NCBI GenBank assembly: GCA_030694465.1
Contig: JAUXYJ010000062.1
Location: 26,370-90,369 of the forward strand
From: Deltaproteobacteria bacterium
GTDB taxonomy: Bacteria > Myxococcota_A > Polyangia > Polyangiales > Ga0077539
Direction of reading: 5' to 3'
DNA: 64,000 bases
This document shows positions 1 to 64,000 of this stretch, piece by piece. The notes under the pieces are model-generated. The model saw only the letters and a list, made by a program, of their open reading frames with translations, was not told where the DNA came from and did not search any database. Made by a program: the position numbers and the translations under genes. Positions within the stretch are counted from its first letter, which is position 1, and each line of letters starts with the position of its first letter.

Positions 1-2
1 TC

Positions 3-554
3 GGCGGAAACGACGATCAGCGCATCGCGGTGATCCCCGGGTCGACACCGTCGGTGGTGTTTGGCAAGCGCGTGGTGCCACCGCTGGATGACACCGCGAA
101 GTTTCGTCTCATGCGTGCGCTCTTGCTCGCGGTTCGGGGTCTCTCTGCGATGGATGCGCTCGGTGTGGCTGGCTCCGTCGAGTGCCTCTTGGCCGCCATG
201 GTCGCCGCGGATCTGCCGTTGACGGGTGGAAACGCGGCCATTGAATCGAGGCTCCGCCCTGTGGCCCGCGCGCTCTCGCGGCGCTCGCGCAAGGCGACGG
301 CCGAGCTCGCGCGTCCCATCGCTTCGTCTGCAAATCCGGCCGCCGAAGTGACACGTGGTGTGTGCGCCGCGTTCTCGACCGTGCGTCGCGCGGCGATCGC
401 AGCGACCGGAGCGCTCCCGGCCGCATTTGCAGACCTCACGCTCCATGAGCCTAGCGACGCTGTGCGCCGCGAGCTTGTGCTCTTTGCGGTGAGCGACGGT
501 CTCTCGAGCGTTGTGCGCGAAATCGGTGTGGAGCGAGGCGCGGGCGGCAACTAG
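3..554 (+). CDS. C-terminal fragment of a protein (5' end outside window), resembling the C-terminal domain of the TPR protein encoded next
   Basis: Open from the window edge (GGNDDQRIAVIPG...) to TAG at 552-554; layout similar to the C-terminus of the 642..6476 product. Confidence 0.6.
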   Translation, partial: GGNDDQRIAVIPGSTPSVVFGKRVVPPLDDTAKFRLMRALLLAVRGLSAMDALGVAGSVECLLAAMVAADLPLTGGNAAIESRLRPVARALSRRSRKATAELARPIASSANPAAEVTRGVCAAFSTVRRAAIAATGALPAAFADLTLHEPSDAVRRELVLFAVSDGLSSVVREIGVERGAGGN

Positions 555-641
555 TCCGCTGCGACGTGCACGCGCTGAACTTTTGAATTTGCGGGTGGCC
601 ATGCTGGTGCCACCGCCCAAGGTAGACAAGACGGTGAGCCG

Positions 642-3600
642 GTGACAGATCGCAAGAACCCCTTTGAGCTGACTCTCGATGACGAGCTCGATGCCCTGCT
701 TGATGGACTCGCGCCCATGGACGAGGTCCCAGCGAAGAGCGCCGAGAAGGACGCGGATGTGGCGGAGGCGACCCCCATGGAGGGCCTACCCGCCATGTCC
801 ATGGAGGCCGCAGAGGAGGTTCTCGGAGCCCCTGCGGTTGAGCCCGTGGACGCACCCGAAATCGCGGAGATCGCAGCCCCTGAGGCGAGCGTAGACCTCG
901 AGTCCGCGGCGCCGCTGGCGGCCGACGACTCGCTGTCCGCGGCAGAGGATGCCGCGATCGAGGTCAGCGACGATCTTGAGGCGCTGTCGGCGGCCGTTGT
1001 GGTCACGCCAGCAGCCTCGCCAGTGCCCGCGGCGCCGGTCGCGGCTACCGCGAGCCCTGTGGCTCCTCCGCGGCCTCCTGCGATGCCCGCGAGGCCTGCG
1101 GGCGCCTTGCCCCCGACCCTGCCTCGGCCTGGCGCGATCGGGTTGCCTGGCGCGGCACCTGCGAGACCGCTCCCGCCGATGCCACCGCGGTCCATCCCGA
1201 GACCCGCCGGGGCGAGCGCAGGGTTTCCGCGACCAGCCGGCATGGTTCCGCCACCGCCGATGCCTAGCGCAGAGCCCAGCCCTTTGGCGGACCCTTCAGC
1301 GTCGTTTTTGGACTTGGGTGATGAGCCTGTTCTTGAGGCCGCGGTAGAGACAGCCGACGACTCGGCGCTCGACGTTCTTAACCGCCCAACAGCTCCTCCG
1401 TCTGCGAATTCGCAGCAAGAACGAGCGCTCTCTCTGGGTGAATCCGAGGCCGAACTCGATCCCGAAGCGCTCGCGCGTGCGACCGAGCGTCCCGAGTCTA
1501 CTGACGACTGGGCGAGCGCCGCCCCGCCCGCGTCGTTGAGCGACTTGGCCGCGCAGGTGATGGGCGCCTCCCACGAAGAGACTCCGAGTGCAGACGATGG
1601 ACCGGACGCATCGGTTGAAGGGGACTTCGAGATCGCTGCGAGCGAAGGCGATGACGCGATCTCCCTCGAAGTCTCCGACGAACTGTCGACCACAGAGGCG
1701 AGCGCGGATGCCGTCGATGCGAATGACCAGGGCCCAGAGATCGAGCCCACGAGCGACGAACCGAGCGAGATGGAGCTGTCTTTCGATGATGCTCCGGCGC
1801 TTGAGGGCGACGACGACGGTCCCGTGTTTGAGACCGAAGATGAAGACGAGACCACCATCTCGATCGAGCAAGAAGACGAGCCCGAAGATGACCGTGGCGC
1901 GTTGCTCGCGGCGACCGTTACGTCACGTCAGCGCGATCTTGGTGATAGCAACGCGCACTACGCACGGACGGTGCGAGGTGAGGTCGAAGCGAGGTTTTCG
2001 CTGTTAGAATCCGAGGCGGCGTTGACGAAGGACCCGCGCCGGGCTGCAGAGTACTTGGCGCTCGCCGGTGAGCTCGCCGAGGGAGTGCAGGGCGACGTGC
2101 TTCGTGCACGTGAGCTCTACGAGTCGTCCCTTGCGTTCGATGCGCGCTCGACCGGTGCGCTCCGTGGCCTCCGTGGGCTGCTCGCAGAGACGCAGCCCGA
2201 TGAAGCGCTTCAGCTCGCGGACCGCGAAATGATGCTCGACGTGAGCGACGCCGAGGTCGGTGCCCTTGAGATGATTTCTGCGGAGCTCGCTTCGCGTGTT
2301 GGCCCCGAGGCGGCGCAGTCCCGATGGGAACGCGTGGCGGCCCAAGGGGGCGTAGTCGGCGCGCTCGCGAAGATGTTTGACGGTGGACTAAGGCACGATG
2401 AAGCCGCCACCGCGGCGGGCCTAGACGCTCTCTCTCACCAGTCTCAAGGGGCCCTCGCGGGCGCAGCGAGCCTCGCGCGAGCACGCCTCGCAGAGGGCAA
2501 CGCGCAGGCAGAGACCGCGCTTGTTGCTGTGCGCGAGGCGGTCAACCGTGACCCACGGGACGTGGGCTCTTGGCTGGCGATGGCGCGAATCGCGATCGGT
2601 CGAGAAGACGCAAAGCAGCTCCGTCAGGCGCTCGTTGGGCTCGCGAAGATCGCCGACGAGGGGAGCATGCAGCGATCGGCCATGGTTCTTGACCGCACCC
2701 TTGGGTCGGTGATGTCCGAGGGTGTCGAGCCGCTGATCGTCGATGAACCGGGCGTCGAAGGCTGGCTCATGGTGCACGCGCTCCGTGACGGTGGGCATGA
2801 CGACACCGCGCAAATTGCGGCATCACACAAGGCCGCTACGACTGGCGCGCAGGTCGAAGCCTGGGATGCGCTCACGTCGGGTGAGTCCGAAGGGCCCACC
2901 GCGATTGGGCGCCTGTTTGCTCTCCGTCGTGCGATCGCTGCGGGCGATCGTGGAGTGATCGCGCAGGCCGCTGCGGCGACGCTGAGTGACCCCAGCGCAG
3001 CGCCCTGGGTTGCGGCTGCGCTCGCAGCCGAAAAATCCGCCATCGCTCCACATGAAATCTCGCTCATGAAGCGCGGTGAGATCGGCACCACGGGGCGCCA
3101 ATTTTCGGCGGTCCTCGCTTCTGCTCACGGTGCAGATCAAGCTGCAAATGAGCTGACAGAGTCGCCATGGTCCGCGCTCGCTCTTGCGTTCTCGAGCGAC
3201 GACCCGCAGCAGGCCAGCGCCACGCTCACGGACGCCGCGACGAACGACCAGTGGAGCGACCACAGCCGCGCGATGATCTCGCGCTTCTCTGCGCGCTTTG
3301 ATGGCGCGCTAGAGACCATGGCCGACATGCTCCGTGCCGAGGCGGACCGAGCCCTCGCGCCCACGCAAGCGGCGACCCTGCGTTGGCTCGCGGCGACGAT
3401 GGACACTGGCGTTGCGCGCGCAGACTCTGCCGAGAGGGCGCTCTCGGCGCAGGCGGAGCTCCCCTCCGAGCTCGCGCTCGCAGAGCTCGTTGCGCTGCAT
3501 TGTCTCCGCGGTGATGCGCCGGTTGAGGCTGCAGCCGCGGCGCTCGAGGCCTCGGTGGGCTCTAGCACTGCGACGAGCGCTGAGCGCGCGTTGGCCGTTC

Positions 3601-6476
3601 GAGGCGCACTCCGACGCGGAGGCGAAGACCCCGCTTCGGCAGCAGACGCGCTGTTCTCGGTGTGGAGCGCGTCCAAAGCAGACGGCTCGATGGCCGCGTT
3701 GCTGCTACGTGCGCTTGACCCTTCCGACGTTACGCGTCGTGCGTTGGTGTTGAGCGATATGGCCGAGCGCGCGCAGTCCGCTGGGGTCGCATCGGCGCTT
3801 GGTGCCTGGGTGCAATTGGCGAGCGAATTGGCTACTGGAGGCCGGGTCGCCGAGGCCGCACAGGCCGTCGCGCGCGCGCGACAATTTGCCATCGATGACC
3901 CGAGCTTGCTGCGTTGGGAAGAGTCACTCTGGCTCCGCGCAGGGATGTACGAATCGGTCGCAGAACGCGCGTTTGATGCGCTCAAGAGCGCCGAGACAGA
4001 CATGGCGCGGGCACAAGCGTACGACGCGTTGGCCGAGCTCGACAGCACGTTTAGACACGACGTCGCGAGCGCCGTGCTGACCTACCAAGCGATCCTTGAG
4101 ATTGTCCCTGGTCATGCGACCTCGCTTCGCGTTCTTGAGCGGTATTTCGTTGAGCAAGGTCGCGCCGAGGAGCTCTTGGCCATCTACGACAAGCTCATCG
4201 GAACGCTCCAAGACCCTGACGCTGTGGCCTCCCTCGCGCACACCGCTGCGCGACTCGCGATGCAGCAAGCAGAGGGCGACGTCGCCGCAGGTGCCCCGTA
4301 CGTTCGCAAAGCGTTTGAGCGTGGCGCTTACGACGACCGGTTGCTCGCGGCCCTCGAAGCCGAAGCACGTCGCTCGGGTGGACTCGAAGAGTTTGTCACC
4401 GTGTTGGCTCTCAGGGCCGAACGTGCAGAAGACCCTGCAGAGAAAGCGCTCCATCACACGCGGCGCGCCGAGGCTCTGTTGCTTTTGGGTCGCCGTGACG
4501 ACGCTCTCGCTGCGACGCTCGCCGCCCTTGAGTCGCACCCTACGATGGCGAGTGGGTTGCGTCTCTACGCGCAAATTCGCACGCTCGATGGCGCGCACGA
4601 AGACGCCGCTTCTGCCCTCGAGCAGTACGCCAACGCGGTCGACGGGAGCGAGCTCGCCACCATCGCTCGGATTGACGCGGCGACCCTCTGGCAAGACCAG
4701 CTCGGCAACGCCGAACGGGCGCGCGCTGTGCTCGATCGAGTGCTCGAAGAAGATCCCGCTCATCCGGTGGCTTTTCCGCGCATGTTGGACGCCCTCGCAT
4801 CCCTCGGAGACCGCGTCGCAGAGCGCCAGCGGATCGAAGCGCGGCTCTCGCGTGGTGCCGAAAAAGACGAATCGCTCCGCCTGCGACTACGCGTCGCGAG
4901 CATCGCAGAGGACGAAGGCGACAACGCCGGTGCGCGGCAACAATTGCGGCAAATTCTGACGCTGGACGAGGGCCACGCAGACGCGCTGCGCACGCTCGTG
5001 AGGCTCTCACGCGTGGCCGAAGACTGGCCCGCCGTGGCCGACGCGACCATCCGGCTCGCGCGCGTTTCGAGCGACGCGTCCGAGCGCACCGAGCTGCTCT
5101 TCGCGTTGGGCGAGGCTTTTGACGGCCCACTGCAGAGCCCACAGAAGGCCGAGACGGCGTTTAAGCGTGTGCAGCAGATGTCGCCCGAGGACATCCGTCC
5201 TGTGCGCAAATTGGCTGACCTCTACGCGCGCACGGGTCAGGGCGACAACGAAGCCGCGATGCTCGAGGTGCTCGTCTCGCGCGCCGGGTCCGAGAGCGAG
5301 TCTCGTGCGCTTCGAATTCGCCTTGCGGCGGTGCTCTCCGAGCGCCTAGACCGCGGAGCGCAAGCAGAGTCTGTACTGCGCGCGGCGCTCGAGATCGACC
5401 CGACCAACTTGGACACGCTGCGCGCGTTTGCGCGGCTGTACATGCGCATGCAGCGGCCCGATGCGCTAGCGGATTTGCTCGATTCTGCAGCAGCAGGTCT
5501 GCGCGGTGCGCTCGTCGCAGATCTTCAAGACGTCGCTTCGTTTGAGGTGCTCGCGGACGTGCTCAAGCTCCGCGGTCACGCCGACGGCGCCCGCGTTGTC
5601 GCTGCGATTGGCAACGCCATTGGCCTTCAATCCGAGCGGCTCAAGGCGACCTGGGCGCAGCCCACCCTTCAGGGTGCGGGTGTCAACGCGATCAGCCATG
5701 AAGCGCTCGAGCTCTTGGCTCCGCCTTCGATCAGCCCTGCGCATCGAGAGCTCCTGCGCTTGGGCGCTGAGGTCTTAGAGCGCCTGCAGCCGTTTGAGCC
5801 TGGCGCCATGCGAGCCGAGAAGCTCGGCGCTCGACCCCACCCCTTGCGTGCCCACATTGATCTCTGGGCAAAGCGCTATGGTATTGAAAACATTGAGATT
5901 TATCTGGGTCCTCCGCAGCCCATCGGCGTGCTCCCGATCGGCCGCAACCCCGCCGCGGTGATGGTCGGAGTCGATCTCACCGACACGCCCGCGGCGCGCT
6001 TTGCGGTCGCCCGCGCGATGACCATCGTCGCGATGTCTCTCTCGCTTTTTGTGCGGTTGCCACCCCTGAAGGTCACGCTCTTGATGGCCGCGATGGGACG
6101 GCAGTTTGACCCGATGTTCATGATCGATGGCGTTGACATGTCGCAGGTCGATGATTTGGCCAGGAGAATCACACGCGTTCTGCAGCGACCGGTGCACGCT
6201 GAGATGCAACCCCACGCGATCTCGGTGTTCGAGCGCCGCGCGATCGATGGAGACACCTTGCGCAACGGGACTCTTGAACTTGCCGCGCGTATGGCGGTCT
6301 TGGCTGGCGGTGATTTCGAGGCCGCCGTGGCAGGCCTCGCCGTCGAGGGATCTACGCTCACCGAGCAGCTTCGCAGCGCGACCGACGTGGGCAAGATCGT
6401 CCGGGTCGCCCTCTCGGATCGCTTCCTTGAGGCGCGTCGCATGGGTGGTGCAGACAGGGCGCCGAGCGGCTCGTGA
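642..6476 (+). CDS. Very large tetratricopeptide-repeat protein with acidic/Pro-Ala-rich disordered N-terminus (1944 aa)
   Basis: Single ORF; N-terminal ~450 aa low complexity (PVAPPRPPAMPARPAG), then many TPR-like helical repeats. Confidence 0.8.
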   Translation: MTDRKNPFELTLDDELDALLDGLAPMDEVPAKSAEKDADVAEATPMEGLPAMSMEAAEEVLGAPAVEPVDAPEIAEIAAPEASVDLESAAPLAADDSLSAAEDAAIEVSDDLEALSAAVVVTPAASPVPAAPVAATASPVAPPRPPAMPARPAGALPPTLPRPGAIGLPGAAPARPLPPMPPRSIPRPAGASAGFPRPAGMVPPPPMPSAEPSPLADPSASFLDLGDEPVLEAAVETADDSALDVLNRPTAPPSANSQQERALSLGESEAELDPEALARATERPESTDDWASAAPPASLSDLAAQVMGASHEETPSADDGPDASVEGDFEIAASEGDDAISLEVSDELSTTEASADAVDANDQGPEIEPTSDEPSEMELSFDDAPALEGDDDGPVFETEDEDETTISIEQEDEPEDDRGALLAATVTSRQRDLGDSNAHYARTVRGEVEARFSLLESEAALTKDPRRAAEYLALAGELAEGVQGDVLRARELYESSLAFDARSTGALRGLRGLLAETQPDEALQLADREMMLDVSDAEVGALEMISAELASRVGPEAAQSRWERVAAQGGVVGALAKMFDGGLRHDEAATAAGLDALSHQSQGALAGAASLARARLAEGNAQAETALVAVREAVNRDPRDVGSWLAMARIAIGREDAKQLRQALVGLAKIADEGSMQRSAMVLDRTLGSVMSEGVEPLIVDEPGVEGWLMVHALRDGGHDDTAQIAASHKAATTGAQVEAWDALTSGESEGPTAIGRLFALRRAIAAGDRGVIAQAAAATLSDPSAAPWVAAALAAEKSAIAPHEISLMKRGEIGTTGRQFSAVLASAHGADQAANELTESPWSALALAFSSDDPQQASATLTDAATNDQWSDHSRAMISRFSARFDGALETMADMLRAEADRALAPTQAATLRWLAATMDTGVARADSAERALSAQAELPSELALAELVALHCLRGDAPVEAAAAALEASVGSSTATSAERALAVRGALRRGGEDPASAADALFSVWSASKADGSMAALLLRALDPSDVTRRALVLSDMAERAQSAGVASALGAWVQLASELATGGRVAEAAQAVARARQFAIDDPSLLRWEESLWLRAGMYESVAERAFDALKSAETDMARAQAYDALAELDSTFRHDVASAVLTYQAILEIVPGHATSLRVLERYFVEQGRAEELLAIYDKLIGTLQDPDAVASLAHTAARLAMQQAEGDVAAGAPYVRKAFERGAYDDRLLAALEAEARRSGGLEEFVTVLALRAERAEDPAEKALHHTRRAEALLLLGRRDDALAATLAALESHPTMASGLRLYAQIRTLDGAHEDAASALEQYANAVDGSELATIARIDAATLWQDQLGNAERARAVLDRVLEEDPAHPVAFPRMLDALASLGDRVAERQRIEARLSRGAEKDESLRLRLRVASIAEDEGDNAGARQQLRQILTLDEGHADALRTLVRLSRVAEDWPAVADATIRLARVSSDASERTELLFALGEAFDGPLQSPQKAETAFKRVQQMSPEDIRPVRKLADLYARTGQGDNEAAMLEVLVSRAGSESESRALRIRLAAVLSERLDRGAQAESVLRAALEIDPTNLDTLRAFARLYMRMQRPDALADLLDSAAAGLRGALVADLQDVASFEVLADVLKLRGHADGARVVAAIGNAIGLQSERLKATWAQPTLQGAGVNAISHEALELLAPPSISPAHRELLRLGAEVLERLQPFEPGAMRAEKLGARPHPLRAHIDLWAKRYGIENIEIYLGPPQPIGVLPIGRNPAAVMVGVDLTDTPAARFAVARAMTIVAMSLSLFVRLPPLKVTLLMAAMGRQFDPMFMIDGVDMSQVDDLARRITRVLQRPVHAEMQPHAISVFERRAIDGDTLRNGTLELAARMAVLAGGDFEAAVAGLAVEGSTLTEQLRSATDVGKIVRVALSDRFLEARRMGGADRAPSGS

Positions 6477-7603
6477 GACAAGCAGCGCGACGGGGCGCTG
6501 CGAGCGTGTGGTTGCTCGCGCTCTGGGTGGGTTTGCCTGCGCGCGCGCAAGACCTCCCAGACCTGCAGCTTCGTCGCGAAGACCAGTTCGCCGCAGACGC
6601 GCAGCACACTGGACGCAGCGCGCTTAGGGGGCCACGCACGGCGCCGTCGATCCGCTGGCGTGTCCGCGCACGTCGGCGCGTGTTTGCGTCCCCGATGGTG
6701 GACCCCGACGGGTATGTGGTCTTCGCGGGCATCGATGGGCGCGTGCGTGCCGTGGACCTCGAAGGCGTCGTTCGCTGGAGTTTTGCTGCGCCATCGTATG
6801 TGTTTGCGACCCCAGCGCGGGTGAGCACGGGGATCATCGCGGGGTACAACGGCGGCGCGTTTGTCGCGCTCAATGGGCGCGGGCACGTGCAGTGGCGGCA
6901 CGCGGTCGCAGACGACGCAGACTGCAGCCCCACGGTGGGCCGAGACGACGCGCTCTATCTCGCCGCGCGTGGTGTGTCCGCGGTCCATGGGCGCACGGGC
7001 GAGGCGCGTTGGCGCTGGGAGGGCCCGCGGGTGCTCGGAAGCGTAGCACTTTCGCCTGATGAATCCCAGGTGATTGTGATCCCAGTAGACCACATCTTGC
7101 GGTGGCTTGATGCGCGCAACGGGCGAGAGCTGCGCCGCGTGCTCGTGCCCTCGTTGGTCGAGAGCGCGCCCCTGGTGCTCGACGATGGCGTGGTTGTGGT
7201 TGGCAGCGAAGATGGCCATGTGCGGGCGTATCGACCCGACGCGACCCTCTTGTGGGACCACGCGCTGAGCGCTCCGGTGCGCAGCACGCCCACGTTTGCG
7301 CGAGATCGCAGCGTGGTGGTCGGCGGCGATGATCTTCACGTCCGGGCTCTCGACCCCGCGACCGGCAACGAGCGATGGAGCGTACGTACGGGCGGATTTG
7401 TCCGCGCGGCGGCCACGATCGATCGCGACGGTTGGATCTATGTCGGCTCCGAAGACGACCGGTTGTACGCGATCGGTCCCGACGGAGCGCTGCGCTGGAG
7501 CCTCACGATGAGCGCAGACCTCGATGATCGCGCGCTGATTGTGCAGGACGGTGTGATGGCTGTGGGGACCGACGATGGGGCGCTGTACCTCTTGCGTGAG
7601 TGA
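6473..7603 (+). CDS. PQQ-like beta-propeller repeat (BamB-like) secreted protein
   Basis: Signal-like N-terminus; repeats such as DPDGYVVFAGIDGRVRAVDLEGVVRW and DRDGWIYVGSEDDRLYAIGPDGALRW. Confidence 0.75.
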   Translation: MRQAARRGAASVWLLALWVGLPARAQDLPDLQLRREDQFAADAQHTGRSALRGPRTAPSIRWRVRARRRVFASPMVDPDGYVVFAGIDGRVRAVDLEGVVRWSFAAPSYVFATPARVSTGIIAGYNGGAFVALNGRGHVQWRHAVADDADCSPTVGRDDALYLAARGVSAVHGRTGEARWRWEGPRVLGSVALSPDESQVIVIPVDHILRWLDARNGRELRRVLVPSLVESAPLVLDDGVVVVGSEDGHVRAYRPDATLLWDHALSAPVRSTPTFARDRSVVVGGDDLHVRALDPATGNERWSVRTGGFVRAAATIDRDGWIYVGSEDDRLYAIGPDGALRWSLTMSADLDDRALIVQDGVMAVGTDDGALYLLRE

Positions 7604-7654
7604 GTAAGAGCGCGCGCGAATTACGGTGTTACAACGGGTGCGGATACGCACACC

Positions 7655-9916
7655 ATGAGCAGTACACTCCCCGATGACGCCGTGATTCTCGCCGCGTTCG
7701 ATGACGAATCGCGCAAAGCACTCTTGAGCTCCGAAGTGCTCGAGAAGCTTGGGCTCCCAACGTTTCAACGAAAGCTCTTAGAGCAAGCGCTCGACGCCCT
7801 CGCGATGCGCGAATTGCTGAGCAAAACCAGCGCAGGACGCTATCGCCTGCCCAAGCGCCGCGCTGCCTCAAGCACGCTCGTGGGCTACTACAACCACAAC
7901 CCGCGCGGCTTCGGCTTTGTGGTCCCCGAAGACGGCAGCGAAGACATCTTTGTGTCTGCCACCAGCATCGCGGGCGCGATGCACAGCGATCGCGTCGCGG
8001 TGCGGGTCATCGCCGGTGAGCGAGGCCGCGAAGGGCTCGTCCAAGAGATCGTACAGCGGCGCTCGGCGAAGATCCCGGGCACTTTGGTCCTCCGCGGTGA
8101 GGCCGCGTTTGTAGACTGCGACGACCCCAGGGTGCGAGGCCCGATTATTGTAGAGCGCCACCGAGATGCACGCGATGGCGACGCGGTTCTGTGCAGAATT
8201 ACACGGTTTCCTGAGCACAGCGGCGAGCTCCCCGTGGGCGAAGTCCAGGGCTCACTCGGCCGCCCGGGGCAGCTCGACGTCGAGGTGCTCAAGTCCATCG
8301 CGCGCGAGGGCGTCGAAGAAGAATTCAACGAAGACGCTCGCGCCGAAGCCGCGGCGTTGCCCAAACGCATCAGCGCCGAAGACGCCGAGGGCCGCGAAGA
8401 CCTCCGACACATTCGCTTGATCACGATTGACCCCGATGACGCCCGCGACCACGACGACGCGGTGTTTGTGCGGCGAACCGACGACGGTGGCTACCTCGCG
8501 CTCATCGCCGTCGCCGATGTCTCGCACTACGTGCAGCCCGGGACCGCGCTGGACCGTGACGCGCGCGCTCGGGGCACGAGCATTTATCTTCCCGATCGCG
8601 CCATCCCGATGTTGCCGCGCGAGCTGTCGTCCAACCTCGCGTCGCTCCTTGAGGGCGAAGACCGCTTGACCCTCGCCGTCGAGGTCCATGTCACCGCGGA
8701 CGGCCGTATCGGTCGGAGCCGTACCATCGAGGGCGTGATGCGCTCGCACGCGCGGCTGACCTACTCGAACGTCGCTCACACGCTCGGCTGGTCCGACGTC
8801 CCTGCGCCCTCGGCGCGCGCCGAAGAGCTCCGCGAAGACCTCGAAATCGCCGCGGAATTGTCCTCGCTCTTGAAGTCGCGGCGGATGCGCCGGGGCTCGC
8901 TTGAGCTCGATGTGCCCGAGGGCCGCGTGAAGTTTGGCCCCGACCTCAAGACCCCCATCGACATCGTGCAGTCACGGCGCGATCCAGGGCTCAAGAGGGC
9001 CTACTCGCTTGTCGAAGAGCTTATGTTGTTGGGCAACGAAGTCGTCGCGTCGATCTGCGTGGCGCGTGAGCTCCCGACGGTCTACCGCGTCCACGGCGAG
9101 CCCAAAGAAGAAGGGCTCTTGCGGTTCACCGCAGGCGCCCGCGCGCTGGGCCATGACCTCGACCCGCAAGACACCAAGAGCCCCAAGAAGCTCAACAAGT
9201 TCTTGCGCAAAGTGGCCAAGTCACCGGGCGTCGATGTGCTGCAGGTGCTCTTGCTGCGGGCCATGCAGCAGGCAAGCTATAGTGTTGATAACATTGGTCA
9301 TTTTGGGCTCGCGAGCGAAGCGTATTTGCACTTTACTTCGCCCATCCGGCGCTACCCCGACATCTTGGTCCATCGCGTGATTCGGCAGATGGCGCGACGA
9401 GAGCGAATCCGCAAAGACCCCGAGGCGATCGCCATGTTACGCGCAGACTCGATTCACTCTTCGCGCATGGAGCGCAGGGCCATGGACGTCGAGCGTGACG
9501 TGATGGACTTGCACCGCTGCGTCGTGGCGCAGGGACACATCGGCGAGACCTTCACGGCGATGATCACCGCGGTCAACGGCAGCGGCGCGTTTGTGCGCAT
9601 TGACGAGCCCTATCTCACGGCGCTCTTGCGCGGCTCGAGTCTGCACGAGACCGAGTGGGAGGTAGACACTTTTGGGCTCTCGGTGCGCGGTCGAAAGACA
9701 GGGCTCACGCTGCGCGTCGGGGACCGTCTGCAGGTCGAAATCGAAGACGTCTCGCTCGCACGAAAGAGCGTGTTTGTGCGGCTTGCCATCGCGACGCTCG
9801 AGGCCCTGCGCGTTGAGTCTCGCAAGCGCGAAAAGCGCAGCAAGCCCGCGGCGATCGACAAGCGCGTGGGAGCTAAGCGCAAGCGAGACAAGGCACCGCG
9901 CGGAGGCCGCTCGTGA
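7655..9916 (+). CDS. rnr: Ribonuclease R / RNase II family exoribonuclease
   Basis: RNB motifs RLITIDPDDARDHDDAVFV, GTSIYLPDRAIPMLPRELSSNLASL, HFTSPIRRYPDILVHR; C-terminal S1 domain and basic tail. Confidence 0.92.
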   Translation: MSSTLPDDAVILAAFDDESRKALLSSEVLEKLGLPTFQRKLLEQALDALAMRELLSKTSAGRYRLPKRRAASSTLVGYYNHNPRGFGFVVPEDGSEDIFVSATSIAGAMHSDRVAVRVIAGERGREGLVQEIVQRRSAKIPGTLVLRGEAAFVDCDDPRVRGPIIVERHRDARDGDAVLCRITRFPEHSGELPVGEVQGSLGRPGQLDVEVLKSIAREGVEEEFNEDARAEAAALPKRISAEDAEGREDLRHIRLITIDPDDARDHDDAVFVRRTDDGGYLALIAVADVSHYVQPGTALDRDARARGTSIYLPDRAIPMLPRELSSNLASLLEGEDRLTLAVEVHVTADGRIGRSRTIEGVMRSHARLTYSNVAHTLGWSDVPAPSARAEELREDLEIAAELSSLLKSRRMRRGSLELDVPEGRVKFGPDLKTPIDIVQSRRDPGLKRAYSLVEELMLLGNEVVASICVARELPTVYRVHGEPKEEGLLRFTAGARALGHDLDPQDTKSPKKLNKFLRKVAKSPGVDVLQVLLLRAMQQASYSVDNIGHFGLASEAYLHFTSPIRRYPDILVHRVIRQMARRERIRKDPEAIAMLRADSIHSSRMERRAMDVERDVMDLHRCVVAQGHIGETFTAMITAVNGSGAFVRIDEPYLTALLRGSSLHETEWEVDTFGLSVRGRKTGLTLRVGDRLQVEIEDVSLARKSVFVRLAIATLEALRVESRKREKRSKPAAIDKRVGAKRKRDKAPRGGRS

Positions 9917-11841
9917 TCCGCGCGAGCGCAGGGATGTTGGTGCTCGCGAGTGCATTTTCGCTGGGCGATTGCAGGGCGTGCCGCAGCACTCCGCCGCCGA
10001 TTTTGTTTCCGGTGAGCGACGCTGCCGTGGTGCCTGAGGGTGAGCTCGAGGACGCCTCCGAGGTGAGCGATCCAGACGCCGCGACCCCACGCACCCTCGG
10101 CCGTCGCGCCCCAGGCGATGGACTTACGCTCCCGGTAGAGCCCGCGCTGGCGGCGCCCTCGGGCGCACGATTCGTAGAGTATTTGCCCATCGAGTCGCCG
10201 ACTGGTGAAGTCCAAGGTGTCCTCGCGACGCTCAAGCCCGCGCAGGGTCCTGCCACCGCGGCTTACTTCGCGCGCGCAGCCACGGGCTGGACGCGGGTGA
10301 CGCAAGAAGGGCTCGATGCGCCCGACCCGCAGTGCGCCGTGCAGGGGCTCGAGTCCTATGATCCACGTGCATTTTCGCTGAGATTTACACAGTGTGCAGG
10401 CGCAGTCCCGTCCGACGGTGGCGTCAGCACGGTGCTCCCCGGCGCGGTCGTGCAAGAGGCCATGGCGTTTGCGCTGAGCGAAGACGGCCGCACACTACGT
10501 GGGCGCTATCGCGTCGCGGAGCTAGGGCCGTCGCTGCCGAACACACAGCTCGACTTGCGCTTGAGCTACGTGCGTCGCGACAGCGATTTGGCCTGGGATC
10601 TCGCAGTGCAAGTGCAGGTTTCTCGCGGCGATGACCGCCCAGGGCAGGGCCTCACAGCGACCGTCGCGCTGCTCGATCGTGGTGTGGGTTTTGCGCGAGA
10701 CCTCGCCGAGCCTGCAGCGAGCCTCGGTCGCATTGTGCAAGCGGTCGCAGGGCTGGCGACCTCGCGTCGTCGCGCGCCCGAGGCCCTCGCGCTCATCGAG
10801 CGCGCGCAGCGGTTGCGTCGCGTGCTTTGCGTCGAAGGGGCGAGCCCACGCGTGCGTTTGGGCAGCGATTTGGGCGTCCGTTGTGGCACGGCGCTGGACT
10901 CGCTCGCGTCCCAAGAGGCCCGCGCGCTCTTGACCCTCGGAGAGCTCCCCGCGGTCGAAGCGCTGCAGTGGTCCGAGACCGCGAGTGAGTTTGGGTTGGT
11001 CTCGTCGGACCGTATCGACCAAGAGCTTCAGCGCGCCATGGGCTCTGAGACCGGCGTGACCGCGCGCAGCGGGCCGTACCTCGGCTCGGCCCAGGACGAG
11101 TGGCTTGTGCGCAGCGCGATGATCACTTTGGATCCGCCCACGAGGCCCACGGCGGCGCTCCTTCGGGGGACAACGCACGCCAGGGTCTCTTTTGCGTCGC
11201 TGGCCCTTGAGCCCGGCGAGGAGGGCTCGCAACAAGAGCTGTTTCTGCGCAGCCCAGACGGGCGATGGGTCGCCAAGGGCGCGTGGCAGAGCTGTGACGG
11301 TGTTGTCGTCGCGCTCTGCCCGTCGAGTGACGAGACGTGCGTGACGGCCCCTGCGTTGAGCGCGTCGCCTCCGACCGGCGCGACCCTCGCGCGCTTGACC
11401 TCGCTCGCGAGCGCGGATTTTTCGGCCCGCTGCATGCGCAACGAGGCTGGCTATGAGCCGGTTCGCCGCGCGCTGGATCTCCGCGCGGTGGGCTTTGCGC
11501 GCGAGGGGCTCGTGATCTCATGGCGTGGACGCTTGATGCGAACGACCAGTGATTTTTCTCGGTTTGAGCCCATCGTCGCCGGTCAGCCGGTCGGCAGCGG
11601 GTTTGCGCCTGGCTCGGCCGCGAGCGCAGACGGGCGCGTGGTCGCGCTGCAGGGCGCCGAGGGGATCTTCGTCCGCGACGCACAGGGCCGATGGCGCGCG
11701 TGGAAGCCGCCGCAGCTCTCGGGTCGCTTTCGCCAGCTCGGCGACCTCACGGTGGCTTCGGACGGCAGCATGATCGCGGCACGCTTAGGCACGCAGCTCT
11801 GGCTGATCGAGCGCCTCGCCGGGGCGCCCATCGCTCGCTAA
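9913..11841 (+). CDS. Secreted/lipoprotein-like hypothetical protein
   Basis: GTG start overlapping the rnr stop; hydrophobic N-terminus with Cys residues; no recognised domain. Confidence 0.6.
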   Translation: MIRASAGMLVLASAFSLGDCRACRSTPPPILFPVSDAAVVPEGELEDASEVSDPDAATPRTLGRRAPGDGLTLPVEPALAAPSGARFVEYLPIESPTGEVQGVLATLKPAQGPATAAYFARAATGWTRVTQEGLDAPDPQCAVQGLESYDPRAFSLRFTQCAGAVPSDGGVSTVLPGAVVQEAMAFALSEDGRTLRGRYRVAELGPSLPNTQLDLRLSYVRRDSDLAWDLAVQVQVSRGDDRPGQGLTATVALLDRGVGFARDLAEPAASLGRIVQAVAGLATSRRRAPEALALIERAQRLRRVLCVEGASPRVRLGSDLGVRCGTALDSLASQEARALLTLGELPAVEALQWSETASEFGLVSSDRIDQELQRAMGSETGVTARSGPYLGSAQDEWLVRSAMITLDPPTRPTAALLRGTTHARVSFASLALEPGEEGSQQELFLRSPDGRWVAKGAWQSCDGVVVALCPSSDETCVTAPALSASPPTGATLARLTSLASADFSARCMRNEAGYEPVRRALDLRAVGFAREGLVISWRGRLMRTTSDFSRFEPIVAGQPVGSGFAPGSAASADGRVVALQGAEGIFVRDAQGRWRAWKPPQLSGRFRQLGDLTVASDGSMIAARLGTQLWLIERLAGAPIAR

Positions 11842-11888
11842 GCACGCTCAAAGCCTGCGCGCGATTGCATCTCGGTCGCGCTGCGTGC

Positions 11889-13094
11889 ATGTGTCCCGCA
11901 ACGCCCTTGCAAGACCCTCACGCTCGCCGCGACGCGACCTACGTCTCTGCGCTCTATCTCTCACTTTTTGCTTCGTTTGGCCTCTTTGGCCCCTTCTCTG
12001 CGCTCTACCTGCGCCTCGCGGGCTTGAGCGCCGCGGGCGCCACGATGTTCTTGGCGTTTACGCGGTTGCTGCGTGTGGTGAGCACGCCGGTGTGGACCAC
12101 GTGGGTCGACGCGAGATCGAGCCCGCGGCAGGTGCTCTTGTGGACCTCGTTGCCCACGGCGCTGTTGTTCTTGTGGATGTTTGTGTCGGCGCCAGGCGTG
12201 TCGTGGCTTGTGTGCTTTGCGGCGTTCATTGCGCTCCGCGGCCCAGCGGTCTCGCTCTGCGATGTGCTCGCGCTCGACGCAGCCAAGCGCGCAGATACGT
12301 CCTATGGTCGACTGCGGCTGTTTGGCACCGTGGGCTACTGCACTGGCGCCTTTGCGGCGGGCTGGTTGCAGCAGCGCGGAGACCTGCGTGCGGCCCTCGC
12401 GCTCACCTTGGTCGCGACGCTCTTGGGTGCGCTGAGCGTCTCTCGGTTGCCCAAAGTCAAAGCGCCACCACGTCAGGGAATTCTCAGGGATTTGCGCACA
12501 CTCTTCTCTCAGCGCCGCTACGTGGTTCTCTTGCTCTGCGCAGCGCTCCATCAGCTCGGCCTAGGCGCCTACGACATGCTCTATGCCCCCTGGGCGAGCG
12601 CACAAATCGGTGGCACCGTCGTGGGCCTCTCGATCGCGTTGGGTGGCATCGCCGAGGTGCTCTTCATGGCCGGCGGGGGAGGGTGGCTCCGGCGCGTAGG
12701 CCCGCGCGGAGTGCTCACCCTCGCGTTTGTTGTGAGCGCGCTGCGGTGGTTCGCGATGTCACGCACGCAGAGTGCGTGGGTGATGGTCGCGTTGCAGGCC
12801 AGCCACGCGTTTACCTTCGGCGCGTTTTATCTCGCGTCCATTGACCTCATCGAAGCCGAGACGCCACGCACGGTGCGCGCCAGCGCCCAGGGGATCTTCA
12901 CGATGAGCACCTTCGGGGTCGCCGCCGCGCTGGGCCTCGCCGTCGCAGCGCCGCTGCAACGAACCGGTGGATTTATCCGGGTGATGCAGGCATCAAGCGC
13001 CGCGGCTCTCATGGCCGCGCTGATCGCCTGGCTCGCGCTTGGTCCCGTCAAGAGCACTCATCCGGCGACGTCGCCGGGTCCCTCGCAGGTCTAA
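11889..13094 (+). CDS. MFS transporter
   Basis: Start chosen at MCPATPLQDPHARRDATYVSALYLSLFASFG; about 12 hydrophobic segments; the longer ORF overlaps the upstream gene. Confidence 0.75.
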   Translation: MCPATPLQDPHARRDATYVSALYLSLFASFGLFGPFSALYLRLAGLSAAGATMFLAFTRLLRVVSTPVWTTWVDARSSPRQVLLWTSLPTALLFLWMFVSAPGVSWLVCFAAFIALRGPAVSLCDVLALDAAKRADTSYGRLRLFGTVGYCTGAFAAGWLQQRGDLRAALALTLVATLLGALSVSRLPKVKAPPRQGILRDLRTLFSQRRYVVLLLCAALHQLGLGAYDMLYAPWASAQIGGTVVGLSIALGGIAEVLFMAGGGGWLRRVGPRGVLTLAFVVSALRWFAMSRTQSAWVMVALQASHAFTFGAFYLASIDLIEAETPRTVRASAQGIFTMSTFGVAAALGLAVAAPLQRTGGFIRVMQASSAAALMAALIAWLALGPVKSTHPATSPGPSQV

Positions 13095-13137
13095 CGCGCG
13101 AGGTCGCGCTCCAGCCACTGGTGGCGGGATGGTTGGC

Positions 13138-13794
13138 TCACTTCTCGACGAGAATTTCTTCGAGAGGCTTGCGTGTGATGTCTGGTACCTGGCAATCGGG
13201 CGTGGGATATCCCACGGGGATTAGCAAAAATGCGCGCTCGTTCTCGGGGCGCTCAAGCACTTGCGCCAAGAAGGCCATGGGGCTCGGCGTGTGCGTGAGC
13301 GTGGCGAGCCCGGCGTGGTGCAGCGCCGCCAAGAGCATCCCGCACGCGATCCCAACGCTCTCGGTGACGTAGTAGTGCTTGGCTCCGTCGAGCCCGTGCC
13401 GTTGCGCAAACACCACGACCAGGGCGGGGGCATCTTGCAAGAACGCCTTGGTCGCGTTGGTCCCCAGATGCGCCAAATCATCGAGCCATTGTGCGCCTGC
13501 GCGCCCTCCGTAGAACGACCGCTCCTCGGCCTCTGCGGCCTCACGCACCCGCAATTTGATCGCCGGGTCGGTCACCAGAACAAAGGTCCAAGGCTGCTTG
13601 TTTGCGCCCGAGGGGGCCGTCGCGGCGGTCGCAATGCACGCGCGCACGACGTCGAGCGGAATCGCTTGGTCGCTAAAATGCCTCACGCTCCTTCGCCGCG
13701 ACAGCTCGCTTCGCAGCTCGTCTGCGCGCGTCTGCATGGCGCCCTCGTCGTATCGCTCGAAGTCCAGTGCACGCTCTCGAATGTCCGCCATCAT
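13138..13794 (-). CDS. Nitroreductase-fold flavoprotein resembling iodotyrosine deiodinase
   Basis: RRRSVRHFSDQAIP, APSGANKQPWTFVLV, YYVTESVGIACGMLLAALHHAGLATLTHTPSP, LLIPVGYPTPDCQVPDITRKPLEEILV. Confidence 0.85.
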   Translation of the reverse strand: MMADIRERALDFERYDEGAMQTRADELRSELSRRRSVRHFSDQAIPLDVVRACIATAATAPSGANKQPWTFVLVTDPAIKLRVREAAEAEERSFYGGRAGAQWLDDLAHLGTNATKAFLQDAPALVVVFAQRHGLDGAKHYYVTESVGIACGMLLAALHHAGLATLTHTPSPMAFLAQVLERPENERAFLLIPVGYPTPDCQVPDITRKPLEEILVEK

Positions 13795-13859
13795 GCAGTT
13801 CTCTCTCTCGGACACCAGGGAGTTTGCAAAGGCGCCGCGATGCTAGTGTGTGGGCAATC

Positions 13860-14840
13860 ATGAAGCCCTTTCAATGGCTGATGTTCGCAGCCCTCGCGTC
13901 GTGCGCTCCGCCGCTTGTCGCGCCGCAACAAGACGGCTCGGTCGACGCCTCCATGCCGAGCGATGAGGGCCCCGAGGCCTCGCTGATGCCCGAGGTCTCG
14001 GTGCCGGTGGACGCGGGGTTTCGATGCACCCGCGGCGCGCGCGCGCCCTTGGGCGATCCGCTGCTCTGCAATGGCAGCGCGCAGCTGTGTTCCCTGCGAT
14101 TTGACCAGGGAATCTATCCCACGACGCACAACAGCTTCGCCATCGAGGACGAGCGCTTTGGAGCTCCTAACCAGCGACGATCGTTGCGCACGCAGCTCGA
14201 CGACGGCGTCCGTGGGCTCATGCTCGATGTTCACTACGACCGCGGGCGGGTGTACCTCTGCCATGGCCCGTGCTCGCTCGGCCGCAGGCTCTTCTCGGAC
14301 GCATTGTGCGAGCTCACGAGGTTCTTAGACGAGCGCCCTGACGCTGTGCTGACGCTCATTCTTGAGAGCTACGTGAGCGCCAACGACGTGGTGCGCAGCT
14401 TCGAAGAGTCTTCGCTCATCGAGCGGGTGTACGCGCACCCAGTGGGCAGCCCATGGCCCACACTCGAGTCGCTCGTGCGGCGCGACAAGCGTGTGATTGT
14501 GCTCACCGATCGCGAGGGCGGCGCGCCCGATTGGTACATGCCCGTGTGGACCCACGCGCGCGAGACACCCTACGCCGCACGGACCCCCGAAGAGCTCGCC
14601 CCGTGCACCATGAACCGCGGACGCGCAGGCAACGCGCTCTTGATCTTTAACCACTTTTTGACCAACCCCCTCGGGTCGCCCGAGCTGTCCGCGATGGTCA
14701 ACCACAACCCGTTCTTGCTCGACCGCGCGCGTCGATGTGAGCAGACGTTTGGGCAGCCGCTCAACTTTGTCACCGTGGACTACTACGACGTCGGAGATCT
14801 CTTCGCGACCACGCGCGCGCTGCAGGGACTTACACCGTAA
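13860..14840 (+). CDS. Secreted PI-PLC X-domain-like protein
   Basis: Lipoprotein-like N-terminus; YPTTHNSFAIEDERFGAPNQRRSLRTQLDDGVRGLMLDVHYDRGRVYLCHGPC. Confidence 0.75.
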   Translation: MKPFQWLMFAALASCAPPLVAPQQDGSVDASMPSDEGPEASLMPEVSVPVDAGFRCTRGARAPLGDPLLCNGSAQLCSLRFDQGIYPTTHNSFAIEDERFGAPNQRRSLRTQLDDGVRGLMLDVHYDRGRVYLCHGPCSLGRRLFSDALCELTRFLDERPDAVLTLILESYVSANDVVRSFEESSLIERVYAHPVGSPWPTLESLVRRDKRVIVLTDREGGAPDWYMPVWTHARETPYAARTPEELAPCTMNRGRAGNALLIFNHFLTNPLGSPELSAMVNHNPFLLDRARRCEQTFGQPLNFVTVDYYDVGDLFATTRALQGLTP

Positions 14841-14849
14841 GGTGAGCGC

Positions 14850-15722
14850 CTAGTGCACGTATTGCCACTGCACGCCGCGGGTGATCTCAAGGTGAAAGTG
14901 ATTGCGATGGGGCCGGTTAAAGTTGGGCGTGAGCACGACGTGAAAGATCCCTCGGCGTGCAGAATCACAGGCGATCGTGCGTAGCAATCGCGCACCCTCG
15001 TCGCGTGGAACGTGCGCCATGGGGCCGCACACCGGCCGCCGCATCCGTCCATGAAAGTCCGCCAAGACGCTGAACGTGCGCCCGTCGTCGAGCACAAACG
15101 AGCCCGCATCAATGGCCATCCCGCCAGGGTGCCGTGTCTGCACCGGGCGCCGTTGGGCTTCGGACTCGGTCGGCGCGCGGTAGGTGCTCAGGTGGATCAG
15201 CGTGTGCACGTGGACGGCGCGGAGAAGCCGCGAGAAGCGCACCAAGGCCACGGCGAGGCGGCAGTCTACGAGCTCTCGCACGCGGGGGTGCCCACTGCCA
15301 CGGTAGGTCACCCCGCCGATGGGGCCAGTGATCCAAATGGGCTGAGAAATACCTCGCCATTGTCGATCGCTAAGCTCAAACGGGACCTCGGCTCGGCGCA
15401 GCACCCGCAGGCACTGAGCGTCCGAGAGCGCGGCGATCTCATGGGCCGTCATAGGGGTCTCAGGGATCGCTTCGCCCTCGAGGGTTCCGCTCCGCTCGCC
15501 GTCCTCGGCGACAGGGTCCGGGAGGTCATCGTCGGGGTTTCCCAGCACCCGTGATGCGACCGATTCGTCCGTGTGCTCAGCGTTCTCGTGGGGGCTCTGA
15601 AGGCTCGCGTCGGCGACCGCTGCGTCTGTCCCTCCGCCGTCGACAATCGCCCGCTGTGCGTACGCCGTAGGAGCGCTCACGCACAGCGCGAGCGAGACAC
15701 TCCACCGGGCAAATCGCGTCAA
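14850..15722 (-). CDS. Extensin-like C-terminal domain protein
   Basis: Signal peptide; THPGGMAIDAGSFVLDDGRTFSVLADFHG...NRPHRNHFHLEI. Confidence 0.7.
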   Translation of the reverse strand: MTRFARWSVSLALCVSAPTAYAQRAIVDGGGTDAAVADASLQSPHENAEHTDESVASRVLGNPDDDLPDPVAEDGERSGTLEGEAIPETPMTAHEIAALSDAQCLRVLRRAEVPFELSDRQWRGISQPIWITGPIGGVTYRGSGHPRVRELVDCRLAVALVRFSRLLRAVHVHTLIHLSTYRAPTESEAQRRPVQTRHPGGMAIDAGSFVLDDGRTFSVLADFHGRMRRPVCGPMAHVPRDEGARLLRTIACDSARRGIFHVVLTPNFNRPHRNHFHLEITRGVQWQYVH

Positions 15723-16372
15723 AATCGCACCCCGCCGGTCCCCGGCGCGAGCTCGACGTGCAGCAACAAATCTCGCGTACCGCGACGCAGTCTCAGCGTC
15801 GTGTGGACGCGATTGCGGATTTGGCTGTACGCGCCCAAAAGCTCGTCGAGTGTTCGCGTGGGCCGACCGTCGATCTCGACCAAGCAGTCTCCGGCGTGGA
15901 TGCCTGCGGCGTGCAAATACCCTTGCTGGTCGAGCGCGGTGAGCTCAAGTCCTCCCTGCGGAGCGATCCGCGCGCGCGTCCCACGAATTGAGCTCGAGAG
16001 GCGCTGAATGCATGCCGCGTCGAGCCTCACGTGCCCATCGTCGCGCACCGAGAGCCCGTTGAGCACTGGGCGAAATCGATGCGCGCGCGGGGCGGCTCGG
16101 TGGGCTGCGGCGCTCGCCGGAGCGTGCTCGATCAGCGCAAGCCGTGTGGGCTCTGCGGCCACAGCGCTCGGCGCGCCAAGCTCGTGTGGCGCGTTGCCCA
16201 CCGGCAGCGCATCGTGACGCACCGCGCGCGACCGCTGCGCGTAAGGCGCCGCAGCGTGTGCCCTTGGCTGAGCCGTGACTCCCCGAAGTGCTCGCGATAC
16301 GCCCCAACGAAACACGCCAGCACAGAGCGCAGATGCCAGTAAAATCACCAGCAAATCGCGCATTGTGCGCAT
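15719..16372 (-). CDS. Membrane-anchored PDZ-domain protein, GspC-like
   Basis: N-terminal TM (LLVILLASALCAGVF); C-terminal GYLHAAGIHAGDCLVEIDGRPTRTLDELLGAYSQIRNRVHTTLRLRRG. Confidence 0.6.
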   Translation of the reverse strand: MRTMRDLLVILLASALCAGVFRWGVSRALRGVTAQPRAHAAAPYAQRSRAVRHDALPVGNAPHELGAPSAVAAEPTRLALIEHAPASAAAHRAAPRAHRFRPVLNGLSVRDDGHVRLDAACIQRLSSSIRGTRARIAPQGGLELTALDQQGYLHAAGIHAGDCLVEIDGRPTRTLDELLGAYSQIRNRVHTTLRLRRGTRDLLLHVELAPGTGGVRF

Positions 16373-16529
16373 CACCGTGGGCCTCGCTGCGGAGGCTCGT
16401 GGGCGTCCATTGTGATGGTCGTGAGAGACATGGGTGGCCTGTTCGAAGGGGAGCGCGCTTGCAAGATACCGCGAGCAAGACGCCGAGGGCAGTGCACGCA
16501 GAGGACAAGCGCGATATTCACCCCACACG

Positions 16530-17777
16530 GTGAATGATCGGTTGCGCGCGCGCCTCTCGCTGCTCTTTGGCTTGGTCTCGGTGCTCGTGGCGCTTGGGCT
16601 CACACACTCGCTGATCGCAGAGGATCGCGTGATGCGTGTCGCACGCGAGCCGCGCGAGGGCCCCAACACGTCGCCGCGTTGGCAGACCACGCTCGCGTTG
16701 CCTCGGTCCGCCACCGTGCGCGCTGTTTTGTGCCCTGGCCAAGCGTCGGAGGTCCTCCGCGAAGACCCAGCGAGCGCGCTGGTCCTCCGTGGTCTGGACG
16801 GAATCGAGCGCGCACGGCAGCCCCTCGGATTTGACGAAGGTCGCGCACGGCGATGCATCGAGGCGACCGCGCACGCAGGAGGCGTTGTCCGCGTCGAGCT
16901 CTGGATGAGCCCACACAACGCGCGCCTGGGTCGCGCGATTGATGTCTTCTCGCACAGAAGAATTGCAGTGTATTTCGCGATCCCGAGCGTCCTGCTCGTG
17001 GCCGCGGTCGCGCTGGCGCTCCTCGGTCCACGCGCCCCCGAGCGTGACCTCGTCGGGGACGAAGATGCAGATGCAGAGGGCGCCGGCGAGCCTCCGGTGC
17101 AATGGCCCCACGCGTGGCTCTACGCGATCGGCGCGTATTTGCTCATTCATTTTCTTAACGCGATGGTCTCGTTGGTCTTGATGAGCCTCCGGCGTCCAGT
17201 GCCTGGGAGCATCGATGGCGTGTCGGTCCTGCTCGGCGCGCTCGCGCAGCACGCGATCATGATCGTGGTCTCACTCGCGATGCTCGGCGCGCTCTCACGC
17301 AAGACCTCACTGGCGACTCTGCGTGAGCGGTCGGGCTTCGGTCCGATGTCCATTCGCCAGGCGATTGCCTCGGTTTTGGCAGCCTCGGTGCTGGTCTCAG
17401 TGGCCTTCGGCGCGGCGCGATGGATCCCGGATTTGGCAAACACTCCCATGGGTCAGCTGCTCGAGCGAGCGCCCCCACGGTATGCGATCGCGGTGGGCGC
17501 CATGCTCGCGCCCTTGTCCGAAGAGCTCTTCTTTCGGGGCGTCTTGGTGCGCGCGTTTGGGCGACGGAGCGTGTGGCTCGGGGCGCTCGCGTCCGTGGTT
17601 TTCTTCACCGCGGCGCACGTGCTGCAGCTCTGGGGAGCGTGGGCTGCGCTCGTCCCGATCTTTGCCGTGGGGGCTACCAACGCGGTGCTCCGCGCCCACT
17701 CCCGTGGGCTCGCGCAGCCGTGGCTTGTGCACACGCTCTACAACGGCGCGCTCACCGTGGGACTGTTTTTTACCTGA
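16530..17777 (+). CDS. CPBP/CAAX-type intramembrane metalloprotease
   Basis: Motifs LAPLSEELFFRGVLVRAFGRR, FTAAHVLQLWGAW and HTLYNGALT with multiple TMs. Confidence 0.85.
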   Translation: MNDRLRARLSLLFGLVSVLVALGLTHSLIAEDRVMRVAREPREGPNTSPRWQTTLALPRSATVRAVLCPGQASEVLREDPASALVLRGLDGIERARQPLGFDEGRARRCIEATAHAGGVVRVELWMSPHNARLGRAIDVFSHRRIAVYFAIPSVLLVAAVALALLGPRAPERDLVGDEDADAEGAGEPPVQWPHAWLYAIGAYLLIHFLNAMVSLVLMSLRRPVPGSIDGVSVLLGALAQHAIMIVVSLAMLGALSRKTSLATLRERSGFGPMSIRQAIASVLAASVLVSVAFGAARWIPDLANTPMGQLLERAPPRYAIAVGAMLAPLSEELFFRGVLVRAFGRRSVWLGALASVVFFTAAHVLQLWGAWAALVPIFAVGATNAVLRAHSRGLAQPWLVHTLYNGALTVGLFFT

Positions 17778-17806
17778 AAATTGTCAGGTCCTATCGCAAT
17801 TGCGGT

Positions 17807-18901
17807 TCAGCCCGCGGCGTCTAGGTCGAGCCCACCGTCGGTGCTCGCGTCGGTGCTCACGTCTGGGCTCGCGTCAGGCGAGGGCACTACATCCGCGCCA
17901 GCCTCCGCAGCGCTCGCGTCGGTGCCGCCATCGGTCACTCCGGCGTCTCCGTCCGCTGCGCAGACCCCGAAGCGTGAGCTGGTCCCCATGCGCGTGATGC
18001 AGCGCGTGCCCGCGGGGCAGGTGGTGCCCGCGCGGAGGCAGTCCACGGGCATGCAGCCGCCCGTGGCGTACACGGGCATGGTCATCCCGGTGGGCACGAC
18101 GCGGTTGCAGAAGTACCCAGCGCGACAGTCGTTGTCCATCGTGCACTCTTTCCAGCACGAGACGGGATCCCCGGTCATTTCGCCTGAGAACGGGATGACC
18201 ACGCTACCCATCGGGCACCCTCCGCGAGGCAAGGGCATGTTGCGCGTGAAGGTCTCGGGACGGCGTGTGACCGAGTAGCAGTACCCGTTGAGGTATCCCG
18301 TGGGGGTGTCTGGCATGGGCGTCGCGCTCGTGGGCAAACGGCAGCGTCCACCGGCGCAGTCGGTCGCGGCTGCGCAGGGTTCGCCATTGAGCGCGCCCAT
18401 CACGGTCGGGCTAGCTTCACACGTGCCACCGTACGGATTGCATCGGCGAGGCGAAACACACGCTGGTTCTCCGGCCGCAGGCATCTCTGCGCAGCCCGGA
18501 AAACACCCGCGCTTGTCCATCGCGTTCGAGTCCCAGAAGAAGCACAGCCCGCTGTAGTCCGCGCACTCGTTGGCGCCAGGCGTGCACCGCGGAATGCAGT
18601 TGGATCGATAGCACCACCCCGTGTCACCGCACACCGAGTCGCGGGTACACGCGCGGGTACAGAGGCCGCCGGGATAGCTCAAATCACAGCGCGAACCTGT
18701 CGCGCAGTCAGTGTCTCGTGCGCAGCGTGCAAACAGCGGCGCGCCTGCCTCTCGCGCGACGTCTTGGGCTACTGGAGTGTCCGTCATCATGGTGACGTCC
18801 GCGCCCGCGTCGGTGTTGAGGGGAGGGGGCGCGCAAGCCGCGAGAGACCACGCCGCGAGCGCTGTGAGTGCGATGCCAAGAGGGCGAAAGGGAGGGGTCA
18901 T
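17807..18901 (-). CDS. Cys-rich secreted lipoprotein with Asp/Ala/Gly/Ser-rich C-terminal tail
   Basis: Lipobox-like LAAWSLAACAPP; repeated Cys motifs; tail DASPDVSTDASTDGGLDLDAAG. Confidence 0.65.
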   Translation of the reverse strand: MTPPFRPLGIALTALAAWSLAACAPPPLNTDAGADVTMMTDTPVAQDVAREAGAPLFARCARDTDCATGSRCDLSYPGGLCTRACTRDSVCGDTGWCYRSNCIPRCTPGANECADYSGLCFFWDSNAMDKRGCFPGCAEMPAAGEPACVSPRRCNPYGGTCEASPTVMGALNGEPCAAATDCAGGRCRLPTSATPMPDTPTGYLNGYCYSVTRRPETFTRNMPLPRGGCPMGSVVIPFSGEMTGDPVSCWKECTMDNDCRAGYFCNRVVPTGMTMPVYATGGCMPVDCLRAGTTCPAGTRCITRMGTSSRFGVCAADGDAGVTDGGTDASAAEAGADVVPSPDASPDVSTDASTDGGLDLDAAG

Positions 18902-19031
18902 GGGTGCATTCAGTCCTGAGTGAAAGGTCAAAGGTGTCGCACGAGGGTAGCGCGAGTAGCGGCGAGTTATGGCATGGAGCGCAGCCGCGTCGTACCTTGC
19001 CTCCTCTGGTCCATTGAGGGAGGAGTGAGGA

Positions 19032-19619
19032 ATGTCCATGTCACAAGACGATCGACCACGGGCGGGCTCTCGACGAAGGTTTTTGTTTCGGGCGACGGCG
19101 AGCGCGATCGCTGCAGGGGCCGTGTTTCCGGCCTGTGGGATGTCCGCGTTCGGTGTCGACGGTAGAGACGCTGGGAATGACGGCGGACGAGACGGCGTAG
19201 ACGGCGGTTTGACTCCGTCCGACGGAGGCACAACCGGCTCAGAGACCGGGGCCTGCGTTGAGTTCGCCACGGGCGTCCGCGCGACCGAGCTCGCCGTGGG
19301 AGAGACCCGTGTCCTGACGGGCCCCGCGCCCCAACGAATGCCCATCGTCCTTGGGCGAGACGCGCAGGGTCTGTACGCGATGAACGGCGAGTGCACCCAC
19401 GAGCAGTGCCCTGTCGTGCGCAGGCCGGGGGGTAGTGATTTCGACTGCAGCTGTATGCATGGCAGCAGGTTTTCGCTCACCGGCGAGCTGACCCAACCTG
19501 CGACGCTTCGCGCCGTAGTGCAGGGAAATCTCCCGCATTTGCAGCTCACGCTGCGCGACGGTCAGCTCGTTGTGTGCACCACCGCCGAGGTCCCGCGGAC
19601 GAGCCGAGTGACCGCGTAG
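19032..19619 (+). CDS. Tat-exported Rieske-type [2Fe-2S] protein
   Basis: Twin-Arg SRRRFLFRATASAIAAG; Rieske-like CTHEQC ... CSCMHGSRF. Confidence 0.75.
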   Translation: MSMSQDDRPRAGSRRRFLFRATASAIAAGAVFPACGMSAFGVDGRDAGNDGGRDGVDGGLTPSDGGTTGSETGACVEFATGVRATELAVGETRVLTGPAPQRMPIVLGRDAQGLYAMNGECTHEQCPVVRRPGGSDFDCSCMHGSRFSLTGELTQPATLRAVVQGNLPHLQLTLRDGQLVVCTTAEVPRTSRVTA

Positions 19620-19626
19620 GGTACCG

Positions 19627-19646
19627 ACCCGGCGACGTCGCCGGGT
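19627..19646. repeat. 20-bp perfect palindrome ACCCGGCGACGTCGCCGGGT between convergent genes
   Basis: Located after the Rieske gene stop (19619) and before the TetR gene stop (19656). Confidence 0.7.
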
Positions 19647-19655
19647 GAGCGGCGC

Positions 19656-20288
19656 TTACGTCCCCGAGGGGCCGTTGGCGCCATGCAAAAAGATCTGAAC
19701 GACGGCCTCGAGCACCGTGCGCAAGGACAGTCCATCGGGGTTGGCCGTCCAGCCCACAGACCCAGCGAGCGCGTTGACCAAGAAAAAATCACACAGGATC
19801 TTTGGAGGCAGGGGAGCCTTGAGCTCGCCGCGCTCGGTCGCAATCTCAAAGCGACGCGCCAACGTCGCGCGAACAGGGTCTACTTCGGTGTCGAGTACGC
19901 CCGAGGATCGCGCGCGCAACGCCACGATCGCGGTGTCTGCGAGCAGCCGTGGGTCGGCCTGCCACTCCTGCGCCATCGAGTCACACAGCGCGTTAAGCGA
20001 AGCCATCAGCGAGGCCTCGTTGGGCAACGCCTCAATGGCCTGCGCGTTGCGCGCCTCGACCACATCCAACAGCTCCATCAGCACGTCTTCTTTCGTGGGA
20101 AAATGAAAGTAAAACGTCCCGCGTGACACTCCGGCCATCTTCGCGATGTCGTCGATCTTCGCTTCGGTAAACCCGTCACGTCGAAACACCTTCAGCGAGC
20201 AGTCATAGAGTTTTCGGTGGGTCTCTTCGCGTTGTCTCTCGCGCGTGCCCATCGTCGGGGCCTCGCTCGGTCGTCGGTCGTCGGTCAT
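19656..20288 (-). CDS. TetR/AcrR family regulator
   Basis: N-terminal HTH: KLYDCSLKVFRRDGFTEAKIDDIAKMAGVSRGTFYFHFPTKEDVLMELL. Confidence 0.9.
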   Translation of the reverse strand: MTDDRRPSEAPTMGTRERQREETHRKLYDCSLKVFRRDGFTEAKIDDIAKMAGVSRGTFYFHFPTKEDVLMELLDVVEARNAQAIEALPNEASLMASLNALCDSMAQEWQADPRLLADTAIVALRARSSGVLDTEVDPVRATLARRFEIATERGELKAPLPPKILCDFFLVNALAGSVGWTANPDGLSLRTVLEAVVQIFLHGANGPSGT

Positions 20289-20375
20289 GGCGTTGTTGTG
20301 TGCACGTGTACCGCGTGGACCCTCCCTTTGGCCATGCCTTCGCGACACTGTGTGATGTGCACATTGTGACCGCTG

Positions 20376-21884
20376 GTGTATTTGTACATGCACATCCCCA
20401 TGCGATTCGACGAGTACGTACAACACGACGGTCTTGGTCTGGCAGCGCTGGTCGCCCAAGGTGAGGTGAGCTCCGAAGAGCTCGTGCGCTGCGCGATCGC
20501 GAGGATCGAGGCGGTGGACAAGAGCATTCACGCGGTGATCCACCGGCGATTTGCCCGGGCGATCGACGAGGCCAAACGCAAAGACTACGCCGCGGGGCCC
20601 TTCGCGGGTGTCCCGTTTTTGGTCAAAGATCTCGACGGGACCTTGGCCAACGAGCCCTACAACGCGGGCACCCGCGCGCTCGCGGGCTACATCGCGCCGC
20701 ACGACTCAGAGCTCTTCGCGCGGTTCAAACGCGCGGGCATGGTCATTGTGGGCAAGACCAACACGCCCGAGCTGGGTCTCGTCGCGTTTACCGAGCCCGC
20801 GCTGCATGGGCCCACGCGCAACCCACACAACCAGAGCTACACGCCTGGCGGCAGCAGCGGAGGCTCTGCGGCCGCGGTCGCCGCAGGGATCGTCCCGCTC
20901 GCGCACGCAGGCGACGGTGGCGGGAGCATTCGCATCCCCGCAAGCCACTGCGGTCTCTTTGGTCTCAAGCCCTCGCGAGGCCGCGTCCCGATGGGCCCCG
21001 ACGAGGGCGAGTCTTGGCACGGGTTTGTCTCGCGACTCGTCGTCTCACGCAGCGTGCGGGACTCCGCCGCGATGCTCGACATGGTCCACGGGATGGACGA
21101 GGGCGCGGCCTACACGGCGCCCGCGGTCTCTACGCCGTACCTCTCGTGTATCGAGCGCCCACCGAGCAAGCTCAGGATCGCTTACTCAGCCAAATCGCTG
21201 CTCGGACAGAAGACCCATCACGACAACCGCGCGGCACTCGAAGACGCCATGAAGCTCTGTGCAGACGCCGGACACGACGTGCGTGAGGCGCACCCGAGCT
21301 TCGACGCGGCGGCCGTCCGCGTAGCCTATCTCACCGTGGTTGCGGCGTGCACAGCCAACGCGATCGAAGAGCTCGCCAAGCTCACGGGACGCCCCGCACA
21401 CCCTTCGCTCTATGAGCCCGTGACCTGGTTCTTGGGCCAGGTCGGTCGCACGCTCAGCGCGGCCAAGCTCGAGGCAGCGCGCACGGTGATCGCCAAGACC
21501 ACGCGCGAAATCGGCGCGTTTTTTCGGGACATTGACGTGTTTGCGACGCCCACGTGTGCGCACCCTCCCGCGCGCATCGGGGAGCTCAAGCCCAAGGCCT
21601 GGGAGCTCGCCGGACTGGCCGTCTTGCGCGAAGCGCCGGTCGGAGCCGTGCTCGAAAAGACCTTGTTTGCGCTCGCCGAGGGCAACTTTGAGAAGACGCC
21701 CAACACCATGCTCTTCAACATGACCGGCCAGCCCGCGATGAGCGTCCCGCTCGCGATGAACAGCGAGGGCCTGCCCATCGGGACGCAGTTTGTCTCGCGC
21801 TATGGCGACGAAGCTACGCTCTTGCAGCTCGCCGCACAGCTCGAGCAAGCGCGCCCATGGAGCAACCGCCTCGCGACACTATGA
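20376..21884 (+). CDS. Amidase-signature family enzyme
   Basis: [62 protein letters not shown]. Confidence 0.9.
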
Positions 21885-24800
21885 CTGACAATTCGCTGGG
21901 CCAACGCGTTCATCGCGCCGCGGTGGTCGGTGCCCTCGCGGGCCTCTCCGCGGCGGTTCTCGACTTGGCCAGCACGGTCTTGTGGCTCACCGACAGCACC
22001 GATCGTCTGCGCTTAGCGCTCGCGGTGACCGCGCTCTGTGTGGGCGCGAGCACGCTCGTGGCGGTCGGTATAGTCCTGGTTTTGTCAGCGAATTCACAGG
22101 GTATTCTCGGTCGGTCACAGCGCCTGCGGTGGCTCTTGGGCGCGTCGCTCTTGTCGCTGGGCCCCGCGATCGCGCTCGGGACCTGGCTCTTCGAGGGGGG
22201 CCGCATGCGGAGGCTCGCGGGGCTGGTCTGGCTCCGCCCGCTCGCCATGCTCTCGCTCTTTGTGCTGCAAATTGCATTGTATTTCACACTTCACCGGGTC
22301 CTCGGTTGGCTCCGCGTCGGTGCCAGTGTGCGTGCCCAGCGCGTGGTCGCGGCCCTCGCGGTCCTCGCCGCGATGACCCTGCATGCGATCGACCACCGCG
22401 TGCTCCCGCGGTTGTACGAATACCTCCACACGGTCGTGGGCGCGCTCACGGTGCTCTCGTTGGCGATCGCCTGGCACGCCGTCATCCATACGCCATCGCG
22501 TGCAGTTTCACGGGTGTGTTTGCTCGCCGCGTTGCCTTGGCTCCTCGTGGCGCAGAGCGCCCTTGGGCGCTGGGACAACGTCCGGGCGGAGGTGTTCGCG
22601 ACACACGCGCCGGTCGCGAGGCACGTCGCGATCGTGCTGCAGTTCTTTACGCCCAATGCGCGTTTGTCCCAGGCGTCGAGCGCGCTCGTTGCGGCGAGGC
22701 TCAGCGCACAACGCGCAGCGCAAACCAACCGAACCACGCGTGACGCGAGGCTCGCGCAGACCCTCGGGGCGCACGTGCTGCTGCTCTCGATCGACGCGCT
22801 CCGCGATGACTTCGTGACGCACCAACGAACCCCCGCGATGGCGAGCCTCGCGCGAGAAGGCGTGCGATTTAGGCGGACCTACGCGCAGGCGCCGCACTCG
22901 AGCTACTCGATCTCGACGCTTCACACCGGCGTGTATCTTCACGAGCGCGTGGCCGCAGGACTGAGCGCTGACGCGAAGACCCTGGCGGAGCAATTTGCAC
23001 ACGCGGGCTATCGCACCGTGGGTCTGTACACCGACGGGATTTTCTTTACCGAGGGCGAATCGCTCCGCGCCCTCCGCGACCGACACCTTGGTTTTTCTCG
23101 CTTCGATCACAGCACACGCGACGCCGAAGCCACGACGGACTTGGCCCTCGCCGAGCTCGCCGAGAGCGTGCGTCTGGGCGAACCACCCACCCTGCTGTGG
23201 GCCCACTATTTCGACGCGCACGAGCCCTACCGTGGTGACGGCACGACTCAGCGCGAACGCTATGAGTCCGCGGTGGCCAAGGTCGATCGCGCCATCGCGC
23301 GGTTGCTCTCACACGCGCGGCGCACGCTCACTCGTCCGCTGATCATCGCGCTCACCGCAGACCATGGCGAAGAGTTCGGCGAGCACGGCGGTGTCTACCA
23401 CGGGAGCACGCTCTTTGAAGAGCAGGTCCGTGTCCCTTTGATCATTGTTTCGCCTGCGATTTCACAGGGTGAAGTCACTTCGCCCGTAGGGCTTGTCGAC
23501 CTCGCCCCGACCCTGCTCGCGCTCGCTGGGATCGCCCACCCCAGCGCGAGCCACGGCCGCGACCTGCGCCCGTGGATGCAGCGCGAGACGTCCCCGCCCG
23601 ACGAGGCTGCAACCGAGCCCGTGTTCGCAGCGGTCAACACGCGCGTGATGGCGCTGGTGTACCCCTACAAGCTCGTCGCGGATCTTCGCTGGGGCGTGCG
23701 CGAGCTCTACCAGCTCGACCGCGATCCGCACGAGCGCACCAACCTCGCAGACCAAGAACCCCAGCGTGTGCTCGCGCTCGAGGCAGAGCTCCGCGCGTGG
23801 CTCGCGCGCGTCGCCGAAGGTGCCGCGAGCGACGAAGAGCTCCGTGCACGCATGGGAGATCACACCGTGACCCCTGCGCTCGCGTCGAGGGTGTCGGACC
23901 CACGGCTCTCAAGGGACGAAAGAGAGCGCTCGGTCGAGGCCCTTGGCGCCCTGCACGAGGTCACTACAATCGAGCAATTATTCAGACAAAATCGCGACGG
24001 TGCCCTCGCTCGGTCCCTCGCCCTGGCGCTCGCACGAGAGGGCAGCGCGCTGGGACGACCCCTGGTGCACTTGGCGCTTCAGAGCGACGAACCCGCGGTG
24101 CGCAGCCGCGCAGCCCTCGCGCTCGCAGTCTACGGAGATCCTCTCGCGATCGATGCGCTCGGTGAGCTGTTGAGCCACGGCGATGAGCCCGAGCGACACG
24201 CCGCGATCGCGGGCCTCGCGCTGAGCGGACCGAGCGCACAGAGCGAGCGGGCATTGCTCGCCGCACTCGAGGACGATCACCTGCGATTTCGCGCGGCGAT
24301 GGCATTGGGACAGGTCAGCGGTCTCCGTAGTTTCGCGCGTTTGTTAGACCTCGCACGGCACGACCGAGCGGCCGACGTGCGCGCGTGGGCCGTCGCCGCA
24401 ATGGCGCCCATGACACCGGATCCGCGCGTGCGAGACGCGGTCATCGAGCGCATGCGCAACGACGTCGACGCCCAGACGTTCGCGGCAAGCGTGCTCGCGC
24501 GCTGGGGCGATCGGGCTACCGACGTGCGCGTGTGGGACGCTCGCGAGGGCTCAGGCGTCTGCGCTCGCTCCGAGGACAACGCCCCGTGGATCGCGCTGGG
24601 CGCGAGGGCGTGCGAGCTCTCTCCGCTGCGTACAGCACGCATCCCTTCGCGGGCGGTCAACCCGACTGCGGCGCGCAGATGGCAGGTCTGGCTTCGCGCC
24701 ACGGGCGACACAGCGGTCAGCGTGCATGTCGGCGAAGGCGCTGGCGCGCGCGAGGTCCTGCGCTTCGCGCTCGAGGGCACAATGCACGAGTGGCGCGCGA

Positions 24801-24901
24801 CGATCGAGGGAGCAGACATCGCCCACGCAGCGATCGAAGTGCGCGTGGCCGAACGTGGTCACGCACGCGTGGCGCACCTTGTGATGCTCGCGGCGGAGTA
24901 G
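21881..24901 (+). CDS. Membrane-anchored sulfatase-family hydrolase with C-terminal HEAT-like repeats
   Basis: N-terminal TM segments; VLLLSIDALRDDFV...TPAMASLAREGVRFRRTYAQAPHSSYS; TADHGEEFGEHGGVYHG; C-terminal helical repeats. Confidence 0.8.
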   Translation: MTDNSLGQRVHRAAVVGALAGLSAAVLDLASTVLWLTDSTDRLRLALAVTALCVGASTLVAVGIVLVLSANSQGILGRSQRLRWLLGASLLSLGPAIALGTWLFEGGRMRRLAGLVWLRPLAMLSLFVLQIALYFTLHRVLGWLRVGASVRAQRVVAALAVLAAMTLHAIDHRVLPRLYEYLHTVVGALTVLSLAIAWHAVIHTPSRAVSRVCLLAALPWLLVAQSALGRWDNVRAEVFATHAPVARHVAIVLQFFTPNARLSQASSALVAARLSAQRAAQTNRTTRDARLAQTLGAHVLLLSIDALRDDFVTHQRTPAMASLAREGVRFRRTYAQAPHSSYSISTLHTGVYLHERVAAGLSADAKTLAEQFAHAGYRTVGLYTDGIFFTEGESLRALRDRHLGFSRFDHSTRDAEATTDLALAELAESVRLGEPPTLLWAHYFDAHEPYRGDGTTQRERYESAVAKVDRAIARLLSHARRTLTRPLIIALTADHGEEFGEHGGVYHGSTLFEEQVRVPLIIVSPAISQGEVTSPVGLVDLAPTLLALAGIAHPSASHGRDLRPWMQRETSPPDEAATEPVFAAVNTRVMALVYPYKLVADLRWGVRELYQLDRDPHERTNLADQEPQRVLALEAELRAWLARVAEGAASDEELRARMGDHTVTPALASRVSDPRLSRDERERSVEALGALHEVTTIEQLFRQNRDGALARSLALALAREGSALGRPLVHLALQSDEPAVRSRAALALAVYGDPLAIDALGELLSHGDEPERHAAIAGLALSGPSAQSERALLAALEDDHLRFRAAMALGQVSGLRSFARLLDLARHDRAADVRAWAVAAMAPMTPDPRVRDAVIERMRNDVDAQTFAASVLARWGDRATDVRVWDAREGSGVCARSEDNAPWIALGARACELSPLRTARIPSRAVNPTAARRWQVWLRATGDTAVSVHVGEGAGAREVLRFALEGTMHEWRATIEGADIAHAAIEVRVAERGHARVAHLVMLAAE

Positions 24902-24914
24902 AAAATGCCCCTCA

Positions 24915-24933
24915 AGACTTACACCGTAAGTCT
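24915..24933. terminator. Inverted repeat AGACTTAC-ACC-GTAAGTCT between convergent genes (possible bidirectional terminator)
   Basis: 8-bp stem, 3-nt loop; flanked by gene ends at 24901 (+) and 24940 (-); no T-tract. Confidence 0.4.
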
Positions 24934-24939
24934 GCAGAC

Positions 24940-25815
24940 CTACGGGACGACCTCGAAGTCCATCGGCCCGCGAGGCATAAACTTCGTGCCAAAGAAATAG
25001 CCCACGATTCCCACGACGTTGCGCAAGCGCATCGTGGTGAGGCGACCCGTGGTGGGGTTGATCAAGGGCTGCCCCATACGGTCGGTGAGCGGGCCGATTT
25101 GGGGTGAGAGCTTCATGCCGCCGACCACTGGGATCTCGCCGCGGCCGACATCCGAGGCCGAGGGATTCTCAAGGCTGATCTCACCGGTGAGCGAGACCAA
25201 GACGCCCACGTAGCGGTCGCCGCCTTCGAGGACCTGGGTGACCGTGGCGGGCACAATCACCGGTGTCTGACCTGTGCCGATACGCTCAAGGCTCGCGTTT
25301 GAGAACTCTGGCAGCGTGCGACCATCGAAGGTGCACGGCGCGCGCGGGGGTTGGCAGCATCGCGCGCAGTCAAACTCGTCGTAGCGCCCGCCCGAGACCT
25401 GGAGCGTGTCGCCCAGCAACAAGTGCGTCCCGGTGGGTACGACCGTGGGGTTGAAGAGCTGAATCCCGCACACGTGTCGTCCGTCGGCGAGAGGCGCACA
25501 GCCGTCGAACGCGGGGTCTGTGACGATCTGCTGGACCCACGCGTCTCCGGTGGATCCACGGGGCTCGAGGTAGCGATCGATCGCGGTGACCACAACGTCG
25601 GTCACGTTGACGGTGCCACCTGGTACGGGCCGCGCGGCGCGGTTGGCTTGGCGATACAGGGTGAGATTGTCGCCTCGAGACACGGGCTGGTTGCAGCTCC
25701 GCGTGTCGAGGTTGTCACAGCGCCGATCGGTCAGGGGCGTCGCGCATTGCAAGACTCCCAGTGAGACTGCCGACAAAAGCAAGAGCCAGGGACGAAGCGC
25801 GCGCGAAATAACCAT
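24940..25815 (-). CDS. Secreted lipoprotein, hypothetical
   Basis: Lipobox-like LLLSAVSLGVLQCATP; no recognised domain. Confidence 0.6.
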   Translation of the reverse strand: MVISRALRPWLLLLSAVSLGVLQCATPLTDRRCDNLDTRSCNQPVSRGDNLTLYRQANRAARPVPGGTVNVTDVVVTAIDRYLEPRGSTGDAWVQQIVTDPAFDGCAPLADGRHVCGIQLFNPTVVPTGTHLLLGDTLQVSGGRYDEFDCARCCQPPRAPCTFDGRTLPEFSNASLERIGTGQTPVIVPATVTQVLEGGDRYVGVLVSLTGEISLENPSASDVGRGEIPVVGGMKLSPQIGPLTDRMGQPLINPTTGRLTTMRLRNVVGIVGYFFGTKFMPRGPMDFEVVP

Positions 25816-26022
25816 AGCGACCGTGCCGTTGTAGGTGCCACAGGTGACGGTGGTCACACAAGCGCAGAGCGACGGAGTGACAAGCGCGGTTGACGTGCTG
25901 TGTGGGGCGCGTCTACCTTCCGCGCGCTTCAAGGGCCCCCCCTGAGCGTCGCCTCGCTCGGCGGCGATCGCAGTGGAGTTTGCGCAGTGCGCATCGGGGG
26001 GCTCTTCGTTCGGTGAGTTTCG

Positions 26023-27366
26023 ATGGCAAACGAGTCGCGTGAATCCGGAATGTCCAAGACCTCGAAGGTCTGCCAATCCGTGACTGGGATGAACGATGTC
26101 CTCCCCGCGGAGGCCCCACGGTGGCGCGCGCTTGAGGCAGCGTTTCGTGCGGCCTGCGCACGCTACGGCTTTGGCGAAGTTCGCACCCCGGTGTGCGAGT
26201 ACACCGAGCTATTTACCCGAGGAATCGGCGAAGAGACCGACGTCGTCGCCAAAGAAATGTACTCGTTCGAAGACCGCGGCGGTCACTCGCTGACGCTCCG
26301 CCCCGAGGGCACCGCGAGCGCCGTCCGTGCCTACCTCGAACACACCGTGGGCAACACCGAGCCCGTCGCACGTTGGTACTACGTCGGCCCGATGTTTCGA
26401 GGCGAGCGCCCAGCCAAAGGGCGCTATCGACAGTTTCACCAAGTGGGCGCCGAGGTCTACGGAGACGGCAGCGCAGCGGTCGACGCCGAGCTGATTGATC
26501 TCGCGTACGGGTTTGTTCAATCGCTTGGAATTTCGCAGTGTAAAGTGCGATTGAACTCGCTCGGATCCGGCGACACCAAGCGGCGCTACGCTGCGGCGCT
26601 TCAGGCGTACTACACGCCACTGAGAGACAAGCTCAGCGAAGACAGCCAGCGACGATTGACTGTGAATCCGCTGCGGATTCTTGACTCCAAGTCCCCCGAA
26701 GACGTGGCCCTCCGTGGCGGTGCACCGCACCTGCTGGCGGTGCTCACGGACGAAGACCGCCAGCATTTTGACAAGGTCTGCGCGATCTTGACCCGGCTCG
26801 GGACACCCTTCGAGGTCGACCCTACGATCATCCGTGGGCTTGATTATTACTCGCGCACGATCTTTGAAATCAGCGAGACCTCTGGGCGATTGGGCGCCCA
26901 AGACGCGCTCGGTGGCGGTGGGCGCTACGACACGTTGATCAGTGATTTGGGCGGAAAACCCACTCCGGCCGTTGGCTTCGCGTTCGGGATCGAGCGGCTG
27001 CTCTTGGCCGCCTCGGACGAAGCGCTCCGTGCGGACAGCGCGCCGGTTTGTGCGGTGCTCGCGGTGGACCGAACCGACGCGGATCTCGTGCACGCCGAAG
27101 CCCTCGCGATCGCAAAAGAGCTGCGCTCCCAGGGGCTCTCGGTCGTGGTCGACACGCGTTTTGGCAAGCTCGACAAACAGTTTCGTCACGCCGAACGCGC
27201 AGGCGCGGTGGCCGCGGTGATCGTGGGCAAGCAAGAAATTGATGAACAGACGGTGAAGCTCAAAGACCTCGTGGCCCGCCAAGAGCGAAGTGTCGGGCGC
27301 GACGTGCTCGCCGAAAATGTACGCGCACTCCTGCAAGCTTCTCGCAGCGGGAGCCCCACCGAATGA
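26023..27366 (+). CDS. hisS: Histidyl-tRNA synthetase
   Basis: VTGMNDVLPAEAPRW, SLTLRPEGTASAVRAYLEH, GLDYYSRTIFEI, GGGGRYDTLISDLGGKPTPAVGFAFGIERL. Confidence 0.95.
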   Translation: MANESRESGMSKTSKVCQSVTGMNDVLPAEAPRWRALEAAFRAACARYGFGEVRTPVCEYTELFTRGIGEETDVVAKEMYSFEDRGGHSLTLRPEGTASAVRAYLEHTVGNTEPVARWYYVGPMFRGERPAKGRYRQFHQVGAEVYGDGSAAVDAELIDLAYGFVQSLGISQCKVRLNSLGSGDTKRRYAAALQAYYTPLRDKLSEDSQRRLTVNPLRILDSKSPEDVALRGGAPHLLAVLTDEDRQHFDKVCAILTRLGTPFEVDPTIIRGLDYYSRTIFEISETSGRLGAQDALGGGGRYDTLISDLGGKPTPAVGFAFGIERLLLAASDEALRADSAPVCAVLAVDRTDADLVHAEALAIAKELRSQGLSVVVDTRFGKLDKQFRHAERAGAVAAVIVGKQEIDEQTVKLKDLVARQERSVGRDVLAENVRALLQASRSGSPTE

Positions 27367-29222
27367 ACGAGCGTTCGCTCGCGATCGTATGCGTCGCCCT
27401 TGCCACACTGCTCCCACAGTGGGCCGCGGCGCAGGCTCGCCCGGTCGATCGCCCTGCCGTCCCGCCGCCCGATGGCGAGCCCGAGACGAGCACGCCCACG
27501 GTGCCAGCGGTCCCGCCTGACACGAGCGAGCCCACCGGCACCGACGAGACCGACACGCCCGCGGGCGGTGGCAACGGCGGCGGCGCACCAAGGCCCGCGG
27601 ACGACATCGCAGAGTCGCGAGAGCAGCCGCTGACCGACGAGCAACGCGCGCAGATGGTCACGTCGCTCGGCGAGCTCCCGTCGGGTGTGGATCGCGCGCC
27701 GAGGAGGTTTGTCTTTCCGCCTTACCTCCGCGAGTGGGGCCCCGAGCATGACACCACGGTGTTGTTTCCCCTGTATTTTCGCAGTCGCGTGCGAGAGTCC
27801 CAGTGGCTGTTCATCCCGCCGTATTTTCAGCTCCGCTCGCCCACTGCGAACACCGACGTGGTGTTTCCGTTCTTCTTTCGGTTCAACGGTACGCGCTCGG
27901 ACACAAGCCGATACAGCACCACCGTGATCCCGCCGGTCTGGGTGCACCAGTCCCGCGGTCCAGGGCTCGCGCGCACGAGCGCCTACGGGGCCTTTCCGCT
28001 CTTCAGCTACCACGAGTCGTTTAGTGCCGACGGCAGGCTCGAAGGCGAGCACCTGGTGATCCCTGCGGCGCTCACGTATCACCGCTGGTTTCGCGGTGGT
28101 CAGCACACCATCACCCCATTTTTTCAGTACGTTCGCAGCGGATCAAGCACGACCTGGACCGCCGGTCCCGTCGTCCCGCTCGTCGCGCACCACCACTCGC
28201 CTTCGCTCGACTGGACCCTCGTCTGGCCCCTCGCTTTTTTTCACCGCCACGAGCGAGAGACCAACGCGCGGTTGACCGTCGTAGGCCCCTTCTGGACGAG
28301 CAGCACGCCGACCTCGGTGTCCGTCAATTTCGCCCCGATTTTCTTTCACAGCCACGACCGCACGAGCTCGCGCACGACCGTGCTCCCGCTGTTTCACACC
28401 GAGTGGTCGCGTGAGCACTTTACGCTCATCACGCCGCTCGCGGGCTACACCCGCGTGGGCAACGAGAGCACGCTCATTACGCCGCTCTACCAAAACCACC
28501 GCGGCGCTACACAGCTCGACGCGATCGCGCCGTTTTTCTACTACGGCCGAGACCCACGCCTCGGGACGAGCACGCTGCAGGTGCTCAACTTCGTGCACAA
28601 CCGCCGCCCCACGGGCTACTCGTGGACCTTCTTTCCGCTCATCGGTCGCATCCACGAAGAGGGGCGGTTTGACACGACGATCACACCGCTCTTTGCGCAC
28701 AGCAATAATCAGACGCAGCGATCCACGACGACCTGGGTATTTCCAAATATTCACGTCGAACGCTCTCCTGAGCATCGCGTCGTCAACGTCTACCCATTCT
28801 GGTTCAGCGCCGCCGGCCGCGGATGGCACCACAACGTGTTCTTTCCGTTTGTCTGGGACATCGGAAACCGCACCGAAGGGCGCCAGGTCACCGTCATCGC
28901 GCCGTTCTACGCGCACTCGGGCGACCGCACGGGCTACACCCGCTGGGCGTTTCCGGATGTCTTCTGGTGGCGTCATGGCTCAGGCGAGACCCTCTCGTGG
29001 GGCTACGACATCGCGCCGTTCTTTCAGTACGCCGAGCCTCATCCAGGCGACTACTCATGGACCGTTCTCTACGGCCTAGCGGGTCATCGTCGGCAAGGCA
29101 GCTACGAACAAACGCGTGTGTTTTGGGCCACAATCGATCACTCGGCGCCCCCAGGGACTGTCACGCAACGACGCGCCAGCACGACCGCGCCGCGCACGCG
29201 TGACACGCTGCTCGACCTGTAA
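27363..29222 (+). CDS. Secreted repeat protein of unknown function (repeated aromatic 'xxFPxFF' strands)
   Basis: Signal peptide, Pro/Thr-rich linker, then recurring VLFPLYFR / VVFPFFFR / TITPFFQY / ITPLYQN units. Confidence 0.6.
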   Translation: MNERSLAIVCVALATLLPQWAAAQARPVDRPAVPPPDGEPETSTPTVPAVPPDTSEPTGTDETDTPAGGGNGGGAPRPADDIAESREQPLTDEQRAQMVTSLGELPSGVDRAPRRFVFPPYLREWGPEHDTTVLFPLYFRSRVRESQWLFIPPYFQLRSPTANTDVVFPFFFRFNGTRSDTSRYSTTVIPPVWVHQSRGPGLARTSAYGAFPLFSYHESFSADGRLEGEHLVIPAALTYHRWFRGGQHTITPFFQYVRSGSSTTWTAGPVVPLVAHHHSPSLDWTLVWPLAFFHRHERETNARLTVVGPFWTSSTPTSVSVNFAPIFFHSHDRTSSRTTVLPLFHTEWSREHFTLITPLAGYTRVGNESTLITPLYQNHRGATQLDAIAPFFYYGRDPRLGTSTLQVLNFVHNRRPTGYSWTFFPLIGRIHEEGRFDTTITPLFAHSNNQTQRSTTTWVFPNIHVERSPEHRVVNVYPFWFSAAGRGWHHNVFFPFVWDIGNRTEGRQVTVIAPFYAHSGDRTGYTRWAFPDVFWWRHGSGETLSWGYDIAPFFQYAEPHPGDYSWTVLYGLAGHRRQGSYEQTRVFWATIDHSAPPGTVTQRRASTTAPRTRDTLLDL

Positions 29223-29359
29223 ATTTCCTCAGGGCCTACATCGGCTGCGGGAGAAGTTGCTCCCAGGCCGCGCTCTCAAGAAGTGCACAGAGTTTCCAAG
29301 AGTGTGTCGTTCGTGTGCGTGAACGACGGAGAGTGCGCTAATCTTTGTGACAGATTTCA

Positions 29360-30877
29360 ATGGGCGCTTCGGCACCGCAAAGCTTCGCGCATAATCTCCT
29401 CGTGGGGAAACCCATCGCTGGAAAGTACAAAGTCGTTCGCTTACTCGGCGAAGGCGGCATGGGCGCTGTGTACGAAGGCAAGCCGATGGACGGCAGCCCT
29501 CACGTCGCCATCAAAGTGCTCGCCGCCCAGTACGCAGCGGATGAGGTCGCCTCGCGTCGCTTTATGCAAGAGGCCGAAGCGGCCGCACGCATCGCCCATC
29601 CCAACATCGCGTTCGTCACTCAAATGGGCCGCGAACCTTCCGGTGCGCTGTACATCGTCCAGGAGCTCTTGCGCGGCGAAGACGTCCGCACGCTGTTGCA
29701 ACGCCACGGGTCGCTGACGGCTGGCCAAGCGCTCGCGGTCATGATCCCCATCGCCAACGCGCTCGCCGCAGCGCACAAGCACGGGATCCTTCACCGTGAC
29801 GTCAAGCCCGAGAACATTTTTCTCACGCGGACGCCCGACGGCACCTTCATCCCCAAGCTCATTGATTTCGGGATCTCGAAGTTTCAAGACGCCAAGCTCG
29901 AGGGCGATCGACGCACGCAGACCGGTGTCGCCATCGGCACGCCGGACTACATGTCCCCTGAGCAAGCGCGCGCAGATCGCGTCCTCGATGGCCGCACGGA
30001 TCAATGGTCCGTCGCCACGGTGATCTACGAGCTGCTCACGCTGCGGCCGCCCTTTGTCGCGCCCACCGCCACGCTCGTTCTGACCAAAATTATCACCGAG
30101 CAGCCTCCGCGGATCGAGCTCTTTGTCCCGGACATCGCGCCCATCATTGCCAACGCGATCCATGTCGCGCTCGATACCAACCGGGACAAGCGCTACCAAG
30201 ACATGCCCGGGTTCGTGCGCGCCTTGGAGGCAGCGGCCGCGGCCAGCAAGACCGTGATCAGCATGCCCGAGGTGGTCGTCCCCAGCCCCGAAGAGCCCGT
30301 TCGTCGACGCGAAGGCGGCGAGAGCGCGGAGGTGCCCGCTCCCACGGGGTTGCCGCGTGCCCCAAGCTCGGGGATCGCGGGCAACGAGACCCCGACGACG
30401 CTCTACAGCGCCGCGACCATGACCCTGCCTGCTGCGCGCTCACCGCTCAGCGTCGCGCCGACGGCGATGAGCCCCCACACCCCCTCCACGCTCCAAGACG
30501 ACGACTTCACCGATCCGCGGCGAGGGCCTAAGATTCTGAGCGCGATCGTGGTGTTTGTGTTGCTCACCGGCGGTGGCTTGGCTGCCTTTTTTGCACTGCG
30601 TGAGCATGCTCGTGCGCAGCTCTTGCAAGAACGACACGAGCAGCGCCAGAGGCTCAATGATTGGATCGTGCACAACCCGACCCACTCGACCCGTGGGCAC
30701 GCGCCAGACGCCCCCACAACCGTCGAGGCTCCGTCGCAACAAGCGGACGCCTCGGTCGCTGTGCAGCCGGTCCAGGTGACGCATCCGGCGACGTCGCCGC
30801 CTCGCACGCATCGACCGCGGATCATTAGGCTCCCGCGCAACGGGCTGAGCATTCAGCGGCGCTACGAGGGCAACTGA
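29360..30877 (+). CDS. Serine/threonine protein kinase with C-terminal TM segment
   Basis: LLGEGGMGAVYEG, HVAIKVL, HGILHRDVKPENIFL, LIDFGISKF, GTPDYMSPEQ; TM at ILSAIVVFVLLTGGGLAAFFAL. Confidence 0.93.
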   Translation: MGASAPQSFAHNLLVGKPIAGKYKVVRLLGEGGMGAVYEGKPMDGSPHVAIKVLAAQYAADEVASRRFMQEAEAAARIAHPNIAFVTQMGREPSGALYIVQELLRGEDVRTLLQRHGSLTAGQALAVMIPIANALAAAHKHGILHRDVKPENIFLTRTPDGTFIPKLIDFGISKFQDAKLEGDRRTQTGVAIGTPDYMSPEQARADRVLDGRTDQWSVATVIYELLTLRPPFVAPTATLVLTKIITEQPPRIELFVPDIAPIIANAIHVALDTNRDKRYQDMPGFVRALEAAAAASKTVISMPEVVVPSPEEPVRRREGGESAEVPAPTGLPRAPSSGIAGNETPTTLYSAATMTLPAARSPLSVAPTAMSPHTPSTLQDDDFTDPRRGPKILSAIVVFVLLTGGGLAAFFALREHARAQLLQERHEQRQRLNDWIVHNPTHSTRGHAPDAPTTVEAPSQQADASVAVQPVQVTHPATSPPRTHRPRIIRLPRNGLSIQRRYEGN

Positions 30878-30880
30878 CAG

Positions 30881-31831
30881 ATGGCGAAGGGTGGCGTGAT
30901 GGCTCGCACACACAAGCGACGAACTCTCAAAGTGGTCTCGTGGTGCATGGCCTTGGGGCTCGTCTGTGGGGCCTCAAGTGGTCTGGCCCAGCGCGCACCC
31001 AATCCAGCGCGCGACGCGTTTGAGCGCGGGATTCATGCGCTAGAGACACAGCGCTACGTCGAGGCGCTCGATGCTTTCGAAGAGAGCTACCGGCTGCGTC
31101 CGTCGCCAGTCGCACAGTACAACGTCGCGGTCTCACAGCGCGGATTGGGCCGAACGCGCGCCGCCATTGAGACCTTTGAGCGCTATCTCGCCGCGCCTGA
31201 GCGCAGCGCAGACCGCGCACGGCTCGCGCAAATCCGCGCAGAGCTCAGCGAGCTCCGTGGGCAAATTGTCACCCTGCGGCTCACGGTGCGCCCAGAAAAC
31301 GCAGCGCTCTTGGTCGATGGACGCCCAGCGCAGATCGCGCCCGACGGGCTGCGGCTTGACCCCGGGATGCACGTGGTCGAGGTGAGCGCTGAGGGGTTTC
31401 GCAGTACCCGCCGCGAGGTCGATATGCGCCCTGGCTCGCAGGTCGTGCTCGAGGTCGCGCTTGAGTCCCTTGGGCTCGGTCGATTGGCCGTCACATCTTC
31501 GGTCGAAGGTGCGGTGATTCGTGTGGACGGGCGCGAGTGGGGGACCTCTCGTGTCGATCGTCTGATCGCGCCAGGCGAGCACCAGCTCGAGCTCCTCGCG
31601 CCTCGCTACGATGTCTACCGTCGGAGCGTTCGGGTCGAGAGTGATGTGACGTTGCGGGTCGACGCGCAGCTCTTGGCAGAAGGCGCCGGGACGCGGCGTT
31701 GGCTCATCCCAACGCTGAGCGTCGTCGGAGCGCTCGCGATCGCGGGAGGAATCTTCGCGGTGGTGTACGCGACCGGTTCGCCTGTGCCCCAACAGTTTGC
31801 ATGGGGGACATTCGAGCTTGGTCCGCGGTAG
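30881..31831 (+). CDS. TPR plus PEGA-domain protein
   Basis: TPR-like N-terminus; GRPAQIAPDGLRLDPGMHVVEVSAEGFRSTRREV and GREWGTSRVDRLIAPGEHQLEL; C-terminal TM. Confidence 0.75.
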   Translation: MAKGGVMARTHKRRTLKVVSWCMALGLVCGASSGLAQRAPNPARDAFERGIHALETQRYVEALDAFEESYRLRPSPVAQYNVAVSQRGLGRTRAAIETFERYLAAPERSADRARLAQIRAELSELRGQIVTLRLTVRPENAALLVDGRPAQIAPDGLRLDPGMHVVEVSAEGFRSTRREVDMRPGSQVVLEVALESLGLGRLAVTSSVEGAVIRVDGREWGTSRVDRLIAPGEHQLELLAPRYDVYRRSVRVESDVTLRVDAQLLAEGAGTRRWLIPTLSVVGALAIAGGIFAVVYATGSPVPQQFAWGTFELGPR

Positions 31832-31868
31832 AGTCAGCGCTGTGCTGACCCCGCGAAGCTATGCCCGG

Positions 31869-33452
31869 ATGAGTTGTTTTTGTCTGCTAGCGATCGGCGC
31901 GTCGATCACGGCGTGCAGACGCGCAGATCTTAAGCCCACGCAATTGGTGGTGCGGATTGACTCCCAGCTCGTCCCAGAACAAGAGCTCCGAGCGATCCGT
32001 GTGCTCGCCTCTCGTACGCTTATGGGCACGCCCATTCTCGACCGAGTCTACGAGTTTCGAGACGGAGCCTTTACGCTGCCTGGCGAAATCGGGCTCTATG
32101 CACAGGACGTCAACGACCAGGGGATCGTCCACATTGAGGTCCGCGCGGACACCACCGCGGGGCAGACGTTTACCGTGCGCGCCGAAGCTCAGTTTGTGCC
32201 GCGAGAGACTCGCATCGTGCCGATCTTGTTGACGCGCTCGTGCGGCAACCGGCTGCCCTCGGACACGTGCGCGTCGTGCACTGCGTGCGGGTGCGAGACG
32301 CTGCGATTTGGCGACGATGGGGGGGTCCCGACGGGGGCCTACCTTCCGGTTCGGTCAGGTGCACAAAACGAAGGCTGTGCGCTCGCCCAGGTCCCTGAAG
32401 TACCTCGCTCGCTCGAGGATCGATTGGTGGGTCCTGACGGCCGTGTTGGCTACGCGTACGCAGTGCGTCGTGTGCGTTTTGATTGGCCTACTGCCACCAA
32501 TCCACGGGGTTGGCGCACGCTTGGCTACGATCTTGACGGACTCTGTTCGGCGGGTGGCGCAGCCAACGCGACGTGTCGCAACCCAGGGGGCGTCGTCGAG
32601 GACGGTGAGGCTGGGCGCGACAACGCGTTTGCCTCACGATTGGGTCCCTACCTCGTGACGAACAACCAGGTGTCCGAAGCCGCTGTGAACGCGCGCATCG
32701 CGCTGGGCGGCGCGACCATGGGCTTGGAGCTCCGGGAGTATGCGGGTGGCGACGATGGACGGGTCGAGTTGTCCTTTTTGCCTCTCGCGCAGGGACACCC
32801 TGAGGGGCGAGATGGCGAGGCTCCTCGGTGGGATGGCAACGATGACTGGGCCCTCGATGAGTCGCTCGCGCTGGGGCCTGATGGTCGACAGACGTCGCTC
32901 GGATTTGTCGCGGGGTCGAGGCTGGTTGTGCGGATGCGATCGCAGACGGGCTTGATTTTTCCGGTCGAGAACGGGCTGCAAACGCGATTTGTGATCTCGG
33001 GTGGTGTGGTCTCGGGGGGCGTCCATTGTGGAGGCCGTGTGCTGGGATCGCTGCAATTTGGCGGCTGGATCGACGTCGCGCAGGTGAGCCGCGACACGGT
33101 GTATGCGGGCTTGTGCTCGCCACTGCAGCGCTTCGCAGTCACGACCGCGCTGGTTCAAGCGGCTGATTTGTACGTCGTCGGCGATGGTCCGGTGAACAAC
33201 CCCAACCTCGATTGCAACGCGATCAGCGTGGGATTTGAGCTTGAGCTCTCTCCCATTCGGGCGGTGACTCGGAGGGTCCGTACGGCGCAACCGTCGAGCC
33301 CCTGCGATGCCCTCGGTGATGGCGGCGTGGGCGACGCGGGTGACGCGAGTGACGCGGGTGACGCAGGCATCGCGGACGACGCGGGCGACGCGGGCGACGC
33401 GGGCAGCGTGGGGGACGCGAGCACAGACGCACGGCCGGACGCGCGGGGCTAG
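31869..33452 (+). CDS. Secreted lipoprotein with degenerate DAG/DAS C-terminal tail
   Basis: MSCFCLLAIGASITACRRADL; tail GDAGDASDAGDAGIADDAGDAGDAG. Confidence 0.65.
   Translation: MSCFCLLAIGASITACRRADLKPTQLVVRIDSQLVPEQELRAIRVLASRTLMGTPILDRVYEFRDGAFTLPGEIGLYAQDVNDQGIVHIEVRADTTAGQTFTVRAEAQFVPRETRIVPILLTRSCGNRLPSDTCASCTACGCETLRFGDDGGVPTGAYLPVRSGAQNEGCALAQVPEVPRSLEDRLVGPDGRVGYAYAVRRVRFDWPTATNPRGWRTLGYDLDGLCSAGGAANATCRNPGGVVEDGEAGRDNAFASRLGPYLVTNNQVSEAAVNARIALGGATMGLELREYAGGDDGRVELSFLPLAQGHPEGRDGEAPRWDGNDDWALDESLALGPDGRQTSLGFVAGSRLVVRMRSQTGLIFPVENGLQTRFVISGGVVSGGVHCGGRVLGSLQFGGWIDVAQVSRDTVYAGLCSPLQRFAVTTALVQAADLYVVGDGPVNNPNLDCNAISVGFELELSPIRAVTRRVRTAQPSSPCDALGDGGVGDAGDASDAGDAGIADDAGDAGDAGSVGDASTDARPDARG
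33325..33420 (+). repeat. Short-period (9/3-nt) coding repeat, GACGCGGGYGACGCGRGY-type
   Basis: gacgcgggtgacgcgagtgacgcgggtgacgcaggc...gacgcgggcgacgcgggcgacgcgggc. Confidence 0.7.
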
Positions 33453-34669
33453 GTCGAGGGACTGTTCGCGGGCGCGAGCTCTGGGGGGTGCTTGATCAGC
33501 CCCGAACCTTTGCGTGACAGCACCAGCGCGATGAGCGAAAACACTGCGGGAAGCGCTGCCCAACCCGCGAGGTACCCGTGCTCAATGAGCTTGCCCGCGA
33601 GCATCGGCGCGACGATCGCTCCCACGGAGCTGAGCGACTGCAAGAGCCCTAAGATCAAGCCCTGCTCGCTGGCTTCGCTGCGCTGAGAGACCACGCTCGT
33701 GAGGCTCGGTCTGAGCATCGCGTTGGCGATCGATGTGATGGTGCACGCTGCGAAGAGCCCTGCAATGGAAGGGAACGCCGCGAGCACGCCGTAGCCCAAG
33801 ACGTTGCCCGCGAAGCCGATCCGAATGAGCCGTGATTCACCGAAGCGGGGCACCAAGCGTCGCAGCGCTCCGCCCTGGACCATGATGCCCAAGAAGCCCG
33901 CGTACGCGAAGACGTAGCCCACCTCTCGCGGGGTAAACAGCACGTTGTGCCAGCGGTAGGTGCGCTCGGCGAAGAGCGCGAATCCCGAGGTAAACGCGCT
34001 AAAAGAGAGCGTGTACATCAGGTACTCGAGGAGCAAAACGCCCACGATGGGCTTCGAGAAATACGGCGCGTAGGTGCCCCACGCGAGCGGTGAGAGCCTG
34101 CGGGTGGCGTCGGTGTCCTTCGGGGGCATTCCGCCCTCGAGCAGGGCGATCGAGCACACAATACTCGTCGCGCTCATGGCCGCCGCGAGCCAAATGGGCG
34201 CGGTGTAGCCGAAGCGAAGCAGCGAGGCCGTGATCGCGGGACCTATGAAAAATCCCAGGCCAAACGCGATCCCAATGAGCGCAAATGCGCCCGTGCGCTT
34301 CTCGGGCGGGGTGCGATCGCTGACATACGCTTGTGCGAGCGAGAGGTTGCCCGCGGTCGCGCCATCGAGGGCTCGCGCGAAAAACAGCATCGCGAGGGTC
34401 TCGGCGCGGGCGAGCAGAACGAAGCCGATCAGTGTGCCAATCTGCGAGACAATGAGCAGGGGTTTACGGCCGAAGCGGTCACTCAGCGCGCCCAACACGG
34501 GGCCCGCCATCAGCATGCACGCTGCGTAGGTGCTCACCAAGAGCGTCGCCTGAAACGGCGTCGCGTGAAAGCGCTCGGCGTAGGGCGCGAGCAACGGCAG
34601 CACCAGGGTCATGCCGAACACATCGACGAGGACCACTAAGAAAATGGCAGCGAGCGGTGAGCCCTTCAT
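33449..34669 (-). CDS. MFS transporter (TetA-like drug antiporter family)
   Basis: MAGPVLGALSDRFGRKPLLIVSQIGTLIGF; ~12 TM segments. Confidence 0.85.
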   Translation of the reverse strand: MKGSPLAAIFLVVLVDVFGMTLVLPLLAPYAERFHATPFQATLLVSTYAACMLMAGPVLGALSDRFGRKPLLIVSQIGTLIGFVLLARAETLAMLFFARALDGATAGNLSLAQAYVSDRTPPEKRTGAFALIGIAFGLGFFIGPAITASLLRFGYTAPIWLAAAMSATSIVCSIALLEGGMPPKDTDATRRLSPLAWGTYAPYFSKPIVGVLLLEYLMYTLSFSAFTSGFALFAERTYRWHNVLFTPREVGYVFAYAGFLGIMVQGGALRRLVPRFGESRLIRIGFAGNVLGYGVLAAFPSIAGLFAACTITSIANAMLRPSLTSVVSQRSEASEQGLILGLLQSLSSVGAIVAPMLAGKLIEHGYLAGWAALPAVFSLIALVLSRKGSGLIKHPPELAPANSPST

Positions 34670-35106
34670 GACCTGGCGTCGTTGGGAGAGTGGTCTTCGG
34701 GTTCGCGAACGTTGCGCAAGAAATCCGCGATTTCTGCGAAGCGTGTGTGCAAAAAGACGCGCAGAGGTTCTTGCATGGGGGTCTGTGCGAGGGCGAGATC
34801 CATCGCGCGCATCCAGGCGTCTCGCATGGCGCGATCCACGGGGACATGCGCGTGTCGCATGCGCAGCCGCGGGTGGCCATGGAGCGCCATGTAGGTCTGT
34901 GGCCCGCCGAGCCATCCGATCAAAAAGAGCGCAAAGCGATCGCGAGACTCTCGCGAGACCTTTTGGTTGGCGTCGAGCTTGTGGAGCGCTGCGAGGACAG
35001 GCTCGTGGTCGTCCATGGCGTCGTAAAAGAGCTCTACCAGCGAACGCACGACAGGCTCGCCACCCAGCTGCGCGAAGTGAGACTCGCTTGATGTGTCATC
35101 GGTCAT
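34666..35106 (-). CDS. Truncated hemoglobin (group II-like)
   Basis: LVELFYDAMDDHEPVLAALHK, LFLIGWLGGPQTYMALHGHPRLRMRHAHVPVDRAMRDAWMRAMDLAL. Confidence 0.85.
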   Translation of the reverse strand: MTDDTSSESHFAQLGGEPVVRSLVELFYDAMDDHEPVLAALHKLDANQKVSRESRDRFALFLIGWLGGPQTYMALHGHPRLRMRHAHVPVDRAMRDAWMRAMDLALAQTPMQEPLRVFLHTRFAEIADFLRNVREPEDHSPNDARS

Positions 35107-35156
35107 GGTCGCGGTCGTTGTGCCATAGGACCCGCGAGAGTCGAAAGCGCAGTGTC

Positions 35157-36044
35157 ATGAGATGGGCGCTTTGTTGCGCGTCGCGAGGTAGTCTCGCGCG
35201 CATTGTGCTTCGCAAATGCAAACTGCGGCTGGGTCCAAGCAAGGTCGCGCGTGCAACCTTGATGGTCGCGCGGACGTTTGAGGGCAGCGCGCCTACGTCG
35301 GACTGGTCCCTCCTTGAGCAGGGAATTCGCTCGGTTTTACCCGTGATGCTCGAGGACACCGACGCGCTGATGGGGTTGCTGCGCCGTGTGGAGTTGGCGC
35401 GCGGCGCGATCTTGGTCTTTGACGAAGACGACGAGGACGAGAGCGCGCGCGCGGGGCTCTTGCGGGTGGGCTTGGACCTGGATCTGGTGTTAATCGCCGA
35501 GGATGACGTGTCATCGAGAGACGCCCTTGAGGCGTTGATCCAGGTGCTCGAGTTTGCGCGCGAGAACGTGACGTACGAGCTGGCCCTGAGGGTGGGCTCG
35601 CGAGACGCGACCCTTGTCGAGACGCGCGCGGCCATTGTGTCTGTCGCGCAGGCGCATGGGATTCTCTTGCGGGGGCTGCCTTCGCTGTATGCCCCTGAGT
35701 CACAACAAGAGCGCTCGGTCACAGACGATGACGCGTGGGCCTCGGAAGAGCACGCGAGCGCACACGAACGTGAGGCTGCTTCGTGGTCTTTCTTCGGCGA
35801 CGAAGAGAGCGAAGACGAGCAGCAAGGAGAGCTCTGGGCCGAGGTCGCGCTCACGCAGGACGCGAGGGACTTCTTGGCTGCCGCGCGGTTGCGGTGGCCC
35901 GTGAGCCTTGGGGCCCTCGAAGAGTCTTGGCGCGCCGTCGCGTTCGCGGCTCACCCCGACCGTGCACCGGATGACCCTTCCGCGGGACAGCGGTTTGTGG
36001 CGCTGCGGCGGGGCTTTGAAGAGCTTCGGTTGCTCAAGAGCTAG
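35157..36044 (+). CDS. Protein with C-terminal J-domain-like HPD motif
   Basis: C-terminus LGALEESWRAVAFAAHPDRAPDDPSAGQRFVALRRGFEELRLLKS. Confidence 0.6.
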   Translation: MRWALCCASRGSLARIVLRKCKLRLGPSKVARATLMVARTFEGSAPTSDWSLLEQGIRSVLPVMLEDTDALMGLLRRVELARGAILVFDEDDEDESARAGLLRVGLDLDLVLIAEDDVSSRDALEALIQVLEFARENVTYELALRVGSRDATLVETRAAIVSVAQAHGILLRGLPSLYAPESQQERSVTDDDAWASEEHASAHEREAASWSFFGDEESEDEQQGELWAEVALTQDARDFLAAARLRWPVSLGALEESWRAVAFAAHPDRAPDDPSAGQRFVALRRGFEELRLLKS

Positions 36045-36061
36045 GTCACCCCCAGGCGCGG

Positions 36062-36919
36062 TTACGGAGCGGCGCAGGTGCGGGGCTGGCAGGCGGGGTT
36101 GCCATTGCAGCGTAGACAAGAGATTGGATAGTCTTGTCCGACAAGACAGTAGCCAAGAACGGCTGCCTCGGCGGTCATGGCGGTTGAGCGACACGCGCTG
36201 TCTACGCCGGAGCCCGGAAACTCGACCAAGCAGCCGCAGCACACGGTGAGCGGAAACGAGTACGGCGCCGCATTGGTCCACGTCGAGTCACGGGCCCCCG
36301 AGATGGTCAGGCCACCCACGGTGCGGTAGGTGGGGCGGAGCGTGACGTTGATCGTGAGGGATCGACGTGCGCAGAGGTTTGCGGTGTCGTCGCATCCGAG
36401 CCGTGCGCGCAGGGCGGCGCCGACGTTGCTTGGGATCACGGGCATCTCGACGACGCCAAAGCCTGCACCGCTGGAGCTCCCGGCGTTGATCAGGTCTGTG
36501 CGGAGTGGGATTCGGTAGCGGTTGAGCATCGCTGCGCCGCCCGCTGGGTCTGGCAAGCTGAGCAGGGTGGTGCCATCGAGTGTGGCAAGCTCGACATCCA
36601 CGAACTGCGGGAGAATTGCACGCTGATCGGGTCTGTTGCTCTCGACCGAGCGGCTTGAGTACAGGTTGTTCTGGATGAGCGGAAACGCCGTGTACGAGTC
36701 TCGCAGCGAGAGATCGAGCACACTGGTGAAAAGCTTGAGCGAGTTTTGGTCCGCGTTGACCACGCACGCCGTGGGGTTCATCGGGTCGGCGATGGGCTGC
36801 TGAAACTGGCGAATTTCTACGCTCGCGAGGTTCTCTGCGCAACCAACGACCTGCGCGCAAAGCCCCGCTACCCAAGTGGCCGTGGCGATGCGAAGTACCC
36901 TCGAGAGCTTGCTGTTCAT
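36062..36919 (-). CDS. Secreted Cys-rich hypothetical lipoprotein
   Basis: Signal-like N-terminus ending VVGCAEN; C-terminal paired Cys (CCGCLVEF, CLRCNGNPACQPRTC). Confidence 0.55.
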   Translation of the reverse strand: MNSKLSRVLRIATATWVAGLCAQVVGCAENLASVEIRQFQQPIADPMNPTACVVNADQNSLKLFTSVLDLSLRDSYTAFPLIQNNLYSSRSVESNRPDQRAILPQFVDVELATLDGTTLLSLPDPAGGAAMLNRYRIPLRTDLINAGSSSGAGFGVVEMPVIPSNVGAALRARLGCDDTANLCARRSLTINVTLRPTYRTVGGLTISGARDSTWTNAAPYSFPLTVCCGCLVEFPGSGVDSACRSTAMTAEAAVLGYCLVGQDYPISCLRCNGNPACQPRTCAAP

Positions 36920-37048
36920 ATCGCTGTGTATCGTACGGCCCTCGACGGTGCGCGCGCGAATTTCTGTCAGCAAATCAAAGCAAATTGTCTGACGAATAGA
37001 CAGAATGCGTCTGCCTACGTAGGGGTGTGGCGGTGTGCGATCACGCCG

Positions 37049-38617
37049 TCACAGCCAGGCAAACAGCGTCTCGAACGAGCAACGGTGCGCGCAAAAAGAC
37101 CCAGGCGCGTCGCATAGAATCACTGTCATTTCGCCGGTGGTTCTCTTTTTGTCTCGGCGAATGGCTGCCTCAATCTTCGCGCGATCGAGCCCACCAGGGA
37201 CGTGCGCGGGCAGCCCCAGCGCCGTCAGCAGTGAGTCCAAGCGTTGCTGAAGCGCCGGCGAGGTGACACCGCAGCGCACGCCCCACCCGAGCGCCGCTCG
37301 CATGCCGAGCGCGACCGCTTCGCCGTGCAAGAGCGAGAATCCCGACGCGAGCTCAATCGCGTGGCCCAACGTGTGGCCAAAGTTAAGCGCAGCGCGGATG
37401 CCGGACTCGTGTTCGTCCTGCGCGACAAACCGCGTCTTGCAGCCCACCGCACGTACGAGCACCTCACGCAGCGCATCGGGATCGCCCGCGCGCAACCGCT
37501 CAGCTTGAGCCTCGAGCGCATCGAGCAGCACGGCGTCACCGATGGCTGCGATCTTTGCGACCTCGGCCAAGCCGGCCACGCGCTCGCGTGCGCTGAGCGT
37601 GGCGAGGGTCTGGACGTCACAGAGCACCAGCGACGGCTGACAAAACGATCCGATGAGGTTTTTTCCTAGCGGATGATCGATCGCGGTCTTTCCTCCGACC
37701 GAGGCGTCGGCCATCGCGAGCACCGTCGTCGGAGCGCTCACATAGCGAACACCACGCAGCAACGTCGCCGCCGCGAACCCCGTGAGGTCTGTCACCACGC
37801 CACCGCCGATGGCGGCGAGCACCGCGTGTCGGTCGAACTCGGTCGCGAGCGCCGCGTCCCAAATCCCTGACAATGTACTGAGATTCTTCTCTTCGTCGCC
37901 GTCCCCGCGCAGCACCACGGGCTCGTTCGCTGTGAGGCTGTGGATCGCGCCGAGCACGCCCGGTGCGGCCAGGACGTTGCGATCGGTCACCGCGAGGACT
38001 GAAGACGGCGCGCGAGAGAGCGACGCCACACGCCTCGCGAGCGTCGCGATGGGCGCAAAATGCACGCGATACGTTCGCGACCCGAGCGGCACTGCGACGA
38101 CGTCCTCGCGCTCGCACTGCGCGAGGGCCTGCTCGATCGCGTGGACGATCTCTTCGAGGGGGCCTGTCGCGTGGATCGTGGCGTGACACTCTGCATAGGC
38201 CTCAGCGCGCTGCGCCACGAGGGCTGCGACACGCTCTTCGCTCGGCCCCTGCAGCAGCGGGCGCGTGTTGGGCTCTGCACAAACCCGGGCAAATAACGTG
38301 GTGGTCTCGACGCTCAGTCCGAGGACCCAGGCGCGCTCAAGCACCTCGTGTCGCACCGTGCGATCGAGCAGTGAGCCGCCGCCGACTGCGATCACGGGCG
38401 CGTCGGGGCGCACCATGAGCTCGCGAATGAGCGAGTGCTCAAGTTGGCGAAAGCCCCACTCGCGGTGACGCTCAAAGAGCGAGCCTACGGTGCAGTCGTG
38501 TCGCTCGGCGAGCTCTTGGTCGGTGTCGATTCGCGGGCGTCCAAGGCGCTGCGCGAGCGCGCGAGAGAGCGTGCTCTTGCCCGAGGCCGGTGGTCCCCAA
38601 AGCACAATCGGTCTCAT
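37049..38617 (-). CDS. aroKB: Bifunctional shikimate kinase / 3-dehydroquinate synthase (AroK-AroB fusion)
   Basis: N-terminus GPPASGKSTLSRALAQRLGRPRIDTDQEL (shikimate kinase); C-terminus GGGVVTDLTGFAAATLLRGVRYVSAPTTVLAMADASVGGKTAIDHPLGKNLIGSFCQP and LNFGHTLGHAIEL (DHQ synthase). Confidence 0.93.
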   Translation of the reverse strand: MRPIVLWGPPASGKSTLSRALAQRLGRPRIDTDQELAERHDCTVGSLFERHREWGFRQLEHSLIRELMVRPDAPVIAVGGGSLLDRTVRHEVLERAWVLGLSVETTTLFARVCAEPNTRPLLQGPSEERVAALVAQRAEAYAECHATIHATGPLEEIVHAIEQALAQCEREDVVAVPLGSRTYRVHFAPIATLARRVASLSRAPSSVLAVTDRNVLAAPGVLGAIHSLTANEPVVLRGDGDEEKNLSTLSGIWDAALATEFDRHAVLAAIGGGVVTDLTGFAAATLLRGVRYVSAPTTVLAMADASVGGKTAIDHPLGKNLIGSFCQPSLVLCDVQTLATLSARERVAGLAEVAKIAAIGDAVLLDALEAQAERLRAGDPDALREVLVRAVGCKTRFVAQDEHESGIRAALNFGHTLGHAIELASGFSLLHGEAVALGMRAALGWGVRCGVTSPALQQRLDSLLTALGLPAHVPGGLDRAKIEAAIRRDKKRTTGEMTVILCDAPGSFCAHRCSFETLFAWL

Positions 38618-38622
38618 AAAAA

Positions 38623-39795
38623 TCAGTAGTCCCTGAGTTGCTGCAGGTACGAAGCGACGTTGCGCGACAGCTCTCTGAGCGAGTCGCCACCAAACTTCTC
38701 GAGCAGGGCGCTGGCGAGCGTGAGGCACAGCATGGCTTCGAGCACGACCCCCGCGGCGGGCACTGCGCACACGTCGCTGCGTTCGTGGGCTGCAGGGGCG
38801 GGCTCTTTGCTGTCGAGGTGAGCGCTAAGGAGCGCGCGACGCAGCGTGGCGATGGGCTTCATAAACGCGAAGACCACAATGGGCTGGCCGTTGCTCATGC
38901 CTCCTTCGATTCCACCTGCAAAATTGCTCGATCGTGTGAACTCAGGAGGAGCGCCTGAGTGCCCGATTGGGTCGTGCACTTCGCTGCCGGGTCGCGATGC
39001 CGCGGCGATGCCATCGCCGATCGAGACCGCCTTGATCGCCTGAACGCTCATCATGGCTTGCGCGATTTGTCCGTCGAGCCGCCGATCCCAGTGCACGTGG
39101 CTCCCGAGCCCCACCATCACGTTGCGCGCGACGACCTCGATCACGCCGCCTGCCGTGTCGCCCGCGTGCGAGCGCGCCAAAATCTCATCGCGCATGCGCG
39201 CCTCTGCGCTCTCAGAGAGGACCCGCAGCGACGACTCTTCGAGCCGCGTCCGTGAAGAAAAAAGCTCATCCACGCTCACGTCTTGCTCGTCGCGGACGCT
39301 CCCGATCGCGCGCACGCGCGAGCACACTTCGATCCCGCACTGCGCGAGCAAGACCCTCGCTACGGCGCCCGCCGCGGTCCGCGCTGCGGTCTCGCGTGCG
39401 CTCGCTCGCTCGAGGATGTCTCGCGCGTCTCGACGATCGTACTTTTGCACGCCTGCGAGGTCGGCGTGCCCTGGGCGGGGCAGGGTGACCGGCTCGGGCG
39501 GAGCGTCAAAAGGTGCGGCGCCCATGCGGCCGATCCAGTTTTCGTGGTCGCGATTGACGATGCGCAGCGCGATGGGAGAGCCGAGCGTGTGTCCATCACG
39601 GACGCCGCTCTCGATGCTCACCGTGTCGCTCTCGATTTTCATGCGACCGCCTCGGCCGTAGCCCTTCTGGCGGCGGGCGAGCTGCGCGTTGATGTCCTCG
39701 GCGCGAAGCGGAAGGCCGGCGACGACGCCGTCGATGATCACGGTGAGCGAGGGGCCATGCGATTCGCCTGCAGTCATCCAGCGCAACTGCGTCAT
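38623..39795 (-). CDS. aroC: Chorismate synthase
   Basis: TAGESHGPSLTVIIDGVVAGLP, QLARRQKGYGRGGRMKIESD, RPGHADLAGVQKYD, RASARETAARTAAGAVAR. Confidence 0.95.
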   Translation of the reverse strand: MTQLRWMTAGESHGPSLTVIIDGVVAGLPLRAEDINAQLARRQKGYGRGGRMKIESDTVSIESGVRDGHTLGSPIALRIVNRDHENWIGRMGAAPFDAPPEPVTLPRPGHADLAGVQKYDRRDARDILERASARETAARTAAGAVARVLLAQCGIEVCSRVRAIGSVRDEQDVSVDELFSSRTRLEESSLRVLSESAEARMRDEILARSHAGDTAGGVIEVVARNVMVGLGSHVHWDRRLDGQIAQAMMSVQAIKAVSIGDGIAAASRPGSEVHDPIGHSGAPPEFTRSSNFAGGIEGGMSNGQPIVVFAFMKPIATLRRALLSAHLDSKEPAPAAHERSDVCAVPAAGVVLEAMLCLTLASALLEKFGGDSLRELSRNVASYLQQLRDY

Positions 39796-41519
39796 GTGAG
39801 GCCCGCGACTTGGGTGTCGAGCGCGAGGATCTCTTCGCTGCCCACGAGCTGCGCAAAGCGGAGCCACGGGCGCTCGCGGCCGAGCCATGCGCTCATGACC
39901 TCGAGCGCTGCGTCCGAGGCGGTGGGCTGCGTCTTGATCGGGCCAAGGTGCTTCTTGGGAGCCTCGACCTTGATGGCGATTTCGGTCTGCAAAATCCCTG
40001 CGCTCTGGGCCGCGAACGCGATGGCCGTCGTGAGGTCCCCGAGCTGATCGACTAGGCCCACGCCGAGCGCGTCGCGCCCACTCCAGACGCGACCCCGGGC
40101 GAGGGGCTCGATCTGGTCACGGGTGCGCTTGCGACCCTTGGCGACCACGGCGAGAAAGTCCTCGTAGGTCTCGTCGATGGACTGGTCCATCAGGGCGCGT
40201 TCGTCGTCGGACCAGGTGCGATAGGGTGCGAAGATCCCGGCGTTTTTTCCGCGTGAAATCTGCTCTACACCGATGCCGGCTTGTGCCAAGAGCTTGCTCA
40301 CGACAAAGCGCATCGCGATGACCCCGATCGATCCGGTGATCGAAGTGGGCTGCGCGATGATGTGTCTTGCCCCGGCGGCGATGTAGTAGCCACCCGAAGC
40401 GGCGACGTCGCCGAAGTACGCGACCACGGGCTTGACCGCGGCGAGCTGCTCGACCTCACGCGCGATGAGATCGCTCGCGAGTGCGCTTCCGCCAGGGGAG
40501 TCAATGTGCAGAACGACGGCGCCCACAAAGGACGATGCCGCGGCGGCGCGCAGGGCTTGTGTGGTGTGCTCGACGTCGATCATGCGCTCGCCGTTGGCTC
40601 GGCCCTTGAGCACAATGGGCCCGCGAAGCTCGATGACCCCGACGAGCTTTCCGCGCGCAATTCTGGGCACTTTTACACGCGCTTTGGTGTAGCGGTGAAA
40701 CGACACGGTGCTCGCGTGTTGCTTGTCTGCGCCCAAGAGCTTCAAGAGCTCGTCTTCGTACATCGCGCCGTCGAACACGCCTCGCTCGACCGCGACGCGG
40801 GTCCGCATGGGGCCATGGTCGATCACCGCGTCGGCCTTCTCGGCGCTGAGCCCTCGGCGCTGCGTGAGCGCGCTGTGGAGTACCTGCTGGCGTGTCTCAA
40901 GGATCGCCTCGAGCTGCTCACGGTTGGCCGGAGACATGTCTTCTCGGGTCAGCGAATCCGCAGCGGATTTGTATTCGGTTCGCGCGAGGACTTCGACCTG
41001 GACGCCCAGTCGATCGAGCAGCGGGCGGACGTAGTGCTGGGCCATGTGCTGACCGAGTGGGCCGAGCGTGGCGGGAGGCGAGGCGTACGCGCGGTCACAC
41101 GCGCACGCGAGCAAGAGCGCGGCGTTGTCGGCACCGTGAGGCAGCCACGCGACGGTGGGCTTTCGCGTCGCGCGCACGCGCTCAAGGGCGTCACAGAGGG
41201 ACTGCGCGAGCGGCCAAGAGACGGCAAGCGAGCTGTGAATTTCTAGGATAATTCCAGCGATTTTGGGGTCTTTGGCGGCGCTGTTGAGCGTGCGACGGAG
41301 CTCTGAGAGAGACAGCGGAGACTTTCGGCCGATCCATCGTTGCCATCGCGCGATGGGCTGGTGCAGCTCGACCAAGCCGCCATCGAGTCGCACGCGAAGC
41401 CACGCGCCGGTGGGCACCGCGCGCCAGCGGCGTAGCTGGCGCACTAAGATCACTACGAGCACTAGGCTCAAAGCGACGACTAGCGGGACGATCAGTCGCA
41501 AATGTTCGAGCACATGCAT
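39792..41519 (-). CDS. sppA: Signal peptide peptidase SppA-type protease
   Basis: N-terminal TM; DSPGGSALASDLIAREVEQL, GDVAASGGYYIAAGARHIIAQPTSITGSIGVI. Confidence 0.88.
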   Translation of the reverse strand: MHVLEHLRLIVPLVVALSLVLVVILVRQLRRWRAVPTGAWLRVRLDGGLVELHQPIARWQRWIGRKSPLSLSELRRTLNSAAKDPKIAGIILEIHSSLAVSWPLAQSLCDALERVRATRKPTVAWLPHGADNAALLLACACDRAYASPPATLGPLGQHMAQHYVRPLLDRLGVQVEVLARTEYKSAADSLTREDMSPANREQLEAILETRQQVLHSALTQRRGLSAEKADAVIDHGPMRTRVAVERGVFDGAMYEDELLKLLGADKQHASTVSFHRYTKARVKVPRIARGKLVGVIELRGPIVLKGRANGERMIDVEHTTQALRAAAASSFVGAVVLHIDSPGGSALASDLIAREVEQLAAVKPVVAYFGDVAASGGYYIAAGARHIIAQPTSITGSIGVIAMRFVVSKLLAQAGIGVEQISRGKNAGIFAPYRTWSDDERALMDQSIDETYEDFLAVVAKGRKRTRDQIEPLARGRVWSGRDALGVGLVDQLGDLTTAIAFAAQSAGILQTEIAIKVEAPKKHLGPIKTQPTASDAALEVMSAWLGRERPWLRFAQLVGSEEILALDTQVAGLT

Positions 41520-41549
41520 GGTGAGTATGGCTTGCGCGAGTCGTTGATT

Positions 41550-43439
41550 TTAGTAGGCGCTTTGCAGCGAAAAACTCCCGGTGCTCATCACGCGAACGTA
41601 GACCGTCTGGTCTGCGTCGACGAAGCGCGCGTTGCCCGTGGCGCTGTCAAACTCGGCGCGTGTGGCCGAGGTCGCAAAGCCCATGGGGCTAAACATGGGT
41701 GCGCCGCGCAGGGCGACGATCACTGGGCCCGTGAGGTTCTGAGCGCTCAGGGTGAGGGTGCTGTTGTCACGCACGAACGCGACGTTGGCGATCTGGCCTG
41801 CGCCGTCGTTGTGCAATGCGAAGCGTGTGGTGAGCGCCTCGCGGGATGCGCTGGCGAAGAGCACCGTGGTCGCTCCGCGGTGGCGTTGGTTGCCCACGCC
41901 GAGGCCGTCGTACTCGATGTTCATCGGGACGATCGCGCCGTCGCGAAGATAGACCGGGATGCGGTCGATGGTCGTGGTCTCGGAGAAGGTCACGGTGCTC
42001 CCGGGAGCGATCGCTGCGGCGCTTGGGGACCACCAATCGAGCCACGCTGCGCCGGTGGGGAGCGTGACGTTGCGTCGACCGGTACCGTCGAGCAAGGGTG
42101 CGACAAAGAACGCATCGCCGACGCCAAATCGATAGTCGTCGGTCCAGTCTGCGAGCTCTCCGACGGGGCGGATCGTGGGCGTCGTGCGCATCGCGTAGGC
42201 TTCTTGCGCGAGCGAGAAAAAGAACGGGACGAGCGCGTGATGCAGCCGCGCATAGTACGCGTACGATTGCACGACCTCGGCGGTGCGCTCGGGCACGGTC
42301 CAGGGCGTGATGTTGGCGCGGCCGTGGAGCTGAAAGAACGGCATAAACGCGCTCACTGCGGTCCAGCGTGCGAAGTTTACGCTGTCGAACGGGATGGGCG
42401 GTTCGAGCAGGTTTTCGTCGTTGCGGTCGAGGTAGCCGCCGATGTCTGAGCCAAGCACGACGTAGCCCGCGCGGGCCGAGCGAAACACGTGGTCGAGGGC
42501 GTCTTTGAGCCCGATCCAGTCGCGCCGGTTGTCTCCGACCCAGCCCACCGGGGTGTGCTCTGGGCGCGCAAAGAAGCGCCCTGGAAACTCGTACGATTTG
42601 TCATAGGGCCGGACCATCGTGAGAAACTCTTCGCGACCGCGGCGGCTTACACCGTAAGCTAGAAAATCCCTGTAATATTCCTCAGAGTATCGTTGGTGAG
42701 GGATCTCGCCGATGGCCGTACGGACCGTCTCGGTGCGCACGTAGGTCTCACCAAAATCGAGCTTCCATCCGGCGATGCCCATGTCGAGGACGAGGTTCTG
42801 CTGTGCGTGCCACCATGTCCTGGCCCGCCCGTTGAAGAAATCCACGGCGGCTCCGCGGCCCTTCCACCACGTGTATTGCGCGCCGTCGTTGACGTAGAAC
42901 CCGCAGCGGCGACCCTCTGAGAAGTTTGGCGACGCGCCCAGGTAGTTCTCTAGCGAGCCGGCTTCGGCGTCGAAGCTCATCGAGTTGACCATCTGCGTGA
43001 TCCACAGGACCGTGCGAATGTTCATCGCGCGCAGGTCGGTCACGAGCTGGCGAAACTGTGGGTATTGCACGTCGCTTGGGACAAACGTGTTGTACTGCGT
43101 CTCCCAGGGGCTATCGATGACGACCACACCGACTGGGATGTTTCGTGAGCGAAATCCCTCGACAAACGCGTAGGTGTCCGCAGTGTTCGAGATGTCCTTC
43201 GAGATCCACGGTTCAAAAGCCCACCGGGGTGTGTAGCGCGCGGGGTCTGCGAGCTGAGGCTCCGGGGCACCGGTAAACGTGCAGCCGCTGTCGGGCGCGC
43301 TGGCCTCGATGGCGCTGTCTTCGCTCGCGTCGATCCCGGTCGCGTCTGCTTGTGCGTCGGCGCTTGTGGGGGGGCGTGGCGAACACGCCGCCAGTGTCAT
43401 GAGGGCAAGCGTAGGGAGTGTCTTTACGGCGGTCTTCAT
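41550..43439 (-). CDS. Glycoside hydrolase family 31-like secreted glycosidase
   Basis: GVVVIDSPWETQYNTF, NIRTVLWITQMVN, MGIAGWKLDFGETY, VVLGSDIGGYLD, FARWTAVSAFMPFFQLHG. Confidence 0.8.
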   Translation of the reverse strand: MKTAVKTLPTLALMTLAACSPRPPTSADAQADATGIDASEDSAIEASAPDSGCTFTGAPEPQLADPARYTPRWAFEPWISKDISNTADTYAFVEGFRSRNIPVGVVVIDSPWETQYNTFVPSDVQYPQFRQLVTDLRAMNIRTVLWITQMVNSMSFDAEAGSLENYLGASPNFSEGRRCGFYVNDGAQYTWWKGRGAAVDFFNGRARTWWHAQQNLVLDMGIAGWKLDFGETYVRTETVRTAIGEIPHQRYSEEYYRDFLAYGVSRRGREEFLTMVRPYDKSYEFPGRFFARPEHTPVGWVGDNRRDWIGLKDALDHVFRSARAGYVVLGSDIGGYLDRNDENLLEPPIPFDSVNFARWTAVSAFMPFFQLHGRANITPWTVPERTAEVVQSYAYYARLHHALVPFFFSLAQEAYAMRTTPTIRPVGELADWTDDYRFGVGDAFFVAPLLDGTGRRNVTLPTGAAWLDWWSPSAAAIAPGSTVTFSETTTIDRIPVYLRDGAIVPMNIEYDGLGVGNQRHRGATTVLFASASREALTTRFALHNDGAGQIANVAFVRDNSTLTLSAQNLTGPVIVALRGAPMFSPMGFATSATRAEFDSATGNARFVDADQTVYVRVMSTGSFSLQSAY

Positions 43440-44746
43440 GGGGATGCCTCTGGGCCGGTCGTCGCAGGCGACTCTGCGGTGCTGCTCGCAGGTGGGCTCG
43501 TCTGTGCTGTGTTTGTGCTGGTGGATCGCTGCGCGCGTGCCGAGCGCGTGCGCGCATTGCGGCTGCGTCCGAAGCTCCACAAGAGCTGCGCGCCGAGGTC
43601 GAGCGAGACCATCGCGTTGTCGTTGACCCACCAGATCGTGGGCTGGACCACGTCGATCTCAAGGCGGAGATTGCGTGCGACGTTAAACGCGATCCCTACG
43701 GCAAATCGCAGGACGGGACCGTTAAACGGGAGGTAGCCAATCTGCGCGCGGAGCGGGACAAAGAGCCCGGCGCTGGGCAAGAGGTCTACGCCGCTCTCGA
43801 TGCCCACCATGGGCAAGAGGTTGGACACCCGGCCGTTGCGGCCTCGGAGGTTGGTGTAGAGCAGCGCCCCAGAGACACCCAGGCGATCGAGCGCGAACCA
43901 GGTAAATCGCGGTCCGATGGTGAAGTTTACAAACGAGTCGCGGCTTGGACTGATCGCGACGTGGCTCTCTACGCCGAACTCAAAGGGCCGTGGATGGACC
44001 AGCACGGGTCGACGCGGGGGCGTGTTGAGATAGTACCTCGGGGAGGGGTTGCTGGGCATCGCCGCTTGGTTTGCGCCAGGGTCCGGGAGGCTCGGGGAGG
44101 CGCTCGTGACGACGCTCCCGTCGGCGCCGCGAAGCGCGAGCAGGAGGGCCTCGCGCATGCGGTCGGCGAGGGTCCATTGCGTGGCGACGACGGTGAGGAC
44201 ACGTTCGGCGGTCTCGCCTCGGCCGATGATGCGCAGCCGCGCGGTGTAAAAACCGGATTGACCGCGCAATTCACAGGTGATCGCCTGTGTGGCTTGCAGC
44301 GCATCGGTCAAGCGCGCCAGGCCCTGCGCGGGGACCGGAAACGGCAGCGCCATCGCCCGCGCCTGGGCGTAGAGCGCGTCGGTGGGCACGACGTCGATGC
44401 CCAGGTTGCGGAGCTGCTCACGCAAGACCGCGTCGACAAAGCGTGCCGCGGCCGCGTCGACGCCGATGGGCGCGGTGTCGACAAACACGGCCAGCGCGCG
44501 TGTGATTTGGGCTGCGTTGGCGTCGGGCACCGCAGGGGTCTGTGACGGCACGGGGGCTGTCGTTGGGGTGACTGATGCGTCGGTTGCGGCGGGAGGCACG
44601 GTGGGCGCTGGTGCCCCATTGGGTGCGATTTCGCTGGGCGCTGGCGGGACCATGGGCGCGGTTTGCGCGTGCGAGAGGCGCGGCAGGGCGCTCAGCGCGA
44701 GCGTGAGACAACAGACACACCGGAGGGATCGAGCGCGGATCAACAC
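43436..44746 (-). CDS. Secreted/outer-membrane hypothetical protein
   Basis: Signal peptide, Pro/Ala/Thr-rich linker, likely beta-barrel-like C-terminus; GTG start assumed. Confidence 0.5.
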   Translation of the reverse strand: MLIRARSLRCVCCLTLALSALPRLSHAQTAPMVPPAPSEIAPNGAPAPTVPPAATDASVTPTTAPVPSQTPAVPDANAAQITRALAVFVDTAPIGVDAAAARFVDAVLREQLRNLGIDVVPTDALYAQARAMALPFPVPAQGLARLTDALQATQAITCELRGQSGFYTARLRIIGRGETAERVLTVVATQWTLADRMREALLLALRGADGSVVTSASPSLPDPGANQAAMPSNPSPRYYLNTPPRRPVLVHPRPFEFGVESHVAISPSRDSFVNFTIGPRFTWFALDRLGVSGALLYTNLRGRNGRVSNLLPMVGIESGVDLLPSAGLFVPLRAQIGYLPFNGPVLRFAVGIAFNVARNLRLEIDVVQPTIWWVNDNAMVSLDLGAQLLWSFGRSRNARTRSARAQRSTSTNTAQTSPPASSTAESPATTGPEASP

Positions 44747-44860
44747 CCCCGCAATGTAGCGCGATCCTCTGGGTGGGGCTGCGTGCATTTGCGTGCTTAC
44801 CCGAGCGGCGCTGATGTGCTTGCGTCGCGCGGGCATGCAGGGCTACCTAACCGTCAAATC

Positions 44861-45646
44861 ATGATTTCATTATTGACGCAGCGAGCTCCGTTGATCGGCG
44901 TAATTCACTTGCCACCGTTGCCGGGTTCGCCGCGATTTACGGGCTCGATGATCCAGGTGCTCGAGGCGGCGAGGCGTGACGCCGAGGTCCTCGCGGCGGC
45001 CGGTTTTGACGGAGTCTTGGTCGAGAACTTTGGCGACGCGCCCTTTGTCCGCGGGCGTGTCGCGGCCGAGACGGTCGCGGCGTTGGCGGTGTGCGCCGAG
45101 CACGCGCGGAGGCACTCGGGCCTCGCGCTCGGGGTCAACGTGTTGCGCAATGACGGACTGTCTGCGCTCGCGATCGCCGCGGCATCGGGCGCGTGTTTTG
45201 TGAGGGTCAATGTGTTTGTGGGCGCGCGGGTGACCGACCAAGGGATCATCGAGACCGACGCCGCCGAGCTGATGCGCGCTCGGCGCGCGATGGGCCTTGA
45301 GAGCACCGTGGCGGTGGTCACGGATGTGAGCGTCAAGCACTCGAGCGCGCTGGCCGACATACGGATCGACGACGAGGCGGTCGAGGCGGTCGAGCGTGGC
45401 CTCGCGGACGGCGTGATCGTGTCGGGCGGGCGGACGGGCGAGGCGGCGTCACGAGACGCGGTGCTCGCGGTGCGTGCGGCGTGCAGGGCTCCGGTCTGGA
45501 TGGGCTCGGGCGTGACGGCCGAGACCCTGGCCGAGTGGCTCACGGTGGCGAGCGGCGTGATTGTCGGCAGCGATTTGCGTGCAAACGGCCAAGCGGGCGG
45601 GCCCATTGATCGCGAGCGCGCCGAGCGGTTTGTCCAAGCGAGGTGA
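44861..45646 (+). CDS. BtpA/SgcQ-family TIM-barrel protein
   Basis: LIGVIHLPPLPGSPRF, GFDGVLVENFGDAPF, VIVSGGRTGEAAS, VWMGSGVTAETLAEWL. Confidence 0.85.
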   Translation: MISLLTQRAPLIGVIHLPPLPGSPRFTGSMIQVLEAARRDAEVLAAAGFDGVLVENFGDAPFVRGRVAAETVAALAVCAEHARRHSGLALGVNVLRNDGLSALAIAAASGACFVRVNVFVGARVTDQGIIETDAAELMRARRAMGLESTVAVVTDVSVKHSSALADIRIDDEAVEAVERGLADGVIVSGGRTGEAASRDAVLAVRAACRAPVWMGSGVTAETLAEWLTVASGVIVGSDLRANGQAGGPIDRERAERFVQAR

Positions 45647-45660
45647 GCGCGGGGCGTCGG

Positions 45661-45701
45661 GCGGCGACGTCGCCGGGTGCCTGAGCGGCGACGTCGCCGG
45701 G
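45661..45701. repeat. Two tandem copies of GCGGCGACGTCGCCGGGTGC downstream of the btpA-like gene
   Basis: gcggcgacgtcgccgggtgcctgagcggcgacgtcgccgggtgc. Confidence 0.7.
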
Positions 45702-45780
45702 TGCAGTGATCTGCCAAATCCGCCCACCGAATTCGCGTGCACTTGGGCTCTTGTGCTAGGAGCTCCCAAGACGTCTCTTT

Positions 45781-46257
45781 ATGGCCCGCCGCAACAAACA
45801 CTACGAATCCATCGGGGTCGCGCACATTGGGACGCTCTTGGCCGAGTCCATCGGGGACAAAGCCATGGTGCGCCAGGCGCTCGGGGTGTGGCCTGCGTGG
45901 GAGCAAGCGGTGGGGCCGCAGGTGGCGCGCTGTGCTCGCCCGGTCGCGCTGCGCGACGGGGTGCTGGTGGTGCACGTGGCGCACCCGGTGTGGCTGCAAG
46001 AGCTCACGCCGATTCGTGCGATTTTGCTGGCGAAAGTACAGAAGCTCGCGGGCGCTGCCGTCGTCCGAGAGCTCAGGCTCAAGGTGGGGATCTTGCCGCG
46101 CGCCGAGCAAGCGCGGGCGGTGGTCGAGGCGCCCAAGGCAGAGCTCAGGGCGCCGATCCCGTACGAGCTCGCGCGGTGTATTCGCGCGGTGCCCTCGAGC
46201 GGGCTGCGTTCGGTCTTGCTTCGCGTCGCAGCGAAGTGGGCCGCGCAGGGGCGCTGA
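45781..46257 (+). CDS. DUF721/DciA-like protein
   Basis: IGTLLAESIG...ALGVWPAWEQAVGPQVARCARPVALRDGVLVVHVAHPVWLQEL. Confidence 0.7.
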   Translation: MARRNKHYESIGVAHIGTLLAESIGDKAMVRQALGVWPAWEQAVGPQVARCARPVALRDGVLVVHVAHPVWLQELTPIRAILLAKVQKLAGAAVVRELRLKVGILPRAEQARAVVEAPKAELRAPIPYELARCIRAVPSSGLRSVLLRVAAKWAAQGR

Positions 46258-46446
46258 GCGTGCAAGTCACTGAAGAGGTTTCGCTCGACCAAGGATAGAC
46301 AGGAATCGACGCCCATTGCTAGGCTTCGGTGATGTGGTGAAGTTTGGCGTGGGTGTGTGTGGGGGGACCTGCGTCGGGCGCGAAGTGTCATTGAGAGCTC
46401 CGTCGCCGTGTGAACGACTTAACTCGTTTTGTGAGGAAATATTCAG

Positions 46447-49400
46447 ATGATTGTACGTCGCAACTTACGCCGCAAGGCCCGCTCGGTGTGTCTCGGGCTC
46501 GCGCTCGGGACGCTGCCTGCGCTCGCGTTTGGGCAAGCTCAGCCGATGAACTTCTATGGGCAGACGCTTCCGCCCGACGGCACGTTTGCTGAGTCCACGG
46601 TGATCGTCGCGCGCAACGCGAACACCCGCTACCAGGTCTTTAGGCTCGATGGCGCGGCGCCCGTGTCCATCGCGACCGGCACCCTCGGAGCGCTCGGGTT
46701 TGTGCGGGTCCCGATCCCAGTGACCAACATCCCGATCAAGGTCCAGACCTCGGACGTGGCGTACGTGTATTTGGGCTACGACTGCTGCAACTTTGGTGGC
46801 CAGTGGCACATGCCCGCGATCGACGGGACCACGTTTATTGGTCGCGAATTTGCTGTGTTTAGGCCCGTAGCGATCAGCGCCGCGAACCAGCTCAACATCA
46901 TCGCGCACGCTGCCGCCACGGTGACCATCGCGAACGCCGCGGGCATGACCGTCGCGACCAACACGCTCACCGCGACGGGCGTCTGGGTCGACCCGCCCAT
47001 GGTCGCCGCGGGCCAAGTCTATCGGTTGACTGCGACCGGAGACGTCTCGCTCGCGATGGGCACGGCCAACGGGTTTAACTCGGTGCACGCGACGGACAGC
47101 CCGCTGGCGTCGTGCAACACGGACGTGGGCCGGAGCTTCTCGTTTCCGGTCAACCGTGGGGGCTACGTGGGGGCGAGGGCGCTGTTTAACTATGGTGCGG
47201 CTCCGGCCATGGTGACGGTGCTTCGGCGCGGGACGATGACCCCCGAGATGCTGACCATCCCAGCGAATCAGTATGTGTTTTCGCAGCCCATTGTGGACGG
47301 CGTGTACGACGTCACGAGCAACCAGCCTCTGTCCGTCTGGGGCGGAACCCTCGAGGGCGGCAACACCATCGACGCCTTCGGCGACGACATCTCGCAGACC
47401 GTGGGCGAGTACGGCCGGCGGTTTTTTATGCGCTCGCTGCAGTTTCCGACGGTGGTCTTTGCGTCCGAGAACAACACCACCATCACCGGGACAAGCACCG
47501 TCGGCATGACCGCGACGCCGTTTAGCTTTGTGCTGCAACGCGACCAGTTTCGCGCGCTGCCGGCCAACTCGGACCTGCGGTTTACCGCGTCGTTGCCCGT
47601 GTCCGTGATGTCTCGCGGTGGCCTCGCGGGCCGCAACGATTTGGGCACCTGGCTGCGACCCACACCGCAGCTCGACAGCGACGGTGACACCATCCTCGAC
47701 GTGGACGAGGGCGGCGGCTGCGGCTCGGCTTCGCCCGACACCGACCGCGACGGTACGCCAGACTTTCTTGACCTCGACAGCGACGGCGACGGTGTGCCCG
47801 ACGCGACCGAAGCGGGCGACCGCGACTTGTCCACCGCGCCGATCGACACCGACGGCGACGGGATCCCTGATTTTCGAGACACCGACGACGACGGCGACGG
47901 GATCCTCACGCGCGATGAGCTCGGAGCCGGTGGTGCAGCCGCGCCGCGTGACACCGACCGCGACGGCCGCCCGGACTACCTCGACAACGACGACGACGGC
48001 GACGGCGTGCTCACGCTCACAGAGCTCGGCGCAGGGGGCTTCGCGATGCCACGCAACAGCAACGCGACAGTGCCCGCAGGCACAGGCACCGCGAACACCA
48101 TCCCCGACTGGCTCGACCCCGACGACGACGGCGACGGCGTGCCCACGCTCACAGAGCTCGGGCCCGGCGGCGGCGCCATGCCGCGCAACACCAACGCGAC
48201 GGTCCCCGCGGGCCAGGGCACTGCCAATACGCTGCCCGATTATCTTGACCGCGACGACGACGGCGACGGGATCCCCACCGCGGTCGAGGTCGCCCTCGAG
48301 GCCATGGGAGGCCCCGTCGACAGCGACATGATCCCGGCCTACCTCGATCTTGACAGCGATGGCGACGGGTTTGCGGACGCGGTCGAAGCAGGCGCAACGC
48401 CCATCACGCCCGCGAACACCGACGGCACCGACCGCCCGGACTTCTTGGACTTGGACAGCGACAACGACTGCGTGCCGGACGTGCGCGAGACCTCCGCGGG
48501 CCGCACCGACGCGCGCATCCCGCAGATGATCGCGAACAACAACTGCCCCGCGATGGCGCCGCTGTGCAACACGCTCGTGGGCTTGTGCGTCCCCGCGACG
48601 GACACGGACATGGACGGCATCCCGGACCTCATCGAGTACGGCCCTGGCGGGATGGCCATGCCGCGCGACTCGGACGGTGACGGCATTCCGGATTATCTCG
48701 ACCCCGACGACGACGGCGACGGCGTCCCGACGCGCGATGAGCTTGGGCCCGGTGGCTACCTCATGCCGCGCAACAGCGACGCGATGGTGCCCGCGGGCGA
48801 AGGCACGAGCGACACCATCCCGGATTATCTCGACCCCGACGACGACGGCGACGGGATCCCCACACGCACCGAGCGCACGCTCGCGGGTGCAAACCTCGAC
48901 CCGGACATGGACGGGATCCCAGTTCACCTAGACCGCGACAGCGACGGCGACACGGTCCCGGACTTTGTCGAAGCAGGCCCCATGCCCACGGCTCCTGTGG
49001 ACACCGACCGCGACGGCGCGCGGGACTTCTTGGATTTGGACAGCGACAACGACTGCATCCCCGACCGCGACCCACGCGAAGCGGGCGCAGCGCGCATCAA
49101 CGCCGCAGTGCCCTCGGTCAACGCCGACGACAACTGCATGGCGCCCACGGCGATGTGTGACGTCTCGCGCGGCGTGTGCATCGCGATCGTCGACACGGAC
49201 ATGGACGGCATCCCCGACAGCGTCGAGTTTGGCCCCGGCGGGATGGCCATGCCGCGTGACTCGGACATGGATGGCATCCCTGACTTCATGGACCCCGATG
49301 ACGACGGCGACGGCGTGCCCACGCGCGACGAGCTGGGCCCGGGTGGCTACCGCATGCCGCGCAACAGCGACGCGATGGTCCCCGCGGGCGAAGGCACGAG

Positions 49401-50106
49401 CGACACCATCCCGGACTATCTCGACCCCGACGATGACGGCGACGGGATCCCCACGCTCACCGAGCGCATGATCGCCGGGATGAACCTCGACCCGGACATG
49501 GACGGGCTGCCGGTCTATCTCGACCGTGACAGTGATGGAGACACGGTGCCGGACTCGGTCGAAGCGGGCCCGGTGCCCACGACGCCTGTGGACACAGACG
49601 CGGACACTGCGCGAGATTTCTTGGATCTCGACAGTGACAACGACTGCGTCCCCGACCGCGACCCACGCGAAGCGGGCGCGGCGCGCATTGACCCGACGAT
49701 GCCGTCGATGAGCGCGGACAGCAACTGCATGGAGCCCACCCCGGTGTGCGACATCACCATGGGCTTGTGCGTCGCGCGCGGAGGTGCAGACGCAGGGACC
49801 GACGGCGCTGTGGGCCCAGACGGCGGCGATCTTGACGGTGGGGTCATGGTCGACGGCGGCCCGCTCTTCGACGCTGCCATTCGGCAAGATGCGTTTGGGG
49901 CCGACAGCGGACAGCCTCGCATGGACGGCGCGACCGGCGCAGACAGCGGTTTTGCGGGCGTTTTGTCAGGCGATGGCGCGTGTGCGTGTCGCGTGGCGGC
50001 GGCTCCGAACGCGGCGGGCTCTTCGTCGCGCGGTGCGGTCTCGGTCGCGGGGCTCGCGGCGATGGCGCTGGTGCTCGGTGCACGACGCAAGCGCGCTGCG
50101 CGCTGA
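46447..50106 (+). CDS. Large surface protein with thrombospondin type 3 (Ca-binding) repeats and MYXO-CTERM-like sorting tail
   Basis: Signal peptide; many DxDxDGxPD / DDDGDG repeats; C-terminus CACRVAAAPNAAGSSSRGAVSVAGLAAMALVLGARRKRAAR. Confidence 0.85.
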   Translation: MIVRRNLRRKARSVCLGLALGTLPALAFGQAQPMNFYGQTLPPDGTFAESTVIVARNANTRYQVFRLDGAAPVSIATGTLGALGFVRVPIPVTNIPIKVQTSDVAYVYLGYDCCNFGGQWHMPAIDGTTFIGREFAVFRPVAISAANQLNIIAHAAATVTIANAAGMTVATNTLTATGVWVDPPMVAAGQVYRLTATGDVSLAMGTANGFNSVHATDSPLASCNTDVGRSFSFPVNRGGYVGARALFNYGAAPAMVTVLRRGTMTPEMLTIPANQYVFSQPIVDGVYDVTSNQPLSVWGGTLEGGNTIDAFGDDISQTVGEYGRRFFMRSLQFPTVVFASENNTTITGTSTVGMTATPFSFVLQRDQFRALPANSDLRFTASLPVSVMSRGGLAGRNDLGTWLRPTPQLDSDGDTILDVDEGGGCGSASPDTDRDGTPDFLDLDSDGDGVPDATEAGDRDLSTAPIDTDGDGIPDFRDTDDDGDGILTRDELGAGGAAAPRDTDRDGRPDYLDNDDDGDGVLTLTELGAGGFAMPRNSNATVPAGTGTANTIPDWLDPDDDGDGVPTLTELGPGGGAMPRNTNATVPAGQGTANTLPDYLDRDDDGDGIPTAVEVALEAMGGPVDSDMIPAYLDLDSDGDGFADAVEAGATPITPANTDGTDRPDFLDLDSDNDCVPDVRETSAGRTDARIPQMIANNNCPAMAPLCNTLVGLCVPATDTDMDGIPDLIEYGPGGMAMPRDSDGDGIPDYLDPDDDGDGVPTRDELGPGGYLMPRNSDAMVPAGEGTSDTIPDYLDPDDDGDGIPTRTERTLAGANLDPDMDGIPVHLDRDSDGDTVPDFVEAGPMPTAPVDTDRDGARDFLDLDSDNDCIPDRDPREAGAARINAAVPSVNADDNCMAPTAMCDVSRGVCIAIVDTDMDGIPDSVEFGPGGMAMPRDSDMDGIPDFMDPDDDGDGVPTRDELGPGGYRMPRNSDAMVPAGEGTSDTIPDYLDPDDDGDGIPTLTERMIAGMNLDPDMDGLPVYLDRDSDGDTVPDSVEAGPVPTTPVDTDADTARDFLDLDSDNDCVPDRDPREAGAARIDPTMPSMSADSNCMEPTPVCDITMGLCVARGGADAGTDGAVGPDGGDLDGGVMVDGGPLFDAAIRQDAFGADSGQPRMDGATGADSGFAGVLSGDGACACRVAAAPNAAGSSSRGAVSVAGLAAMALVLGARRKRAAR
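48601..49782 (+). repeat. Two tandem ~591-bp (197-aa) units inside the TSP3 protein gene
   Basis: DTDMDGIPDLIEYGPGGMAMPRDSDGDGIPDYLDPDDDGDG begins at 48601 and its near-copy begins at 49192; high protein-level identity along both units. Confidence 0.8.
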
Positions 50107-50169
50107 GTGACGCGTGGGGGGGATGAACGGGGCGTCAGGGGGCAGGGCGTGTACGCTCGCGGGGACGCT

Positions 50170-50847
50170 ATGGACACTGCTCCCTCGCTCTTGGCGCAAT
50201 GGCACCCGGTCACGTGCGACTACGGGCTGATCGAGGCGCCGTTGGACGCGGTGGCCGAGGGCTTTGCGCGGTGGCAGCGGTCGCTCGGGCGCACCCTTCA
50301 AGAGCGCACGATGGACAGTGGGTTTGCAGACGTTCTCGCGGCGCTCTTGCCGCTCTCGATGGGCAAGCGAAGGTGCGCGCTTGTGCAGACCGACTCGCCG
50401 TGGACCGCGGTCTTGCAGAGCGGAACGCAGGGCTCGGACCCCACGCCGATCGTGCGCGTCTTGTCTCAGTGCATGGGGACGCGCGCGATGCGGGTGTGTG
50501 CCCGAGAGCGTGCCACGATCTGGGAGCTCTTTGCGCCCAACGTGCAGGGCCCTGTGCGCACGGTGTTCACGGTTCGCGAGGCAAAACGCTGGCGCTTTGG
50601 CCAGTCGGGCCAAGCCCTCGCGCACGAGCCCACTGAGCGCTACGCGCTGCCCAGCGTGCGGGCGCGGTTTGACCGCGGTGTGCTGGCAGCGTGCGTGGGC
50701 CCGCTGGGGGTGCGGCCGTGGGATGATGCGTTCTTTGGCGCGCGGGCGGTGGTGGTTGAGCGCGAGGCGCGGGTGAGAGAGCCGCCCGAGCTGACCTTGG
50801 CAGAGGCCCTGGCGGCGCTCGGAGAGAGCTTCGCGGCGAGCCGCTAA
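50170..50847 (+). CDS. Hypothetical protein
   Basis: ATG-initiated ORF with plausible composition; no recognised domain. Confidence 0.55.
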   Translation: MDTAPSLLAQWHPVTCDYGLIEAPLDAVAEGFARWQRSLGRTLQERTMDSGFADVLAALLPLSMGKRRCALVQTDSPWTAVLQSGTQGSDPTPIVRVLSQCMGTRAMRVCARERATIWELFAPNVQGPVRTVFTVREAKRWRFGQSGQALAHEPTERYALPSVRARFDRGVLAACVGPLGVRPWDDAFFGARAVVVEREARVREPPELTLAEALAALGESFAASR

Positions 50848-50927
50848 CGCGCGGGGGCGAGGGCTGTGTGAGCGGTGGGCGACAGGCGAGGCCGTGGGGC
50901 TCGGGAGTGTCCGAGACAGGTCGAGCA

Positions 50928-51947
50928 ATGTGGGACTTTGGGGCGCGTGATAGCGTCCTTGCACCAATGGGAGCGAGGAGGCCAGAGGAGACGGTGGCGC
51001 GGGTGCTCGGCGTGCTGCTTGCGCAGCGAATGCTGCGGCAGAGCGAGCTCGCGAGGCAGGCCGAGGTCACCGGCGAGACCGCGGCGAAAGTGCTCGGAGA
51101 CCTTAAGAACGGCGGGCTCCCGTTGACCCGAGAGCTCGAGGGGCGGGCGGTGATCTGGAGTGTTCCGGATGGGTGGTTTCCGAATGGGGTTTTGTTTGAG
51201 GGCGACGACGCTGGGCAGCTGCTGCGATTGTTGTTGCGCTTGCCGAGTGGAGGCGTGCGGGACGCGTTTATCGAGCGGATCAAGGCCGCGTCACTGAGCG
51301 CGCGCGAGGTGTCCCGCAGCGTGGGCGCGGTCCGACCGGCCGCGGTCGAAGCGCAGCGCGACGGCGCGAGCCGATTTCGGTCCGTGATCGAAGAAGCCAT
51401 CGTCCGGGCGCGGGCGATCGAGCTGAAATATCACGGCACCAAAGACCTCGAAGGCCACTGGCGCACGGTCTCGCCGCAGACCGTGGTCGGGGCGTCGCGC
51501 CCTACGCTCATCGCGTGGGACCATCGCAAGTCCGCGCTGCGCACGTTTCGGGTCGATCGCGTACAGAACGTGATGGATGTCGAGGGGATTGCCTACGTCC
51601 GCGTAGACGAGTCGCGCATCGACGCCGAGGTCTCAGAGAGCTTTAACGGGTACTGCGGAGGCGAGCTGCGCGAGGTCTCGATGCTGATCGACCACGACGC
51701 GTGGGCCATCGTCGAGCACAACCTCCCGTTTATCGCCCAGCGGATTGAGCACACCAACAGAGGCGTCCGTGTCGTCGCAAAGAACCGCGGCGGCGAGGTG
51801 ATGAACCGCTTTTTGCTCGCGTACGGCGCTCGCATGACCGTCGAGACTCCCCGCGTCCGCGACGAAGTGCTGCGTTTGGCCAAACAAACCGTAGAGAGGC
51901 TCGCGTCCACCGGCGGGCCTTCACCGCGTAAGCGAACCCCCGGTTAA
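50928..51947 (+). CDS. HTH plus WYL-domain transcriptional regulator adjacent to the cas operon
   Basis: N-terminal HTH (MLRQSELARQAEVTGETAAKVLGDLKNGG); WYL-like IELKYHGTKDLEGHWRTVSPQTVVGASRPTLIAWDHRKSALRTFRVDRVQNV. Start could also be 50967. Confidence 0.8.
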   Translation: MWDFGARDSVLAPMGARRPEETVARVLGVLLAQRMLRQSELARQAEVTGETAAKVLGDLKNGGLPLTRELEGRAVIWSVPDGWFPNGVLFEGDDAGQLLRLLLRLPSGGVRDAFIERIKAASLSAREVSRSVGAVRPAAVEAQRDGASRFRSVIEEAIVRARAIELKYHGTKDLEGHWRTVSPQTVVGASRPTLIAWDHRKSALRTFRVDRVQNVMDVEGIAYVRVDESRIDAEVSESFNGYCGGELREVSMLIDHDAWAIVEHNLPFIAQRIEHTNRGVRVVAKNRGGEVMNRFLLAYGARMTVETPRVRDEVLRLAKQTVERLASTGGPSPRKRTPG

Positions 51948-52028
51948 CCGAGGTGTCGCCGGGTACAACCGTGGACGACAAAGCGAACGCGCGCGCGAGA
52001 TCGACGCAACCCCAGAGACCCTTAAGCC

Positions 52029-54935
52029 ATGACAGCAATCGACGACACCGCCCCGACGTACCTTCGGTACTGGGGCAAGGCAGACCCCGCGGTGGCGGGG
52101 GGCTATCACCCGGCGGCGTACCACTCGCTCGATGTGGCCTGTGTGGCCGAGGGGATCTTGCAGCAGAGCGCAGTGCTGCGCGGCAAGTTCGCGCGCTTGT
52201 TGGGGCTGAGTGAAGAGGCCACCGTGGCCACCGTGGCGGGGCTGTGTGCGGTGCATGACCTGGGCAAGTTCGACGCGAGGTTTCAGGCCAAGGTCCCTGA
52301 GGTTGTCGCGATGCTTAACCGCGAGGCCGAGTGGGCTGGGATCGTGGGCAAGGGCTTTGACCACGGAAGCCAAGGGTTTGTCGCTTTCAACGATTGGGCT
52401 ACGGACGATCTTGTCGCGTACGAGTCGTTGCTTGGTTTGTGGACAGCCGCGCGGCCCTTGCTCGCTGCGGTGTGTGGTCACCATGGCTATGTCCCAACGG
52501 GCGGCGAAAAAAATACCAACACGGTGCCCCTCAAGGTGCGCAAGGCCGATCGGGCTGCACAGCGCGCGTACGTGCGCGACGTGATCGCGATGTACCAAGC
52601 CGATGGCGCGGTCTTTCCGTTGCAAATGACTGCATCGCTTGCATCGCAACAGCTGCTCGCTGGGCTGTGCTCGGTCGCCGATTGGGTCGGGTCGCAGGTC
52701 GAGTTTGATGAGCAGCCGTTGTTTGTCTACGAGACCACCGCGATGCCCTTGGCGCAGTACCGTGAGCGTGCGCGACAGATCGCGCAGCGGGTCTTGCGGG
52801 CGCTCCCGTTTGGGCGCTCCGAGACACGGGACGTGGGCTTTGGTGAGCTCTTTCGGGACAGCGCGGGCAAGCCCTTTGCGCCGCGCGATGTGCAGGTCGC
52901 GACCGAGCTGCTCACGCTCGGCGACGAGCCCGCCTTGGTGATCGTCGAGGCCGCCATGGGCAGCGGAAAAACCGAAGCAGCGCTCTCGCTTGCGTCCAAG
53001 TGGGTGCGCCACGGCGCTGCCTCGGGGTGGTTTGTGGGCCTCCCGACGATGGCCACGGCCAACGGGATCATGGACCGCGTCGAGGTCACAGCCACGCGTT
53101 TTTTTGGCGGCTCCGAGGGTGGTGCGCAGTTTCGGTTGTCCCACGGGACCGCACGCAAGAACGACGCGTTTGACCGCATCGTGAAGCGCTCCCTTCGAGG
53201 GCGCGCTGCGCTTGCGGCGAGCAAAGACTTTGACGAGACCGAGGCCGAGGTCCAGTGCGCGCGGTGGTTTCTGCCTGCAAAAAGAGCGCTCTTGGCGCAG
53301 GTGGGCGTGGGCACCGTCGACCAAGCGATGATGGCCGCCCTGCGCACCAAGCACGGGTTTGTGCGCTTGTTTGGCTTGGCCAGCTCGGTGGTGGTGATCG
53401 ACGAGGTGCATGCCTACGACGCGTACATGGAGGTGATTCTTGAGCGCTTGGTGCACTGGCTCGGGCTGCTGAGGACCCCGGTGGTCTTGCTGTCTGCGAC
53501 GCTGCCTGCGGCGCGAAGGCGTGCGTTTGTCGCGGGATACCGCGCGGGGCTCGCGGGCGCAGCGCTCGATGTGCACACCGACGAGACACCAGCGAGCCAA
53601 GCGTATCCGCTGGTGACCGTGGCCCGCGAGTCCGGTGTCGAGGCACACGCCGCGACCCCTACCGAACAGAGAACACTTGCGGTCGAGGTCGTCGAGACAG
53701 CGCTGGATCGGGATGCGATCGATGCGACGCATCCTGAGGTGATCGCGCTGGTCGAGGCCGCGCTCGCGGGCGAGATGGTGGTGTGGATTCGCAACACGGT
53801 GGACGAGGCGCGTGCGGCGTACAAAGCGCTGCGAGCGTGCGCGCAAGAGCGAGGGTTGGATCCGTCGCGGGTGTGGTTGTTTCACTCAAGGTTTAGGCAG
53901 CGGGACCGCGCGGCGATCGAGAAGCAAGTACTCGCAGAGTTCGGGCGCGAGGGACGGACGTGCAGATGTCCGACGATTCTGGTGGCGACGCAGGTAGTCG
54001 AGCAGTCGTTGGACTTGGACTTCGACCGCATGGTGTCGGACCTGGCGCCCATCGATCTATTGTTGCAGCGCGCAGGGAGGCTCTGGCGCTGGGCGCGCAA
54101 CGCGGACGCGCCGAGACGTCCCGCTGGGGCGCGTGAGGTGTTGCGTGTGCTGGCTCCGCCCAGTGCGGCCCGCGATGGGCTGCGGTTTGGCGGCGGGGGG
54201 TATGTCTACGACAAGGCCACGCTGTGGCTCACCCACGACTCGCTCAAGGGCGTTGCGAGCGTGGCGTTGCCCGGCTCGGTGCGCGCGCTCATCGAGGCCA
54301 CGTACGACCCCACGCAACGAAGCAAGCGCCTCGAAGCGGCTCCTGTGCGCGAGGCGCTCTTGAAGGCCGAGGCTGCCACCGCGGACGAGCTTGCAGCGCT
54401 GCGAGCGCTGGCTGAAAAGTGCACGCTCCCGGACCCCGGCGCAGAGGCTCGGGCGAGCGCAGATGCGGTGCCCGATGACGAAGAGAGCGTGCGCGCGGTC
54501 ACGCGCGTGGGGAGCTCGGTGACGCTGCTTCCGCTCTGGTGGGACCTCGAGACCTGCGAGGTGAGACCCCTCGATGCGGCGTTTGCAGACGACCCCATGC
54601 GCTATCCGGCGATGGGCGCATTCGATGCGAAGTCCAAGACGGCGTGGCGTGATCTGGATGCGCTGCAAGAGCAGTTTGTGCGCATGCCCGAGTACGACTG
54701 GGACAAGGTGCTGCGTGCGGCGACGGCCAAGGGCGAGCACGAGATTTGGGACGCGTGGGCCAAGGGCTGCAGCGCGTTTCTCGAAGAGCTTCGGCAGCGC
54801 GGCGTGGTCATCTTGCCGATGGTCTTGCGGGGCGAGACGTTTGTCGGGGCGATCGAGTTTTCTAAGCAAATTCGCACGGTGAAATACGCGATCCGTGAGG
54901 GTCTTTGGGTAGTACGGGAGGCAAAGAGCGGATGA
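52029..54935 (+). CDS. cas3: CRISPR-associated helicase/nuclease Cas3 (HD-helicase fusion, type I)
   Basis: HD motif AVHDLGKFDARFQAKV; Walker A EAAMGSGKTEAAL; DEVHAYD; QVVEQSLDLDFD...LIDLLLQRAGRLWR-like region. Confidence 0.95.
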   Translation: MTAIDDTAPTYLRYWGKADPAVAGGYHPAAYHSLDVACVAEGILQQSAVLRGKFARLLGLSEEATVATVAGLCAVHDLGKFDARFQAKVPEVVAMLNREAEWAGIVGKGFDHGSQGFVAFNDWATDDLVAYESLLGLWTAARPLLAAVCGHHGYVPTGGEKNTNTVPLKVRKADRAAQRAYVRDVIAMYQADGAVFPLQMTASLASQQLLAGLCSVADWVGSQVEFDEQPLFVYETTAMPLAQYRERARQIAQRVLRALPFGRSETRDVGFGELFRDSAGKPFAPRDVQVATELLTLGDEPALVIVEAAMGSGKTEAALSLASKWVRHGAASGWFVGLPTMATANGIMDRVEVTATRFFGGSEGGAQFRLSHGTARKNDAFDRIVKRSLRGRAALAASKDFDETEAEVQCARWFLPAKRALLAQVGVGTVDQAMMAALRTKHGFVRLFGLASSVVVIDEVHAYDAYMEVILERLVHWLGLLRTPVVLLSATLPAARRRAFVAGYRAGLAGAALDVHTDETPASQAYPLVTVARESGVEAHAATPTEQRTLAVEVVETALDRDAIDATHPEVIALVEAALAGEMVVWIRNTVDEARAAYKALRACAQERGLDPSRVWLFHSRFRQRDRAAIEKQVLAEFGREGRTCRCPTILVATQVVEQSLDLDFDRMVSDLAPIDLLLQRAGRLWRWARNADAPRRPAGAREVLRVLAPPSAARDGLRFGGGGYVYDKATLWLTHDSLKGVASVALPGSVRALIEATYDPTQRSKRLEAAPVREALLKAEAATADELAALRALAEKCTLPDPGAEARASADAVPDDEESVRAVTRVGSSVTLLPLWWDLETCEVRPLDAAFADDPMRYPAMGAFDAKSKTAWRDLDALQEQFVRMPEYDWDKVLRAATAKGEHEIWDAWAKGCSAFLEELRQRGVVILPMVLRGETFVGAIEFSKQIRTVKYAIREGLWVVREAKSG

Positions 54936-56452
54936 TCGAGCAATTCAATGTCCTGCGTGATCCGTGGATCGCGCTCTGGCGTGATGACAAGCGTGTGTTG
55001 GTGACGCTCGAAGAGCTCCTCGCGGGCGACGCAGAGTCGTCCCGAGAGATCGCGCACTCGCGAGACGAGCTGCGCGCGTTTTCGCACGTGTTGTTGTCGG
55101 CGCTGTTGCAGGCGCTCTTTGCGCCAGGCTCGCTTGAGAGCCTCAGAGAGCGGATCGGTGTGCCCATGGATCGCGCGGCGATTCGTGCAGCGATCGACGC
55201 GGTCGCCGACGACTTTGAGCTCTTGGGAGAGCCTGGCTGGATGCAGCACGGGCCGAGGCTCGATGCCGACCGCACCGATGCGCTCTTTCACGAGTTTAGT
55301 GACACGTATCGGCCGCATCTTGCGCGGGGCGTGAGCCTCACGGGCGGCGTGTGTCCTGCGTGTGCGGTTGTGGGGCTCTACGGCTTCATGGCGTTTGCCC
55401 CTGCGGGAGGCAGTGGTTATTCGCCGAGCGTGCGCGGCACGCCGCCCCTGTCGACGCTTGTGCGGGCGGGCTCGGTGCGTGCGACCGCGTGGGCCAACGT
55501 GCTTGTGCTCCGTGGTGCAAGCGAGACCTATGGTCCAGAGTCGTCGCGTCCCTGGGCCATCGCGCCCGAGACGCTTGAGCCCGACGGGAGCACGAAGCAA
55601 TATCGTCGCGACGCGCACGCCATTGGGCTTGTGGAGGGGCTCTTCTGGAAGCCGCGCGCAGTGCGACTTGCACCGGCGGATGACGGCGAGTGTCCGCTCT
55701 GTGGGGGCCACGGCGCGCGCGTGATTGCGTGTGGGTTTACCAAGGGCGCCAAGAAAGAAGACGGCTTCTTCGAGCACCCGCTGACCCCGTCGGTCGTGAT
55801 CAAGAACGAGCGCCGAACGCAGCACATCGCGACGGACAAACCAGTGTGGACTGGCTTGGCGGACATGCTCCCTGCGGTGCGTGCGGGCAGCGCCAAGGCC
55901 TCGGACCCTCAGGCTGCGCCGACGGTACGCCAGTGGCGCGTCCTGACGCCGGTCCCGTTAGAGCTTTTTGTGTTCGCCTATCGCTTTGACAACGCGTCCA
56001 TGGAGGGGCGGTTTTTTGAGAGCTACCCCGCGCTGAAGAAGTCCGGAGACTCAGATTTTGCCAGGGCGATCGAGACCATGGTCGCCCGCGCAGAGGACAC
56101 GGTGTCTGCGCTCGCGAGTGCGCTCAAGCGCGCGTTTAGCGACAACCCCAAGTCCAAGGGCGCGTACTGGCCCGAAGAAGCGCGGCAGCAGTTTTGGCGA
56201 CGGGCAGAGACGCCATTTTGGAGTGCGGTCGCGCTGCTTGACGCCGAGGAGGAGCCACCCCTGTGGGGGCCTGCGATGGCGCGGCTTGCGCGCTCGCTCT
56301 TTGACACGATGACCTCGCTCACCGACGCGCAGTTTGACGGGCGACGGCACATCGAAGCTGCGCGCAAGAAGCTCAACGTAGAGCTCAAGATTTTGGGCAA
56401 GGCTGACCCGCAAGCGCCCACGGATTCGCGAACCAACGCAGGAGGGACCTGA
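54932..56452 (+). CDS. cse1: Cascade large subunit Cse1/CasA (type I-E)
   Basis: ATGA overlap with cas3; MIEQFNVLRDPWIALW...; ALFHEFSDTYRPHLARGVSLTGGVCPACAVVGLYGFMAF. Confidence 0.92.
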   Translation: MIEQFNVLRDPWIALWRDDKRVLVTLEELLAGDAESSREIAHSRDELRAFSHVLLSALLQALFAPGSLESLRERIGVPMDRAAIRAAIDAVADDFELLGEPGWMQHGPRLDADRTDALFHEFSDTYRPHLARGVSLTGGVCPACAVVGLYGFMAFAPAGGSGYSPSVRGTPPLSTLVRAGSVRATAWANVLVLRGASETYGPESSRPWAIAPETLEPDGSTKQYRRDAHAIGLVEGLFWKPRAVRLAPADDGECPLCGGHGARVIACGFTKGAKKEDGFFEHPLTPSVVIKNERRTQHIATDKPVWTGLADMLPAVRAGSAKASDPQAAPTVRQWRVLTPVPLELFVFAYRFDNASMEGRFFESYPALKKSGDSDFARAIETMVARAEDTVSALASALKRAFSDNPKSKGAYWPEEARQQFWRRAETPFWSAVALLDAEEEPPLWGPAMARLARSLFDTMTSLTDAQFDGRRHIEAARKKLNVELKILGKADPQAPTDSRTNAGGT

Positions 56453-57072
56453 TGAACATTCACGACGAGGTGATTGAGAGCGCTGCGCGCACGATGCGCG
56501 AGCGATTTGACCGAGAAAAGCACGTGGTGCGGCCGCTCAGATCGGGCGATGTCGCTGCGATCAAGCGCTACGCGACTGTGGGCGACGCGCTGGTCGACGG
56601 CGCGTTTTGGGCGCTCTTTAACGAGCACAAGAATCTCTTTGCCGGAGCCAACGCGGACGAAACTGAGCTGGACCGTGTGGCAAGCGCGGTGGCCATCGCG
56701 GTGTGCACGTTTGGGGCTGCGCGCGCGGGGGCTCCGTCGCGCTCGTTGGGCGCGTGGATCGCGTCGGGTTTGCGCGCCAAGGGGCTGCCCGAGGGGGGCG
56801 CAAACCTGAGGTTTCGGCAGCTTGCCGCGGCGCGGACACCGGACGAGCTGGTGCGACGACTGCGTGCGCTGCTCAAGCTCATCGGGCTGCCGGTGGACTG
56901 GGGCGTGGTGGTCAAAGACGTCTTGCACTGGAGCAAGAGCGCTGGCTCACGAGAGCGCGTCACGCGCGCCTGGGCGCGAGGATTTTACGGGTCAACCGAC
57001 GACGAGGCAGACGACACAGACCGCGGAGCAAAGACCGCAGCAACGAAGACCGAAGGAGCAACAGAGCGATGA
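56452..57072 (+). CDS. cse2: Cascade small subunit Cse2/CasB
   Basis: ATGA overlap, position, size (206 aa), RFRQLAAARTPDELVRRLRALLKL-like region. Confidence 0.88.
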   Translation: MNIHDEVIESAARTMRERFDREKHVVRPLRSGDVAAIKRYATVGDALVDGAFWALFNEHKNLFAGANADETELDRVASAVAIAVCTFGAARAGAPSRSLGAWIASGLRAKGLPEGGANLRFRQLAAARTPDELVRRLRALLKLIGLPVDWGVVVKDVLHWSKSAGSRERVTRAWARGFYGSTDDEADDTDRGAKTAATKTEGATER

Positions 57073-58427
57073 GTGATTCAACGAAGCGTGGGCGCAATGT
57101 GTTTGTGGAGTTTCACGTGCTGCGGTCGTACGCGCCGGGCAACATGAACCGCGATGATCTTGGCACGCCCAAGACGGCGATGTTTGGCGGCGTTCGGCGG
57201 CTTCGGTTGTCGAGCCAGTGCGTCAAGCGCACTTGGCGCGTGAGCGAGCATTTTACCGGGACCTTGGGCCGCGAGGCGCTGGGGGTTGAGGTGCTGGGTG
57301 TGCGCACCAAGCGCTTGCCCGAGCGCGCGCAGGCGCAGCTTGGCGGCGAGCTAGCGCAGGACGCGATCGATGGGTTGACCGAGGTTTTGCAGCGCATCGG
57401 CCGCAAGGATGCGCCCTCGAAGGACGACGAGAAGACCACCGCGCACTTGCTCTTTCTGACCCACGAAGAGATCGCCGAGGTCGCCGCGTTTGCCAAAAAG
57501 AACAAAGGCGAGCTTGCGAAGTTGGGTGCGCTCGCGAACGCGCAGCGGGCCGCCGACGCCGCGCCAGCTGCCGACAACGAAGACAGCGAAGAGGATGCTG
57601 CCGAAGAACCCAAGGCCAAGGGTGCTAAGTCCGCGAAGGGCGCCAAGGGCAAGGGAAAGGGCAAGAAGACCGACAGCGGCACAGAGCGCCAGAGCATCAC
57701 AGACGCGATGTTGGCTGCGTTGACCAAGCACCTGCACGAGTCCGCGCCGCGCAACGCGGTCGATGTGGCGCTCTTTGGGCGCTTTGTGACCAGCACGGAG
57801 TTTAAGAGTGTCGACGCTGCGATGCAGGTCGCGCACGCGCTGGGGACGCAGAAGGTTGATCTCGAGTACGACTATTTTACGGCGGTCGACGATCTCAAGC
57901 CCAAGGGCGAGGACGCGGGCGCGGGGCACTTGGGAGAGACCGAGTTTGCACAGTCAGTGCTCTACCAGTACGCGGTGTGCGACTGGCGCTCGCTCTTGGC
58001 CAATCTTGAGGGCTACGAGGGCGAGGCCACGCGGATCGCGGCGCAGTCGATGCGCGCGGTCGCGCTTGCGGCGTGTCGCTCGGTTCCGCGCGGAAAAGAG
58101 AACGGAACCGCGCCACAGAACCCTGCAGACTACCTTGAGATTGTGGTGCGTCGGGATGCGCCCATGAGCTTGGCCAACGCGTTCTTGCAGCCCGTGCGTG
58201 CCATTGAAGACACCGACTCAGGCGATGTGATGGACCAATCCATTCACAGGCTGCGAGGTCTCGCGACGAAGTATCAAGCGGCGTACTCGACGTCGGGCGA
58301 TGTGATCGCGCGGTTGGTGCTCTCGATGCGCGATCTGCAAGCGCGGGATGCCAAGGACGTGACCGAGTTTGCGACGCTCGATGAGATCGCTAAGCGTGTG
58401 GCGAGCGTGCTCGAGGCCGAGGCATGA
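57069..58427 (+). CDS. cas7: Cascade backbone Cas7e/Cse4/CasC, with a charged insertion
   Basis: FVEFHVLRSYAPGNMNRDDLGTPKTAMFGGVRRLRLSSQCVKRTWR; TAVDDLKPKGEDAGAGHLGETEF. Confidence 0.94.
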   Translation: MSDSTKRGRNVFVEFHVLRSYAPGNMNRDDLGTPKTAMFGGVRRLRLSSQCVKRTWRVSEHFTGTLGREALGVEVLGVRTKRLPERAQAQLGGELAQDAIDGLTEVLQRIGRKDAPSKDDEKTTAHLLFLTHEEIAEVAAFAKKNKGELAKLGALANAQRAADAAPAADNEDSEEDAAEEPKAKGAKSAKGAKGKGKGKKTDSGTERQSITDAMLAALTKHLHESAPRNAVDVALFGRFVTSTEFKSVDAAMQVAHALGTQKVDLEYDYFTAVDDLKPKGEDAGAGHLGETEFAQSVLYQYAVCDWRSLLANLEGYEGEATRIAAQSMRAVALAACRSVPRGKENGTAPQNPADYLEIVVRRDAPMSLANAFLQPVRAIEDTDSGDVMDQSIHRLRGLATKYQAAYSTSGDVIARLVLSMRDLQARDAKDVTEFATLDEIAKRVASVLEAEA

Positions 58428-59206
58428 GCGAGCGCGGGCTGTGCGCGCTCTCGTTGGTCTTCGAGGGACCGATGCAGAGCTACGGAGCGAGCGCGGTGGG
58501 CAAAGATCGCCCCACCGAGGACGCGCCGACCAAGAGCGCTGTGCTGGGGCTCTTGGGGGCCGCGCTGGGCATCGCGCGTGACGACGTCCAAGCGTTGGTC
58601 GCGCTCGATCGCGCGTTTGATCTGGTGGTGCGTGTCGACCGGCCTGGCGACCTGCTCGACGACTACCACACGTCGTTGGACGTCCCCTGGATCGACGGCG
58701 GAGGGATCTACAGGCACGCTGAGATCACCCGGCGGAGGTACCTGTGTGGGGCGAGGTTTACCCTGTGGTTGGTGTCGACCGCGGCGAGCGAGCAGTTGTT
58801 GGCTACGTGGCACGATGCGCTGCGCTATCCGCGGTATGCGCCGGTGCTGGGGCGTCGTGGGTGTCCTCCGGGGGCTCCGACGGTGGGACCCGTGTTTGCG
58901 CTGGTCCGAGCGGCCACGTGGCGCGAGCTGGTGGGCACGGTGGCGCTGGACGACGCGAGCCTGCGTGACGCTAGCTTTCGCAGAGACACGACGTGGGCGG
59001 TGCATGTCGACGAGTCGCTGTGTAGCGGCGAGGACGTGCGTGGGCATCGCAAGCTCATTCGGCGCGACCGGCTGGTGGGGCCAGGGAAGCGGATGTTTTA
59101 TGACCGCACGGTGCGGGTGTTTGCGTGGTCGCCGAGCGAGGCATCGCGAGACGCACGAAGTGACTCGCCGGGACGTGACACGACGGAGGGATATTTCGAT
59201 GCGTGA
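58424..59206 (+). CDS. cas5: Cascade subunit Cas5e/CasD
   Basis: LSLVFEGPMQSYGASAVGKDRPTEDAPTKSAVLGLLGAALGI. Confidence 0.93.
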   Translation: MSERGLCALSLVFEGPMQSYGASAVGKDRPTEDAPTKSAVLGLLGAALGIARDDVQALVALDRAFDLVVRVDRPGDLLDDYHTSLDVPWIDGGGIYRHAEITRRRYLCGARFTLWLVSTAASEQLLATWHDALRYPRYAPVLGRRGCPPGAPTVGPVFALVRAATWRELVGTVALDDASLRDASFRRDTTWAVHVDESLCSGEDVRGHRKLIRRDRLVGPGKRMFYDRTVRVFAWSPSEASRDARSDSPGRDTTEGYFDA

Positions 59207-59954
59207 TGGCTATCTCTCGAAGGTCACGTTGAGCCCACGGAGGGGTGAGCACGCGTGGATGAAATTGCGGGATCTCTACGACGTTCACCAGGCGATTTGG
59301 GCCGCGTTTGCGGGCGGTGAGCCAGGAGCCCAGGCGCCGTTTTTGTTTCGCGCGGACCCGGTGCGCGAGGGGGACGTGATGGTGATGCGAGCGCTGGTTC
59401 AGAGCGTGCGCGTGCCGGACTGGGCTGCGTTGGGGGACTCGGTGACCTCGGTCGAGGGGCCCAAGTCTCGTGACGACGCGTGGTGGGACGCGCACGCGCA
59501 GAAGGGCGCCGTGCTGCGGTTCTTTTTGCGGGCCAACACGACGCAGTCGGTGCGCGATGGGCATGGCGACGACCCCAAGCCCTTGGTCCCAGGCGGGCCT
59601 CGGACGCGCGGAAAACGTGTAGCGCTTGAGGGCGAGCAAGCGCAGCTCGATTGGTTTGCCCGTCGCGCCGCGGGCTGCGGGTTTGCGCTGTGTCAGCGAG
59701 AGATCGTGGTCAAGCGCAGGGACGGCAGCGTGCTCTCGGCGCACCATGAGCCCGAGCTGCGGACGAGCAACGTGCGGGTGTGGCGTTGGGCTGCGGGCGA
59801 GGGCAAGCGCTTTGCGTCGCACCAGGGTGTGGACTTTGAGGGCCTGCTTGAGGTCACCGATCAGGCGCTGCTGCGTCGCGCGGTGCAAGACGGGATTGGG
59901 CCTGCAAAGTCCATGGGCTTTGGGATGCTCTCGTTGGCGAGGCACGTGGGCTGA
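59199..59954 (+). CDS. cas6e: crRNA endonuclease Cas6e/CasE
   Basis: MRDGYLSKVTLSPRRGEHAWMKLRDLYDVHQAIWAAFAG; C-terminal GIGPAKSMGFGMLSLARHVG; RBS-like ggaggg upstream of the ATG. Confidence 0.92.
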   Translation: MRDGYLSKVTLSPRRGEHAWMKLRDLYDVHQAIWAAFAGGEPGAQAPFLFRADPVREGDVMVMRALVQSVRVPDWAALGDSVTSVEGPKSRDDAWWDAHAQKGAVLRFFLRANTTQSVRDGHGDDPKPLVPGGPRTRGKRVALEGEQAQLDWFARRAAGCGFALCQREIVVKRRDGSVLSAHHEPELRTSNVRVWRWAAGEGKRFASHQGVDFEGLLEVTDQALLRRAVQDGIGPAKSMGFGMLSLARHVG

Positions 59955-60772
59955 TGGAGCGGCTGCCGTACAAAGAGCGCGAGCCGTTCTTGCATCTTCG
60001 GTATGGCAGGCTGGACGTCAAAGACAACGCGCTGGTGCTCGAGGACAAGAAGGGCACGCGGATGCAGATCCCGGCGGGGGCGATCGCTTCGCTGATGCTT
60101 GAGCCGGGGATGGTCGTGACGCACGCGGCGGTGAAGCTGTGTGCCGAAGAAGACTGTCTTATGATCTGGTGTGGCGAGGGCGGCGTGAGGTTCTATGCGA
60201 CCGGTGCGCCGGGGGGGGCGCGGTCGGACAAGCTGCTGTTTCAGCTCGGGCTGTCGCAGGACCCGAAGAAGCGGCTGATGGTGGTCCGCGAGATGTTTCG
60301 CAGGCGATTCGGCGAGGATGGCCCGGACCGACGCAGCGTAGAGCAGCTTCGAGGGCTCGAAGGTGCGCGAGTGCGCGAGCAGTACCAGAAGCTCGCGGAC
60401 GCGCACGGGGTTGTGTGGCGGGGGCGCAACTACGACACGAGCAAGTGGCTCGCGGGCGACGAGATCAACCGTGCGATCAGCGCGGCCAACGCGTGCGTGT
60501 ATGGCGTGAGCGAGGCGGCGATTTTGGTGGCGGGTTACTCGCCGGCGATTGGCTTTTTGCACAGCGGGCGGCCGCTGAGTTTTGTGTACGACGTGGCGGA
60601 CTTGTACAAGTTTGAGCTGAGTGTTCCGGTGGCGTTTGCGGTGGTGGCCGAGCGCAAGCACAAGGACATTGAGGGGGCGGTGAGGCGACGGCTGCGCGAT
60701 GTCTTTAAGGCGCAGCGGATCATGGCGAAGATCATCCCTGACATCGAGAACATCTTGGGGGTCGCCGAGTAA
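59954..60772 (+). CDS. cas1: CRISPR integrase Cas1 (type I-E)
   Basis: MERLPYKEREPFLHLRYGRLDV; NRAISAANACVYGVSEAAILVAGYSPAIGFLHSGRPLSFVYDVADLYK. Confidence 0.95.
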   Translation: MERLPYKEREPFLHLRYGRLDVKDNALVLEDKKGTRMQIPAGAIASLMLEPGMVVTHAAVKLCAEEDCLMIWCGEGGVRFYATGAPGGARSDKLLFQLGLSQDPKKRLMVVREMFRRRFGEDGPDRRSVEQLRGLEGARVREQYQKLADAHGVVWRGRNYDTSKWLAGDEINRAISAANACVYGVSEAAILVAGYSPAIGFLHSGRPLSFVYDVADLYKFELSVPVAFAVVAERKHKDIEGAVRRRLRDVFKAQRIMAKIIPDIENILGVAE

Positions 60773-60775
60773 GCC

Positions 60776-61150
60776 ATGTGGGTCATCGACCTCGAAAACG
60801 CGCCCGATCGCCTACGCGGAACGCTCTCTCGCTGGGGCGTCGAGGTCCGCGCCGGGCTCTACGTGGGCAGCGCGAGCGGCAGGGTGCGCGACGCGCTCTG
60901 GGAGCTTGTGCGATCCCTGGCGAGCGCCGACACCAGCGCCGTGATGGTGTTTGACGCGAGCGGACCGCAGGGGTTCGAGGCGCGCACGCACGGGCGCAAC
61001 CGTCGCGAGATCGTGGACATGGACGGGCTGTGGCTCGCGCGGTTCGAGCCGGTGCGGGCAGAGTCGTATGAGCCCAGCGTGGATGAGCTCACGGACGACG
61101 CGATGGCGTTTGACCCGGGCGAGATCGAGGCGGGCTACCTTGAGCCGTGA
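60776..61150 (+). CDS. cas2: Cas2e
   Basis: MWVIDLENAPDRLRGTLSRWGVEVRAGLYVGSASGRVRDALWELV; directly downstream of cas1. Confidence 0.92.
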   Translation: MWVIDLENAPDRLRGTLSRWGVEVRAGLYVGSASGRVRDALWELVRSLASADTSAVMVFDASGPQGFEARTHGRNRREIVDMDGLWLARFEPVRAESYEPSVDELTDDAMAFDPGEIEAGYLEP

Positions 61151-61177
61151 GGGCCGCGGGGCGCGGGAGGGTGGGTC

Positions 61178-61373
61178 GTGGGCGACACGCTGGGCGGTGG
61201 GCGACAGCCGGGGAGCCTTGGGCGACAGCCGGGAGGCCGTGGGCGACACGCAGAACCGTGGGCGACAGGCCAAACAGGCTGTGGGCGACACCGGGGAGGC
61301 GCTGGGCGACACCGGACAGCCCTTGGGCGACACGTGGCGAGCCGTGGGCGACACACGGGGCCGTGGGCGACAG
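61178..61373 (+). repeat. Interspersed motif array: ten TGGGCGACA copies at ~21-bp spacing
   Basis: Copies start at 61179, 61198, 61219, 61240, 61259, 61282, 61303, 61324, 61345, 61364 (steps 19,21,21,19,23,21,21,21,19) separated by variable GC-rich spacers. Confidence 0.85.
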
Positions 61374-61472
61374 GGCGCGGTGCGCAGTGGGGGGTCTTTG
61401 CAGCGTCGCGAAGTTGTGGTGCGATCTGGGGCAAGTCGCGGCGCGGCTGCCGCGGCGGGGAGAGACAACATC

Positions 61473-62393
61473 ATGACGACGAGCAAAAAGCCCGCGACGA
61501 AAGAGTCGTCGGCGGGCAAGGCGGCTGCGGCGAAGGTCGTGGCAAAGAAGGGTTCGACGGCGTCTGGCGGGACGGGAGCTTCGGCGACTGGGCTCATCCG
61601 GGCGTGGGAGGGCGATGTCAACGCGTTGATCGCAAAAGAGAGCACGGAGGTGGTGTCGCTGGGGATTCCGTTCTCGGTCTTTTTAGGCGAGTGCGTGGAC
61701 TGCGCGCGGTTTATCCGCGAGTTTTGGGAGCCTTTGGATGGCGAGCGGCCGGGCTTGGTCTGCGCCGCCAAACCGGGCGACGGAGACGCCTCGTTTAATC
61801 TCCAGACCGCGGACATCATCTTGCGGTTGCACAGCGAGGTCTTGACCGCGCAGACGCAGTACCTGTTGTCGGCCAAGGCGAAGAAGTCCGCAGCGGGGTT
61901 GCTTGAGCGCGCGGCGAAGCTGCTCGACGACATGAGCGCCGCGCTTGAGTGGTACTTTGACGACGGGGTCGAGGACGACAAAGACGCGCAGTTGGGTGCG
62001 GTTCGGGCGGCGCATGACCTGTCGAGCGGGGCGATGGACGTGGTCGCGGCGGCGCTCGAGAGCTACGCGGGGCTGGCCGAAAAGCACATCGATGCGATCG
62101 ACGGGACGCTTGGCTTTGAGCGGGCGTTTGTGGACGAAGCGCGCAAGGTCTCGCGGCAGTTGTTCGAGATGAACAGTGCGCTCGAGAGCAACCCCGAGTC
62201 TGAGGCGGCGCTCAAGCGTCGCAACAAGCTCGTGGCGGCGCTGCGATCGCGGGTGCTGCGGACGCGCAAGGTGGCGCAGCTCGTGTTTCGCGCGCAGCCC
62301 GAGATCGCGCGGCTGGTGACCAGTGCGTACCAGCGGAGGGCTCGCACGGCGCTGCGCCGAAGCGCGGCTGGCGGCGCTCCGAAGGTGACCTGA
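61473..62393 (+). CDS. Unknown 306-aa, mostly alpha-helical protein with Lys/Ala-rich N-terminal tail, between cas2 and the CRISPR array
   Basis: ATG at 61473 preceded by ggggagag; MTTSKKPATKESSAGKAAAAKVVAKKGSTASGG tail then helical body; TGA at 62391-62393. Confidence 0.75.
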   Translation: MTTSKKPATKESSAGKAAAAKVVAKKGSTASGGTGASATGLIRAWEGDVNALIAKESTEVVSLGIPFSVFLGECVDCARFIREFWEPLDGERPGLVCAAKPGDGDASFNLQTADIILRLHSEVLTAQTQYLLSAKAKKSAAGLLERAAKLLDDMSAALEWYFDDGVEDDKDAQLGAVRAAHDLSSGAMDVVAAALESYAGLAEKHIDAIDGTLGFERAFVDEARKVSRQLFEMNSALESNPESEAALKRRNKLVAALRSRVLRTRKVAQLVFRAQPEIARLVTSAYQRRARTALRRSAAGGAPKVT

Positions 62394-62488
62394 TGGCCCC
62401 CGTCTGTGGCACCTTCGGACAGGCCCAAAAGGTCGGTACGAAAATGGTCTTTGAAAAAGTGAAGTGATTTCCGTAACTTCTGGGAAGT
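62394..62488 (+). promoter_or_regulatory. CRISPR leader with candidate promoter (TTGAAA 62451-62456, 17-bp gap, TAACTT 62474-62479)
   Basis: Locally AT-richer stretch (gaaaatggtctttgaaaaagtgaagtgatttccgtaacttc) immediately before the first repeat; short inverted repeat gaagt...acttc. Confidence 0.55.
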
Positions 62489-63983
62489 GTGGTCCCCGCC
62501 TGCGCGGGGATGAGCCGGTCGAGATGACCGCCGAGGTCAGCACGCGCAGGTGGTCCCCGCCTGCGCGGGGATGAGCCGCTTGCCGAGCCAGCAGCGAAAC
62601 GAGCGGCCCCGTGGTCCCCGCCTGCGCGGGGATGAGCCGCCGCGTGGCTGTCCGCGCGCGCACTACTCGCGGTGGTCCCCGCCTGCGCGGGGATGAGCCG
62701 CGGTATAGGACAGTACAGCCAGGTCATGTATGCGTGGTCCCCGCCTGCGCGGGGATGAGCCGACCGGTTACGGCGCGTGGTAGGGCGGTCGTTAGTGGTC
62801 CCCGCCTGCGCGGGGATGAGCCGGTCGACGTCGTGGCGGAGTACGTCATGGCCGAGTGGTCCCCGCCTGCGCGGGGATGAGCCGCAAACGAGGTATCCGG
62901 CGAGCGTTGCATCATCGTGGTCCCCGCCTGCGCGGGGATGAGCCGCTCAGAGTCAAACCCGTAAACGGCGCCCAGTGGTGGTCCCCGCCTGCGCGGGGAT
63001 GAGCCGGCTAACGATCCAATGAGCACGACCGAGACATAGTGGTCCCCGCCTGCGCGGGGATGAGCCGACGTCGACGCGCGCGTGGCGTTGGTCGCGCTGG
63101 TGGTCCCCGCCTGCGCGGGGATGAGCCGTTGGCGAGGGCTTGAGCTTTGGTCTTGTACCTGTGGTCCCCGCCTGCGCGGGGATGAGCCGCATCCTCTTCG
63201 CAGTCTCCGCAAACATGAGCGGTGGTCCCCGCCTGCGCGGGGATGAGCCTGTCCAGCAGATTCATCGCCTCCTGTCCAGCCCGTGGTCCCCGCCTGCGCG
63301 GGGATGAGCCGCTCACAGCCTGGGCTGTGGTGGCTCCTGGAGGGTGGTCCCCGCCTGCGCGGGGATGAGCCGTCGGTGAGCATCGACGGACTCAACGGCG
63401 ACTCGTGGTCCCCGCCTGCGCGGGGATGAGCCAGAATCGTCAGGACGCAGACAGCGCGCTGATTCGGTGGTCCCCGCCTGCGCGGGGATGAGCCGCCTGT
63501 GGTGAGCTCCCAGCGATTCTCCTCAGCGTGGTCCCCGCCTGCGCGGGGATGAGCCAGCCGTGCGCGTTTGGGCCGCACGCTACCGCTCGTGGTCCCCGCC
63601 TGCGCGGGGATGAGCCGCTCAGCGCGCGACGCTGAAAGGGGCCGCGTGTGTGGTCCCCGCCTGCGCGGGGATGAGCCGGAGCTCCGAGAGCACTGCGTTT
63701 TCACTTTCCAGTGGTCCCCGCCTGCGCGGGGATGAGCCGATCAGAGTCAAACCCGTAAACGGCGCCCAGTGGTGGTCCCCGCCTGCGCGGGGATGAGCCG
63801 TGTCGCGACTTCCATGGGACATGGACGAGTTCGTGGTCCCCGCCTGCGCGGGGATGAGCCGAATGACGCCTGATGCGGTCGCAGAATGGAGCAGTGGTCC
63901 CCGCCTGCGCGGGGATGAGCCGGTTCGCAAAACCGGGCAACGGCTAGCGGAGACGTGGTCCCCGCCTGCGCGGGGATGAGCCG
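62489..63983 (+). CRISPR. Type I-E CRISPR array: 25 repeats visible, 29-nt repeat GTGGTCCCCGCCTGCGCGGGGATGAGCCG, 24 complete spacers of 32-33 nt; continues past window end
   Basis: Repeat starts 62489, 62550, 62611, 62672, 62734, 62795, 62856, 62917, 62978, 63039, 63100, 63161, 63222, 63283, 63344, 63405, 63467, 63528, 63589, 63650, 63711, 63772, 63833, 63894, 63955; repeat hairpin CCCCGC/GCGGGG. Confidence 0.99.
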
Positions 63984-64000
63984 GAGCCTAGCACCTTGGA

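Follow-up and report, generated by a model that had tools for sequence, protein, structure and literature searches.

A helix-phased array of short direct repeats upstream of a protein family in the Myxococcota: candidate binding sites for the adjacent protein

Results

The array and its surroundings

The window, i.e., the whole stretch of 64,000 nucleotides analysed here (G000:C20:26370-90369), is part of the 7.2-Mb draft genome of a Deltaproteobacteria bacterium assigned to the Polyangia. On its forward strand, positions 61179..61372 are occupied by ten exact copies of the word TGGGCGACA, which start at 61179, 61198, 61219, 61240, 61259, 61282, 61303, 61324, 61345, and 61364. The successive steps are 19, 21, 21, 19, 23, 21, 21, 21, and 19 bp, giving a period of about 21 bp with variable spacers of 10-14 bp. 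An earlier note made from the sequence alone had described the same ten 9-mers and the same steps, and only its start position (61178) proved to be one base early. The gap between the array and the start codon (61373..61472, forward strand) contains GTTGTGGTGCGATCTGGGGCAAGTCGC at 61413-61439 and probably holds a promoter or operator; no sigma-70-like match was found in it. The first gene downstream of the array, at 61473..62393 on the forward strand, encodes P0001, a protein of 306 aa. This gene is located between cas2 and a CRISPR array of GTGGTCCCCGCCTGCGCGGGGATGAGCC repeats (type I-E-like, 62489-63990), which lies directly 3' of it and in which the spacers at about 62946 and 63731 are near-identical, one base apart.

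CRISPR arrays consist of identical repeats of at least about 21 nt with unique spacers of similar length and cas genes nearby. The TGGGCGACA array, with its 9-nt words and 10-14-nt spacers, is not of this kind, as the earlier note had also held, and the true CRISPR array is a separate one that begins at 62489. A coding repeat was likewise considered and ruled out; the array is non-coding because the 19- and 23-bp steps disrupt every reading frame. The placement of the motifs on one face of B-DNA was borne out, the phase resultant being 0.81 at 10.5 bp per turn and 0.12 at 10.0 or 11.0 bp per turn. Identity among the cores was 100%, while that of the spacers, compared pairwise, was 41-49% versus 36% expected from composition. 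The window contains the word 12 times, whereas shuffled versions averaged 0.77 copies and not one of 100 had as many as 12. A lone copy at 50876-50884, about 30 bp past a stop codon and at the start of the reading frame of a WYL regulator, is within chance expectation for the window. In the genome-wide count that the note had called for, 145 copies were found, 19 of them inside two arrays and the remaining 126 near the 101 of a reversed-pattern control.

The protein family

P0001 comprises a disordered Lys/Ala-rich N-terminal tail (residues 1-37), an all-helical core, and a basic, Arg-rich C-terminal helix (285-299). Residues 38-240 carry a net charge of -16 and residues 241-306 one of +14, and the AlphaFold2 model of the protein has a mean pLDDT of 80 and a pTM of 0.59. 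No significant match to the family was found in Pfam, NCBIfam, PHROG, PADLOC, or PDB sequences, or by fold, and no DNA-binding protein with a fold like the predicted one was matched. When relatives and afterwards the whole class were searched, homologues were present in 33 of 318 genomes, with a maximum of six copies in Sorangium cellulosum, and a phylum-wide search recovered more of them in further classes. A scan of named genomes added Minicystis rosea, Sorangium cellulosum So0157-2, So ce26, and So ceGT47, Polyangium species, and several metagenome assemblies; an array was present at 23 of the 24 loci thus examined, and the exception, L218, is truncated by a contig end. The plasmid, phage, and viral-contig collections that were searched contained no homologue. 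The ten neighbours scanned (an M16 peptidase, a Ser/Thr kinase, an exchanger, and others) had no theme in common and included neither ParA nor a recurring regulator family. In the open-access literature no description of this gene-plus-array module was found.

Association of arrays with the gene family

An array was called when an exact 6-mer formed a chain of at least four copies with steps of 19-23 bp, or double that, within 500 bp upstream of the gene. The sample, which was heavy in Sorangium, comprised 63 distinct homologues whose available upstream sequence was 350 bp or longer. Upstream arrays were found in 41 of the 63 homologues, representing 21 of 26 genera (one positive, L228, being a low-complexity CGCCGC repeat that may be coding), and downstream chains in only 3 of 60. 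A typical array has five to ten copies of its word two helix turns apart, and 177 of 249 steps were exactly 21 bp. When periods of 9-45 bp were scanned, those of 19-23 bp were seen in 27-30 of 58 homologues and their harmonic also stood out, while any other period never exceeded 2 of 58. Among control genes of the same regions, as called by a simple GC3-based caller, 15 of 238 had a chain, and six of these were near the family gene itself. The resulting odds ratio of 28 has a p value of 3e-22, which is descriptive since the set is phylogenetically uneven, and the count of genera is therefore the fairer measure.

Distant members of the superfamily (matches weaker than about 1e-18) had no array and serve as an internal negative control. 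A clear array was lacking in 22 of the 63 homologues. Some of these are the first gene of a tandem pair, and shorter or degenerate arrays, i.e., chains of only three, were present at L162, L147, L169, and L158. In tandem pairs of family genes (L134, L158, L119/L126, L176) the upstream array was usually found at just one copy. Only 9 of 41 cases had the word repeated exactly in inverted orientation in the gap before the gene, so that this is not a general feature.

Other arrays in the same genome

Three more arrays with a GCGACA core and steps of about 21 bp were found in the genome of the window, on contigs C103, C23, and C73. The C103 array has nine TGGGCGACA-type units at steps of exactly 21 bp, while those on C23 and C73 are of the CCGCGACAC type. 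The C23 array, away from the CRISPR locus of the window, is followed by a gene for a paralogue 64% identical to P0001, and the GTTGTGGTGCGATCTGGGGCAAGTCGC block (61413-61439) is closely matched 5' of that gene, the block common to both gaps being GTTGTGGTGCGATCNSGGGCAAGYCG. Array, paralogue, and common block together indicate that array and gene form a module. No family gene was found at the orphan arrays, those on C103 and C73 included (family profile, E < 0.01). Among 42 family arrays drawn from many genomes, the best match of the C103 orphan was the array of the window (0.88) and that of the C73 orphan was the C23 array (0.79). A 7-bp microsatellite of GCGACAA with more than 10 copies also occurs in this genome (G000:C41:2827-2923, minus strand).

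Arrays unrelated to CRISPR had been named in the earlier note as something that would speak against its reading. Such arrays exist, as described above, and they refute the link to CRISPR alone, because one precedes a paralogue and two carry words of family arrays. A function in CRISPR was not supported; the other modules were traced through the family gene, and no cas gene was present among the neighbours scanned.

Variation of the words

Besides TGGGCGACA and CCGCGACAC, the words include TCCGGGACA, CGAGACA, CCAGGACA, CAGGGACA, TTCCTGGAC, CATC[C/T/A]GGACA, and others in other genomes. According to the consensus list, most of them end in GACA and nearly all are in sense orientation; unrelated words (GTATAT, CGACTT, GCTCGG) also occur in some arrays. 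The similarity of arrays tracked the identity of the proteins (rho 0.66, Mantel p 0.001). It was 0.77 where proteins encoded in different genomes were 70% or more identical, while for paralogues of the same genome it was 0.36, not above that of unrelated pairs (0.35), which is the opposite of what the spread of repeats within a genome would predict. The words of three Sorangium paralogue groups, CATCCGGACA, CATCTGGACA, and CATCAGGACA, are one base apart (CATC[C/T/A]GGACA), and the positions corresponding to residues 52, 64, and 65 of P0001 differ between these groups, which is a lead only.

Orthologues of different species keep the word, and in clean groups their spacers are near random. Two such groups, L135/L136/L140 and L138/L159/L164, have their cores in common; identity is 28-36% for the spacers and 73-80% for the flank that leads from the array to the gene. 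Spacers resemble one another more closely, up to 0.7, in the CATCnGGACA groups and in some other pairs. This contrast between core and spacer is the mark of selection for binding sites and not of slippage.

Other 21-bp repeats in the Polyangia

A GGACA pattern with a 21-bp period was tried as a genome-wide proxy for the module and rejected as non-specific, because apparent coding repeats in many genomes also match it. For example, such repeats are present in long coding frames of Sorangium at L181:3804-4144 and L185:3954-4063, where they consequently encode heptapeptide repeats, and the unit at L185 resembles the word of a family array in its own genome. At L191:3491-3602 an array built of the same unit as the G001 family array is found in frame within a TonB-like gene of that genome, as if inserted. 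Between genes, the largest orphan array seen has about 17 units of the CATCTGGACA type (L182:3951-4288; Sorangium So0157-2, 9907250). Further intergenic GGACA arrays of 21-bp period have neither a family gene nor a clearly cognate word (L190, L177, L189, L192-L194), and those at L192-L194 (G295) represent a distinct repeat family, GGACACAGTCGCTCGCACGAA.

Discussion

Based on the results of this study, the module of gene and array is real, conserved, and apparently undescribed. Its iteron-like architecture is ordinary, but its protein family is new, its setting is chromosomal, and its words have diversified naturally. We consider it fairly probable, from sequence comparison, that the array is an iteron-like, self-cognate set of sites to which the adjacent protein binds and is autoregulatory. 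The protein would bind each 9-10-bp word specifically, the spacing of two turns would bring neighbouring molecules onto one face of the DNA and allow cooperative binding, and the nucleoprotein assembly formed upstream of the promoter could control the protein's own gene. Orphan arrays that carry this word would offer the protein additional sites. The role of the adjacent protein as ligand, the cooperativity, and the autoregulation are each inferred from these observations. Counted in favour are the linkage, the 21-bp period, the conservation of the cores, the tracking of word and protein, the cognate orphans, the sense orientation of nearly all words, the basic C-terminus, and the lack of signs of RNA structure. 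Because words and proteins vary together, the array probably serves as the docking site of the protein encoded beside it. On the other hand, the predicted fold, which has no DNA-binding match, counts against this reading, as do the 22 homologues without a clear array and the intergenic GGACA arrays with neither a family gene nor a clearly cognate word; the unrelated words in some arrays mean that one conserved binding mode would need great plasticity, and words could be common to close orthologues by descent alone. A wider possibility, which is rather doubtful, is that the modules make up a phylum-wide system for addressing or organising the chromosome, in which pairs of protein and array co-evolve, duplicate into orthogonal sets, and spread their words to orphan arrays.

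The ligand could also be a separate regulator, with the array as its operator and the adjacent protein as the regulated product. The array lies upstream of the promoter region, linkage by itself names no ligand, and distant superfamily members have no array, all of which would suit such an arrangement. However, three close Sorangium paralogues have words one base different, and words follow the paralogue and not the genome. One co-evolving regulator paralogue per gene would thus be required, and no recurring regulator family was present among the scanned neighbours, which makes this explanation unlikely. Of the two proteins proposed as ligands in the earlier note, the Lys-tailed one, P0001, fits the data, but the WYL regulator is unsupported; arrays precede homologues in 21 genera, these homologues having been found without reference to WYL genes, and the C23 array is on a different contig. 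The third proposal of that note, a decaying minisatellite, is disfavoured since the cores are retained while the spacers drift. The broader form of the idea, i.e., slippage-prone 21-bp repeats that expanded neutrally in intergenic DNA and have no function in binding, draws on the GGACA-type repeats of many Polyangia genomes, often apparently coding, on the copy number differing between orthologues, and on the array in frame within the TonB-like gene of G001 (L191). Slippage homogenises whole repeat units. Here the units are not homogenised, as the cores are invariant and the spacers near random, and an association with a gene is present; slippage would also leave unexplained why arrays are enriched ahead of one gene family in different classes and why they keep to the sense strand. 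A neutral origin is thus quite improbable.

Short direct repeats with helical phasing, an adjacent gene, and dispersed copies are also the architecture of centromere- or origin-like sites, at which protein and array together anchor or segregate DNA, as in StbA-stbDRs and Rep-iterons (PMC3098194, PMC3235114, PMC4980987). Against such a function, which we regard as very unlikely, are the absence of plasmid, phage, or viral-contig matches, the absence of Rep or Par homology and of a ParA partner among the scanned neighbours, and the presence of as many as six paralogues on one chromosome. The array might also act as RNA, in a transcribed leader or as a small-RNA array, and its sense-strand location 5' of the gene would permit this. 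However, its folding is less stable than that of shuffled sequences on both strands (z +0.97 and +1.74), no Rfam match was found, and the strict 21-bp period indicates the DNA helix; an RNA function is therefore scarcely credible.

Should the adjacent protein prove to be the ligand, it would represent a new DNA-binding family with an unmatched predicted fold, whose sites are supplied beside each gene, and possibly a set of orthogonal DNA-binding parts. The one-base words of the Sorangium paralogues would provide a natural specificity series for how such a fold reads DNA. The module is also a likely explanation, at the DNA level, for one class of intergenic 21-bp repeats in the Myxococcota.

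Cooperative binding on one face and autoregulation, as suggested here, are modelled by analogy on StbA-stbDRs, pMF1 ParB, and Rep iterons. By the tests made, P0001 is not a member of the StbA, ParB, or Rep families. The stbDRs of plasmid R388 are sets of directly repeated 9-bp words that surround the promoter of the gene for their binder, StbA, and extra copies occur at other promoters (PMC3098194). The arrays described here similarly have short 9-bp direct-repeat words at the gene of a putative binder and extra copies elsewhere. However, StbA is a different protein, and the stbDRs have 2-bp spacing, an 11-bp period, and a plasmid operon, whereas the present arrays are chromosomal and have a 21-bp period and words that vary by paralogue. 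ParB of the Myxococcus plasmid pMF1, from the same phylum, binds iterons both close to its operon and at scattered sites of the replicon, and it acts as a repressor of its own genes (PMC3235114). The likeness lies in these iterons near the operon with dispersed copies, but those of pMF1 are closely packed repeats (e.g., TCTAGATGTCTAGATG) in the parCAB operon of a plasmid, while the present arrays are on a chromosome with no ParA seen; neither homology to StbA or ParB nor a ParA-type partner was found (ten neighbours scanned). In Rep-iteron plasmid origins, direct repeats of 17-22 bp are bound cooperatively, and a displacement by half a turn abolishes the cooperativity (PMC4980987). Helix-phased direct repeats are present here as well, but no cognate Rep was found nearby (Pfam, NCBIfam, PHROG, PDB); Rep is a winged-helix protein acting in replication, and P0001 has no similarity to it and belongs to a family not found on plasmids. 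The arrays also resemble VNTRs or minisatellites in their tandem units of about 21 bp and variable copy number, and differ from them in the invariant cores, the divergent spacers, the association with a gene family, and the covariation of word and protein.

Follow-up and report, generated by a model that had tools for sequence, protein, structure and literature searches.

Which function has a protein gene that is inserted between cas2 and the leader of a CRISPR locus? This question is raised by a type I-E locus of a Deltaproteobacteria bacterium, located in a stretch of 64,000 nucleotides which we analysed as a whole and refer to as the window. The inserted gene codes for a protein of 306 amino acids, termed here P0001. 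In the original prediction, made from the sequence alone, the protein was regarded as a possible accessory factor for adaptation or for array DNA, or else as an unrelated passenger.

The Locus Between cas2 and the CRISPR Leader

All features of the locus are encoded on the forward strand. The type I-E operon in the window is complete, comprising the genes for Cas3, Cse1, Cse2, Cas7, Cas5, Cas6e, Cas1 and Cas2. The effector genes cas3-cse1-cse2-cas7-cas5-cas6e (52029-59954) were identified by their family matches, cas1e (59954-60772) by TIGR03638 (347 bits) and cas2e (60776-61150) by TIGR01873 and PF09707 (73.9 bits against TIGR01873, which has a cut-off of 33.15). A WYL-domain regulator with a match to the CRISPR-associated WYL of PADLOC is encoded immediately 5′ of cas3 (50868-51947).

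The P0001 gene starts with an ATG at 61473 and the stop codon ends at 62393. The coordinates thus confirm that an open reading frame with its own ATG lies between cas2e and the leader in the orientation of the cas genes, and the ribosome binding site-like sequence that had been claimed for it is present as a GGGGAG shortly 5′ of the ATG. The DNA from the stop codon to the first repeat is taken as the CRISPR leader (95 bp, 62394-62488); it is followed by the CRISPR array, in which 25 repeats (GTGGTCCCCGCCTGCGCGGGGATGAGCC) were read from 62489 to 63982, up to the end of the window. CRISPR spacers 8 and 21 (62945-62977 and 63739-63771) differ by one base only and are near-duplicates located 13 positions apart.

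A Phased Repeat Array Upstream of the Gene

The first reading of the locus overlooked an array of ten direct repeats with a period of about 21 bp, which is located between cas2 and the open reading frame (61177-61374). It was identified with TRF, by alignment of the units and by a check with a second anchor. The array starts 27 bp past the cas2e stop (61150) and lies directly 5′ of the P0001 gene. Its core of nine bases, TGGGCGACA, is identical in all ten units (first copy at 61179-61187, last at 61364-61372), while the remaining positions are degenerate and agree in only 40-80% of the units; altogether, only 9-10 bp are conserved per unit. The core-to-core spacings are 19, 21, 21, 19, 23, 21, 21, 21 and 19 bp, and the period corresponds to two turns of DNA. 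Some of the spacings, i.e., 19 and 23, are not multiples of three and would shift the reading frame; the array is thus not a coding repeat, and coding heptads were rejected.

The same genome contains a second cassette of this layout on contig C23, with the core CGCGACA. Comparison of the window with this cassette by blastn revealed homology spanning the array region and the gene, not cas2, and therefore the unit is the array plus the gene. A block between array and open reading frame, GTTGTGGTGCGATC (61413-61426), has an identical copy in the C23 cassette (L017 9311) and is a possible promoter or 5′ control segment; a scan of the cassette for sigma-70 promoters found no consensus. A seven-base microsatellite (GCGACAA) on another contig of this genome (C41, 2827-2923) is unrelated to the 21-bp arrays.

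The Protein Family and Its Predicted Fold

P0001 has a paralogue with 64% identity on C23 and homologues across the class, and we therefore regard it as a real gene. Homologues were found in seven of 98 relatives (its own genome counted among them), and a more sensitive profile raised the count to at least 374 members, spread over 99 of the 316 genomes of the class, with up to eight members counted per genome. A profile also picked up distant members elsewhere in the phylum, outside the class. As judged from these matches and the fold models below, this group, family 1, is a large, multi-copy and undescribed helical protein family of Myxococcota.

P0001 contains no known domain according to searches of Pfam, NCBIfam (above cut-off), PHROG, PADLOC and the PDB sequences. 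An Hpt domain was considered and rejected, as the Pfam match (E 0.059) is below the cut-off. No known cas, CRISPR-associated or defence family was matched in Pfam, NCBIfam (above cut-off) or PADLOC, and since Pfam, NCBIfam and PDB gave no match to a Rep, ParB or centromere-binding family, the protein is not classed with the Rep or Par families. The NCBIfam family PQLLE (NF052641, threshold 80 bits) is possibly a remote relative; it reached at best 19.5 bits in distant members and gave no match for P0001.

AlphaFold2 models P0001 as all-helical and a member from Sorangium as nearly all-helical, with moderate confidence (pLDDT 70 and 77), in agreement with the predominantly helical body expected earlier. 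Foldseek searches with the models gave no significant match and no DNA-binding fold could be assigned. For the architectural proteins HU, IHF and H1 neither a sequence match nor a fold match was found with these models of moderate confidence. The best-conserved segment is located at the C-terminus (residues 265-296, codons at 62265-62360; R..A..VFR..PEI.R..TSAY.RR.R) and in the model comprises two helices, one long and one short, and a third that is rich in Arg. Among 16 divergent members R250, R265 and S284 are invariant and A223 and Y286 nearly so. We tentatively suggest the C-terminal end as candidate DNA-contacting part. The pI of family-1 members ranges from 4.6 to 10.2, some being acidic, and this spread calls for caution in assuming that every member binds DNA directly. 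The Lys/Ala-rich, histone-like N-terminal tail that had been noted is indeed present in P0001, in its C23 paralogue and in a few other proteins, but it is missing from most members of the family.

Arrays Beside Other Family Members

Self-similarity at a lag of 21 in the 450 bp upstream of the gene was above that of every same-locus control in 30 of 51 homologues, and in 39 of them the best lag fell at 20-22. Altogether, 46 arrays of approximately 21 bp were found in 758 kb of loci, from which the background array density was estimated; 30 of these arrays end at most 450 bp upstream of a family member, a zone that makes up about 3% of the DNA. Members found by profile outside the class, and further members in it, have arrays with periods of 20-22, 41-43 or 62-64 bp and unrelated unit sequences; as seen in two partly overlapping sets of members, these arrays either directly precede the gene or lie at most about 100 bp past the stop codon. 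Overall, roughly two thirds to three quarters of the members examined have a helically phased array beside the gene, and about a quarter to a third, some of them near contig ends, have no detectable array. Conserved across family 1 is the adjacency of gene and array together with the two-turn period, and not the unit sequence. At five loci (L053, L052, L054, L055 and L085) an inverted copy of the core follows the array (e.g., AGGGACAC...GTGTCCCT), which might form a terminal palindrome. No neighbouring gene recurs beside the members, whose neighbours are unrelated, and a partner gene was thus not found.

There is good support for the pairing of the gene with its array. On balance we consider it probable that both form an iteron-like module, in which the product of a gene from this large unnamed family is predicted to recognise its own array.

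Core Flavours and Solitary Arrays

In a tree of 54 family-1 members, orthologues across the Sorangium-type genomes G313-G317 share one core. Paralogues within one such genome differ in their core (CATCTGGACA, CATCAGGACA, CATCCGGAC, TTCCTGGACG, CGCCAGGGACA), one genome having five paralogues with five cores. As read from these five genomes of one genus, the array core is tracking the protein clade and not the genome; shared inheritance alone explains part of this match, because each array adjoins its gene.

Arrays with the core flavours of resident proteins also occur in solitary form, with no family member adjoining. In the genome studied here one solitary array has the flavour of the window (C103; GTGGGCGACA, like C20) and another that of the C23 paralogue (C73). 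The last unit of the latter (L152, 4413-4605) has the window flavour GTGGGCGACA. Solitary arrays of G313 have the cores CATCAGG and CATCTGG, and proteins of both types are present in that genome. Many CATCTGGACA arrays were found in G313-G317, with spacers that differ between the arrays; among solitary arrays the core is common, the spacer is not. That separate arrays keep the core invariant while their spacers vary freely suggests that a recognised site is under selection, and shared descent may account for part of the pattern.

The positions of the solitary arrays relative to genes are not consistent. A role as promoters of the next gene was rejected, as in G314 most of the arrays are antisense or convergent to the genes, which were called approximately. 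The CATCTGGACA arrays are confined to one strand in each single-contig genome (8 of 8 in G316, 3 of 3 in G315 and 4 of 4 in G314) and occur on both sides of the midpoint. This bias is not simply linked to replication: dnaA is located at base 58 in G314-G316 and both halves share the same strand.

The distribution of cores bears on the passenger reading, according to which the cassette is self-spreading or merely tolerated and its arrays are minisatellites generated by slippage, without site-specific recognition. The multiple copies, the patchy occurrence, the unrelated neighbours and the close paralogues within a genome (64% identity in family 1; 80% and 66% in the unrelated family 2 described below) are what a passenger would show. 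However, slippage would homogenise whole units, whereas here the cores are invariant, the spacers are degenerate and solitary arrays have cores in common with differing spacers. The 21-bp period is held in unrelated sequences across the phylum, no recombinase is linked to the cassette, and an origin from a plasmid, phage or virus was rejected, since no copy was found in plasmid, phage or viral-contig sequences. We therefore rate the passenger reading as rather unlikely.

The cas2-CRISPR Gap as an Insertion Site

The alternative of a dedicated CRISPR accessory, which like IHF of E. coli would act at the leader or help Cas1-Cas2 to acquire spacers, draws on the position and orientation of the gene. 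We compared 16 type I-E loci of the class in which the gap from cas2 to the CRISPR is fully visible, the window included. Nine of the gaps measure 39-212 bp and contain no gene. Two contain an open reading frame for a DnaQ-like exonuclease (L202 in G199 and L203 in G211). The remaining five, i.e., four of 15 besides the window, contain a helical-protein cassette. The inserted genes belong to family 1 in the window and in G264, and to a second family, family 2, in C79, G005 and G003; in the window, C79 and G005 the insert comes with a clear tandem array, and in G003 and G264 TRF detected none. The G264 gene, which lies in a different I-E lineage, was assigned to family 1 as a distant member by hhalign (probability 97.6%, E 4e-12). 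C79 is a second, distantly related I-E locus of the genome studied here (L223, reverse strand, 4465-7700; Cas1 34% identical to that of the window) and has a 43-bp array and an open reading frame for a helical protein of 226 amino acids in its gap. Family 2 is multi-copy and present in 38 of 316 genomes, with an upstream period that tends to 42-44 bp. A common superfamily of families 1 and 2 was rejected (hhalign probability 0.1%).

If genes were placed uniformly and each genome is assumed to have 6500 of them, chance would yield 0.003-0.008 gap placements in family 1 and 0.0006 in family 2. Cas1 proteins of the C79 lineage are 63-83% identical among themselves and only 33-36% identical to the Cas1 of the window, indicating that two I-E lineages gained cassettes separately. 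Because the window is itself ascertained and a single event may underlie all three family-2 cases, the surprise is reduced to at least one further family-1 placement and one family-2 placement. Gap occupancy is nevertheless far above chance, and the location of the cassette is thus not wholly accidental.

Both the excess over chance and the separate gains can be read in favour of an accessory. Against it stands the distribution of the family, with at least 374 members in 99 genomes compared with cas2e in only 18 of 316. Among about 50 family-1 loci examined with their flanks, cas genes are found beside the window member only, and most family-2 members examined have no cas genes nearby. The C23 paralogue has the tail and the array layout and no cas genes, and no insert is present in G001, which is closest to G005 (83% identity between the two Cas1 proteins). 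An accessory would be expected to recur next to I-E cas1-cas2. Besides the window, this position is taken in family 1 by the distant member in G264, and the other members examined are located away from cas genes; the two gap members (window and G264) exceed chance and are a tiny minority of the family. A dedicated CRISPR factor is not supported, since cas genes are absent around almost every member and the tail is not conserved. The wide spread of the family is largely what had been named beforehand as evidence against such a factor, and the G264 member and the three family-2 loci are in part what had been named as evidence for it. The original prediction of either an accessory or a passenger is partly supported, with the accessory being weak but not dead; we regard it as quite unlikely. 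We conclude that the cas2-CRISPR gap is a favoured site for such cassettes and that family 1 is not CRISPR-dedicated.

A Proposed Iteron-Like Module

The least favoured alternative is a type III toxin-antitoxin-like system, in which the repeats would be transcribed into an RNA restraining the downstream protein. In ToxIN, CptIN and TenpIN, tandem repeats of roughly 35-45 nucleotides lie upstream of the toxin gene, and ToxN-type toxins are compact beta-barrel RNases. Tandem repeats 5′ of a small protein gene resemble this layout, as do the family-2 repeats of 42-43 bp, but the window array folds no better than shuffled sequences (z +0.47) and has no Rfam match, only 9-10 bp per unit are conserved at spacings of 19-23, arrays can follow the gene or stand alone, and P0001 is modelled as helical and not as a beta-barrel, all of which makes this reading very improbable.

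The iteron-like module is the preferred reading. It is a cassette of two parts, the array (61177-61374) and the gene for the small all-helical protein (61473-62393), which are commonly co-inherited. The protein, or a complex containing it, would recognise cores of its own flavour along one helix face and assemble cooperatively on the array. In this way it would control its own expression, being probably autoregulatory, and solitary arrays that have this core may likewise be bound by it. At the locus in the window the cassette is lodged between cas2e and the CRISPR leader, and an effect on CRISPR expression or spacer acquisition, if any, would be secondary or local. The earlier suggestion that the protein acts on DNA retains some appeal, but the likeliest target is its own repeat array and not the CRISPR leader.

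More tentatively, Myxococcota might possess many parallel, mutually insulated systems of protein and repeat array. Each paralogue would read its own 9-10-bp core in arrays phased at two turns, at home as well as in dispersed solitary arrays, forming a code that marks or organises the chromosome and was recruited to the cas2-leader junction in some lineages. We consider this a possibility worth stating rather than a likely one. If the reading as an iteron-like module is right, large myxobacterial genomes would hold hundreds of copies of an undescribed family, each likely with its own repeat code. Such pairs would provide natural DNA-address systems that are orthogonal to one another, and would add a new layer to the regulation or organisation of the chromosome. 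The locus would also be a warning that a gene in the gap of a cas operon need not be a CRISPR gene.

Comparison With Known Systems

In the open-access literature nothing on family 1 was found among descriptions of tandem repeats or iterons in myxobacteria. A survey of myxobacterial CRISPR systems terms the I-E clusters canonical and, in the part available to us, mentions no gene of the P0001 kind (PMC11237760). The DnaQ-like exonuclease found with I-E cas2 is comparable in that an extra gene lies directly 3′ of cas2e before the CRISPR, but P0001 shows no relation to this enzyme and matched no nuclease. RAYT/REP systems share with family 1 a gene flanked by its own repeat and repeat copies dispersed in the genome; family 1 differs in having no match to a transposase family and in its direct arrays of short cores instead of palindromes. 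Plasmid iterons with their Rep proteins are similar in that direct repeats, phased at about two turns, lie beside the gene of the presumed binding protein, whereas family 1 has no Rep or winged-helix match and no plasmid copy, and its arrays are located on chromosome-sized contigs.

Among the mechanisms described from myxobacteria, the closest one is the partition system ParB/ParC of the Myxococcus plasmid pMF1, to which we liken family 1 by description. The pMF1 ParB binds iterons, had no GenBank homologues at the time and represses its own operon, and the iterons are located upstream, downstream and dispersed along the replicon (PMC3235114). The pMF1 system is plasmid-borne, includes a ParA ATPase and has the motif AGATGTCT in low copy number, whereas family 1 is chromosomal, has no linked ParA and consists of multiple paralogues with 9-10-bp cores in phased arrays.
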